From Escarpia spicata (Eukaryota > Annelida > Polychaeta > Sabellida > Siboglinidae): a DNA stretch of 64,000 nt. The notes under the pieces were generated by a model. The model ran no database searches and was not told the origin of the DNA. It saw nothing but the letters and a program-made list of their open reading frames with translations. The stretch is from NCBI GenBank assembly GCA_963995525.1, contig OZ023207.1:36315792-36379791 (forward strand), read 5' to 3'. A program made the translations under genes and the position numbers. Shown here piece by piece: positions 1-64,000 of this stretch; the first letter of the stretch is position 1, and each line of letters begins with the position of its first letter.

Positions 1-429
1 CTATTAAAAACGTCGTTACAACCTAAATTTCAATAATTTGAAAATGGTAACATAATATTGCGCGTGTGTGAGTGTACAGCTTACAATACAGTACATTTAT
101 ACGTTTTCTGACGGTTAGTTTTCGTTTATACGGGATAATCAACAGTTAAAAACGTCGTTACAAGCTAAATTTAAATAATTTGAAAGTGGTAACATAATCT
201 AGCACATGTATAAGTGTACAGCTTACAATATCGTACGTTTATACGTTTTCTGACGGTTAGTTTTCTTTTATAGGGGGTATTCAACAATTAAAAACGTCGT
301 TACAACCTAAATTTCAATAATTTGAAAATGGTAACATAATATTGCGCGTGTGTGAGTGTACAGCTTACAATACAGTACATTTAGACGTTTTCTGACGGTC
401 TGTTTTCGTTTATAGGGGATAATCAACAG

Positions 430-715
430 TTAAAAACATCGCTAAATGTTAAATTTCGATAATTTGAAAGTGATATCATATAATTTAGCATCTACAAGTT
501 TACAGCTTGCAATAACAGCAATATGGATCCTTTCTGACGGTTAGTTTTCATTGATTGGGGGTAAACAACAATTAAAAACGTTGCGAAATCCTCAATATTG
601 ATCAATTGAAAGTGATCACATAATATTTCATGTGTACAACTGTATATCTTGCGAATACAGTAATATAGATGTTTTCCGACGGTTAGTTTTCTTTTATAGT
701 GGGAAATCAACAGTT
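430..715. repeat. B-C satellite dimer (first example)
   Basis: A pair of diverged 142-bp monomers. B begins AAAAACATCGCTAAATG and contains GCAATATGGATCC. C begins AAAAACGTTGCGAAATCC and contains GTACAACTGTATATCTTGC. The pair recurs roughly once per higher-order repeat through both satellite blocks and serves as a register mark. A 72-codon reading frame on the minus strand spans most of each pair and a 61-codon plus frame spans some. Both are better explained by copy homogenisation than by coding. Confidence 0.9.
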
Positions 716-3700
716 AAAAACGTCGTTACAGGCTAAATTTCTATAATTTGATAATGGTAACATAATATTGCGCGTGTTTGAATGTACAGCTTACAATAGC
801 GTATATTTACACATTTTCTGACGGTTTGTTTTCGTTTATAGGGGGTAATCAACAATTAAAAACGTCGTTACAAGCTAAATTTAGATAATTTGTAAGTGGT
901 AACATAATCTAGCACATGTATAAGTGTAGTGCTTACAATATCGTACATTGATACGTTTTCTGACGGTTAGTTTTCTTTTATAGGGGGTATTCAACAATTA
1001 AAAACGTCGTTACAACCTAAATCTCAATAATTTCAAAATGTTAACATAATATTGCGCGTGTGTGAGTGTACAGCTTACAATACAGTACATTTAGACGTTT
1101 TCTGACGGTTAGTTTAAGTTTATAGGGGATAATCAACAGTTAAAAACATCGTTACAAGCTAAATTTAGATAATTTGAAAGTGGTAACATAATCTAGCACA
1201 TGTATAAGTGTACAGCTTACAATACAGTACATTTAGAGGTTTTCTGACGGTTAGTTTTCGTTTATAGGGGGTAATCAACAATTAAAAACGTCGTTACAAG
1301 CTAAATTTAGATAATTTGTAAGTGGTAACATAATCTAGCACATGTATAAGTGTACTGCTTACAATATCGTACATTGATACGTTTTCTGACTGTTAGTTTT
1401 TTCTTTTATAGGGGGTATTCAACAATTAAAAACGTCGTTACAACCTAAATTTCAATAATTTGAAAAAAGTAACATAATATTGCGCGTGTGTGAGTGTACA
1501 GCTTACAATACAGTACATTTATACGTTTTCTGACGGTTAGTTTTCGTTTATAGGGGGTAATCAACAATTAAAAACGTCGTTACAACCTAAATTTCAATAA
1601 TTTGAAAATGGTAACATAATATTGCGGGTGTGTGAGTGTACAGCTTACAATACAGTACATTTATACGTTTTCTGACGGTTAGTTTTCGTTTATACGGGAT
1701 AATCAACAGTTAAAAACGTCGTTACAAGCTAAATTTAAATAATTTGAAAGTGGTAACATAATCTAGCACATGTATAAGTGTACAGCTTACAATATCGTAC
1801 GTTTATACGTTTTCTGACGGTTAGTTTTCTTTTATAGGGGGTATTCAACAATTAAAAACGTCGTTACAACCTAAATTTCAATAATTTGAAAATTGTAACA
1901 TAATATTGCGCGTGTGTGAGTGTACAGCTTACAATACAGTACATTTAGACGTTTTCTGACGGTCTGTTTTCGTTTATAGGGGATAATCAACAGTTAAACA
2001 CATCGCTAAATGTTAAATTTCGATAATTTGAAAGTGATATCATATAATTTAGCATCTACAAGTTTACAGCTTGCAATAACAGCAATATGGATCCTTTCTG
2101 ACGGTTAGTTTTCATTGATTGGGGGTAAACAACAATTAAAAACGTTGCGAAATCCTGAATATTGATCAGTTGAAAGTGATGACATAATATTTCGTGTGTA
2201 CAACTGTATATCTTGCAAATACAGTAATATATATGTTTTTCAACGGTTAGTTTTCTTTTATAGTGGGAAATCAACAGTTAAAAACGTCGTTACATGCTAA
2301 ATTTCGATAATTTGATAATGGTAACATAATATTGCGCGTGTGTGAATGTACAGCTTACAATAGCGTATATTTACACGTTTTCTGACGGTTTGTTTTCTTT
2401 TATAGGGGGTAATCAACAATTAAAAACGTCGTTACAAGCTAAATTTAGATAATTTGTAATTGGTAACATAATCTAGCACATGTATAAATGTACTGCTTAC
2501 AATATCGTACATTGATACGTTTTCTGACGGTTAGTTTTCTTTTATAGGGGGTATTCAACAATTAAAAACGTCGTTACAACCTAAATTTCAATAATTTGAA
2601 AAAGGTAACATAATATTGCGCGTGTGTGAGTGTACAGCTTACAATACAGTACATTTAGACGTTTTCTGACGGTTAGTTTTCGTTTATAGGGGGTAATCAA
2701 CAATTAAAAACGTCGTTACAAGCTAAATTTACATAATTTGTAAGTGGTAACATAATCTAGCACATGTATAAGTGTACTGCTTACAATATCGTACATTGAT
2801 ACGTTTTCTGACGGTTAGTTTTCTTTTATAGAGGGTATTCAACTATTAAAAACGTCGTTACAACCTAAATTTCAATAATTTCAAAAAGTTAACATAATAT
2901 TGCGCGTGTGTGAGTGTACAGCTTACAATACAGTACATTTAGACGTTTTCTGACGGTTAGTTTTCGTTTATAGGGGATAATCAACAGTTAAAAACATCGC
3001 TAAATGTAAAATTTCGATAATTTGAAAGTTATATCATATAATTTAGCATCTACAAGTTTACAGCTTGCAATAACAGCAATATGGATCCTTTCTGACGGTT
3101 AGTTTTCATTGATTGGGGGTAAACAACAATTAAAAACGTTGCGAAATCCTCAATATTGATCAATTGAAAGTGATCACATAATATTTCATGTGTACAACTG
3201 TATATCTTGCGAATACAGTAATATAGATGTTTTCCGACGGTTAGTTTTCTTTTATAGTGGGAAATCAACAGTTAAAAACGTCGTTACAGGCTAAATTTCT
3301 ATAATTTGATAATGGTAACATAATATTGCGCGTGTTTGAATGTACAGCTTACAATAGCGTATATTTACACGTTTTCTGACGGTTTGTTTTCGTTTATAGG
3401 GGGTAATCAACAATTAAAAACGTCGTTACAAGCTAAATTTAGATAATTTGTAAGTGGTAACATAATCTAGCACATGTATAAGTGTAGTGCTTACAATATC
3501 GTACATTGATACGTTTTCTGACGGTTAGTTTTCTTTTATAGGGGGTATTCAACAATTAAAAACGTCGTTACAACCTAAATCTCAATAATTTCAAAAAGTT
3601 AACATAATATTGCGCGTGTGTGAGTGTACAGCTTACAATACAGTACATTTAGACGTTTTCTGACGGTTAGTTTAAGTTTATAGGGGATAATCAACAGTTA

Positions 3701-5009
3701 AAAACATCGTTACAAGCTAAATTTAGATAATTTGAAAGTGGTAACATAATCTAGCACATGTATAAGTGTACAGCTTACAATACAGTACATTTAGAGGTTT
3801 TCTGACGGTTAGTTTTCGTTTATAGGGGGTAATCAACAATTAAAAACGTCGTTACAAGCTAAATTTAGATAATTTGTAAGTGGTAACATAATCTAGCACA
3901 TGTATAAGTGTACTGCTTACAATATCGTACATTGATACGTTTTCTGACGGTTAGTTTTTTCTTTTATAGGGGGTATTCAACAATTAAAAACGTCGTTACA
4001 ACCTAAATTTCAATAATTTGAAAATGGTAACATAATATTGCGCGTGTGTGAGTGTACAGCTTACAATACAGTACATTTAGACGTTTTCTGACGGTTTGTT
4101 TTCGTTTATAGGGGTTATTCAACAATTAAAAACGTCGTTACAACGTAAATTTCAATAATTTGAAAATGGTAACATAATATTGCGCGTGTGTGAGTGTACA
4201 GCCTACAATACAGTACATTTAGACGTTTTCTGACGGTTAGTTTTCGTTTATAGGGGATAATCAACAGTTGAAAACATCGCTAAATGTAAAATTTCGATAA
4301 TTTGAAAGTGATATATAATTTAGCATCTACAAGTTTACAGCTTGCAATAACAGCAATATGGATCCTTTCTGACGGTTAGTTTTCATTGATTGGGGGGTAA
4401 ACAACAATTAAAAACGTTGCGAAATCCTGAATATTGATCAGTTGAAAGTGATGACATAATATTTCTTGTGTACAACTGTATATCTTGCAAAAACAGTAAT
4501 ATAGATGTTTTTCGACGGTTAGTTTTCTTTTATAGTGGGAAATCAACAGTTAAAAACATCGTTACAGGCTAAATTTAGATAATTTGATAATGGTAACATA
4601 ATATTGCGCGTGTGTGAATGTACAGCTTACAATAGCGTATATTTACACGTTTTCTGATGGTTAGTTTTCTTTTATAGGGGATATTCAACAATTAAAAACG
4701 TCGTTACAACCTAAATTTCAATAATTTGAAAAAGGTAACATAATATTGCGCGTGTGTGAGAGTACAGCTTACAATGCAGTACATTTAGACGTTTTCTGAC
4801 GGTTAGTTTTCGTTTATAGGGAGTAATCAACAATTAAAAACGTCGTTACAAGCTCAATTTAGATAATTTGTAAGTGGTAACATAATCTAGCACATGTATA
4901 AGTGTACTGCTTACAATATCGTACATTGATACGTTTTCTGACGGTTAGTTTACTTTTATAGTGGGTATTCAACAATTAAAAACGTAGTTACAACCTAAAT
5001 TTCAATAAT

Positions 5010-8000
5010 TTCAAAAAGTTAACATAATGTTGCGCATGTGTGAGTGTACAGCTTACAATACAGTACATTTAGACGTTTTCTGACGGTTAGTTTTCGTTTA
5101 TAGGGGGTAATCAACAATTAAAAACGTAGTTACAACCTAAATTTCAATAATTTGAAAATGGTAACATAATATTGCGCGTGTGTGAGTGTACAGCTTACAA
5201 TACAATACATTTATACGTTTTCTGACGGTTAGTTTTCGTTTATAGGGGATAATCAACAGTTAAAAACGTCGTTACAAGCTAAATTTAGATAATTTGAAAG
5301 TGGTAACATAATCTAGCACATGTATAAGTGTACAGCTTACAATATCGTACGTTTATACGTTTTCTGACGGTTAGTTTTCTTTTATAGGGGGTATTCAACA
5401 ATTAAAAACGTCGTTACAACCTAAATTTCAATAATTTGAAAATGGTATCATAATATTGCGCGTGTGTGAGTGTACAGCCTACAATACAGTACATTTAGAC
5501 GTTTTCTGACGGTTAGTTTTCGTTTATAGGGGATAATCAACAAATAAAAAACATCGCTAAATGTTAAATTTCGATAATTTGAAAGTGATATAATATAATT
5601 TAGCATCTACAAGTTTAAAGCTTGCAATAACAGCAATATGGATCCTTTCTGACGGTTAGTTTTCATTGATTGGGGGTAAACAACAATTAAAAACGTTGCG
5701 AAATCCTGAATATTTATCAATTGAAAGTGATCACATAATATTTCGTGTGTACAACTGTATATCTTGCAAATACAGTAATATAGATGTTTTCCGACGGTTA
5801 GTTTTCTTTTATAGTGGGAAATCAACAGTTAAAAACGTCGTTGCATGCTAAATTTCGATAATTTGATAATGGTTACATAATATTGCGCGTGTGTGAATGT
5901 ACAGCTTACAATAGCGTATATTTACACGTTTTCTGACGGTTTGTTTTCGTTTATAGGGGGTAATCAACAATTAAAAACGTCGTTACAAGCTAAATTTAGA
6001 TAATTAGTAAGTGGTAACATAATCTAGCACATGTATAAGTGTACTGCTTACAATATCGTACATTGATACGTTTTCTGACGGTTAGTTTTCTTTTATAGGG
6101 GGTATTCAACAATTAAAAACGTCGTTACAACCTAAATTTCAATAATTTCAAAAAGTTAACATAATACTGCGCGTGTGTGAGTGTACAGCTTACAATACAG
6201 TACATTTAGACGTTTTCTGACGGTTAGTTTTTGTTTATAGGGGGTAATCAACAATTAAAAACGTCGTTACAACCTAAATTTCAATAATTTGAAAATGGTA
6301 ACATAATATTGCGCGTGTGTGAGTGTACAGCTTACAATACAGTACATTTATACGTTTTCTGACGGTTAGTTTTCGTTTATAGGGGATAATCAACAGTTAA
6401 AAACGTCGTTACAAGCTAAATTTAGATAATTTGAAAGTGGTAACATAATCTAGCACATGTATAAGTGTACAGCTTACAATATCGTACGTTTATACGTTTT
6501 CTGACGGTTTGTTTTCGTTTATAGGGGGTAATCAACAATTAAAAACGTCGTTACAAGCAAAATTTAGATAATTTGTAAGTGGTAACATAATCTAGCACAT
6601 GTATAAGTGTACTGCTTACAATATCGTACATTGATACGTTTTCTGACGGTTAGTTTTCTTTTATAGGGGGTATTCAACAATTAAAAACGTCGTTACAACC
6701 TAAATCTCAATAATTTCAAAAAGTTAACATAATATTGCGCGTGTGTGAGTGTACAGCTTACAATACAGTACATTTAGACGTTTTCTGACGGTTAGTTTAC
6801 GTTTATAGGGGATAATCAACAGTTAAAAACATCGTTACAAGCTAAATTTAGATAATTTGAAAGTGGTAACATAATCTAGCACATGTATAAGTGTACAGCT
6901 TACAATACAGTACATTTATACGTTTTCTGACGGTTAGTTTTCGTTTATAGGGGATAATCAACAGTTAAAAACGTCGTTACAAGCTAAATTTAGATAATTT
7001 GAAAGTGGTAACATAATCTAGCACATGTATAAGTGTACAGCTTACAATATCGTACGTTTATACGTTTTCTGACGGTTAGTTTTCTTTTATAGGGGGTATT
7101 CAACAATTAAAAACGTCGTTACAACCTAAATTTCAATAATTTCAAAAAGTTAACATAATATTGCGCGTGTGTGAGTGTACAGCTTACAATAAAGTACATT
7201 TAGACGTTTTCTGACGGTTAGTTTTCGTTTATAGGGGGTAATCAACAATTAAAAACGTCGTTACAACCTAAATTTCAATAATTTGAAAATGGTAACGTAA
7301 TATTGCGCGTGTGTGAGTGTACAGCTTACAATACAGTACATTTAGACGTTTTCTGACGGTTAGTTTTCGTTTATAGGGGATAATCAACAGTTACAAACGT
7401 CGTTACAAGCTAAATTTAGATAATTTGAAAGTGGTAACATAATCTAGCACATGTATAAGTGTACAGCTTACAATATCGTACGTTTATACGTTTTCTGACG
7501 GTTAGTTTTCTTTTATAGGGGGTATTCAACAATTAAAAACGTCGTTACAACTTAAATTTCAATAATTTGAAAATGGTATCATAATATTGCGCGTGTGTGA
7601 GTGTACAGCCTACAATACAGTACATTTAGACGTTTTCTGACGGTTAGTTTTCGTTTATAGGGGATAATCAACAAATAAAAAACATCGCTAAATGTTAAAT
7701 TTCGATAATTTGAAAGTGATATAATATAATTTAGCATCTACAAGTTTAAAGCTTGCAATAACAGCAATATGGATCCTTTCTGACGGTTAGTTTTCATTGA
7801 TTGGGGGTAAACAACAATTAAAAACGTTGCGAAATCCTGAATATTTATCAATTGAAAGTGATCACATAATATTTCGTGTGTACAACTGTATATCTTGCAA
7901 ATACAGTAATATAGATGTTTTCCGACGGTTAGTTTTCTTTTATAGTGGGAAATCAACAGTTAAAAACGTCGTTGCATGCTAAATTTCGATAATTTGATAA

Positions 8001-9270
8001 TGGTTACATAATATTGCGCGTGTGTGAATGTACAGCTTACAATAGCGTATATTTACACGTTTTCTGACGGTTTGTTTTCGTTTATAGGGGGTAATCAACA
8101 ATTAAAAACGTCGTTACAAGCTAAATTTAGATAATTAGTAAGTGGTAACATAATCTAGCACATGTATAAGTGTACTGCTTACATTATCGTACATTGATAC
8201 GTTTTCTGACGGTTAGTTTTCTTTTATAGGGGGTATTCAACAATTAAAAACGTCGTTACAACCTAAATTTCAATAATTTCAAAAAGTTAACATAATACTG
8301 CGCGTGTGTGAGTGTACAGCTTACAATACAGTACATTTAGACGTTTTCTGACGGTTAGTTTTTGTTTATAGGGGGTAATCAACAATTAAAAACGTCGTTA
8401 CAACCTAAATTTCAATAATTTGAAAATGGTAACATAATATTGCGCGTGTGTGAGTGTACAGCTAACAATACAGTACATTTATACGTTTTCTGACGGTTAG
8501 TTTTCGTTTATAGGGGATAATCAACAGTTAAAAACGTCGTTACAAGCTAAATTTAGATAATTTGAAAGTGGTAACATAATCTAGCACATGTATAAGTGTA
8601 CAGCTTACAATATCGTACGTTTATACGTTTTCTGACGGTTTGTTTTCGTTTATAGGGGGTAATCAACAATTAAAAACGTCGTTACAAGCAAAATTTAGAT
8701 AATTTGTAAGTGGTAACATAATCTAGCACATGTATAAGTGTACTGCTTACAATATCGTACATTGATACGTTTTCTGACGGTTAGTTTTCTTTTATAGGGG
8801 GTATTCAACAATTAAAAACGTCGTTACAACCTAAATCTCAATAATTTCAAAAAGTTCACATAATATTGCGCGTGTGTGAGTGTACAGCTTACAATACAGT
8901 ACATTTAGACGTTTTCTGACGGTTAGTTTACGTTTATAGGGGATAATCAACAGTTAAAAACATCGTTACAAGCTAAATTTTGATAATTTGAAAGTGGTAA
9001 CATAATCTAGCACATGTATAAGTGTACAGCTTACAATACAGTACATTTATACGTTTTCTGACGGTTAGTTTTCGTTTATAGGGGATAATCAACAGTTAAA
9101 AACGTCGTTACAAGCTAAATTTAGATAATTTGAAAGTGGTAACATAATCTAGCACATGTATAAGTGTACAGCTTACAATATCGTACGTTTATACGTTTTC
9201 TGACGGTTAGTTTTCTTTTATAGGGGGTATTCAACAATTAAAAACGTCGTTACAACCTAAATTTCAATAA
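5010..9270. repeat. 2131-bp tandem duplication in satellite
   Basis: About 5010-7140 and 7141-9271 align at an offset of 2131 bp (15 monomers, +1). Shared private variants include AACAAATAAAAAACATCGC before the B monomer, TATAATATAATTTAGC inside it, and AAATCAACAGTTAAAAACGTCGTTGC after the C monomer. The same variant set recurs once more at about 9300-9700 at a 1705-bp offset (12 monomers), as if three monomers were lost. Block edges are approximate. Confidence 0.85.
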
Positions 9271-12200
9271 TTTGAAAATGGTATCATAATATTGCGCGTG
9301 TGTGAGTGTACAGCCTACAATACAGTACATTTAGACGTTTTCTGACGGTTAGTTTTCGTTTATAGGGGATAATCAACAAATAAAAAACATCGCTAAATGT
9401 TAAATTTCGATAATTTGAAAGTGATATAATATAATTTAGCATCTACAAGTTTAAAGCTTGCAATAACAGCAATATGGATCCTTTCTGACGGTTAGTTTTC
9501 ATTGATTGGGGGTAAACAACAATTAAAAACGTTGCGAAATCCTGAATATTTATCAATTGAAAGTGATCACATAATATTTCGGGTGTACAACTGTATATCT
9601 TGCAAATACAGTAATATAGATGTTTTCCGACGGTTAGTTTTCTTTTATAGTGGGAAATCAACAGTTAAAAACGTCGTTGCATGCTAAATTTCGATAATTT
9701 GATAATGGTTACATAATATTGCGCGTGTGTGAATGTACAGCTTACAATAGCGTATATTTACACGTTTTCTGACGGTTTGTTTTCGTTTATAGGGGGTAAT
9801 CAACAATTAAAAACGTCGTTACAAGCTAAATTTAGATAATTAGTAAGTGGTAACATAATCTAGCACATGTATAAGTGTACTGCTTACAATATCGTACATT
9901 GATACGTTTTCTGACGGTTAGTTTTCTTTTATAGGGGGTATTCAACAATTAAAAACGTCGTTACAACCTAAATTTCAATAATTTCAAAAAGTTAACATAA
10001 TACTGCGCGTGTGTGAGTATACAGCTTACAATACAGTACATTTAGACGTTTTCTGACGGTTAGTTTTCGTTTATAGGGGGTAATCAACAATTAAAAACGT
10101 CGTTACAACCTAAATTTCTATAATTTGAAAATGGTAACATAATATTGCGCGTGTGTGAGTGTACAGCTTACAATACAGTACATTTATACGTTTTCTGACG
10201 GTTAGTTTTCGTTTATAGGGGATAATCAACAGTTAAAAACGTCGTTACAAGCTAAATTTAGATAATTTGAAAGTGGTAACATAATCTAGCACATGTATAA
10301 GTGTACAGCTTACAATATCGTACGTTTATACGTTTTCTGACGGTTTGTTTTCGTTTATAGGGGGTAATCAACAATTAAAAACGTCGTTACAAGCTAAATT
10401 TAGATAATTTGTAAGTGGTAACATAATCTAGCACATGTATAAGTGTACTGCTTACAATATCGTACATTGATACGTTTTCTGACGGTTAGTTTTCTTTTAT
10501 AGGGGGTATTCAACAATTAAAAACGTCGTTACAACCTAAATCTCAATAATTTCAAAAAGTTCACATAATATTGCGCGTGTGTGAGTGTACAGCTTACAAT
10601 ACAGTACATTTAGACGTTTTCTGACGGTTAGTTTACGTTTATAGGGGATAATCAACAGTTAAAAACATCGTTACAAGCTAAATTTTGATAATTTGAAAGT
10701 GGTAACATAATCTAGCACATGTATAAGTGTACAGCTTACAATACAGTACATTTAGACGTTTTCTGACGGTTAGTTTTCGTTTATAGGGGATAATCAACAG
10801 TTAAAAACATCGCTAAATGTTAAATTTCGATAATTTGAAAGTGATATCATATAATTTAGCATCTACAAGTTTACAGCTTGAAATAACAGCAATATGGATC
10901 CTTTCTGACGGTTAGTTTTAATTGATTGGGGGTAAACAACAATTAAAAACGTTGCGAAATCCTGAATATTGATCAATTGAAAGTGATCACATAATATTTC
11001 GTGTGTACAACTGTATATCTTACGAATACAGTAATATAGATGTTTTCCGACGGTTAGTTTTCTTTTATAGTGGGAAATCAACAGTTAAAAACGTCGTTAC
11101 AGGCTAAATTTCGATAATTTGATAATGGTAACATAATATTGCGCGTGTTTGAATGTACAGCTTACAATAGCGTATATTTACACGTTTTCTGACGGTTTGT
11201 TTTCGTTTATAGGGGGTAATCAACAATTAAAAACGTCGTTACAAGCTAAATTTATATAATTTGTAAGTGGTAACATAATCTAGCACATGTATAAGTGTAC
11301 TGCTTACAATATCGTACATTGATACGTTTTCTGACGGTTAGTTTTCGTTTATAGGGGGTAATCAACAATTAAAAACGTCGTTACAACCTAAATTTCAATA
11401 ATTTGAAAATGGTAACATAATATTGCGCGTGTGTGAGTGTACAGCTTACAATACAGTACATTTAGACGTTTTCTGACGGTTTGTTTTCGTTTATAGGGGT
11501 TATTCAACAATTAAAAACGTCGTTACAACGTAAATTTCAATAATTTGAAAAAGGTAACATAATATTGCGCGTGTGTGAGTGTACAGCCTACAATACAGTA
11601 CATTTAGACGTTTTCTGACGGTTAGTTTTCGTTTATAGGGGATAATCAACAGTTAAAAACATCGCTAAATGTTAAATTTCGATAATTTGAAAGTGATATA
11701 TAATTTAGCATCTACAAGTTTACAGCTTGCAATAACAGCAATATGGATCCTTTCTGACGGTTAGTTTTCATTGATTGGGGGTAAACAACAATTAAAAACG
11801 TTGCGAAATCCTGAATATTGATCAATTGAAAGTGATCACATAATATTTCGTGTGTACAACTGTATATCTTACGAATACAGTAATATAGATGTTTTCCGAC
11901 GGTTAGTTTTCTTTTATAGTGGGAAATCAACAGTTAAAAACGTCGTTACAGGCTAAATTTCGATAATTTGATAATGGTAACATAATATTGCGCGTGTTTG
12001 AATGTACAGCTTACAATAGCGTATATTTACACGTTTTCTGACGGTTTGTTTTCGTTTATAGGGGGTAATCAACAATTAAAAACGTCGTTACAAGCTAAAT
12101 TTATATAATTTGTAAGTGGTAACATAATCTAGCACATGTATAAGTGTACTGCTTACAATATCGTACATTGATACGTTTTCTGACGGTTAGTTTTCTTTTA

Positions 12201-15200
12201 TAGGGGGTATTCAACAATTAAAAACGTCGTTACAACCTAAATCTGAATAATTTCAAAAAGTTAACATAATATTGCGCGTGTGTGAGTGTACAGCTTACAA
12301 TACAGTACATTTAGACGTTTTCTGACGGTTAGTTTACGTTTATAGGGGATAATCAACAGTTAAAAACATCGTTATAAGCTAAATTTAGATAATTTGAAAG
12401 TGGTAACATAATCTAGCACATGTATAAGTGTACAGCTTACAATACAGTACATTTATACGTTTTCTGAACGTTAGTTTTCGTTTATAGGGGATAATCAACA
12501 GTTAAAAACATCGCTAAATGTTAAATTTCGATAATTTGAAAGGGATATCATATAATTTAGCATCTACAAGTTTACAGCTTGCAATAACAGCAATATGGAT
12601 CCTTTCTGACGGTTAGTTTTCATTGATTGGGGGTAAACAACAATTAAAAACGTTGCGAAATCCTGAATATTGATCAATTGAAAGTGATCACATAATATTT
12701 CGTGTGTACAACTGTATATCTTACGAATACAGTAATATAGATGTTTTTCGACGGTTAGTTTTCTTTTATAGTGGGAAATCAACAGTTAAAAACATCGTTA
12801 CAGGATAAATTTCGATAATTTGATAATGGTAACATAATATTGCGCGTGTGTGAATGTACAGCTTACAATAGCGTATATTTACACGTTTTCTGACGGTTAG
12901 TTTTCTTTTATAGGGGATATTCAACAATTAAAAACGTCGTTACAACCTAAATTTCAATAATTTCAAAAAGTTAACATAATACTGCGCGTGTGTGAGTGTA
13001 CAGCTTACAATACAGTACATTTAGACGTTTTCTGACGGTTAGTTTTCGTTTATAGGGGGTAATCAACAATTAAAAACGTCGTTACAACCTAAATTTCAAT
13101 AATTTGAAAATGGTAACATAATATTGCGCGTGTGTGAGTGTACAGCTTACAATACAGTACATTTATACGTTTTCTGACGGTTAGTTTTCGTTTATAGGGG
13201 ATAATCAACAGTTAAAAACGTCGTTACAAGCTAAATTTAGATAATTTGAAAGTGGTAACATAATCTAGCACATGTATAAGTGTACAGCTTACAATATCGT
13301 ACGTTTATACGTTTTCTGACGGTTTGTTTTCGTTTATAGGGGGTAATCAACAATTAAAAACGTCGTTACAAGCTAAATTTAGATAATTTGTAAGTGGTAA
13401 CATAATCTAGCACATGTATAAGTGTACTGCTTACAATATCGTAAATTGATACGTTTTCTGACGGTTAGTTTTCTTTTATAGGGGGTATTCAACAATTAAA
13501 AACGTCATTACAACCTAAATCTCAATAATTTCAAAAAGTTCACATAATATTGCGCGTGTGTGAGTGTACAGCTTACAATACAGTACATTTAGACGTTTTC
13601 TGACGGTTAGTTTACGTTTATAGGGGATAATCAACAGTTAAAAACATCGTTACAAGCTAAATTTAGATAATTTGAAAGTGGTAACATAATCTAGCACATG
13701 TATAAGTGTACAGCTTACAATACAGTACATTTATACGTTTTCTGACGGTTAGTTTTCGTTTATAGGGGATAATCAACAGTTAAAAACGTCGTTACAAGCT
13801 AAATTTAGATAATTTGAAAGTGGTAACATAATCTAGCACATGTATAAGTGTACAGCTTACAATATCGTACGTTTATACGTTTTCTGACGGTTAGTTTTCT
13901 TTTATAGGGGGTATTCAACAATTAAAAACGTCGTTACAACCTAAATTTCAATAATTTGAAAATGGTATCATAATATTGCGCGTGTGTGAGTGTAGAGCCT
14001 ACAATACAGTACATTTAGACGTTTTCTGACGATTAGTTTTCGTTTATAGGGGATAATCAACAAATAAAAAACATCGCTAAATGTTAAATTTCGATAATTT
14101 GAAAGTGATATAATATAATTTAGCATCTACAAGTTTAAAGCTTGCAATAACAGCAATATGGATCCTTTCTGACGGTTAGTTTTCATTGATTGGGGGTAAA
14201 CAACAATTAAAAACGTTGCGAAATCCTGAATATTTATCAATTGAAAGTGATCACATAATATTTCGTGTGTACAACTGTATATCTTGCAAATACAGTAATA
14301 TAGATGTTTTCCGACGGTTAGTTTTCTTTTATAGTGGGAAATCAACAGTTAAAAACGTCGTTGCATGCTAAATTTCGATAATTTGATAATGGTTACATAA
14401 TATTGCGCGTGTGTGAATGTACAGCTTACAATAGCGTATATTTACACGTTTTCTGACGGTTTGTTTTCGTTTATAGGGGGTAATCAACAATTAAAAACGT
14501 CGTTACAAGCTAAATTTAGATAATTAGTAAGTGGTAACATAATCTAGCACATGTATAAGTGTACTGCTTACAATATCGTACATTGATACGTTTTCTGACG
14601 GTTAGTTTTCTTTTATAGGGGGTATTCAACAATTAAAAACGTCGTTACAACCTAAATTTCAATAATTTCAAAAAGTTAACATAATACTGCGCGTGTGTGA
14701 GTGTACAGCTTACAATACAGTACATTTAGACGTTTTCTGACGGTTAGTTTTCGTTTATAGGGGGTAATCAACAATTAAAAACGTCGTTACAACCTAAATT
14801 TCAATAATTTGAAAATGGTAACATAATATTGCGCGTGTGTGAGTGTACAGCTTACAATACAGTACATTTATACGTTTTCTGACGGTTAGTTTTCGTTTAT
14901 AGGGGATAATCAACAGTTAAAAACGTCGTTACAAGCTAAATTTAGATAATTTGAAAGTGGTAACATAATCTAGCACATGTATAAGTGTACAGCTTACAAT
15001 ATCGTACGTTTATACGTTTTCTGACGGTTTGTTTTCGTTTATAGGGGGTAATCAACAATTAAAAACGTCGTTACAAGCTAAATTTAGATAATTTGTAAGT
15101 GGTAACATAATCTAGCACATGTATAAGTGTACTGCTTACAATATCGTACATTGATACGTTTTCTGACGGTTAGTTTTCTTTTATAGGGGGTATTCAACAA

Positions 15201-18200
15201 TTAAAAACGTCGTTACAACCTAAATCTCAATAATTTCAAAAAGTTCACATAATATTGCGCGTGTGTGAGTGTACAGCTTACAATACAGTACATTTAGACG
15301 TTTTCTGACGGTTAGTTTACGTTTATAGGGGATAATCAACAGTTAAAAACATCGTTACAAGCTAAATTTAGATAATTTGAAAGTGGTAACATAATCTAGC
15401 ACATGTATAAGTGTACAGCTTACAATACAGTACATTTAGACGTTTTCTGACGGTTAGTTTTCGTTTATAGGGGATAATCAACAGTTAAAAACATCGCTAA
15501 ATGTTAAATTTCGATAATTTGAAAGTGATATCATATAATTTAGCATCTACAAGTTTACAGCTTGAAATAACAGCAATATGGATCCTTTCTGACGGTTAGT
15601 TTTAATTGATTGGGGGTAAACAACAATTAAAAACGTTGCGAAATCCTGAATATTGATCAATTGAAAGTGATCACATAATATTTCGTGTGTACAACTGTAT
15701 ATCTTACGAATACAGTAATATAGATGTTTTCCGACGGTTAGTTTTCTTTTATAGTGGGAAATCAACAGTTAAAAACGTCGTTACAGGCTAAATTTCGATA
15801 ATTTGATAATGGTAACATAATATTGCGCGTGTTTGAATGTACAGCTTACAATAGCGTATATTTACACGTTTTCTGACGGTTTGTTTTCGTTTATAGGGGG
15901 TAATCAACAATTAAAAACGTCGTTACAAGCTAAATTTATATAATTTGTAAGTGGTAACATAATCTAGCACATGTATAAGTGTACTGCTTACAATATCGTA
16001 CATTGATACGTTTTCTGACGGTTAGTTTTCGTTTATAGGGGGTAATCAACAATTAAAAACGTCGTTACAACCTAAATTTCAATAATTTGAAAATGGTAAC
16101 ATAATATTGCGCGTGTGTGAGTGTACAGCTTACAATACAGTACATTTAGACGTTTTCTGACGGTTTGTTTTCGTTTATAGGGGTTATTCAACAATTAAAA
16201 ACGTCGTTACAACGTAAATTTCAATAATTTGAAAAAGGTAACATAATATTGCGCGTGTGTGAGTGTACAGCCTACAATACAGTACATTTAGACGTTTTCT
16301 GACGGTTAGTTTTCGTTTATAGGGGATAATCAACAGTTAAAAACATCGCTAAATGTTAAATTTCGATAATTTGAAAGTGATATATAATTTAGCATCTACA
16401 AGTTTACAGCTTGCAATAACAGCAATATGGATCCTTTCTGACGGTTAGTTTTCATTGATTGGGGGTAAACAACAATTAAAAACGTTGCGAAATCCTGAAT
16501 ATTGATCAATTGAAAGTGATCACATAATATTTCGTGTGTACAACTGTATATCTTACGAATACAGTAATATAGATGTTTTCCGACGGTTAGTTTTCTTTTA
16601 TAGTGGGAAATCAACAGTTAAAAACGTCGTTACAGGCTAAATTTCGATAATTTGATAATGGTAACATAATATTGCGCGTGTTTGAATGTACAGCTTACAA
16701 TAGCGTATATTTACACGTTTTCTGACGGTTTGTTTTCGTTTATAGGGGGTAATCAACAATTAAAAACGTCGTTACAAGCTAAATTTATATAATTTGTAAG
16801 TGGTAACATAATCTAGCACATGTATAAGTGTACTGCTTACAATATCGTACATTGATACGTTTTCTGACGGTTAGTTTTCTTTTATAGGGGGTATTCAACA
16901 ATTAAAAACGTCGTTACAACCTAAATCTGAATAATTTCAAAAAGTTAACATAATATTGCGCGTGTGTGAGTGTACAGCTTACAATACAGTACATTTATAC
17001 GTTTTCTGACGGTTAGTTTACGTTTATAGGGGATAATCAACAGTTAAAAACATCGTTACAAGCTAAATTTAGATAATTTGAAAGTGGTAACATAATCTAG
17101 CACATGTATAAGTGTACAGCTTACAATACAGTACATTTATACGTTTTCTGAACGTTAGTTTTCGTTTATAGGGGATAATCAACAGTTAAAAACATCGCTA
17201 AATGTTAAATTTCGATAATTTGAAAGGGATATCATATAATTTAGCATCTACAAGTTTACAGCTTGCAATAACAGCAATATGGATCCTTTCTGACGGTTAG
17301 TTTTCATTGATTGGGGGTAAACAACAATTAAAAACGTTGCGAAATCCTGAATATTGATCAATTGAAAGTGATCACATAATATTTCGTGTGTACAACTGTA
17401 TATCTTACGAATACAGTAATATAGATGTTTTTCGACGGTTAGTTTTCTTTTATAGTGGGAAATCAACAGTTAAAAACATCGTTACAGGATAAATTTCGAT
17501 AATTTGATAATGGTAACATAATATTGCGCGTGTGTGAATGTACAGCTTACAATAGCGTATATTTACACGTTTTCTGACGGTTAGTTTTCTTTTATAGGGG
17601 ATATTCAACAATTAAAAACGTCGTTACAACCTAAATTTCAATAATTTCAAAAAGTTAACATAATACTGCGCGTGTGTGAGTGTACAGCTTACAATACAGT
17701 ACATTTAGACGTTTTCTGACGGTTAGTTTTCGTTTATAGGGGGTAATCAACAATTAAAAACGTCGTTACAACCTAAATTTCAATAATTTGAAAATGGTAA
17801 CATAATATTGCGCGTGTGTGAGTGTACAGCTTACAATACAGTACATTTATACGTTTTCTGACGGTTAGTTTTCGTTTATAGGGGATAATCAACAGTTAAA
17901 AACGTCGTTACAAGCTAAATTTAGATAATTTGAAAGTGGTAACATAATCTAGCACATGTATAAGTGTATAGCTTACAATATCGTACGTTTATACGTTTTC
18001 TGACGGTTTGTTTTCGTTTATAGGGGGTAATCAACAATTAAAAACGTCGTTACAAGCTAAATTTAGATAATTTGTAAGTGGTAACATAATCTAGCACATG
18101 TATAAGTGTACTGCTTACAATATCGTAAATTGATACGTTTTCTGACGGTTAGTTTTCTTTTATAGGGGGTATTCAACAATTAAAAACGTCGTTACAACCT

Positions 18201-18470
18201 AAATCTCAATAATTTCAAAAAGTTCACATAATATTGCGCGTGTGTGAGTGTACAGCTTACAATACAGTACATTTAGACGTTTTCTGACGGTTAGTTTACG
18301 TTTATAGGGGATAATCAACAGTTAAAAACATCGTTACAAGCTAAATTTAGATAATTTGAAAGTGGTAACATAATCTAGCACATGTATAAGTGTACAGCTT
18401 ACAATACAGTACATTTAGACTTTTTCTGACGGTTAGTTTTCGTTTATAGGGGATAATCAACAGTTAAAAA
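9100..18470. repeat. 4684-bp tandem duplication in satellite
   Basis: Four successive B-C dimers at 9443, 10863, 11712 and 12564 recur in the same order and variant type at 14127, 15547, 16396 and 17248, each exactly 4684 bp later (33 monomers minus 2). Rare variants such as GTAAATTGATACG (about 13442 and 18126) and the 3-bp shortening GATATATAATTT of the third B monomer are shared. Similarity breaks near 13790/18470. Block edges are approximate. Confidence 0.9.
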
Positions 18471-21400
18471 CATCGCTAAATGTAAAATTTCGATAATTTG
18501 AAAGTGATATCATATAATTTAGCATCTACAAGTATACAGCTTGCAATAACAGCAATATGGATCCTTTCTGACGGTTAGTTTTAATTGATTGGGGGTAAAC
18601 AACAATTAAAAACGTTGCGAAATCCTGAATATTGATCAATTGAAAGTGATCACATAATATTTCGTGTGTACAACTGTATATCTTACGAATACAGTAATAT
18701 AGATGTTTTCCGACGGTTAGTTTTCTTTTATAGTGGGAAATCAACAGTTAAAAACGTCGTTACAGGCTAAATTTCTATAATTTGATAATGGTAACATAAT
18801 ATTGCGCGTGTGTTAATGTACAGCTTACAATAGCGTATATTTACACGTTTTCTGACGGTTAGTTTTCTTTTATAGGGGATATTCAACAATTAAAAACGTC
18901 GTTACAACCTAAATTTCAATAATTTGAAAAAGGTAACATAATATTGCGCGTGTGTGAGTGTACAGCTTACAATACAGTACATTTAGACGTTTTCTGACGG
19001 TTAGTTTTCGTTTATAGAGGGTAATCAACAATTAAAAACGTCTTTACAAGCTAAATTTAGATAATTTGTAAGTGGTAACATAATCTAGCACATGTATAAG
19101 TGTACTGCTTACAATATCGTACATTGATACGTTTTCTGACGGTTAGTTTACTTTTATAGTGGGTATTCAACAATTAAAAACGTAGTTACAACCTAAATTT
19201 CAATAATTTCAAAATGGTAACATAATGTTGCGCGTGTGTGAGTGTACAGCTTACAATACAGTACATTTAGACGTTTTCTGACGGTTAGTTTTCGTTTATA
19301 GGGGGTAATCAACAATTAAAAACGTCGTTACAACCTAAATTTCAATAATTTGAAAATGGTAACATAATATTGCGGGTGTGTGAGTGTACAGCTTACAATA
19401 CAGTACATTTATACGTTTTCTGACGGTTAGTTTTCGTTTATAGGGGATAATCAACAGTTGAAAACATCGCTAAATGTAAAATTTCGATAATTTGAAAGTG
19501 ATATCATATAATTTAGCATCTACAAGTTTACAGCTTGCAATAACAGCAATATGGATCCTTTCTGACGGTTAGTTTTCATTGATTGGGGGTAAACAACAAT
19601 TAAAAACGTTGCGAAATCCTGAATATTGATCAGTTGAAAGTGATGACATAATATTTCTTGTGTACAACTGTATATCTTGCAAATACAGTAATATAGATGT
19701 TTTTCGACGGTTAGTTTTCTTTTATAGTGGGAAATCAACAGTTAAAAACATCGTTACAGGATAAATTTCGATAATTTGATAATGGTAACATAATATTGCG
19801 CGTGTGTGAATGTACAGCTTACAATAGCGTATATTTACACGTTTTCTGACGGTTAGTTTTCTTTTATAGGGGATATTCAACAATTAAAAACGTCGTTACA
19901 ACCTAAATTTCAATAATTTCAAAAAGTTAACATAATACTGCGCGTGTGTGAGTGTACAGTTTACAATACAGTACATTTAGACGTTTTCTGACGGTTAGTT
20001 TTCGTTTATAGGGGGTAATCAACAATTAAAAACGTCGTTACAACCTAAATTTCAATAATTTGAAAATGGTAACATAATATTGCGCGTGTGTGAGTGTACA
20101 GCTTACAATACAGTACATTTATACGTTTTCTGACGGTTAGTTTTCGTTTATAGGGGATAATCAACAGTTAAAAACGTCGTTACAAGCTAAATTTAGATAA
20201 TTTGAAAGTGGTAACATAATCTAGCACATGTATAAGTGTACAGCTTACAATATCGTACGTTTATACGTTTTCTGACGGTTTGTTTTCGTTTATAGGGGGT
20301 AATCAACAATTAAAAACGTCGTTACAAGCTAAATTTAGATAATTTGTAAGTGGTAACATAATCTAGCACATGTATAAGTGTACTGCTTACAATATCGTAC
20401 ATTGATACGTTTTCTGACGGTTAGTTTTCTTTTATAGGGGGTATTCAACAATTAAAAACGTCGTTACAACCTAAATCTCAATAATTTCAAAAAGTTCACA
20501 TAATATTGCGCGTGTGTGAGTGTACAGCTTACAATACCGTACATTTAGACGTTTTCTGACGGTTAGTTTACGTTTATAGGGGATAATCAACAGTTAAAAA
20601 CATCGTTACAAGCTAAATTTAGATAATTTGAAAGTGGTAACATAATCTAGCACATGTATAAGTGTACAGCTTACAATACAGTACATTTAGACGTTTTCTG
20701 ACGGTTAGTTTTCGTTTATAGGGGATAATCAACAGTTAAAAACATCGCTAAATGTTAAATTTCGATAATTTGAAAGTGATATCATATAATTTAGCATCTA
20801 CAAGTTTACAGCTTGCAATAACAGCAATATGGATCCTTTCTGACGGTTAGTTTTAATTAATTGGGGGTAAACAACAATTAAAAACGTTGCGAAATCCTGA
20901 ATATTGATCAATTGAAAGTGATCACATAATATTTCGTGTGTACAACTGTATATCTTACGAATACAGTAATATAGATGTTTTCCGACGGTTAGTTTTCTTT
21001 TATAGTGGGAAATCAACAGTTAAAAACGTCGTTACAGGCTAAATTTCGATAATTTGATAATGGTAACATAATATTGCGCGTGTTTGAATGTACAGCTTAC
21101 AATAGCGTATATTTACACGTTTTCTGACGGTTTGTTTTCGTTTATAGGGGGTAATCAACAATTAAAAACGTCGTTACAAGCTAAATTTATATAATTTGTA
21201 AGTGGTAACATAATCTAGCACATGTATAAGTGTACTGCTTACAATATCGTACATTGATACGTTTTCTGACGGTTAGTTTTCTTTTATAGGGGGTATTCAA
21301 CAATTAAAAACGTCGTTACAACCTAAATCTGAATAATTTCAAAAAGTTAACATAATATTGCGCGTGTGTGAGTGTACAGCTTACAATACAGTACATTTAG

Positions 21401-24400
21401 ACGTTTTCTGACGGTTAGTTTACGTTTATAGGGGATAATCAACAGTTAAAAACATCGTTACAAGCTAAATTTAGATAATTTGAAAGTGGTAACATAATCT
21501 AGCACATGTATAAGTGTACAGCTTACAATACAGTACATTTATACGTTTTCTGAACGTTAGTTTTCGTTTATAGGGGATAATCAACAGTTAAAAACATCGC
21601 TAAATGTTAAATTTCGATAATTTGAAAGGGATATCATATAATTTAGCATCTACAAGTTTACAGCTTGCAATAACAGCAATATGGATCCTTTCTGACGGTT
21701 AGTTTTCATTGATTGGGGGTAAACAACAATTAAAAACGTTGCGAAATCCTGAATATTGATCAGTTGAAAGTGATGACATAATATTTCTTGTGTACAACTG
21801 TATATCTTGCAAATACAGTAATATAGATGTTTTTCGACGGTTAGTTTTCTTTTATAGTGGGAAATCAACAGTTAAAAACATCGTTACAGGATAAATTTCG
21901 ATAATTTGATAATGGTAACATAATATTGCGCGTGTGTGAATGTACAGCTTACAATAGCGTATATTTACACGTTTTCTGACGGTTAGTTTTCTTTTATAGG
22001 GGATATTCAACAATTAAAAACGTCGTTACAACCTAAATTTCAATAATTTCAAAAAGTTAACATAATACTGCGCGTGTGTGAGTGTACAGCTTACAATACA
22101 GTACATTTAGACGTTTTCTGACGGTTAGTTTTCGTTTATAGGGGGTAATCAACAATTAAAAACGTCGTTACAACCTAAATTTCAATAATTTGAAAATGGT
22201 AACATAATATTGCGCGTGTGTGAGTGTACAGCTTACAATACAGTACATTTATACGTTTTCTGACGGTTAGTTTTCGTTTATAGGGGATAATCAACAGTTA
22301 AAAACGTCGTTACAAGCTAAATTTAGATAATTTGAAAGTGGTAACATAATCTAGCACATGTATAAGTGTACAGCTTACAATATCGTACGTTTATACGTTT
22401 TCTGACGGTTTGTTTTCGTTTATAGGGGGTAATCAACAATTAAAAACGTCGTTACAAGCTAAATTTAGATAATTTGTAAGTGGTAACATAATCTAGCACA
22501 TGTATAAGTGTACTGCTTACAATATCGTACATTGATACGTTTTCTGACGGTTAGTTTTCTTTTATAGGGGGTATTCAACAATTAAAAACGTCGTTACAAC
22601 CTAAATCTGAATAATTTCAAAAAGTTAACATAATATTGCGCGTGTGTGAGTGTACAGCTTACAATACAGTACATTTAGACGTTTTCTGACGGTTAGTTTA
22701 CGTTTATAGGGGATAATCAACAGTTAAAAACATCGTTACAAGCTAAATTTAGATAATTTGAAAGTGGTAACATAATCTAGCACATGTATAAGTGTACAGC
22801 TTACAATACAATACATTTATACGTTTTCTGAACGTTAGTTTTCGTTTATAGGGGATAATCAACAGTTAAAAACATCGCTAAATGTTAAATTTCGATAATT
22901 TGAAAGGGATATCATATAATTTAGCATCTACAAGTTTACAGCTTGCAATAACAGCAATATGGATCCTTTCTGACGGTTAGTTTTCATTGATTGGGGGTAA
23001 ACAACAATTAAAAACGTTGCGAAATCCTGAATATTGATCAATTGAAAGTGATCACATAATATTTCGTGTGTACAACTGTATATCTTACGAATACAGTAAT
23101 ATAGATGTTTTCCGACGGTTAGTTTTCTTTTATAGTGGGAAATCAACAGTTAAAAACGTCGTTACAGGCTAAATTTCTATAATTTGATAATGGTAACATA
23201 ATATTGCGCGTGTGTTAATGTACAGCTTACAATAGCGTATTTTTACACGTTTTCTGACGGTTTGTTTTCGTTTATAGGGGGTAATCAACAATTAAAAACG
23301 TCGTTACAACCTAAATTTCAATAATTTGAAAATGGTAACATAATATTGCGCGTGTGTGAGTGTACAGCTTACAATACAGTACATTTAGACGTTTTCTGAC
23401 GGTTTGTTTTCGTTTATAGGGGTTATTCAACAATTAAAAACGTCGTTACAACGTAAATTTCAATAATTTGAAAAAGGTAACATAATATTGCGCGTGTGTG
23501 AGTGTACAGCCTACAATACAGTACATTTAGACGTTTTCTGACGGTTAGTTTTCGTTTATAGGGGATAATCAACAGTTAAAAACATCGCTAAATGTTAAAT
23601 TTCGATAATTTGAAAGTGATATCATATAATTTAGCATCTACAAGTTTACAGCTTGCAATAACAGCAATATGGATCCTTTCTGACGGTTAGTTTTCATTGA
23701 TTGGGGGTAAACAACAATTAAAAACGTTGCGAAATCCTGAATATTGATCAATTGAAAGTGATCACATAATATTTCGTGTGTACAACTGTATATCTTACGA
23801 ATACAGTAATATAGATGTTTTCCGACGGTTAGTTTTCTTTTATAGTGGGAAATCAACAGTTAAAAACGTCGTTACAGGCTAAATTTCGATAATTTGATAA
23901 TGGTAACATAATATTGCGCGTGTTTGAATGTACAGCTTACAATAGCGTATATTTACACGTTTTCTGACGGTTTGTTTTCGTTTATAGGGGGTAATCAACA
24001 ATTAAAAACGTCGTTACAAGCTAAATTTATATAATTTGTAAGTGGTAACATAATCTAGCACATGTATAAGTGTACTGCTTACAATATCGTACATTGATAC
24101 GTTTTCTGACGGTTAGTTTTCTTTTATAGGGGGTATTCAACAATTAAAAACGTCGTTACAACCTAAATCTGAATAATTTCAAAAAGTTAACATAATATTG
24201 CGCGTGTGTGAGTGTACAGCTTACAATACAGTACATTTAGACGTTTTCTGACGGTTAGTTTACGTTTATAGGGGATAATCAACAGTTAAAAACATCGTTA
24301 CAAGCTAAATTTAGATAATTTGAAAGTGGTAACATAATCTAGCACATGTATAAGTGTACAGCTTACAATACAGTACATTTATACGTTTTCTGAACGTTAG

Positions 24401-26399
24401 TTTTCGTTTATAGGGGATAATCAACAGTTAAAAACATCGCTAAATGTTAAATTTCGATAATTTGAAAGGGATATCATATAATTTAGCATCTACAAGTTTA
24501 CAGCTTGCAATAACAGCAATATGGATCCTTTCTGACGGTTAGTTTTCATTGATTGGGGGTAAACAACAATTAAAAACGTTGCGAAATCCTGAATATTGAT
24601 CAATTGAAAGTGATCACATAATATTTCGTGTGTACAACTGTATATCTTACGAATACAGTAATATAGATGTTTTCCGACGGTTATTTTTCTTTTATAGTGG
24701 GAAATCAACAGTTAAAAACGTCGTTACAGGCTAAATTTCTATAATTTGATAATGGTAACATAATATTGCGCGTGTGTTAATGTACAGCTTACAATAGCGT
24801 ATTTTTACACGTTTTCTGACGGTTTGTTTTCGTTTATAGGGGGTAATCAACAATTAAAAACGTTGTTACAAGCTAAATTTAGATAATGTGTAAGTGGTAA
24901 CATAATCTAGCACATGTATAAGTGTACTGCTTACAATATCGTACATTGATACGTTTTCTGACGGTTAGTTTTCGTTTATAGGGGGTAATCAACAATTAAA
25001 AACGTCGTTACAACCTAAATTTCAATAATTTGAAAATGGTAACATAATATTGCGCGTGTGTGAGTGTACAGCTTACAATACAGTACATTTAGACGTTTTC
25101 TGACGGTTTGTTTTCGTTTATAGGGGTTATTCAACAATTAAAAACGTCGTTACAACCTAAATTTCAATAATTTGAAAAAGGTAACATAATATTGCGCGTG
25201 TGTGAGTGTACAGCCTACAATACAGTACATTTAGACGTTTTCTGACGGTTAGTTTTCGTTTATAGGGGATAATCAACAGTTGAAAACATCGCTAAATGTA
25301 AAATTTCGATAATTTGAAAGTGATATCATATAATTTAGCATCTACAAGTTTACAGCTTGCAATAACAGCAATATGGATCCTTTCTGACGGTTAGTTTTCA
25401 TTGATTGGGGGTAAACAACAATTAAAAACGTTGCGAAATCCTGAATATTGATCAGTTGAAAGTGATGACATAATATTTCTTGTGTACAACTGTATATCTT
25501 GCAAATACAGTAATATAGATGTTTTTCGACGGTTAGTTTTCTTTTATAGTGGGAAATCAACAGTTAAAAACATCGTTACAGGATAAATTTCGATAATTTG
25601 ATAATGGTAACATAATATTGCGCGTGTGTGAATGTACAGCTTACAATAGCGTATATTTACACGTTTTCTGACGGTTAGTTTTCTTTTATAGGGGATATTC
25701 AACAATTAAAAACGTCGTTACAACCTAAATTTCAATAATTTGAAAAAGGTAACATAATATTGCGCGTGTGTGAGTGTACAGCTTACAATACAGTACATTT
25801 AGACGTTTTCTGACGGTTAGTTTTCGTTTATAGAGGGTAATCAACAATTAAAAACGTCGTTACAAGCTAAATTTAGATAATTTGTAAGTGGTAACATAAT
25901 CTAGCACATGTATAAGTGTACTGCTTACAATATCGTACATTGATACGTTTTCTGACGGTTAGTTTACTTTTATAGTGGGTATTCAACAATTAAAAACGTA
26001 GTTACAACCTAAATTTCAATAATTTCAAAAAGTTAACATAATGTTGCGCGTGTGTGAGTGTACAGCTTACAATACAGTACATTTAGACGTTTTCTGACGG
26101 TTAGTTTTCGTTTATAGGGGGTAATCAACAGTTAAAAACGTCGTTACAGGCTAAATTTCGATAATTTGATAATGGTAACATAATATTGCGCTTGTGTGAA
26201 TGTACAGCTTACAATATCGTATATTTACACGTTTTCTGACGGTTTGTTTTCGTTTATAGGGGGTAATCAACAATTAAAAACGTCGTTACAAGCTAAATTT
26301 AGATAATTTGTAAGTGGTAACATAATCTAGCACATGTATAAGTGTACTGCTTACAATATCGTACATTGATACGTTTTCTGACGGTTAGTTTACTTTTAT

Positions 26400-26680
26400 A
26401 GGGGGTATTCAACAATTAAAAACGTCGTGTGTACAGCTTACAATACAGTACAATTATACGTTTTCTGACGGTTAGTTTTCGTTTATAGGGGATAATCAAC
26501 AGTTTAAAACGTCGTTACAAGCTAAATTTAGATAATTTGAAAGTGGTAACATAATCTAGCACATGTATAAGTGTACTGCTTACAATATCGTACATTGATA
26601 CGTTTTCTGACGGTTAGTTTACTTTTATAGGGGGTATTCAACAATTAAAAACGTCGTGTGTACAGCTTACAATACAGTAC
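26400..26680. repeat. pair of 87-bp deleted satellite monomers
   Basis: At about 26428 and 26657 the core AAAAACGTCGT is joined directly to GTGTACAGCTTAC. The intervening 55 bp of a normal monomer are missing. The two junctions are 229 bp apart (142 + 87). The same junction is seen at about 34838, 35067, 37710, 37939, 39588, 39817, 41040, 42689, 42918, 61300 and 61530, usually as a pair with identical spacing. Confidence 0.92.
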
Positions 26681-27359
26681 AATTATACGTTTTCTGACGG
26701 TTAGTTTTCGTTTATAGGGGATAATCAACAGTTTAAAACGTCGTTACAAGCTAAATTTAGATAATTTGAAAGTGGTAACATAATCTAGCACATGTATAAG
26801 TGTACAGCTTACAATATGGTACGTTTATACGTTTTCTGACGGTTAGTTTTCTTTTATAGGGGGTATTCAACAATTAAAAACGTCGTTACAACCTAAATTT
26901 CAATAATTTCAAAAAGTTAACATAATATTGCGCGTGTGTGAGTGTACAGCTTACAATACAGTACATTTAGACGTTTTCTGACGGTTAGTTTTCGTTTATA
27001 GGGGGTAATCAACAATTAAAAACGTCGTTACAACCTAAATTTCAATAATTTGAAAATGGTAACATAATATTGCGCGTGTGTGAGTGTACAGCTTACAATA
27101 CAGTACATTTAGACGTTTTCTGACGGTTAGTTTACGTTTATAGGGGATAATCAACAGTTAAAAACATCGTTACAAGCTAAATTTAGATAATTTGAAAGTG
27201 GTAACATAATCTAGCACATGTATAAGTGTACAGCTTACAATACAGTACATTTATACGTTTTCTCAACGTTAGTTTTCGTTTATAGGGGATAATCAACAGT
27301 TAAAAACATCGCTAAATGTTAAATTTCGATAATTTGAAAGGGATATCATATAATTTAGC

Positions 27360-30300
27360 ATCTACAAGTTTACAGCTTGCAATAACAGCAATATGGATCC
27401 TTTCTGACGGTTAGTTTTCATTGATTGGGGGTAAACAACAATTAAAAACGTTGCGAAATCCTGAATATTGATCAATTGAAAGTGATCACATAATATTTCG
27501 TGTGTACAACTGTATATCTTACGAATACAGTAATATAGATGTTTTCCGACGGTTAGTTTTCTTTTATAGTGGGAAATCAACAGTTAAAAACGTCGTTACA
27601 GGCTAAATTTCTATAATTTGATAATGGTAACATAATATTGCGCGTGTGTTAATGTACAGCTTACAATAGCGTATTTTTACACGTTTTCTGACGGTTTGTT
27701 TTCGTTTATAGGGGGTAATCAACAATTAAAAACGTCGTTACAAGCTAAATTTAGATAATGTGTAAGTGGTAACATAATCTAGCACATGTATAAGTGTACT
27801 GCTTACAATATCGTACATTGATACGTTTTCTGACGGTTAGTTTTCGTTTATAGGGGGTAATCAACAATTAAAAACGTCGTTACAACCTAAATTTCAATAA
27901 TTTGAAAATGGTAACATAATATTGCGCGTGTGTGAGTGTACAGCTTACAATACAGTACATTTAGACGTTTTCTGACGGTTTGTTTTCGTTTATAGGGGTT
28001 ATTCAACAATTAAAAACGTCGTTACAACGTAAATTTCAATAATTTGAAAAAGGTAACATAATATTGCGCGTGTGTGAGTGTACAGCCTACAATACAGTAC
28101 ATTTAGACGTTTTCTGACGGTTAGTTTTCGTTTATAGGGGATAATCAACAGTTAAAAACATCGCTAAATGTTAAATTTCGATAATTTGAAAGTGATATCA
28201 TATAATTTAGCATCTACAAGTTTACAGCTTGCAATAACAGCAATATGGATCCTTTCTGACGGTTAGTTTTCATTGATTGGGGGTAAACAACAATTAAAAA
28301 CGTTGCGAAATCCTGAATATTGATCAATTGAAAGTGATCACATAATATTTCGTGTGTACAACTGTATATCTTACGAATACAGTAATATAGATGTTTTCCG
28401 ACGGTTAGTTTTCTTTTATAGTGGGAAATCAACAGTTAAAAACGTCGTTACAGGCTAAATTTCTATAATTTGATAATGGTAACATAATATTGCGCGTGTG
28501 TTAATGTACAGCTTACAATAGCGTATTTTTACACGTTTTCTGACGGTTTGTTTTCGTTTATAGGGGGTAATCAACAATTAAAAACGTCGTTACAAGCTAA
28601 ATTTAGATAATGTGTAAGTGGTAACATAATCTAGCACATGTATAAGTGTACTGCTTACAATATCGTACATTGATACGTTTTCTGACGGTTAGTTTTCGTT
28701 TATAGGGGGTAATCAACAATTAAAAACGTCGTTACAACCTAAATTTCAATAATTTGAAAATGGTAACATAATATTGCGCGTGTGTGAGTGTACAGCTTAC
28801 AATACAGTACATTTAGACGTTTTCTGACGGTTTGTTTTCGTTTATAGGGGTTATTCAACAATTAAAAACGTCGTTACAACGTAAATTTCAATAATTTGAA
28901 AAAGGTAACATAATATTGCGCGTGTGTGAGTGTACAGCCTACAATACAGTACATTTAGACGTTTTCTGACGGTTAGTTTTCGTTTATAGGGGATAATCAA
29001 CAGTTAAAAACATCGCTAAATGTTAAATTTCGATAATTTGAAAGTGATATCATATAATTTAGCATCTACAAGTTTACAGCTTGCAATAACAGCAATATGG
29101 ATCCTTTCTGACGGTTAGTTTTCATTGATTGGGGGTAAACAACAATTAAAAACGTTGCGAAATCCTGAATATTGATCAATTGAAAGTGATCACATAATAT
29201 TTCGTGTGTACAACTGTATATCTTACGAATACAGTAATATAGATGTTTTCCGACGGTTAGTTTTCTTTTATAGTGGGAAATCAACAGTTAAAAACGTCGT
29301 TACAGGCTAAATTTCGATAATTTGATAATGGTAACATAATATTGCGCGTGTTTGAATGTACAGCTTACAATAGCGTATATTTACACGTTTTCTGACGGTT
29401 TGTTTTCGTTTATAGGGGGTAATCAACAATTAAAAACGTCGTTACAAGCTAAATTTATATAATTTGTAAGTGGTAACATAATCTAGCACATGTATAAGTG
29501 TACTGCTTACAATATCGTACATTGATACGTTTTCTGACGGTTAGTTTTCTTTTATAGGGGGTATTCAACAATTAAAAACGTCGTTACAACCTAAATCTGA
29601 ATAATTTCAAAAAGTTAACATAATATTGCGCGTGTGTGAGTGTACAGCTTACAATACAGTACATTTAGACGTTTTCTGACGGTTAGTTTACGTTTATAGG
29701 GGATAATCAACAGTTAAAAACATCGTTACAAGCTAAATTTAGATAATTTGAAAGTGGTAACATAATCTAGCACATGTATAAGTGTACAGCTTACAATACA
29801 GTACATTTATACGTTTTCTGAACGTTAGTTTTCGTTTATAGGGGATAATCAACAGTTAAAAACATCGCTAAATGTTAAATTTCGATAATTTGAAAGGGAT
29901 ATCATATAATTTAGCATCTACAAGTTTACAGCTTGCAATAACAGCAATATGGATCCTTTCTGACGGTTAGTTTTCATTGATTGGGGGTAAACAACAATTA
30001 AAAACGTTGCGAAATCCTGAATATTGATCAATTGAAAGTGATCACATAATATTTCGTGTGTACAACTGTATATCTTACGAATACAGTAATATAGATGTTT
30101 TCCGACGGTTAGTTTTCTTTTATAGTGGGAAATCAACAGTTAAAAACGTCGTTACAGGCTAAATTTCTATAATTTGATAATGGTAACATAATATTGCGCG
30201 TGTGTTAATGTACAGCTTACAATAGCGTATTTTTACACGTTTTCTGACGGTTTGTTTTCGTTTATAGGGGGTAATCAACAATTAAAAACGTCGTTACAAG

Positions 30301-31620
30301 CTAAATTTAGATAATGTGTAAGTGGTAACATAATCTAGCACATGTATAAGTGTACTGCTTACAATATCGTACATTGATACGTTTTCTGACGGTTAGTTTT
30401 CGTTTATAGGGGGTAATCAACAATTAAAAACGTCGTTACAACCTAAATTTCAATAATTTGAAAATGGTAACATAATATTGCGCGTGTGTGAGTGTACAGC
30501 TTACAATACAGTACATTTAGACGTTTTCTGACGGTTTGTTTTCGTTTATAGGGGTTATTCAACAATTAAAAACGTCGTTACAACGTAAATTTCAATAATT
30601 TGAAAAAGGTAACATAATATTGCGCGTGTGTGAGTGTACAGCCTACAATACAGTACATTTAGACGTTTTCTGACGGTTAGTTTTCGTTTATAGGGGATAA
30701 TCAACAGTTGAAAACATCGCTAAATGTAAAATTTCGATAATTTGAAAGTGATATCATATAATTTAGCATCTACAAGTTTACAGCTTGCAATAACAGCAAT
30801 ATGGATCCTTTCTGACGGTTAGTTTTCATTGATTGGGGGTAAACAACAATTAAAAACGTTGCGAAATCCTGAATATTGATCAGTTGAAAGTGATGACATA
30901 ATATTTCTTGTGTACAACTGTATATCTTGCAAATACAGTAATATAGATGTTTTTCGACGGTTAGTTTTCTTTTATAGTGGGAAATCAACAGTTAAAAACA
31001 TCGTTACAGGATAAATTTCGATAATTTGATAATGGTAACATAATATTGCGCGTGTGTGAATGTACAGCTTACAATAGCGTATATTTACACGTTTTCTGAC
31101 GGTTAGTTTTCTTTTATAGGGGATATTCAACAATTAAAAACGTCGTTACAACCTAAATTTCAATAATTTGAAAAAGGTAACATAATATTGCGCGTGTGTG
31201 AGTGTACAGCTTACAATACAGTACATTTAGACGTTTTCTGACGGTTAGTTTTCGTTTATAGAGGGTAATCAACAATTAAAAACGTCGTTACAAGCTAAAT
31301 TTAGATAATTTGTAAGTGGTAACATAATCTAGCACATGTATAAGTGTACTGCTTACAATATCGTACATTGATACGTTTTCTGACGGTTAGTTTACTTTTA
31401 TAGTGGGTATTCAACAATTAAAAACGTAGTTACAACCTAAATTTCAATAATTTCAAAAAGTTAACATAATGTTGCGCGTGTGTGAGTGTACAGCTTACAA
31501 TACAGTACATTTAGACGTTTTCTGACGGTTAGTTTTCGTTTATAGGGGGTAATCAACAGTTAAAAACGTCGTTACAGGCTAAATTTCGATAATTTGATAA
31601 TGGTAACATAATATTGCGCT
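27360..31620. repeat. 852-bp (six-monomer) higher-order repeat run
   Basis: B-C dimers at 27362, 28214, 29066, 29918 and 30770 are spaced exactly 852 bp apart, that is six 142-bp monomers. Successive units are nearly identical, including the uncommon AGATAATGTGTAAGTGG monomer in several of them. This is the most regular higher-order array in the window. Shorter runs with the same period occur at 10863-12564, 15547-17248, 23638-25342 and 32048-33752. Confidence 0.9.
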
Positions 31621-33699
31621 TGTGTGAATGTACAGCTTACAATATCGTATATTTACACGTTTTCTGACGGTTTGTTTTCGTTTATAGGGGGTAATCAACA
31701 ATTAAAAACATCGTTACAACCTAAATTTCAATAATTTGAAAATGGTAACATAATATTGCGCGTGTGTGAGTGTACAGCTTACAATACAGTACATTTAGAC
31801 GTTTTCTGACGGTTTGTTTTCGTTTATAGGGGTTATTCAACAATTAAAAACGTCGTTACAACGTAAATTTCAATAATTTGAAAAAGGTAACATAATATTG
31901 CGCGTGTGTGAGTGTACAGCCTACAATACAGTACATTTAGACGTTTTCTGACGGTTAGTTTTCGTTTATAGGGGATAATCAACAGTTAAAAACATCGCTA
32001 AATGTTAAATTTCGATAATTTGAAAGTGATATCATATAATTTAGCATCTACAAGTTTACAGCTTGCAATAACAGCAATATGGATCCTTTCTGACGGTTAG
32101 TTTTCATTGATTGGGGGTAAACAACAATTAAAAACGTTGCGAAATCCTGAATATTGATCAATTGAAAGTGATCACATAATATTTCGTGTGTACAACTGTA
32201 TATCTTACGAATACAGTAATATAGATGTTTTCCGACGGTTAGTTTTCTTTTATAGTGGGAAATCAACAGTTAAAAACGTCGTTACAGGCTAAATTTCGAT
32301 AATTTGATAATGGTAACATAATATTGCGCGTGTTTGAATGTACAGCTTACAATAGCGTATATTTACACGTTTTCTGACGGTTTGTTTTCGTTTATAGGGG
32401 GTAATCAACAATTAAAAACGTCGTTACAAGCTAAATTTATATAATTTGTAAGTGGTAACATAATCTAGCACATGTATAAGTGTACTGCTTACAATATCGT
32501 ACATTGATACGTTTTCTGACGGTTAGTTTTCTTTTATAGGGGGTATTCAACAATTAAAAACGTCGTTACAACCTAAATCTGAATAATTTCAAAAAGTTAA
32601 CATAATATTGCGCGTGTGTGAGTGTACAGCTTACAATACAGTACATTTAGACGTTTTCTGACGGTTAGTTTACGTTTATAGGGGATAATCAACAGTTAAA
32701 AACATCGTTACAAGCTAAATTTAGATAATTTGAAAGTGGTAACATAATCTAGCACATGTATAAGTGTACAGCTTACAATACAGTACATTTATACGTTTTC
32801 TGAACGTTAGTTTTCGTTTATAGGGGATAATCAACAGTTAAAAACATCGCTAAATGTTAAATTTCGATAATTTGAAAGGGATATCATATAATTTAGCATC
32901 TACAAGTTTACAGCTTGCAATAACAGCAATATGGATCCTTTCTGACGGTTAGTTTTCATTGATTGGGGGTAAACAACAATTAAAAACGTTGCGAAATCCT
33001 GAATATTGATCAATTGAAAGTGATCACATAATATTTCGTGTGTACAACTGTATATCTTACGAATACAGTAATATAGATGTTTTCCGACGGTTAGTTTTCT
33101 TTTATAGTGGGAAATCAACAGTTAAAAACGTCGTTACAGGCTAAATTTCTATAATTTGATAATGGTAACATAATATTGCGCGTGTGTTAATGTACAGCTT
33201 ACAATAGCGTATTTTTACACGTTTTCTGACGGTTTGTTTTCGTTTATAGGGGGTAATCAACAATTAAAAACGTCGTTACAAGCTAAATTTAGATAATGTG
33301 TAAGTGGTAACATAATCTAGCACATGTATAAGTGTACTGCTTACAATATCGTACATTGATACGTTTTCTGACGGTTAGTTTTCGTTTATAGGGGGTAATC
33401 AACAATTAAAAACGTCGTTACAACCTAAATTTCAATAATTTGAAAATGGTAACATAATATTGCGCGTGTGTGAGTGTACAGCTTACAATACAGTACATTT
33501 AGACGTTTTCTGACGGTTTGTTTTCGTTTATAGGGGTTATTCAACAATTAAAAACGTCGTTACAACGTAAATTTCAATAATTTGAAAAAGGTAACATAAT
33601 ATTGCGCGTGTGTGAGTGTACAGCCTACAATACAGTACATTTAGACGTTTTCTGACGGTTAGTTTTCGTTTATAGGGGATAATCAACAGTTGAAAACAT

Positions 33700-36600
33700 C
33701 GCTAAATGTAAAATTTCGATAATTTGAAAGTGATATCATATAATTTAGCATCTACAAGTTTACAGCTTGCAATAACAGCAATATGGATCCTTTCTGACGG
33801 TTAGTTTTCATTGATTGGGGGTAAACAACAATTAAAAACGTTGCGAAATCCTGAATATTGATCAGTTGAAAGTGATGACATAATATTTCTTGTGTACAAC
33901 TGTATATCTTGCAAATACAGTAATATAGATGTTTTTCGACGGTTAGTTTTCTTTTATAGTGGGAAATCAACAGTTAAAAACATCGTTACAGGATAAATTT
34001 CGATAATTTGATAATGGTAACATAATATTGCGCGTGTGTGAATGTACAGCTTACAATAGCGTATATTTACACGTTTTCTGACGGTTAGTTTTCTTTTATA
34101 GGGGATATTCAACAATTAAAAACGTCGTTACAACCTAAATTTCAATAATTTGAAAAAGGTAACATAATATTGCGCGTGTGTGAGTGTACAGCTTACAATA
34201 CAGTACATTTAGACGTTTTCTGACGGTTAGTTTTCGTTTATAGAGGGTAATCAACAATTAAAAACGTCGTTACAAGCTAAATTTAGATAATTTGTAAGTG
34301 GTAACATAATCTAGCACATGTATAAGTGTACTGCTTACAATATCGTACATTGATACGTTTTCTGACGGTTAGTTTACTTTTATAGTGGGTATTCAACAAT
34401 TAAAAACGTAGTTACAACCTAAATTTCAATAATTTCAAAAAGTTAACATAATGTTGCGCGTGTGTGAGTGTACAGCTTACAATACAGTACATTTAGACGT
34501 TTTCTGACGGTTAGTTTTCGTTTATAGGGGGTAATCAACAGTTAAAAACGTCGTTACAGGCTAAATTTCGATAATTTGATAATGGTAACATAATATTGCG
34601 CTTGTGTGAATGTACAGCTTACAATATCGTATATTTACACGTTTTCTGACGGTTTGTTTTCGTTTATAGGGGGTAATCAACAATTAAAAACGTCGTTACA
34701 AGCTAAATTTAGATAATTTGTAAGTGGTAACATAATCTAGCACATGTATAAGTGTACTGCTTACAATATCGTACATTGATACGTTTTCTGACGGTTAGTT
34801 TACTTTTATAGGGGGTATTCAACAATTAAAAACGTCGTGTGTACAGCTTACAATACAGTACAATTATACGTTTTCTGACGGTTAGTTTTCGTTTATAGGG
34901 GATAATCAACAGTTTAAAACGTCGTTACAAGCTAAATTTAGATAATTTGAAAGTGGTAACATAATCTAGCACATGTATAAGTGTACTGCTTACAATATCG
35001 TACATTGATACGTTTTCTGACGGTTAGTTTACTTTTATAGGGGGTATTCAACAATTAAAAACGTCGTGTGTACAGCTTACAATACAGTACAATTATACGT
35101 TTTCTGACGGTTAGTTTTCGTTTATAGGGGATAATCAACAGTTTAAAACGTCGTTACAAGCTAAATTTAGATAATTTGAAAGTGGTAACATAATCTAGCA
35201 CATGTATAAGTGTACAGCTTACAATATGGTACGTTTATACGTTTTCTGACGGTTAGTTTTCTTTTATAGGGGGTATTCAACAATTAAAAACGTCGTTACA
35301 ACCTAAATTTCAATAATTTCAAAAAGTTAACATAATATTGCGCGTGTGTGAGTGTACAGCTTACAATACAGTACATTTAGACGTTTTCTGACGGTTAGTT
35401 TTCGTTTATAGGGGGTAATCAACAATTAAAAACGTCGTTACAACCTAAATTTCAATAATTTGAAAATGGTAACATAATATTGCGCGTGTGTGAGTGTACA
35501 GCTTACAATACAGTACATTTAGACGTTTTCTGACGGTTAGTTTACGTTTATAGGGGATAATCAACAGTTAAAAACATCGTTACAAGCTAAATTTAGATAA
35601 TTTGAAAGTGGTAACATAATCTAGCACATGTATAAGTGTACAGCTTACAATACAGTACATTTATACGTTTTCTCAACGTTAGTTTTCGTTTATAGGGGAT
35701 AATCAACAGTTAAAAACATCGCTAAATGTTAAATTTCGATAATTTGAAAGGGATATCATATAATTTAGCATCTACAAGTTTACAGCTTGCAATAACAGCA
35801 ATATGGATCCTTTCTGACGGTTAGTTTTCATTGATTGGGGGTAAACAACAATTAAAAACGTTGCGAAATCCTGAATATTGATCAATTGAAAGTGATCACA
35901 TAATATTTCGTGTGTACAACTGTATATCTTACGAATACAGTAATATAGATGTTTTCCGACGGTTAGTTTTCTTTTATAGTGGGAAATCAACAGTTAAAAA
36001 CGTCGTTACAGGCTAAATTTCTATAATTTGATAATGGTAACATAATATTGCGCGTGTGTTAATGTACAGCTTACAATAGCGTATTTTTACACGTTTTCTG
36101 ACGGTTTGTTTTCGTTTATAGGGGGTAATCAACAATTAAAAACGTCGTTACAAGCTAAATTTAGATAATGTGTAAGTGGTAACATAATCTAGCACATGTA
36201 TAAGTGTACTGCTTACAATATCGTACATTGATACGTTTTCTGACGGTTAGTTTTCTTTTATAGGGGGTAATCAACAATTAAAAACGTCGTTACAACCTAA
36301 ATTTCAATAATTTGAAAATGGTAACATAATATTGCGCGTGTGTGAGTGTACAGCTTACAATACAGTACATTTAGACGTTTTCTGACGGTTTGTTTTCGTT
36401 TATAGGGGTTATTCAACAATTAAAAACGTCGTTACAACGTAAATTTCAATAATTTGAAAAAGGTAACATAATATTGCGCGTGTGTGAGTGTACAGCCTAC
36501 AATACAGTACATTTAGACGTTTTCTGACGGTTAGTTTTCGTTTATAGGGGATAATCAACAGTTGAAAACATCGCTAAATGTAAAATTTCGATAATTTGAA

Positions 36601-38400
36601 AGTGATATCATATAATTTAGCATCTACAAGTTTACAGCTTGCAATAACAGCAATATGGATCCTTTCTGACGGTTAGTTTTCATTGATTGGGGGTAAACAA
36701 CAATTAAAAACGTTGCGAAATCCTGAATATTGATCAGTTGAAAGTGATGACATAATATTTCTTGTGTACAACTGTATATCTTGCAAATACAGTAATATAG
36801 ATGTTTTTCGACGGTTAGTTTTCTTTTATAGTGGGAAATCAACAGTTAAAAACATCGTTACAGGATAAATTTCGATAATTTGATAATGGTAACATAATAT
36901 TGCGCGTGTGTGAATGTACAGCTTACAATAGCGTATATTTACACGTTTTCTGACGGTTAGTTTTCTTTTATAGGGGATATTCAACAATTAAAAACGTCGT
37001 TACAACCTAAATTTCAATAATTTGAAAAAGGTAACATAATATTGCGCGTGTGTGAGTGTACAGCTTACAATACAGTACATTTAGACGTTTTCTGACGGTT
37101 AGTTTTCGTTTATAGAGGGTAATCAACAATTAAAAACGTCGTTACAAGCTAAATTTAGATAATTTGTAAGTGGTAACATAATCTAGCACATGTGTAAGTG
37201 TACTGCTTACAATATCGTACATTGATACGTTTTCTGACGGTTAGTTTACTTTTATAGTGGGTATTCAACAATTAAAAACGTAGTTACAACCTAAATTTCA
37301 ATAATTTCAAAAAGTTAACATAATGTTGCGCGTGTGTGAGTGTACAGCTTACAATACAGTACATTTAGACGTTTTCTGACGGTTAGTTTTCGTTTATAGG
37401 GGGTAATCAACAGTTAAAAACGTCGTTACAGGCTAAATTTCGATAATTTGATAATGGTAACAAAATATTGCGCTTGTGTGAATGTACAGCTTACAATATC
37501 GTATATTTACACGTTTTCTGACGGTTTGTTTTCGTTTATAGGGGGTAATCAACAATTAAAAACGTCGTTACAAGCTAAATTTAGATAATTTGTAAGTGGT
37601 AACATAATCTAGCACATGTATAAGTGTACTGCTTACAATATCGTACATTGATACGTTTTCTGACGGTTAGTTTACTTTTATAGGGGGTATTCAACAATTA
37701 AAAACGTCGTGTGTACAGCTTACAATACAGTACAATTATACGTTTTCTGACGGTTAGTTTTCGTTTATAGGGGATAATCAACAGTTTAAAACGTCGTTAC
37801 AAGCTAAATTTAGATAATTTGAAAGTGGTAACATAATCTAGCACATGTATAAGTGTACTGCTTACAATATCGTACATTGATACGTTTTCTGACGGTTAGT
37901 TTACTTTTATAGGGGGTATTCAACAATTAAAAACGTCGTGTGTACAGCTTACAATACAGTACAATTATACGTTTTCTGACGGTTAGTTTTCGTTTATAGG
38001 GGATAATCAACAGTTTAAAACGTCGTTACAAGCTAAATTTAGATAATTTGAAAGTGGTAACATAATCTAGCACATGTATAAGTGTACAGCTTACAATATG
38101 GTACGTTTATACGTTTTCTGACGGTTAGTTTTCTTTTATAGGGGGTATTCAACAATTAAAAACGTCGTTACAACCTAAATTTCAATAATTTCAAAAAGTT
38201 AACATAATATTGCGCGTGTGTGAGTGTACAGCTTACAATACAGTACATTTAGACGTTTTCTGACGGTTAGTTTTCGTTTATAGGGGGTAATCAACAATTA
38301 AAAACGTCGTTACAACCTAAATTTCAATAATTTGAAAATGGTAACATAATATTGCGCGTGTGTGAGTGTACAGCTTACAATACAGTACATTTAGACGTTT
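33700..38400. repeat. 2872-bp offset duplicated satellite block
   Basis: B-C dimers at 33752 and 35772 reappear at 36624 and 38644, offset 2872 bp. This equals 21 monomers minus two 55-bp deletions. Each copy holds a pair of 87-bp deleted monomers. The 33752-35990 stretch is also a copy of 25342-27580 at an offset of 8410 bp (60 monomers minus 110). Confidence 0.85.
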
Positions 38401-41400
38401 TCTGACGGTTAGTTTTCGTTTATAGGGGATAATCAACAATTAAAAACGTCGTTACAACCTAAATTTCAATAATTTGAAAATGGTAACATAATACTCCGCG
38501 TGTGTGAGTGTACAGCTTACAATACAGTACATTTAGACGTTTTCTGACGGTTAGTTTTCGTTTATAGGGGATAATCAACAGTTAAAAACATCGCTAAATG
38601 TTAAATTTCGATAATTTGAAAGTGATATCATATAATTTAGCATCTACAAGTTTACAGCTTGCAATAACAGCAATATGGATCCTTTCTGACGGTTAGTTTT
38701 AATTGATTGGGGGTAAACAACAATTAAAAACGTTGCGAAATCCTGAATATTGATCAATTGAAAGTGATCACATAATATTTCGTGTGTACAACTGTATATC
38801 TTACGAATACAGTAATATAGATGTTTTCCGACGGTTAGTTTTCTTTTATAGTGGGAAATCAACAGTTAAAAACGTCGTTACAGGCTAAATTTCGATAATT
38901 TGATAATGGTAACATAATATTGCGCGTGTTTGAATGTACACCTTACAATAGCGTATATTTACACGTTTTCTGACGGTTTGTTTTCGTTTATAGGGGGTAA
39001 TCAACAATTAAAAACGTCGTTACAAGCTAAATTTATATAATTTGTAAGTGGTGACATAATCTAGCACATTTATAAGTGTACTGCTTACAATATCGTACAT
39101 TGATACGTTTTCTGACGGTTAGTTTACTTTTATAGTGGGTATTCAACAATTAAAAACGTAGTTACAACCTAAATTTCAATAATTTCAAAAAGTTAACATA
39201 ATGTTGCGCGTGTGTGAGTGTACAGCTTACAATACAGTACATTTAGACGTTTTCTGACGGTTAGTTTTCGTTTATAGGGGGTAATCAACAGTTAAAAACG
39301 TCGTTACAGGCTAAATTTCGATAATTTGATAATGGTAACATAATATTGCGCTTGTGTGAATGTACAGCTTACAATATCGTATATTTACACGTTTTCTGAC
39401 GGTTTGTTTTCGTTTATAGGGGGTAATCAACAATTAAAAACGTCGTTACAAGCTAAATTTAGATAATTTGTAAGTGGTAACATAATCTAGCACATGTATA
39501 AGTGTACTGCTTACAATATCGTACATTGATACGTTTTCTGACGGTTAGTTTACTTTTATAGGGGGTATTCAACAATTAAAAACGTCGTGTGTACAGCTTA
39601 CAATACAGTACAATTATACGTTTTCTGACGGTTAGTTTTCGTTTATAGGGGATAATCAACAGTTTAAAACGTCGTTACAAGCTAAATTTAGATAATTTGA
39701 AAGTGGTAACATAATCTAGCACATGTATAAGTGTACTGCTTACAATATCGTACATTGATACGTTTTCTGACGGTTAGTTTACTTTTATAGGGGGTATTCA
39801 ACAATTAAAAACGTCGTGTGTACAGCTTACAATACAGTACAATTATACGTTTTCTGACGGTTAGTTTTCGTTTATAGGGGATAATCAACAGTTTAAAACG
39901 TCGTTACAAGCTAAATTTAGATAATTTGAAAGTGGTAACATAATCTAGCACATGTATAAGTGTACAGCTTACAATATGGTACGTTTATACGTTTTCTGAC
40001 GGTTAGTTTTCTTTTATAGGGGGTATTCAACAATTAAAAACGTCGTTACAACCTAAATTTCAATAATTTCAAAAAGTTAACATAATATTGCGCGTGTGTG
40101 AGTGTACAGCTTACAATACAGTACATTTAGACGTTTTCTGACGGTTAGTTTTCGTTTATAGGGGGTAATCAACAATTAAAAACGTCGTTACAACCTAAAT
40201 TTCAATAATTTGAAAATGGTAACATAATATTGCGCGTGTGTGAGTGTACAGCTTACAATACAGTACATTTAGACGTTTTCTGACGGTTAGTTTTCGTTTA
40301 TAGGGGATAATCAACAATTAAAAACGTCGTTACAACCTAAATTTCAATAATTTGAAAATGGTAACATAATACTGCGCGTGTGTGAGTGTACAGCTTACAA
40401 TACAGTACATTTAGACGTTTTCTGACGGTTAGTTTTCGTTTATAGGGGATAATCAACAGTTAAAAACATCGCTAAATGTTAAATTTCGATAATTTGAAAG
40501 TGATATCATATAATTTAGCATCTACAAGTTTACAGCTTGCAATAACAGCAATATGGATCCTTTCTGACGGTTAGTTTTAATTGATTGGGGGTAAACAACA
40601 ATTAAAAACGTTGCGAAATCCTGAATATTGATCAATTGAAAGTGATCACATAATATTTCGTGTGTACAACTGTATATCTTACGAATACAGTAATATAGAT
40701 GTTTTCCGACGGTTAGTTTTCTTTTATAGTGGGAAATCAACAGTTAAAAACGTCGTTACAGGCTAAATTTCGATAATTTGATAATGGTAACATAATATTG
40801 CGCGTGTTTGAATGTACAGCTTACAATAGCGTATATTTACACGTTTTCTGACGGTTTGTTTTCGTTTATAGGGGGTAATCAACAATTAAAAACGTCGTTA
40901 CAAGCTAAATTTATATAATTTGTAAGTGGTGACATAATCTAGCACATTTATAAGTGTACTGCTTACAATATCGTACATTGATACGTTTTCTGACGGTTAG
41001 TTTACTTTTATAGGGGGTATTCAACAATTAAAAACGTCGTGTGTACAGCTTACAATACAGTACAATTATACGTTTTCTGACGGTTAGTTTTCGTTTATAG
41101 GGGATAATCAACAGTTTAAAACGTCGTTACAAGCTAAATTTAGATAATTTGAAAGTGGTAACATAATCTAGCACATGTATAAGTGTACAGCTTACAATAT
41201 GGTACGTTTATACGTTTTCTGACGGTTAGTTTTCTTTTATAGGGGGTATTCAACAATTAAAAACGTCGTTACAACCTAAATTTCAATAATTTCAAAAAGT
41301 TAACATAATATTGCGCGTGTGTGAGTGTACAGCTTACAATACAGTACATTTAGACGTTTTCTGACGGTTAGTTTTCGTTTATAGGGGGTAATCAACAATT

Positions 41401-44100
41401 AAAAACGTCGTTACAACCTAAATTTCAATAATTTGAAAATGGTAACATAATATTGCGCGTGTGTGAGTGTACAGCTTACAATACAGTACATTTAGACGTT
41501 TTCTGACGGTTAGTTTTCGTTTATAGGGGATAATCAACAATTAAAAACGTCGTTACAACCTAAATTTCAATAATTTGAAAATGGTAACATAATACTCCGC
41601 GTGTGTGAGTGTACAGCTTACAATACAGTACATTTAGACGTTTTCTGACGGTTAGTTTTCGTTTATAGGGGATAATCAACAGTTAAAAACATCGCTAAAT
41701 GTTAAATTTCGATAATTTGAAAGTGATATCATATAATTTAGCATCTACAAGTTTACAGCTTGCAATAACAGCAATATGGATCCTTTCTGACGGTTAGTTT
41801 TAATTGATTGGGGGTAAACAACAATTAAAAACGTTGCGAAATCCTGAATATTGATCAATTGAAAGTGATCACATAATATTTCGTGTGTACAACTGTATAT
41901 CTTACGAATACAGTAATATAGATGTTTTCCGACGGTTAGTTTTCTTTTATAGTGGGAAATCAACAGTTAAAAACGTCGTTACAGGCTAAATTTCGATAAT
42001 TTGATAATGGTAACATAATATTGCGCGTGTTTGAATGTACAGCTTACAATAGCGTATATTTACACGTTTTCTGACGGTTTGTTTTCGTTTATAGGGGGTA
42101 ATCAACAATTAAAAACGTCGTTACAAGCTAAATTTATATAATTTGTAAGTGGTGACATAATCTAGCACATTTATAAGTGTACTGCTTACAATATCGTACA
42201 TTGATACGTTTTCTGACGGTTAGTTTACTTTTATAGTGGGTATTCAACAATTAAAAACGTAGTTACAACCTAAATTTCAATAATTTCAAAAAGTTAACAT
42301 AATGTTGCGCGTGTGTGAGTGTACAGCTTACAATACAGTACATTTAGACGTTTTCTGACGGTTAGTTTTCGTTTATAGGGGGTAATCAACAGTTAAAAAC
42401 GTCGTTACAGGCTAAATTTCGATAATTTGATAATGGTAACATAATATTGCGCTTGTGTGAATGTACAGCTTACAATATCGTATATTTACACGTTTTCTGA
42501 CGGTTTGTTTTCGTTTATAGGGGGTAATCAACAATTAAAAACGTCGTTACAAGCTAAATTTAGATAATTTGTAAGTGGTAACATAATCTAGCACATGTAT
42601 AAGTGTACTGCTTACAATATCGTACATTGATACGTTTTCTGACGGTTAGTTTACTTTTATAGGGGGTATTCAACAATTAAAAACGTCGTGTGTACAGCTT
42701 ACAATACAGTACAATTATACGTTTTCTGACGGTTAGTTTTCGTTTATAGGGGATAATCAACAGTTTAAAACGTCGTTACAAGCTAAATTTAGATAATTTG
42801 AAAGTGGTAACATAATCTAGCACATGTATAAGTGTACTGCTTACAATATCGTACATTGATACGTTTTCTGACGGTTAGTTTACTTTTATAGGGGGTATTC
42901 AACAATTAAAAACGTCGTGTGTACAGCTTACAATACAGTACAATTATACGTTTTCTGACGGTTAGTTTTCGTTTATAGGGGATAATCAACAGTTTAAAAC
43001 GTCGTTACAAGCTAAATTTAGATAATTTGAAAGTGGTAACATAATCTAGCACATGTATAAGTGTACAGCTTACAATATGGTACGTTTATACGTTTTCTGA
43101 CGGTTAGTTTTCTTTTATAGGGGGTATTCAACAATTAAAAACGTCGTTACAACCTAAATTTCAATAATTTCAAAAAGTTAACATAATATTGCGCGTGTGT
43201 GAGTGTACAGCTTACAATACAGTACATTTAGACGTTTTCTGACGGTTAGTTTTCGTTTATAGGGGGTAATCAACAATTAAAAACGTCGTTACAACCTAAA
43301 TTTCAATAATTTGAAAATGGTAACATAATATTGCGCGTGTGTGAGTGTACAGCTTACAATACAGTACATTTAGACGTTTTCTGACGGTTAGTTTTCGTTT
43401 ATAGGGGATAATCAACAATTAAAAACGTCGTTACAACCTAAATTTCAATAATTTGAAAATGGTAACATAATACTGCGCGTGTGTGAGTGTACAGCTTACA
43501 ATACAGTACATTTAGACGTTTTCTGACGGTTAGTTTTCGTTTATAGGGGATAATCAACAGTTAAAAACATCGCTAAATGTTAAATTTCGATAATTTGAAA
43601 GTGATATCATATAATTTAGCATCTACAAGTTTACAGCTTGCAATAACAGCAATATGGATCCTTTCTGACGGTTAGTTTTCATTGATTGGGGGTAAACAAC
43701 AATTAAAAACGTTGCGAAATCCTGAATATTGATCAATTGAAAGTGATCACATAATATTTCGTGTGTACAACTGTATATCTTACGAATACAGTAATATAGA
43801 TGTTTTCCGACGGTTAGTTTTCTTTTATAGTGGGAAATCAACAGTTAAAAACGTCGTTACAGGCTAAATTTCGATAATTTGATAATGGTAACATAATATT
43901 GCGCGTGTTTGAATGTACAGCTTACAATAGCGTATATTTACACGTTTTCTGACGGTTTGTTTTCGTTTATAGGGGGTAATCAACAATTAAAAACGTCGTT
44001 ACAAGCTAAATTTATATAATTTGTAAGTGGTGACATAATCTAGCACATTTATAAGTGTACTGCTTACAATATCGTACATTGATACGTTTTCTGACGGTTA
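38400..44100. repeat. 3101-bp offset duplicated satellite block
   Basis: B-C dimers at 38644 and 40522 recur at 41745 and 43623, offset 3101 bp (23 monomers minus three 55-bp deletions). Shared private variants include AATACTCCGCGTG (38493 and 41594) and GTGACATAATCTAGCACATTTATAAG in both copies, the latter also repeated inside each copy at an 1878-bp offset. Confidence 0.85.
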
Positions 44101-44994
44101 GTTTTCTTTTATAGGGGGTATTCAACAATTAAAAACGTCGTTACAACCTAAATCTGAATAATTTCAAAAAGTTAACATAATATTGCGCGTGTGTGAGTGT
44201 ACAGCTTACAATACAGTACATTTAGACGTTTTCTGACGGTTAGTTTACGTTTATAGGGGATAATCAACAGTTAAAAACATCGTTACAAGCTAAATTTAGA
44301 TAATTTGAAAGTGGTAACATAATCTAGCACATGTATAAGTGTACAGCTTACAATACAGTACATTTAGACGTTTTCTGACGGTTAGTTTTCGTTTATAGGG
44401 GATAATCAACAGTTAAAAACATCGCTAAATGTTAAATTTCGATAATTTGAAAGGGATATCATATAATTTAGCATCTACAAGTTTACAGCTTGCAATAACA
44501 GCAATATGGATCCTTTCTGACGGTTAGTTTTCATTGATTGGGGGTAAACAACAATTAAAAACGTTGCGAAATCCTGAATATTGATCAATTGAAAGTGATC
44601 ACATAATATTTCGTGTGTACAACTGTATATCTTACGAATACAGTAATATAGATGTTTTCCGACGGTTAGTTTTCTTTTATAGTGGGAAATCAACAGTTAA
44701 AAACGTCGTTACAGGCTAAATTTCTATAATTTGATAATGGTAACATAATATTGCGCGTGTGTTAATGTACAGCTTACAATAGCGTATTTTTACACGTTTT
44801 CTGACGGTTTGTTTTCGTTTATAGGGGGTAATCAACAATTAAAAACGTCGTTACAAGCTAAATTTAGATAATGTGTAAGTGGTAACATAATCTAGCACAT
44901 GTATAAGTGTACTGCTTACAATATCGTACATTGATACGTTTTCTGACGGTTAGTTTTTTCTTTTATAGGGGGTATTCAACAATCAATTAAAAAC

Positions 44995-45000
44995 GTCGTT
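44995..45000. repeat. target site duplication, left copy (GTCGTT)
   Basis: The hexamer GTCGTT belongs to the satellite core AAAAACGTCGTTACAACC. It stands immediately before the AGTAGT terminus of the insert and is repeated immediately after the ACTACT terminus, where the satellite core continues with ACAACC. A 6-bp duplication is typical of Polinton/Maverick integration. Confidence 0.93.
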
Positions 45001-45135
45001 AGTAGTGTATAGGTATGTTTGGAGGGGTATCCACAGCCCTTTTTGAGGAGTTTTGGTTGATAATAGGGAGGTTTCGAAAGCCGCCCCCCTGAGCAAAGTG
45101 CGTAGTCACGTGACCGTATGTATGTATAACGAGAG

Positions 45136-45149
45136 GCGCCCCCTGGCGG
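45136..45149 (-). promoter_or_regulatory. CTCF-like motif, left end
   Basis: Read on the minus strand the 14-mer CCGCCAGGGGGCGC fits the metazoan CTCF core CCASYAGRKGGCRS at 13 of 14 positions. An inverted copy lies at the other end. Binding is not shown and the host's use of CTCF is unknown. Confidence 0.35.
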
Positions 45150-45251
45150 GTACGTTAGAGGTGACGCCTCCTAACGGGGAGTGGTGTTGTAGGTGAATGC
45201 GCGTGTATGAAAGAACTAACGAAACACAAGAGTATACGAGTGCACACGTGT

Positions 45252-45257
45252 TTTATT
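45252..45257 (-). terminator. poly(A) signal AATAAA (distal), left arm
   Basis: Canonical hexamer on the minus strand, about 265 bp past the stop of the protease fragment and in the same direction. Confidence 0.5.
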
Positions 45258-45285
45258 GATGAAAGATACAAGCGTGAAACCGTGT

Positions 45286-45291
45286 TTTATT
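45286..45291 (-). terminator. poly(A) signal AATAAA (proximal), left arm
   Basis: Canonical hexamer on the minus strand, about 230 bp downstream of the protease stop codon. Together with the second signal 34 bp further on it suggests a genuine transcript 3' end. Confidence 0.5.
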
Positions 45292-45307
45292 AAACGAAGT
45301 GCATCAA

Positions 45308-45467
45308 GACTTGTGGGTGAGTGAACACCGCGACAGAGGTCGTGAGCTTAGGGGTCAATACGACCACGCCAGCGGCTCGTGGGATGATGGTATACGACTT
45401 ACGGGTGAGTGAACACCGCGTCAGAGGCCGTGAGCTTACGGGTGTGTGACCACCGCGCCATAGGCTC
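45308..45467. repeat. 88-bp direct repeats, left arm
   Basis: About 1.8 copies of an 88-bp unit. The best-matching 47-bp parts are 45308-45354 and 45396-45442, both containing the reverse complement of GCGGTGTTCACTCACCC. Located between the protease fragment and the poly(A) signals, so in the 3' untranslated part of any transcript. Confidence 0.75.
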
Positions 45468-45522
45468 GAATCGTTAATGACGATGATGATGATGATAACA
45501 CCTGTTCGTTAATGAAACACGG

Positions 45523-45777
45523 TTATTGCAGTTGTTTAAGCCAATCGAATACACGGCAATCGTTTGCTATCAGATCAGTGCCGAAACCTTTTACGAAATC
45601 CTTCATGACAACTCCACGACATCGAAACATGAGATAAGCAACACAGTATTGTCCACAAACGTTAGACACGGGACTCTGTAGTCTCTTAGAATTATGAGTC
45701 CACGTTACACAATGTTTATTCAAGAAGCGACAAAACTCGACGTGTTGCGGCGGCAGACCGTACGAGCAGAGAAACCA
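45523..45777 (-). pseudogene. adenain-like cysteine protease, C-terminal fragment (left copy)
   Basis: Inverted copy of the fragment at 57821-58075, with no differences noticed within it. It shows NSKRLQSPVSNVCGQYC, which carries the oxyanion-hole glutamine (LQSP) and the nucleophilic cysteine with its CGQYC context, seen in adenovirus-type and Polinton proteases. Upstream, SYGLPP corresponds to the conserved F-D-S-Y/F-G-type strand of the family. The frame closes at an in-frame TGA just before this point. The N-terminal half with catalytic His and Asp/Glu is missing, so this is a remnant or a terminal exon rather than a whole enzyme (family members are about 200 residues). The stop codon is 522 bp from the element end. 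Confidence 0.72.
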
Positions 45778-45904
45778 TCATCATCATCATCTGTCTCCGG
45801 ACACCAATTTTCGACATCCCCGTGTCCAAGGGGGCAACAGGGTTGGGGTCAACCCAAGGGTTTGGAGGATCAAACTGGTCCCGTGTCCTCAGCAGTTCAG
45901 CCAT
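45716..45904 (-). CDS. small hypothetical ORF (MAELLRTRDQ...), left copy
   Basis: Sixty-two codons from an ATG in good context (G at -3 and +4), ending in an overlap with the protease fragment in another frame. The first 38 residues have ordinary protein composition (MAELLRTRDQFDPPNPW...) and are followed by five Met codons from an ATG repeat. It differs from the right-arm copy by one replacement, Asn for Asp, at 45844. In the same open frame upstream, Lys replaces Glu at 45943. Both known arm differences here change an amino acid, giving no sign of purifying selection. No family recognised. Confidence 0.3.
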   Translation of the reverse strand: MAELLRTRDQFDPPNPWVDPNPVAPLDTGMSKIGVRRQMMMMMVSLLVRSAAATRRVLSLLE

Positions 45905-46111
45905 GACGATACAGAAAGCACATTCGTGGTAGTCGCGGAGTTTTTCTTCTCTGGAACATATATGAAAGATAAGAATGGACTATGACACAATATGTAGACA
46001 TCGCCTGACGCGATCGGTAACCAGACACCGCGTAGCTAGCCGAAACGACAAGAGGGCAGGCTAGGTCAACATACGCATAGATAAGAAAGGACTGTGACAC
46101 AACATGTATAT

Positions 46112-46176
46112 AGTTTTGTTAGGTTTATATACGCAAATCCGATAGAGGCGTTATGTCTTTTCAATCACGAGACAGT
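46112..46176 (-). promoter_or_regulatory. TATA promoter module, proximal copy, left arm
   Basis: 65-bp module with TATATAAA at 46124-46131 (minus strand), reading toward the protease fragment. It is a direct repeat of 46801-46865, one base apart near the TATA box, 689 bp away. Confidence 0.5.
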
Positions 46177-46280
46177 GCAAAAACACGAGAAGGGACAAGA
46201 CAAGCTCAAGCACAGTACACACTAGCTGAGAAGGAGGTAAAGAAAGCCACCAAAAGAGATTTGACAAGATCAAGCACAGA

Positions 46281-46619
46281 AGGGAGACAGAGGGGGGTAG
46301 GAAGGCAGAGAAGGCGAGGAAAGAGAGGAGAGGGAGACAGAGGAGAATAGGAAGGCAGAGGAGGCGAAGAAAGATAGGAGAGGGAGACAGAGAAGGATAG
46401 GAAGGCAGAGAAGGCGAGGGAAGTGAGGAGAGGGAGACGAGGAGGATAGGAAGGCAGAGAAGGGAGGGAAGAGAGGAGAGGTAGACAGTGGAGGATAGGA
46501 AGGCAGAGAAGGCGAGGAAGAGAGGAGTGGGAGATAAGGGAGGATAGGAAAGCAGAGAAGGCGAGGAAAGAGAGGAGAGGGAGACAGAGGAGGATAGGAA
46601 GGCAGAGAAGGCGAGGAAA
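46281..46619. repeat. homopurine minisatellite, 49-50-bp unit, left arm
   Basis: Seven copies of a purine-only unit marked by GGAAGGCAGAG at about 46300, 46350, 46400, 46449, 46498, 46547 and 46597. On the minus strand it is a long polypyrimidine tract ending close to a fitting 3' splice site (CCTCCTTCTCAG, AG at 46226-46227). Such mirror-like purine tracts can form triplex DNA. The Leu/Ser/Pro-rich ORFs over it are artefacts of the repeat. Confidence 0.9.
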
Positions 46620-46669
46620 TACTTGGGAGATCAAGCATATGTCAAGCGATAAAATACAAAGTTTGCAGC

Positions 46670-46738
46670 ACTTACTTATTGGAGACGTATAATATTCATC
46701 TTGTCCTCGGGACATGCCTTGTCGTGAGCGCTCGCCAT
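46670..46738 (-). CDS. candidate 5' exon with GTAAGT donor, left copy
   Basis: Same sequence as the right copy at 56860-56928: about 80 bp downstream of the distal TATA box, an ATG opens a 20-codon frame (MASAHDKACPEDK...) closing with TAA directly before a consensus donor GTAAGT. A second ATG in another frame (MSRGQDEYYTSPI...) runs through the donor without a stop and could be the coding frame if splicing occurs. Speculative. Confidence 0.25.
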
Positions 46739-46800
46739 CTTCAGCAGTCGGAGTGAAGTTGCGTTGTTCGAAGTCGGTAGAAAGTAATATGCTCCACTAG

Positions 46801-46865
46801 AGTTTTGTTAGGTTTATATACGCAAACCCGATAGAGGCGTTATGTCTTTTAAATCACGAGACAGT
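46801..46865 (-). promoter_or_regulatory. TATA promoter module, distal copy, left arm
   Basis: TATATAAA at 46813-46820 on the minus strand within a 65-bp module duplicated at 46112-46176. The pair brackets the homopurine tract and both read outward. Confidence 0.5.
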
Positions 46866-46905
46866 ACAGACAATGGAGTCACGAGTTGAACTCTGCTCAC
46901 TGCCC

Positions 46906-47080
46906 GTGCTCGTTAGCGGGTGCAATATGAGATAAGCCGCGTGCCTCGACACTCACGAGAAGCCACTACGCTACGTCCATCCATACACGTGTTCCAACTT
47001 CCAACAGTTTACTTACCACAATTCTCATTCTTCAAACTGTCATATACATCTTGTGTCACAGGTGCTCGTTAGCGGGTGCA
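46906..47080. repeat. 19-bp direct repeat pair, left arm
   Basis: The 19-mer TGCACCCGCTAACGAGCAC (minus strand) occurs at 46906-46924 and 47062-47080, 156 bp apart. The outer copy adjoins the first unit of the 34-bp minisatellite. Nothing else is recognisable in this interval. Confidence 0.8.
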
Positions 47081-50000
47081 TTCCGTACATGGTCTAGCCT
47101 GTTACATGTCTCCCTTCCATACATGGTATAGTTTGTTACATGTTTGCCTTCCATACATGGTCTAGCCTGTTACAGGTCTACCTTCCATACATGGACTAGC
47201 TTGTTACATGTTTGCCTTCCATACATGGTCTAGCCTCTTACATGTTTCCCTTCCATACATGGTCTAGCTTGTTACATGTTGACCTTCCATACATGGACTA
47301 GCTTGTCACATGTTTGCCTTCCATACATGGTCTACCTTGTTACATGTTTGCCATCCATACATGGTCTAGCCTGTTACATGTTTGCCTTTCGTTCATGGTC
47401 TAGTTTGTTACATGTTGACCTTCCATACATGGACTAGCATGTTACATGTTTGCCTTCCATGCACGGTCTACCTTGTTACATATTTGTCTTTCATACATGG
47501 ACTAGCTTGCTACATGTTTGCCTTCTGTACATGGTCTACCTTGTTACATGTCTGCCTTCCATACATGGTCTACCTTGTTACATGTCTGCCTTCTGTACAT
47601 GGTCTACCTTGTTACATGTCTGCCTTCCATACATGGACTAGCTTGTTACCTGTTTGCTATCCATACATGGTCGAGCTTGTTACATGTTTGCCTTCCATAC
47701 ACGGACTAGCTTGTTACGTGTTTGCCTTCTATACATGGTCTGGCTTGTTACATGTCTGCCTTCCATACATGGTCTAACTTGCTACATGTCTGCCTTCCAT
47801 ATATGGTCTAACTTGTGACATGTTTGCCTTCCATACATGGTCTAGCCTGTTACATGGTTGCCTTTCGTTCATGGTCTAGTTTGTTACATGTTGACCTTCC
47901 ATACATGGACTAGCATGTTACATGTTTGCCTTCCATGCACGGTCTACCTTGTTACATATTTGTCTTTCATACATGGACTAGCTTGCTACATGTTTGCCTT
48001 CTGTACATGGTCTACCTTGTTACATGTCTGCCTTCCATACATGGACTAGCTTGTTACCTGTTTGCTATCCATACATGGTCGAGCTTGTTACATGTTTGCC
48101 TTCCATACACGGACTAGCTTGTTACGTGTTTGCCTTCTATACATGGTCTGGCTTGTTACATGTCTGCCTTCCATACATGGTCTAACTTGCTACATGTCTG
48201 CCTTCCATATATGGTCTAACTTGTGACATGTTTGCCTTCCATACATGGTCTAGCTTGTTACATGGTTGCCTTCCATACATGATCTAGCTTGTTACATGTC
48301 TGCCTTCCATACATGGTCTAGCTTGTTACATGTCTGCCTTCCATACATGGTCTAGTCTGTTACATGACTGCCTTTCGTACATGGATTAGCTTGTTACATG
48401 TTGGCCTTCCGTACATGGTCTAGCTTGTTACAAGTTTGCCTTCCATACATGGTCGAGCTTGTTACATGTTTGCCTTCCGTACATGGTCTAGCTTGTTACA
48501 TGTCTACCTTCCATACATGGACTAGCTTGATACCTGTTTGCCTTCCATACATGGTCTAGCCTGTTACATGTTTCCCTTCCATACATGGTCTAGCTTGTTA
48601 CATGTTGACCTTCCATACATGGACTAGCTTGTCACATGTTTGCCTTCCATACATGGTCTACCTTGTTACATGTTTGCCATCCATACATGGTCTAGCCTGT
48701 TACATGTTTGCCTTTCGTTCATGGTCTAGTTTGTTACATGTTGACCTTCCATACATGGACTAGCATGTTACATGTTTGCCTTCCATGCACGGTCTACCTT
48801 GTTACATATTTGTCTTTCATACATGGACTAGCTTGCTACATGTTTGCCTTCTGTACATGGTCTACCTTGTTACATGTCTGCCTTCCATACATGGTCTACC
48901 TTGTTACATGTCTGCCTTCTGTACATGGTCTACCTTGTTACATGTCTGCCTTCCATACATGGACTAGCTTGTTACCTGTTTGCTATCCATACATGGTCGA
49001 GCTTGTTACATGTTTGCCTTCCATACACGGACTAGCTTGTTACGTGTTTGCCTTCTATACATGGTCTGGCTTGTTACATGTCTGCCTTCCATACATGGTC
49101 TAACTTGCTACATGTCTGCCTTCCATATATGGTCTAACTTGTGACATGTTTGCCTTCCATACATGGTCTAGCCTGTTACATGTTTGCCTTTCGTTCATGG
49201 TCTAGTTTGTTACATGTTGACCTTCCATACATGGACTAGCATGTTACATGTTTGCCTTCCATGCACGGTCTACCTTGTTACATATTTGTCTTTCATACAT
49301 GGACTAGCTTGCTACATGTTTGCCTTCTGTACATGGTCTACCTTGTTACATGTCTGCCTTCCATACATGGACTAGCTTGTTACCTGTTTGCTATCCATAC
49401 ATGGTCGAGCTTGTTACATGTTTGCCTTCCATACACGGACTAGCTTGTTACGTGTTAGCCTTCTATACATGGTCTGGCTTGTTACATGTCTGCCTTCCAT
49501 ACATGGTCTAACTTGCTACATGTCTGCCTTCCATATATGGTCTAACTTGTGACATGTTTGCCTTCCATACATGGTCTAGCTTGTTACATGGTTGCCTTCC
49601 ATACATGATCTAGCTTGTTACATGTCTGCCTTCCATACATGGTCTAGCTTGTTACATGTCTGCCTTCCATACATGGTCTAGTCTGTTACATGACTGCCTT
49701 TCGTACATGGATTAGCTTGTTACATGTTGGCCTTCCGTACATGGTCTAGCTTGTTACAAGTTTGCCTTCCATACATGGTCGAGCTTGTTACATGTTTGCC
49801 TTCCGTACATGGTCTAGCTTGTTACATGTCTACCTTCCATACATGGACTAGCTTGATACCTGTTTGCTATCCATACATGGACTAGCTTTTTACATGTTGG
49901 CCTTCCGTACATGGTCTAGCTTGTTACAAGTTTGCCTTCCATACATGGTCTAGCTTGTTACATGTTTGCCTTCCGTACATGGTCTTGCTTGTTACACGTC

Positions 50001-50569
50001 TGCCTTCCATACATGGACTAGCTTGTTACCTGTTTGGTATCCACACATGGTCTAGCTTGTTACATGTTTACCTTCCATACACGGACTAGCTTGTTACATG
50101 TTTGCCTTCCATACATGGTCTGGCTTGTTACATGTCTGCCTTCCATACATGGTCTAGCTTGCTACATGTCTGCCTTCCATACATGATCTAACTTGTGACA
50201 TGTTTGCCTTCCATACACGGACTAGCTTGTTACATGTTTGCCTTCCGTACATGGTTTAGTTTGTTACATGTCTGCCTTCCATATATGGTCTAGCTTGTTA
50301 CATGTTTGCCTTTCATACATGATCTAGCCTGTTACATGTCTGCCTTCCGTACATGGACTAGCTTGTTACATGTTGGTCTTCCGTACACGGTCTAGCTTGT
50401 TACATGTATACCTTCCGTACATGGACTAGCTTGTTACATGTTTACCTTCCATACATGGACTAGCTTGTTACAGGTCTGCCTTTCATACATGGTCTAGCTT
50501 GTTACAAGTTTGCCTTCCGTACATGAACTAGCTTGTTACATGTTTGCCTTCCATATATGGTCTAGCTTG
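47081..50569. repeat. 34-bp minisatellite, left arm (about 102 units)
   Basis: Unit close to CCATACATGGTCTAGCTTGT followed by TACATGTTTGCCTT (34 bp). Variants alternate (GGTCTA/GGACTA, TTTG/TCTG/TTGA). All 63- to 131-codon frames in it arise because 34 is not a multiple of 3 and stops are rare in the unit. They are periodic Cys/Tyr/Leu-rich translations and not genes. It contains a 1326-bp internal duplication absent from the right arm. Confidence 0.97.
47225..49876. repeat. 1326-bp tandem duplication inside 34-bp array
   Basis: About 47225-48550 and 48551-49876 are nearly identical at an offset of 1326 bp (39 units). The right arm has only one copy. Copy 1 shares with the right arm the variants CTCTTAC (47230) and CATGGTTGCC (47853), while copy 2 has a private GTTAGCC (49454). 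So the duplication probably happened in this arm after the palindrome formed, or one copy was lost on the right. Confidence 0.88.
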
Positions 50570-50940
50570 GCGGAAAGTGAAGGAGCTAGTGTCTGCTCCT
50601 GAGGGGGAATTAGCCTGTCACGGGACCGACCTCCTAGTGGAAGTAGTACCACCTGGCGGGTAATGAAGGAGTAATGAGGGAATATTAAAGGCTAATTGAC
50701 GTAGACCGAGTCTGCTGATATATATCACTCTGGGCTGGAGCACCCATGGGGAAATTTTAAGATGGTGCCCGTCTCCACGTGATCTACCCCCTGGAGGAAA
50801 GAAGTGTAAGTAGTAAGGATATTTTATTTGCTATATTGTTTGTATGACTGCCAGTTTAAATGGTTATTTATTATGATGCCTAAAAATTGAAACTGATGAC
50901 ACATTCATTCTGTCATGCATTGTCCGAAATGTCATGTCTC
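50570..50940. other. non-repetitive segment, left arm
   Basis: 371 bp of single-copy sequence between the two minisatellites, mirrored at 53984-54354. On the minus strand it holds candidate exon B with its polypyrimidine acceptor. On the plus strand there is a TATATATC stretch (50717-50724) and a GTAAGT at about 50808, so a promoter/5' exon reading inward is an alternative. Confidence 0.6.
50725..50790 (-). CDS. candidate terminal exon B, left copy
   Basis: Inverted copy of 54134-54199; see that entry. Reads GVDHVETGTILKFPHGC and closes with TGA, behind the acceptor CTTCTTTCCTCCAG. No family recognised. Confidence 0.3.
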   Translation of the reverse strand, partial: GVDHVETGTILKFPHGCSSPE

Positions 50941-51888
50941 CCTTGTAACACTTTGTCGTGATTGCCCAAAGACACACCACTCCCATGTAACACTTTGTGT
51001 CACTATTGCCCAAAGACCTCCACTCCAATATAACACTTTGTGTCACTATTGCCCAAAGACCCACTCCCATGTAACCTTTGTGACTATTGTCCAAAGTCCC
51101 CCACTCGAATGTAACACTTTGTGTCACTATTGACCAAAGTCCCCCACTCCCATGTAACCTTTGTCACTATTGCCCAAAGACCCCCACTCCCATGTAACAC
51201 TTTGTCACTATTGTCCAAAGACCCCACCCCCATGTAACACTGTCACTATTACCCAAAGACCCACACTCCCATGTAACACGTTGTCACTATTGCCCAAAGA
51301 CCCCCACTCCCATGTACCACTTTGTCACTATTGCCCAAAGACCCCACCCCCATGTAACACTGTCACTATTGCCCAAAGACCCACACTCCCATGTAACACG
51401 TTGTCACTATTGCCCAAAGACCCCCACTCCCATGTACCACTTTGTCACTATTGCCCAAAGACCCCCACTCCCCCTTGTCACTATTGACCAAAGACCCCCA
51501 CTCCCATGTAACACTGTCACTATTGCCCAAAGACCCACACTCCCATATAACACTTTGTTACAAGACCCCCACTCCCATGTACCACTATGTCACTATTGCC
51601 CAAAGACCCCCACTCCCAAGTAACACGTTGTCACTATTGCCCAAAGACCCCCACTCCCATGTACCACTTTGTCACTATTGCCCAAAGACCCCCACTCTCA
51701 TGTAACACTTTGTCACAAGACCCCCACTCCCATGTACCACTATGTCACTATTGCTCAAAGACCCCCAATTCCATGTAACACTTTGTCACAAGACCCCCAC
51801 TCCCATGTAACACTTTGTCACAAGACCCCCACTCCCACGTAACACTTTGCCACAAGACCCCCATTCCTATGTAACACTTCGTCACATC
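50941..51888. repeat. 41-bp minisatellite, left arm
   Basis: Unit close to CACTATTGCCCAAAGACCCC + CACTCCCATGTAACACTTTGT (41 bp) with shortened forms lacking the CACTATTGCC part, especially near the inner end. ORFs of 63-108 codons (Pro/His/Leu-rich) on this strand are periodic artefacts. It would lie inside an intron if the flanking candidate exons are real. Confidence 0.95.
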
Positions 51889-51951
51889 ACCAGTGTGACA
51901 TACTTTATGGCTGCCCCCTGTGTATAAGAACCATCACATGACACGACTCAC

Positions 51952-52031
51952 CGAGCAGCCTTCGACCTTCTCGAGAAGGAAGGCGAGGCTCTTGAGGGTG
52001 TCCTCCTCCTCTACGTCCTCCGCATCCTCTA
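51952..52031 (-). CDS. candidate internal exon A, left copy
   Basis: Inverted copy of 52893-52972; see that entry. Acidic start followed by TLKSLAFLLEKVEGCS, between TTGCAG acceptor and GTGAGT donor. No family recognised. Confidence 0.35.
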
Positions 52032-52047
52032 CTGCAACACCAAGGCA

Positions 52048-52292
52048 CTACATCACAACACAGCATCACATCACATCACAACACCACATCACATCCTCCA
52101 GTACAATACCACAGCACAGCATCACATCACCACTACATCACATCAATACATGATTACATCACAATACAGCATCACTACATCACAACATAGCATATCATCT
52201 CATCGCATCACTACATCATATCATCTCATCACATTCACTACATCATATCATCTCATCACTACATCACATCATCTCATCACATCACTACATCA
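52048..52292. repeat. ATCAC/TACATCAC microsatellite, left arm
   Basis: Irregular CATCA- and TACATCACAT-type short repeats, running into a (TGTA)n stretch up to about 52318. Mirrored at 52632-52876. No gene. Confidence 0.9.
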
Positions 52293-52317
52293 TGTATGTA
52301 TGTATGTGTATGTACGT

Positions 52318-52365
52318 ATTTTGTGAGTTCTACTATCAAAAGAGTGACATTTTGTGAGTTCTACT
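52318..52365. repeat. 17-bp direct repeat near apex, left arm
   Basis: ATTTTGTGAGTTCTACT at 52318-52334 and 52349-52365, separated by 14 bp. Mirrored at 52559-52606. Confidence 0.8.
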
Positions 52366-52383
52366 GTGGTGTCCTAGCCTTAC

Positions 52384-52540
52384 ACGCATGCACGCACCCA
52401 TGCACCCACCCACCGTCGCCGTCCCCACCCGCCCTCGCCGCCGCAGAGGCGGCGCGCGCGCGCCGCCCTTCCCTGAAGGGCGGCGGCGAGGGCGGGTGGG
52501 GACGGCGACGGTGGGTGGGTGCATGGGTGCGTGCATGCGT
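52384..52540. other. GC-rich branched hairpin apex of the palindrome
   Basis: The axis of the giant palindrome is at 52462. The last paired bases are G52443:C52481. The 37-nt interior is not simply a loop. It contains a perfect 20-bp palindrome GGCGGCGCGCGCGCGCCGCC (52448-52467) and a second stem, CTTC (68-71) with GAAG (75-78) around a CCT loop. A single strand would therefore fold into a long GC-rich stem crowned by two side arms (T- or Y-shape), the geometry used by hairpin telomeres. Overlapping Arg/Gly/Ala-rich frames on both strands here are compositional artefacts. Confidence 0.75.
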
Positions 52541-52631
52541 GTAAGGCTAGGACACCACAGTAGAACTCACAAAATGTCACTCTTTTGATAGTAGAACTCA
52601 CAAAATACGTACATACACATACATACATACA

Positions 52632-52876
52632 TGATGTAGTGATGTGATGAGATGATGTGATGTAGTGATGAGATGATATGATGTAGTGAATGTGATGAGA
52701 TGATATGATGTAGTGATGCGATGAGATGATATGCTATGTTGTGATGTAGTGATGCTGTATTGTGATGTAATCATGTATTGATGTGATGTAGTGGTGATGT
52801 GATGCTGTGCTGTGGTATTGTACTGGAGGATGTGATGTGGTGTTGTGATGTGATGTGATGCTGTGTTGTGATGTAG
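52632..52876. repeat. GATGT/GTGATGTA microsatellite, right arm
   Basis: Inverted copy of 52048-52292. It ends just before the acceptor of candidate exon A. Confidence 0.9.
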
Positions 52877-52892
52877 TGCCTTGGTGTTGCAG

Positions 52893-52972
52893 TAGAGGAT
52901 GCGGAGGACGTAGAGGAGGAGGACACCCTCAAGAGCCTCGCCTTCCTTCTCGAGAAGGTCGAAGGCTGCTCG
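52893..52972 (+). CDS. candidate internal exon A, right copy
   Basis: 80 bp bounded by a fitting acceptor (CTTGGTGTTGCAG, AG at 52891-52892) and a consensus donor (CG|GTGAGT at 52973). Read in phase 2 it gives 26 codons without a stop: an acidic stretch EDAEDVEEED followed by TLKSLAFLLEKVEGCS, an amphipathic helix-like segment of normal composition, unlike the repeat-derived frames around it. No exon is found upstream because the palindrome axis lies only 430 bp away, so the 5' part of the gene would have been lost when the palindrome formed. It could be a captured host exon or a part of an element gene. A second frame is also open, so coding is not proven. Not assigned to a family. Confidence 0.4.
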
Positions 52973-53035
52973 GTGAGTCGTGTCATGTGATGGTTCTTAT
53001 ACACAGGGGGCAGCCATAAAGTATGTCACACTGGT

Positions 53036-53983
53036 GATGTGACGAAGTGTTACATAGGAATGGGGGTCTTGTGGCAAAGTGTTACGTGGGAGTGGGGGTC
53101 TTGTGACAAAGTGTTACATGGGAGTGGGGGTCTTGTGACAAAGTGTTACATGGAATTGGGGGTCTTTGAGCAATAGTGACATAGTGGTACATGGGAGTGG
53201 GGGTCTTGTGACAAAGTGTTACATGAGAGTGGGGGTCTTTGGGCAATAGTGACAAAGTGGTACATGGGAGTGGGGGTCTTTGGGCAATAGTGACAACGTG
53301 TTACTTGGGAGTGGGGGTCTTTGGGCAATAGTGACATAGTGGTACATGGGAGTGGGGGTCTTGTAACAAAGTGTTATATGGGAGTGTGGGTCTTTGGGCA
53401 ATAGTGACAGTGTTACATGGGAGTGGGGGTCTTTGGTCAATAGTGACAAGGGGGAGTGGGGGTCTTTGGGCAATAGTGACAAAGTGGTACATGGGAGTGG
53501 GGGTCTTTGGGCAATAGTGACAACGTGTTACATGGGAGTGTGGGTCTTTGGGCAATAGTGACAGTGTTACATGGGGGTGGGGTCTTTGGGCAATAGTGAC
53601 AAAGTGGTACATGGGAGTGGGGGTCTTTGGGCAATAGTGACAACGTGTTACATGGGAGTGTGGGTCTTTGGGTAATAGTGACAGTGTTACATGGGGGTGG
53701 GGTCTTTGGACAATAGTGACAAAGTGTTACATGGGAGTGGGGGTCTTTGGGCAATAGTGACAAAGGTTACATGGGAGTGGGGGACTTTGGTCAATAGTGA
53801 CACAAAGTGTTACATTCGAGTGGGGGACTTTGGACAATAGTCACAAAGGTTACATGGGAGTGGGTCTTTGGGCAATAGTGACACAAAGTGTTATATTGGA
53901 GTGGAGGTCTTTGGGCAATAGTGACACAAAGTGTTACATGGGAGTGGTGTGTCTTTGGGCAATCACGACAAAGTGTTACAAGG
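53036..53983. repeat. 41-bp minisatellite, right arm
   Basis: Inverted copy of 50941-51888, with no net length change. It fills the interval between candidate exons A and B. The proline/histidine-rich frames on the minus strand are artefacts. Confidence 0.95.
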
Positions 53984-54354
53984 GAGACATGACATTTCGG
54001 ACAATGCATGACAGAATGAATGTGTCATCAGTTTCAATTTTTAGGCATCATAATAAATAACCATTTAAACTGGCAGTCATACAAACAATATAGCAAATAA
54101 AATATCCTTACTACTTACACTTCTTTCCTCCAGGGGGTAGATCACGTGGAGACGGGCACCATCTTAAAATTTCCCCATGGGTGCTCCAGCCCAGAGTGAT
54201 ATATATCAGCAGACTCGGTCTACGTCAATTAGCCTTTAATATTCCCTCATTACTCCTTCATTACCCGCCAGGTGGTACTACTTCCACTAGGAGGTCGGTC
54301 CCGTGACAGGCTAATTCCCCCTCAGGAGCAGACACTAGCTCCTTCACTTTCCGC
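53984..54354. other. non-repetitive segment, right arm
   Basis: Inverted copy of 50570-50940. Contains candidate exon B on the plus strand and two weaker CTCF-like matches (CCTCCAGGGGGTAG at 54127-54140 and CCGCCAGGTGGTAC at 54265-54278, each 12 of 14). Confidence 0.6.
54134..54199 (+). CDS. candidate terminal exon B, right copy
   Basis: Starts after a strong polypyrimidine acceptor (CTTCTTTCCTCCAG, AG at 54132-54133). Because exon A ends in phase 0, the frame continued here is GVDHVETGTILKFPHGC... and closes with TGA at 54197-54199. The sequence has unbiased composition and lies in the only single-copy part of this region. A different frame (starting at 54136) stays open for 57 codons, so the correct phase is uncertain. 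An AATAAA-type signal close downstream was not seen, which argues against a complete gene end. If exons A and B are joined, the 1161-bp intron is almost entirely 41-bp minisatellite. No family recognised. Confidence 0.3.
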   Translation, partial: GVDHVETGTILKFPHGCSSPE

Positions 54355-56517
54355 CAAGCTAGACCATATATGGAAGGCAAACATGTAACAAGCTAGTTCA
54401 TGTACGGAAGGCAAACTTGTAACAAGCTAGACCATGTATGAAAGGCAGACCTGTAACAAGCTAGTCCATGTATGGAAGGTAAACATGTAACAAGCTAGTC
54501 CATGTACGGAAGGTATACATGTAACAAGCTAGACCGTGTACGGAAGACCAACATGTAACAAGCTAGTCCATGTACGGAAGGCAGACATGTAACAGGCTAG
54601 ATCATGTATGAAAGGCAAACATGTAACAAGCTAGACCATATATGGAAGGCAGACATGTAACAAACTAAACCATGTACGGAAGGCAAACATGTAACAAGCT
54701 AGTCCGTGTATGGAAGGCAAACATGTCACAAGTTAGATCATGTATGGAAGGCAGACATGTAGCAAGCTAGACCATGTATGGAAGGCAGACATGTAACAAG
54801 CCAGACCATGTATGGAAGGCAAACATGTAACAAGCTAGTCCGTGTATGGAAGGTAAACATGTAACAAGCTAGACCATGTGTGGATACCAAACAGGTAACA
54901 AGCTAGTCCATGTATGGAAGGCAGACGTGTAACAAGCAAGACCATGTACGGAAGGCAAACATGTAACAAGCTAGACCATGTATGGAAGGCAAACTTGTAA
55001 CAAGCTAGACCATGTACGGAAGGCCAACATGTAAAAAGCTAGTCCATGTATGGATAGCAAACAGGTATCAAGCTAGTCCATGTATGGAAGGTAGACATGT
55101 AACAAGCTAGACCATGTACGGAAGGCAAACATGTAACAAGCTCGACCATGTATGGAAGGCAAACTTGTAACAAGCTAGACCATGTACGGAAGGCCAACAT
55201 GTAACAAGCTAATCCATGTACGAAAGGCAGTCATGTAACAGACTAGACCATGTATGGAAGGCAGACATGTAACAAGCTAGACCATGTATGGAAGGCAGAC
55301 ATGTAACAAGCTAGATCATGTATAGAAGGCAACCATGTAACAAGCTAGACCATGTATGGAAGGCAAACATGTCACAAGTTAGACCATATATGGAAGGCAG
55401 ACATGTAGCAAGTTAGACCATGTATGGAAGGCAGACATGTAACAAGCCAGACCATGTATAGAAGGCAAACACGTAACAAGCTAGTCCGTGTATGGAAGGC
55501 AAACATGTAACAAGCTCGACCATGTATGGATAGCAAACAGGTAACAAGCTAGTCCATGTATGGAAGGCAGACATGTAACAAGGTAGACCATGTACAGAAG
55601 GCAAACATGTAGCAAGCTAGTCCATGTATGAAAGACAAATATGTAACAAGGTAGACCGTGCATGGAAGGCAAACATGTAACATGCTAGTCCATGTATGGA
55701 AGGTCAACATGTAACAAACTAGACCATGAACGAAAGGCAACCATGTAACAGGCTAGACCATGTATGGAAGGCAAACATGTCACAAGTTAGACCATATATG
55801 GAAGGCAGACATGTAGCAAGTTAGACCATGTATGGAAGGCAGACATGTAACAAGCCAGACCATGTATAGAAGGCAAACACGTAACAAGCTAGTCCGTGTA
55901 TGGAAGGCAAACATGTAACAAGCTCGACCATGTATGGATAGCAAACAGGTAACAAGCTAGTCCATGTATGGAAGGCAGACATGTAACAAGGTAGACCATG
56001 TACAGAAGGCAGACATGTAACAAGGTAGACCATGTATGGAAGGCAGACATGTAACAAGGTAGACCATGTACAGAAGGCAAACATGTAGCAAGCTAGTCCA
56101 TGTATGAAAGACAAATATGTAACAAGGTAGACCGTGCATGGAAGGCAAACATGTAACATGCTAGTCCATGTATGGAAGGTCAACATGTAACAAACTAGAC
56201 CATGAACGAAAGGCAAACATGTAACAGGCTAGACCATGTATGGATGGCAAACATGTAACAAGGTAGACCATGTATGGAAGGCAAACATGTGACAAGCTAG
56301 TCCATGTATGGAAGGTCAACATGTAACAAGCTAGACCATGTATGGAAGGGAAACATGTAAGAGGCTAGACCATGTATGGAAGGCAAACATGTAACAAGCT
56401 AGTCCATGTATGGAAGGTAGACCTGTAACAGGCTAGACCATGTATGGAAGGCAAACATGTAACAAACTATACCATGTATGGAAGGGAGACATGTAACAGG
56501 CTAGACCATGTACGGAA
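54355..56517. repeat. 34-bp minisatellite, right arm (about 63 units)
   Basis: Inverted copy of the left minisatellite with 39 fewer units. Frames of 63-131 codons on the minus strand are periodic artefacts. Confidence 0.97.
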
Positions 56518-56692
56518 TGCACCCGCTAACGAGCACCTGTGACACAAGATGTATATGACAGTTTGAAGAATGAGAATTGTGGTAAGTAAACTGTTGGAAG
56601 TTGGAACACGTGTATGGATGGACGTAGCGTAGTGGCTTCTCGTGAGTGTCGAGGCACGCGGCTTATCTCATATTGCACCCGCTAACGAGCAC
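56518..56692. repeat. 19-bp direct repeat pair, right arm
   Basis: TGCACCCGCTAACGAGCAC at 56518-56536 and 56674-56692. A consensus donor-like GGTAAGT occurs between them (about 56580), of unknown meaning. Confidence 0.8.
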
Positions 56693-56732
56693 GGGCAGTG
56701 AGCAGAGTTCAACTCGTGACTCCATTGTCTGT

Positions 56733-56797
56733 ACTGTCTCGTGATTGAAAAGACATAACGCCTCTATCGGGTTTGCGTATATAAACCTAACAAAACT
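56733..56797 (+). promoter_or_regulatory. TATA promoter module, distal copy, right arm
   Basis: Contains TATATAAA at 56778-56785 with GC-containing flanks (TTTGCG upstream). The module is repeated 689 bp downstream with one difference in 65 bp. About 80 bp after the TATA box comes an ATG in fair context and then a GTAAGT donor, the arrangement expected of an RNA polymerase II promoter and first exon. Confidence 0.55.
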
Positions 56798-56859
56798 CTA
56801 GTGGAGCATATTACTTTCTACCGACTTCGAACAACGCAACTTCACTCCGACTGCTGAAG

Positions 56860-56928
56860 ATGGCGAGCGCTCACGACAAGGCATGTCCCGAGGACAAGAT
56901 GAATATTATACGTCTCCAATAAGTAAGT
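56860..56928 (+). CDS. candidate 5' exon with GTAAGT donor, right copy
   Basis: From ATG at 56860, 20 codons (MASAHDKACPEDK...) end in TAA at 56920-56922, immediately before the donor GTAAGT (56923-56928). The alternative ATG at 56883 (MSRGQDEYYTSPI...) crosses the donor open and, unspliced, continues as a meaningless Leu/Ser/Pro-rich frame through the pyrimidine repeat. The matching acceptor may be CCTCCTTCTCAG with AG at 57371-57372 after the pyrimidine tract, or TATGTTCCAG at 57647. Joining to the first gives only a short frame. No product can be named. Confidence 0.25.
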
Positions 56929-56978
56929 GCTGCAAACTTTGTATTTTATCGCTTGACATATGCTTGATCTCCCAAGTA

Positions 56979-57317
56979 TTTCCTCGCCTTCTCTGCCTTC
57001 CTATCCTCCTCTGTCTCCCTCTCCTCTCTTTCCTCGCCTTCTCTGCTTTCCTATCCTCCCTTATCTCCCACTCCTCTCTTCCTCGCCTTCTCTGCCTTCC
57101 TATCCTCCACTGTCTACCTCTCCTCTCTTCCCTCCCTTCTCTGCCTTCCTATCCTCCTCGTCTCCCTCTCCTCACTTCCCTCGCCTTCTCTGCCTTCCTA
57201 TCCTTCTCTGTCTCCCTCTCCTATCTTTCTTCGCCTCCTCTGCCTTCCTATTCTCCTCTGTCTCCCTCTCCTCTCTTTCCTCGCCTTCTCTGCCTTCCTA
57301 CCCCCCTCTGTCTCCCT
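56979..57317. repeat. homopyrimidine minisatellite, right arm
   Basis: Inverted copy of 46281-46619: seven 49-50-bp units of C/T on this strand. It sits where an intron polypyrimidine tract would be expected between the candidate 5' exon and the acceptor at 57371, but at about ten times usual length. The 169- and 122-codon frames through it are artefacts. Confidence 0.9.
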
Positions 57318-57421
57318 TCTGTGCTTGATCTTGTCAAATCTCTTTTGGTGGCTTTCTTTACCTCCTTCTCAGCTAGTGTGTACTGTGCTTGAGCTTGTCT
57401 TGTCCCTTCTCGTGTTTTTGC

Positions 57422-57486
57422 ACTGTCTCGTGATTGAAAAGACATAACGCCTCTATCGGATTTGCGTATATAAACCTAACAAAACT
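57422..57486 (+). promoter_or_regulatory. TATA promoter module, proximal copy, right arm
   Basis: Second copy of the 65-bp module, TATATAAA at 57467-57474. It lies 220 bp upstream of the small ORF and 350 bp upstream of the protease fragment, reading toward both. Confidence 0.5.
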
Positions 57487-57693
57487 ATATACATGTTGTG
57501 TCACAGTCCTTTCTTATCTATGCGTATGTTGACCTAGCCTGCCCTCTTGTCGTTTCGGCTAGCTACGCGGTGTCTGGTTACCGATCGCGTCAGGCGATGT
57601 CTACATATTGTGTCATAGTCCATTCTTATCTTTCATATATGTTCCAGAGAAGAAGAACTCCGCGACTACCACGAATGTGCTTTCTGTATCGTC

Positions 57694-57882
57694 ATGGCTG
57701 AACTGCTGAGGACACGGGACCAGTTTGATCCTCCAAACCCTTGGGTTGACCCCGACCCTGTTGCCCCCTTGGACACGGGGATGTCGAAAATTGGTGTCCG
57801 GAGACAGATGATGATGATGATGGTTTCTCTGCTCGTACGGTCTGCCGCCGCAACACGTCGAGTTTTGTCGCTTCTTGAATAA
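57694..57882 (+). CDS. small hypothetical ORF (MAELLRTRDQ...), right copy
   Basis: Begins with ATG in good context (GTCATGG), 62 codons, ending in TAA inside the protease fragment in a different frame. The same frame stays open upstream to 57619, and an acceptor-like TTCCAG at 57642-57647 would add EEELRDYHECAFC... before the Met, so this may be an internal exon. A run of five Met codons comes from an (ATG)n microsatellite. A one-base frameshift near that repeat would fuse it to the protease frame, which may be the origin of the present disruption. No family recognised. Confidence 0.3.
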   Translation: MAELLRTRDQFDPPNPWVDPDPVAPLDTGMSKIGVRRQMMMMMVSLLVRSAAATRRVLSLLE

Positions 57883-58075
57883 ACATTGTGTAACGTGGAC
57901 TCATAATTCTAAGAGACTACAGAGTCCCGTGTCTAACGTTTGTGGACAATACTGTGTTGCTTATCTCATGTTTCGATGTCGTGGAGTTGTCATGAAGGAT
58001 TTCGTAAAAGGTTTCGGCACTGATCTGATAGCAAACGATTGCCGTGTATTCGATTGGCTTAAACAACTGCAATAA
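57821..58075 (+). pseudogene. adenain-like cysteine protease, C-terminal fragment (right copy)
   Basis: About 84 codons in one frame from just after an in-frame TGA (57818-57820) to TAA (58073-58075). Members of the adenovirus protease family (clan CE, MEROPS C5-like; found in Polintons/Mavericks and adintoviruses) cleave virion precursor proteins during particle maturation. The signature is NSKRLQSPVSNVCGQYC: Gln codon at 57920 fits the oxyanion hole and Cys codon at 57941 the nucleophile. It is preceded by SYGLPP (the strand after the acidic catalytic residue) and followed by the hydrophobic helix VAYLMFRCRG. The His and Asp/Glu of the triad are absent, and the adjacent upstream frames show nothing like them. 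The fragment is therefore a remnant or last exon and should be inactive alone. Two AATAAA signals follow in the same direction. Confidence 0.75.
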
Positions 58076-58130
58076 CCGTGTTTCATTAACGAACAGGTGT
58101 TATCATCATCATCATCGTCATTAACGATTC

Positions 58131-58290
58131 GAGCCTATGGCGCGGTGGTCACACACCCGTAAGCTCACGGCCTCTGACGCGGTGTTCACTCACCCGTAAG
58201 TCGTATACCATCATCCCACGAGCCGCTGGCGTGGTCGTATTGACCCCTAAGCTCACGACCTCTGTCGCGGTGTTCACTCACCCACAAGTC
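58131..58290. repeat. 88-bp direct repeats, right arm
   Basis: Units share CGAGCC...GGCG.GGTCGT/CAC, then TAAGCTCACG.CCTCTG and GCGGTGTTCACTCACCC. Best-matching parts are 58156-58202 and 58244-58290. Confidence 0.75.
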
Positions 58291-58306
58291 TTGATGCACT
58301 TCGTTT

Positions 58307-58312
58307 AATAAA
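58307..58312 (+). terminator. poly(A) signal AATAAA (proximal), right arm
   Basis: Canonical hexamer about 230 bp after the protease stop codon, same direction. Confidence 0.5.
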
Positions 58313-58340
58313 ACACGGTTTCACGCTTGTATCTTTCATC

Positions 58341-58346
58341 AATAAA
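58341..58346 (+). terminator. poly(A) signal AATAAA (distal), right arm
   Basis: Second canonical hexamer, 34 bp after the first, followed by a T- and GT-containing stretch (GTGTGCACTCGTATACTCTT) that could act as a downstream element. Confidence 0.5.
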
Positions 58347-58448
58347 ACACGTGTGCACTCGTATACTCTTGTGTTTCGTTAGTTCTTTCATACACGCGCA
58401 TTCACCTACAACACCACTCCCCGTTAGGAGGCGTCACCTCTAACGTAC

Positions 58449-58462
58449 CCGCCAGGGGGCGC
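58449..58462 (+). promoter_or_regulatory. CTCF-like motif, right end
   Basis: CCGCCAGGGGGCGC, 13 of 14 positions of the CTCF core. With the inverted copy at the left end the two motifs point outward. Confidence 0.35.
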
Positions 58463-58597
58463 CTCTCGTTATACATACATACGGTCACGTGACTACGCAC
58501 TTTGCTCAGGGGGGCGGCTTTCGAAACCTCCCTATTATCAACCAAAACTCCTCAAAAAGGGCTGTGGATACCCCTCCAAACATACCTATATACTACT

Positions 58598-58603
58598 GTC
58601 GTT
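58598..58603. repeat. target site duplication, right copy (GTCGTT)
   Basis: Directly follows ACTACT and continues into ACAACCTAAATTT, the normal satellite core, so the left flank plus this flank rebuild an uninterrupted monomer. Confidence 0.93.
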
Positions 58604-61600
58604 ACAACCTAAATTTCAATAATTTGAAAAAGGTAACATAATATTGCGCGTGTGTGAGTGTACAGCTTACAATACAGTACATTTAGACGTTTTCTGACGG
58701 TTAGTTTTCGTTTATAGGGGGTAATCAACAATTAAAAACGTCGTTACAACCTAAATTTCAATAATTTGAAAATGGTAACATAATATTGCGCGTGTGTGAG
58801 TGTACAGCTTACAATACAGTACATTTAGACGTTTTCTGACGGTTTGTTTTCGTTTATAGGGGTTATTCAACAATTAAAAACGTCGTTACAACGTAAATTT
58901 CAATAATTTGAAAAAGGTAACATAATATTGCGCGTGTGTGAGTGTACAGCCTACAATACAGTACATTTAGACGTTTTCTGACGGTTAGTTTTCGTTTATA
59001 GGGGATAATCAACAGTTGAAAACATCGCTAAATGTTAAATTTCGATAATTTGAAAGTGATATCATATAATTTAGCATCTACAAGTTTACAGCTTGCAATA
59101 ACAGCAATATGGATCCTTTCTGACGGTTAGTTTTCATTGATTGGGGGTAAACAACAATTAAAAACGTTGCGAAATCCTGAATATTGATCAGTTGAAAGTG
59201 ATGACATAATATTTCTTGTGTACAACTGTATATCTTGCAAATACAGTAATATAGATGTTTTTCGACGGTTAGTTTTCTTTTATAGTGGGAAATCAACAGT
59301 TAAAAACATCGTTACAGGATAAATTTCGATAATTTGATAATGGTAACATAATATTGCGCGTGTGTGAATGTACAGCTTACAATAGCGTATATTTACACGT
59401 TTTCTGACGGTCAGTTTTCTTTTATAGGGGATATTCAACAATTAAAAACGTCGTTACAACCTAAATTTCAATAATTTGAAAAAGGTAACATAATATTGCG
59501 CGTGTGTGAGTGTACAGCTTACAATACAGTACATTTAGACGTTTTCTGACGGTTAGTTTTCGTTTATAGAGGGTAATCAACAATTAAAAACGTCGTTACA
59601 AGCTAAATTTAGATAATTTGTAAGTGGTAACATAATCTAGCACATGTATAAGTGTATTGCTTACAATATCGTACATTGATACGTTTTCTGACGGTTAGTT
59701 TACTTTTATAGTGGGTATTCAACAATTAAAAACGTAGTTACAACCTAAATTTCAATAATTTCAAAAAGTTAACATAATGTTGCGCGTGTGTGAGTGTACA
59801 GCTTACAATACAGTACATTTAGACGTTTTCTGACGGTTAGTTTTCGTTTATAGGGGGTAATCAACAATTAAAAACGTCGTTACAACCTAAATTTCAATAA
59901 TTTGAAAATGGTAACATAATATTGCGGGTGTGTGAGTGTACAGCTTACAATACAGTACATTTATACGTTTTCTGACGGTTAGTTTTCGTTTATAGGGGAT
60001 AATCAACAGTTAAAAACGTCGTTACAAGCTAAATTTAGATAATTTGTAAGTGGTAACATAATCTAGCACATGTATAAGTGTACAGCTTACAATATCGTAC
60101 GTTTATACGTTTTCTGACGGTTAGTTTTCTTTTATAGGGGGTATTCAACAATTAAAAACGTCGTTACAACCTAAATTTCAATAATTTGAAAATGGTATCA
60201 TAATATTGCGCGTGTGTGAGTGTACAGCCTACAATACAGTACATTTAGACGTTTTCTGACGGTTAGTTTTCGTTTATAGGGGATAATCAACAAATAAAAA
60301 ACATCGCTAAATGTTAAATTTCGATAATTTGAAAGTGATATAATATAATTTAGCATCTACAAGTTTACAGCTTGCAATAACAGCAATATGGATCCTTTCT
60401 GACGGTTAGTTTTCATTGATTGGGGGTAAACAACAATTAAAAACGTTGCGAAATCCTGAATATTTATCAATTGAAAGTGATCACATAATATTTCGTGTGT
60501 AAAACTGTATATCTTGCAAATACAGTAATATATATGTTTTCCGACGGTTAGTTTTCTTTTATAGTGGGAAATCAACAGTTAAAAACGTCGTTACATGCTA
60601 AATTTCGATAATTTGATAATGGTTACATAATATTGCGCGTGTGTGAGTGTACAGCTTACAATACAGTACATTTAGACGTTTTCTGACGGTTACTTTTCGT
60701 TTATAGGGGATAATCAACAGTTAAAAATATCGCTAAATGTAAAATTTCGATAATTTGAAAGTGATATCATATAATTTAGCATCTACAAGTTTACAGCTTG
60801 CAATAACAGCAATATGGATCCTTTCTGACGGTTAGTTTTCATTGATTGGGGGTAAACAACAATTAAAAACGTTGCGAAATCCTGAATATTGATCAATTGA
60901 AAGTGATCACATAATATTTCGTGTGTACAACTGTATATCTTGCGAATACAGTAATATAGATGTTTTCCGACGGTTAGTTTTCTTTTATAGTGGGAAATCA
61001 ACAGTTAAAAACGTCGTTACAGGCTAAATTTCGATAATTTGATAATGGTAACATAATATTGCGCTTGTGTGAATGTACAGCTTACAATATCGTATATTTA
61101 CACGTTTTCTGACGGTTTGTTTTCGTTTATAGGGGGTAATCAACAATTAAAAACGTCGTTACAAGCTAAATTTAGATAATTTGTAAGTGGTAACATAATC
61201 TAGCACATGTATAAGTGTACTGCTTACAATATCGTACATTGATACGTTTTCTGACGGTTAGTTTACTTTTATAGGGGGTATTCAACAATTAAAAACGTCG
61301 TGTGTACAGCTTACAATACAGTACAATTATACGTTTTCTGACGGTTAGTTTTCGTTTATAGGGGATAATCAACAGTTTAAAACGTCGTTACAAGCTAAAT
61401 TTAGATAATTTGAAAGTGGTAACATAATCTAGCACATGTATAAGTGTACTGCTTACAATATCGTACATTGATACGTTTTCTGACGGTTAGTTTACTTTTA
61501 TAGGGGGTATTCAACAATTAAAAACGTCGTGTGTACAGCTTACAATACAGTACAATTATACGTTTTCTGACGGTTAGTTTTCGTTTATAGGGGATAATCA

Positions 61601-64000
61601 ACAGTTTAAAACGTCGTTACAAGCTAAATTTCGATAATTTGAAAGTGATATCATATAATTTAGCATCTACAAGTTTACAGCTTGCAATAACAGCAATATG
61701 GATCCTTTCTGACGGTTAGTTTTCATTGGTTGGGGGTAAACAACAATTAAAAACGTTGCGAAATCCTGAATATTGATCAATTGAAAGTGATCACATAATA
61801 TTTCGTTTGTACAACTGTATATCTTGCGAATACAGTAATATAGATGTTATCCGACGGTTAGTTTTCTTTTATAGTGGGAAATCAACAGTTAAAAACGTCG
61901 TTACAGGCTAAATTTCGATAATTTGATAATGGTAACATAATATTGCGCTTGTGTGAATGTACAGCTTACAATAGCGTATATTTACACGTTTTCTGAAGGT
62001 TTGTTTTCGTTTATAGGGGGTAATCAACAATTAAAAACGTCGTTAAAAGCTAAATTTAGATAATTTGTAAGTGGTAACATAATCTAGCACGTGCATAAGT
62101 GTACTGCTTACAACATTGTACATTGATACGTTTTCTGACGGTTAGTTTTCTTTTATAGGGGGTATTCAACAATTAAAAACGTCGTTACAACCTAAATTTC
62201 AATAATTTGAAAAAGGTAACTTAATATTGCGCGTGTGTGAGTGCACAGCTTACAATGCAGTACATTTAGACGTTTTCTGACGGTTAGTTTTCGTTTATAG
62301 GGAGTATTCAACAATTAAAAACGTCGTTACAACCTAAATTTCAATAATTTGAAAATGGTAACATAATATTGCGCGTGTGTGAGTGTACAGCTTACAATAC
62401 AGTACATTTATACGTTTTCTGACGGTTAGTTTTCGTTTATAGGGGATAATCAACTGTTAAAAACGTCGTTACAAGCTAAATTTAGATAATTTGAAAGTGG
62501 TAATATAATCTAGCACATGTATAAGTGTACAGCTTACAATACAGTACATTTTTACGTTTTCTGACGGTTTGTTTTCGTTTATAGGGGTTATTCAACAATT
62601 AAAAACGTCGTTACAACGTAAATTTCAATAATTTGAAAATGGTAACATAATATTGCGCGTGTGTGAGTGTACAGCCTACAATACAGTACATTTAGACGTT
62701 TTCTGACGGTTAGTTTTCGTTTATAGGGGATAATCAACAGTTGAAAACATCGCTAAATGTAAAATTTCGATAATTTGAAAGTGATATCATATAATTTAGC
62801 ATCTACAAGTTTACAGCTTGCAATAACAGCAATATGGATCCTTTCTGACGGTTAGTTTTCATTGATTGGGGGTAAACAACAATTAAAAACGTTGCGAAAT
62901 CCTGAATATTTATCAGTTGAAAGTGATGACATAATATTTCTTGTGTACAACTGTATATCTTGCAAATACAGTAATATAAATGTTTTTCGACGGTTAGTTT
63001 TCTTTTATAGTGGGAAATCAACAGTTAAAAACATCGTTACAGGCTAAATTTCGATAATTTGATAATGGTAACATAATATTGCGCGTGTGTGAATGTAGAG
63101 CTTACAATAGCGTATATTTACACGTTTTCTGACGGTTAGTTTTCTTTTATAGGGGATATTCAACAATTAAAAACGTCGTTACAACCTAAATTTCAATAAT
63201 TTGAAAAAGGTAACATAATATTGCGCGTGTGTGAGTGTACAGCTTACAATATAGTACATTTATACGTTTTCTGACGGTTAGTTTTCGTTTATAGAGGGTA
63301 ATCAACAATTAAAAACGTCGTTACAAGCTAAATTTAGATAATTTGTAAGTGGTAACATAATCTAGCACATGTATAAGTGTACTGCTTACAATATCGTACA
63401 TTGATACGTTTTCTGACGGTTAGTTTACTTTTATAGTGGGTATTCAACAATTAAAAACGTAGTTACAACCTAAATTTCAATAATTTCAAAAAGTTAACAT
63501 AATGTTGCGCGTGTGTGAGTGTACAGCTTACAATACAGTACATTTAGACGTTTTCTGACGGTTAGTTTTCGTTTATAGGGGGTAATCAACAATTAAAAAC
63601 GTCGTTACAACCTAAATTTCAATAATTTGAAAATGGTAACATAATATTGCGGGTGTGTGAGTGTACAGCTTACAATACAGTACATTTATACGTTTTCTGA
63701 CGGTTAGTTTTCGTTTATAGAGGATAATCAACAGTTAAAAACGTCGTTACAAGCTAAATTTAGATAATTTGAAAGTGGTAACATAATCTAGCACATGTAT
63801 AAGTGTACAGCTTACAATATCGTACGTTTATACGTTTTCTGACGGTTAGTTTTCTTTTATAGGGGGTATTCAACAATTAAAAACGTCGTTACAACCTAAA
63901 TTTCAATAATTTGAAAATGGTATCATAATATTGCGCGTGTGTGAGTGTACAGCCTACAATACAGTACATTTAGACGTTTTCTGACGGTTAGTTTTCGTTT
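58598..64000. repeat. 142-bp satellite array, right block
   Basis: Same monomer families and strand as the left block, continuing past the window edge. B-C dimers start near 59015, 60295, 60720, 61620 and 62740. It includes two 87-bp deleted monomers (61300, 61530) and a hybrid monomer near 61615. No gene visible. Confidence 0.97.

Follow-up and report, generated by a model that had tools for sequence, protein, structure and literature searches.

The palindromic element and its insertion site

A near-perfect inverted repeat of 13.6 kb occupies positions 45001-58597 of the window, the 64,000-nt stretch of DNA that was analysed and whose numbering is used for this element (Table 1); in the host genome it lies at C3:36360792-36374388. 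Its arms align in two blocks, 45001-48541 with 58597-55057 and 48564-52444 with 56360-52480, and they differ by substitution at 7 distinct positions of the 6,118-bp right arm, which confirms the near-perfect palindrome described in the first-pass annotation. The AG...CT termini and the 6-bp target duplication that were also described there are exact, the full ends being AGTAGT...ACTACT. The left arm is longer by 1,326 bp (39 x 34), which lie inside the 34-bp satellite. Because of these extra bases, the axis of the palindrome, at 52462, does not coincide with its midpoint, at 51799. Thus, the claim that the repeats run to the exact centre stands insofar as the arms reach the axis core; the axis is off the midpoint, and the 35 nt of the core are not mirrored as a whole. 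Instead of terminal inverted repeats (TIRs) of about 50-1,450 bp around a unique interior, the element has arms that extend to this core. Chance is excluded by the length of the palindrome and by ten satellite-armed copies (the window element included) that were read at either end and are flanked by a perfect 6-bp duplication.

Table 1. Features of the palindromic element, in window positions
Feature	Position	Strand	Remark
Target-site duplication, left, GTCGTT	44995..45000	.	6 bp
Left arm, 7,444 bp, starts AGTAGT	45001..52444	+	
Polinton PRO-end segment, left	45001..45770	+	99.3% identity to PRO end of full-length C14 Polinton
Adenain-like protease C-terminal stump, 84 codons, without conserved His	45523..45777	-	
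Stretches 79-82% similar to opposite (PolB-side) subterminal region of full-length Polintons	45772..46071	+	
GA-rich 50-bp tandem repeat, left copy	46281..46619	+	
34-bp satellite, left copy, 102.7 units, contains extra 1,326 bp	47077..50569	+	
41-bp tandem repeat, left copy	50938..51821	+	
Axis core, 35 nt, T-shaped hairpin possible with inner arms	52445..52479	.	
Right arm, 6,118 bp, mirror of left arm, ends ACTACT	52480..58597	-	
41-bp tandem repeat, right copy	53135..53986	-	
34-bp satellite, right copy, 63.7 units	54355..56521	-	
GA-rich 50-bp tandem repeat, right copy	56979..57317	-	
Protease stump, mirror copy	57821..58075	+	
Polinton PRO-end segment, right copy	57828..58597	-	
Target-site duplication, right, GTCGTT	58598..58603	.	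6 bp

The coding capacity of the element is small. No stop-to-stop frame exceeds 196 aa, genes for PolB and rve integrase are absent, and the Pfam scan covered three frames. The adenain-like protease signature reported earlier could be traced, but only as a C-terminal stump without the conserved His of the intact protease; the palindromes have no more of the protease than this. By itself the stump misses the cut-off for Peptidase_C5 (E 0.038), and it gave nothing in PHROGs or in single-sequence PDB searches. Its probable identity comes from coding relatives, in which the protease frame is longer. In one of these, C6a, that frame scores 0.0017 against Peptidase_C5, again below the cut-off, and its family profile matches 6lj9 (E 1.8e-7), 4piq (0.0014) and 1avp (0.014), with a chance match adjacent at 0.024. 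Scans of viral contigs with the stump and with the capsid protein, and of genome contigs with the capsid protein, confirmed no relative.

Relatives in the host genome

In the host genome, 40 scored matches to the outer 400 bp resolve into 30 elements, 16 of them coding and 14 satellite-armed like the window element. Two of the coding elements were read from end to end and are full-length Polintons, on C14 (16,454 bp, duplication AACGAC) and C12 (16,714 bp, duplication GTTGCC), with TIRs of about 125-126 bp and the same ends as the palindromes. The C14 copy encodes PolB (E 8.8e-11) and a chromodomain integrase (rve, E 1.6e-9, plus Chromo). A whole-genome search with PF03175, with 91 of 246 candidates scored, gave at least one place; as this place is none of the elements read here, the search undercounts. 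The termini of the window element match the C14 element at 99.3% over 770 bp, and those of the other satellite-armed copies match it at 95.8-99.0% over 512-1290 bp. Past about 1.07 kb, the arm matches none of the Polinton pieces compared; its inner part is common to 7 of the 9 other fetched copies, C6a and C3 having yielded no inner-arm piece. The first-pass annotation had suggested either a fold-back Polinton of a non-autonomous class or a replication product that became palindromic and integrated, and had proposed looking for other copies and for a full-length Polinton sharing the terminal 500 bp and the protease. Both were found: the copies with the same termini form a multi-copy family and not a single accident, and resident full-length Polintons share the protease end and more than that terminal length. 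These findings support the suggestion.

Two relatives on C6 stand apart. C6a (C6:53779289-53790538) is a coding copy, with an A32 ATPase (E 2.1e-5), in which an inverted copy of the PRO-capsid end stands in place of the PolB half; PRO end 1-4155 is joined to 7132, which reads back to 1, at a run of A and with no clear homology. The rearrangement is of the kind seen in the palindromes, perhaps caught at an intermediate stage. C6b has inverted flanks that are identical over 500/500 bases.

Both ends were read in 11 satellite-armed copies, and 10 of these, all but C6b, are flanked by perfect 6-bp duplications. Among fetched pairs of facing ends, 8 of 9 have one (7 of 8 satellite-armed, plus C6a). 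At further places, where the second end was estimated by hand from one end and the axis, a perfect duplication was present in 2 of 4; neither C396 copy had an end at the estimated place. The centre of the target is CG, TG or CA at 12/12 palindromic and 14/15 coding sites, against a background of 18%. These counts include sites read from one side only (2 palindromic, 12 coding), leave out C6b for its inverted flanks, and take as one site each the two C396 copies, which have near-identical ends and flanks, and L042/L043.

Likeness of the arms within each copy

Left and right arms are far more alike within a copy than between copies. In the outer arm (10 copies), the mean left-right difference is 0.055%, compared with 0.68% for shuffled pairings, a likeness reached in 0 of 100,000 shuffles. 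In the inner arm (8 copies), the values are 0.105% and 3.49%, with 22 of 100,000 shuffles reaching the observed likeness. When C6a and the doubtful C6b are omitted, these numbers become 40 (outer) and 122 (inner) per 100,000. Over the outer 4.2 kb, the arms differ by 1-5 mismatches in C9a, C13a, C2, C13b and C254, by 16 in C6a, by 16 plus 56 gap places in C6b, by 74 in C9b and by 269 in C3; the last two values are suspected to come from shifts of satellite register.

The breakpoints of the Polinton end behave in the same way. In Polinton coordinates they lie at 515, 647 (three copies), 773, 892, 924 and 1290, each equal on both sides of its copy. C9a has no right-hand value in this comparison with the C14 element, its piece being shorter than the slice; a separate comparison gave 644 on both sides. 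In the copies read, then, the two arms agree in their point variants, in where the Polinton end breaks off and, for several copies, in length, and these features vary from copy to copy.

The axis core

Together with the inner arms, the 35-nt core is able to form a T-shaped hairpin with z = -12.2, much of which is owed to the palindromic stem itself. The end of the AAV genome is likewise T-shaped, and it is with this end that the core may be compared. A 28-nt piece of the core has 66 matches in the genome, 33 per strand, and the control has 0. Despite lengths of 9.6, 13.8 and 14.6 kb, the axis falls within 1 bp of the midpoint in C9a, C13a and C254; in C9b and C13b it lies away from the midpoint, and no axis was found in C2, C3 and C6b. 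The orientation of the loop (33 matches per strand; 5 F, 8 R) was considered as a parvovirus-like flip-flop and dropped, since a palindrome inserting in either direction gives the same result.

The centres are not all symmetric. Among 40 scored, 15 are one-sided and 5 partial. Near the axis, the comparison took the centre pieces that measure exactly 339 bp, 13 out of 21 including the window element. Of the 17 copy-site departures in these, 6 affect one side and 11 are mirrored, 7 of the latter at a single site. Such asymmetries of arm and axis among copies, including the 1,326 bp of the window element, count against the explanation preferred below, as do the C6a junction, with its run of A and lack of clear homology, and the ends missing from both C396 copies at the estimated place.

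Origin of the palindromes

The palindromes carry the PRO-side end of a Polinton on both sides, have the same 6-bp duplication, occupy the same kind of site and coexist with full-length Polintons that encode PolB and integrase. We therefore consider it probable that the window element is a non-autonomous, wholly palindromic derivative of the Polinton/Maverick family of its host, presumably moved in trans, with both arms regenerated from one arm at replication. In such a scheme, proteins of partner Polintons would act in trans, and protein-primed synthesis would begin at the AGTAGT end and proceed to the centre. There, the GC-rich core would fold the nascent strand back, and the folded strand would use the arm already made as its template. 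Every new copy would therefore start with two identical arms, and the integrase would then insert the palindrome. The mirrored variants and breakpoints suggest this snap-back mechanism.

There is some chance, though a small one, that the family is a heritable hairpin replicon. Synthesis of its half-length unit would be protein-primed at the Polinton end, the opposite end being closed by a T-shaped hairpin like those of parvoviruses, and the Polinton integrase would insert the head-to-head dimer of this unit. As the dimer would be rebuilt from one arm in each round, a recombination that swaps one end would appear on both. Such a replicon would be a parasite that combines the replication of Polintons with that of hairpin genomes.

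Comparably doubtful is ordinary non-autonomous Polinton movement, followed by gene conversion on the chromosome that homogenises the two arms of the inserted palindrome. The arms of Y-chromosome palindromes are kept alike by gene conversion, which would likewise produce the likeness seen within copies. Nevertheless, asymmetries that are taken as post-insertion (the 1,326 bp of the window, losses at the centre) persist, so conversion does not seem to erase differences fast. Moreover, the likeness extends to the outermost bases of both ends, and breakpoints vary from copy to copy while agreeing within each.

Capture of Polinton ends by a fold-back transposon from some other superfamily (Foldback/Galileo-like, or MULE) is very improbable and was rejected. 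Foldback and Galileo are generally known to have duplications of another length and other termini, whereas the palindromes have 6-bp duplications and Polinton ends. Long, internally repetitive arms like those of Galileo and Foldback (PMC3573991), and the arm beyond about 1.07 kb unmatched in the Polinton pieces compared, would fit such an origin, but in termini, duplication and target preference the palindromes follow the resident Polintons, and the frames of the element, three of which were scanned against Pfam, are all short. It is no more credible, at least for satellite-armed copies, that the copies all arose independently, each by a new snap-back of a full-length Polinton, with no propagating family, and this too was rejected; C6a resembles one such event, but the inner arm shared by most fetched copies is unmatched in the Polinton pieces compared, and the core matches at 66 places in the genome. 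Finally, an assembly artefact (missed adapter, fold-back chimera or collapsed unique interior) is the least believable reading; its missed-adapter form was rejected. Although C6b, with its identical inverted flanks, may be one, a fold-back artefact should have mirrored the flanks too, and a 142-bp satellite runs in one orientation on both sides of the window element, which is thus unlike such an artefact. The perfect duplications of ten satellite-armed copies and the 66 core matches, against none in the control, also speak against it.

Comparison with known systems

If the preferred reading, a palindromic derivative regenerated from one arm, is right, Polintons would be accompanied by fold-back parasites, kept as genomic copies, that parallel the snapback genomes known from small DNA viruses. 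Their paired arms could serve as an internal clock, as LTRs do, mirrored breakpoints would record how the DNA was copied, and Polinton replication would become testable from sequence alone. Among the matches listed, open-access titles and the first parts of abstracts, a scope outside which most subscription journals lie, contained no palindromic Polinton, which hints that these elements may be new.

Vertebrate Mavericks are described with (AGT)2//(ACT)2 ends, 6-bp duplications and, when intact, TIRs of 46-1,447 bp, with a mean of 402 (PMC8097293). The palindromes resemble them in their repeated AGT/ACT ends and 6-bp duplications, and the coding partner copies in PolB, integrase, ATPase, capsid, a probable protease and a total size near 17 kb. 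In contrast to the Mavericks of that account, the inverted arms of a palindrome are the entire element, and no long frame remains. AAV snapback genomes are reported to be self-complementary, with one parental end, symmetric or asymmetric with a loop, and to replicate when given parental proteins (PMC8235507). The palindromes share the self-complementary form carrying one parent end, although AAV belongs to another virus group and its snapbacks are virion genomes, while the palindromes are genomic insertions that form a family. Foldback and Galileo, the latter classed with the P element, have long, internally repetitive inverted ends, as the palindromes do (PMC3573991). A hairpin-mediated origin of inverted duplications would also be shared with yeast fold-back inversions, which are chromosomal rearrangements, unlike the mobile palindromes (PMC7467729).

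Structure of the insert

The insert in the window is 13,597 bp long, self-complementary and foldable onto its own other half. It interrupts a 142-bp host satellite, which occurs in the window in variants of 87, 229 and 371 bp, and the insertion point is a GTCGTT within the satellite unit. On the left, the satellite GTCGTT at 44995-45000 is followed by the start of the insert, AGTAGTGTATAGG..., and on the right the end of the insert, ...TATATACTACT at 58597, is followed by a second GTCGTT, which bears out the 6-bp target duplication that the first-pass annotation had claimed for 45001-58597.

The two arms align in two blocks, 45001-48541 against 58597-55057 (5 substitutions in 3,541 positions) and 48564-52444 against 56360-52480 (3 in 3,881); the distinct substituted right-arm positions number seven, one of them falling within both blocks. 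The register offset between the blocks is 1,326 bp, that is, 39 units of a 34-bp satellite that counts 102.7 units on the left and 63.7 on the right. Inverted repeats reaching the exact centre had also been claimed. The arms do meet the axis region (axis at 52462), but the 35-nt core at 52445-52479 is not mirrored as a whole, and the left arm is 1,326 bp longer. The predicted fold of this core and its surroundings is a long stem bearing two small hairpins, with a z of -12.2 that is owed in good part to the stem itself.

The family in the host genome

Further copies with the same termini, for which the first-pass annotation had suggested looking, are indeed present. When the 1.06-Gb genome was searched with the outer 400 bp of the element, the best 40 of 1,087 candidates were scored, and these 40 long matches make up 30 elements: 10 facing pairs, including the window (C3:36315792-36379791), and 20 single ends. 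According to the sequence inside the end, 14 of the 30 carry a satellite-type arm like that of the window and 16 contain Polinton coding sequence, all copy numbers being lower bounds. One satellite-type copy, L050, retains 1,290 bp of Polinton end.

Perfect 6-bp duplications were found at eight of the nine facing pairs other than the window. Copy C6b (C6:44915742-44929947) has no duplication, and its flanks are inverted and identical at 500 of 500 bases; it may be a fold-back artefact of assembly or a genuine inverted duplication. Five satellite-type copies are single-ended. In all of them but L050, the second end was estimated by hand from the end and the axis. In two of these four it was present within ~100 bp with a proper duplication (see the table); in the two copies on C396 no such end lay where it had been predicted. 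Together with the pairs, the two ends located by estimate bring to 11 of 14 the satellite-type elements with both ends read, 10 of which have perfect duplications. The C396 copies (L004, L005, L029, L030) lie 34 kb apart, and their ends and near flanks differ at 14 of 3,400 bases. Separately, the same Polinton end with complementary flanks occurs on two small contigs (L042 on C506, L043 on C300), which are probably two haplotypes of one locus.

Coordinates of the host satellite, the palindromic copies completed by estimate and the full-length Polintons
Feature	Location	Length	Duplication	Remark
142-bp host satellite	window 3-45001 and 58598-64000			flanks the insert on both sides
Satellite-type copy, both ends	C12:38774548-38788987		TACGTA	second end by estimate
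Satellite-type copy, both ends	C5:30769830-30784824		ACCGTA	second end by estimate
Full-length Polinton	C14:40162911-40179364	16,454 bp	AACGAC	read end to end in pieces
Full-length Polinton	C12:53453209-53469922	16,714 bp	GTTGCC	read end to end in pieces

Coding Polintons

The full-length elements on C14 and C12 have terminal inverted repeats (TIRs) of ~126 bp, with identities of 96.9% and 100%, respectively. Inward from the protease-side (PRO) end, the C12 element encodes a protease, a major capsid protein, a smaller capsid-like protein, an integrase, an ATPase and a polymerase; we take its two capsid genes to be such from likeness and place. In Pfam scans, DNA_pol_B_2 was matched on C14 (E 8.8e-11) and C5 (7.5e-10), and the one frame scanned on C12 gave 4.5e-5, slightly short of the cut-off. 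The integrase model rve was matched on C14 (1.6e-9) and C5 (2e-10), each with a chromodomain, and Pox_A32 on C6a (2.1e-5). One coding-type copy, L040 (C13:4282628-4284868), has an internal deletion that fuses Polinton position 1034 to 4931.

With 8,000 candidates scored, 1,951 proved to be related to the capsid protein at E <= 0.001. One of these fits the double jelly-roll model PF21738, which the query itself and two other relatives checked failed to match. The best named relatives (58-76% identity) come from vestimentiferan tubeworms (Lamellibrachia, Ridgeia) and an Escarpia symbiont bin. Near capsid and protease relatives, P0001 and P0121, are filed as bacterial symbiont on an 11,769-bp contig of a tubeworm symbiont bin; the contig is probably either contaminating host DNA or an extrachromosomal element.

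The protease profile matched the S273R protease of ASFV at 1.8e-7 and proteases of adenoviruses at 0.0014 and 0.014, the latter values lying near a chance-like match at 0.024. Among 37 sequences, Cys117 never varies, and conservation of His60 and Gln106 is 90% or more. Of the adenain-like signature reported for the insert, what is present is a probable stump of such a protease, starting downstream of the conserved His60.

Origin of the arm

The first-pass annotation had also suggested looking for a full-length Polinton that shares the terminal sequence, and the C14 and C12 elements are such: the first 770 positions of the arm correspond to the PRO end. Inside positions 772-1070 there are stretches 79-82% similar to the subterminal region at the other end of the full-length Polintons, and the remaining arm, much of it tandem repeats, was unmatched among the Polinton pieces compared. 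The arm thus combines sequence from both Polinton ends with repeats.

What may be a half-way form is seen in C6a (C6:53779289-53790538; 11,250 bp, duplication CACGCC), whose inverted ends of 4.15 kb each hold the protease, the capsid and the second capsid-like gene. Its 2.95-kb middle contains the ATPase and the greater part of the integrase gene; a scan of nine frames showed no polymerase gene. In C14 coordinates, C6a extends from the PRO end as far as 4155, where it switches to 7132 and from there returns in the opposite direction to the PRO end; the junction contains an A run.

Likeness of the two arms

Within a copy, the arms differ on average by 0.055% in their outer part (10 copies) and 0.105% in their inner part (8 copies), against 0.68% and 3.49% for random left-right pairings. 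Shuffles as good as the true pairing numbered 0 (outer) and 22 (inner) per 100,000; without the doubtful C6b they were 5 and 122, and without C6a and C6b 40 and 122, a weaker but still clear signal. The coordinate at which the Polinton end stops also varies among copies and is equal on both sides of each: 515; 647 (C9b, C2, C13a); 773 (window); 892; 924 (C6b); and 1290 (copy C3, which has a small deletion on its left side). Mismatches over the outer 4.2 kb number 1-5 in five copies, 16 in C6a and C6b, 74 in C9b and 269 in C3; satellite register shifts are suspected in the last two.

Trees of the outer and inner arms are discordant, the outer one being poorly resolved. C9b, C9a and C2 have identical outer ends, but the interior of C9b clusters with that of the window (support 100/97), while the interior of C9a is identical to that of C13a; this discordance is seen in both arms. 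Among 13 centre pieces there are 17 departures from the majority base, of which 11 are shared by both arms, 7 of them at a single site; the other 6 are one-sided, and four of these belong to one copy. The shared variants and breakpoints thus indicate that changes arising on one arm tend to occur on both, with some one-sided ones persisting. One arm would have been copied into the other, at insertion or earlier; the age of copies is expressed here solely as arm difference.

Centre of the palindrome

In a genome search with the 153 bp adjoining the axis, the best 40 of 221 candidates comprised 20 places with both halves facing (14 at 34-bp spacing), 5 partial and 15 single. A 28-nt core pattern occurs, with at most one mismatch, at 66 genome places (49 exact), and its reversed control at none. 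The equal strand counts, 33 each, are what insertion in random direction gives and are no proof of any mechanism. The offset from axis to midpoint is at most 1 bp in C9a, C13a and C254, 13 bp in C13b, and large in the window and C9b; no axis above threshold was found in C2, C3, C6b and C6a. Predicted folds of five more cores are branched like that of the window in C9a and C254, less clearly so in C13a, and plain hairpins in C9b and C13b.

Some centres stand out individually. L077 (C3:36421600-36421950), ~42 kb past the end of the window, is a separate nearby copy, its half-arms being 98% and 93% similar to those of the window. L056 (C10:31625736) and L057 (C10:31632495) share one core variant 6.8 kb apart, and facing core matches 49 bp apart (C14:22553370 and C14:22553447) mark a rearranged centre.

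Integration target preference

The central dinucleotide of the duplicated hexamer is CG, TG or CA in all 12 palindromic sites and in 14 of the 15 coding ones, with 2 of the 12 and 12 of the 15 known from one side only; the background is 18% of 13,007 flank dinucleotides. Pooled, these dinucleotides are central in 26 of 27 sites, and CG alone in 18, showing that the integrase of these Polintons favours CpG. Since both kinds of site share the same central dinucleotides, we infer that one integrase acts on palindromes and coding Polintons alike.

Comparison with known systems

According to PMC8097293, intact vertebrate Mavericks have an (AGT)2//(ACT)2 end motif, a 6-bp duplication, a size near 17 kb and TIRs of 46-1,447 bp; the resident Polintons have the end motif, the duplication and the size in common with them. 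The arrangement of C6a, in turn, has the form of the asymmetric snapback genome described for AAV in PMC8235507.
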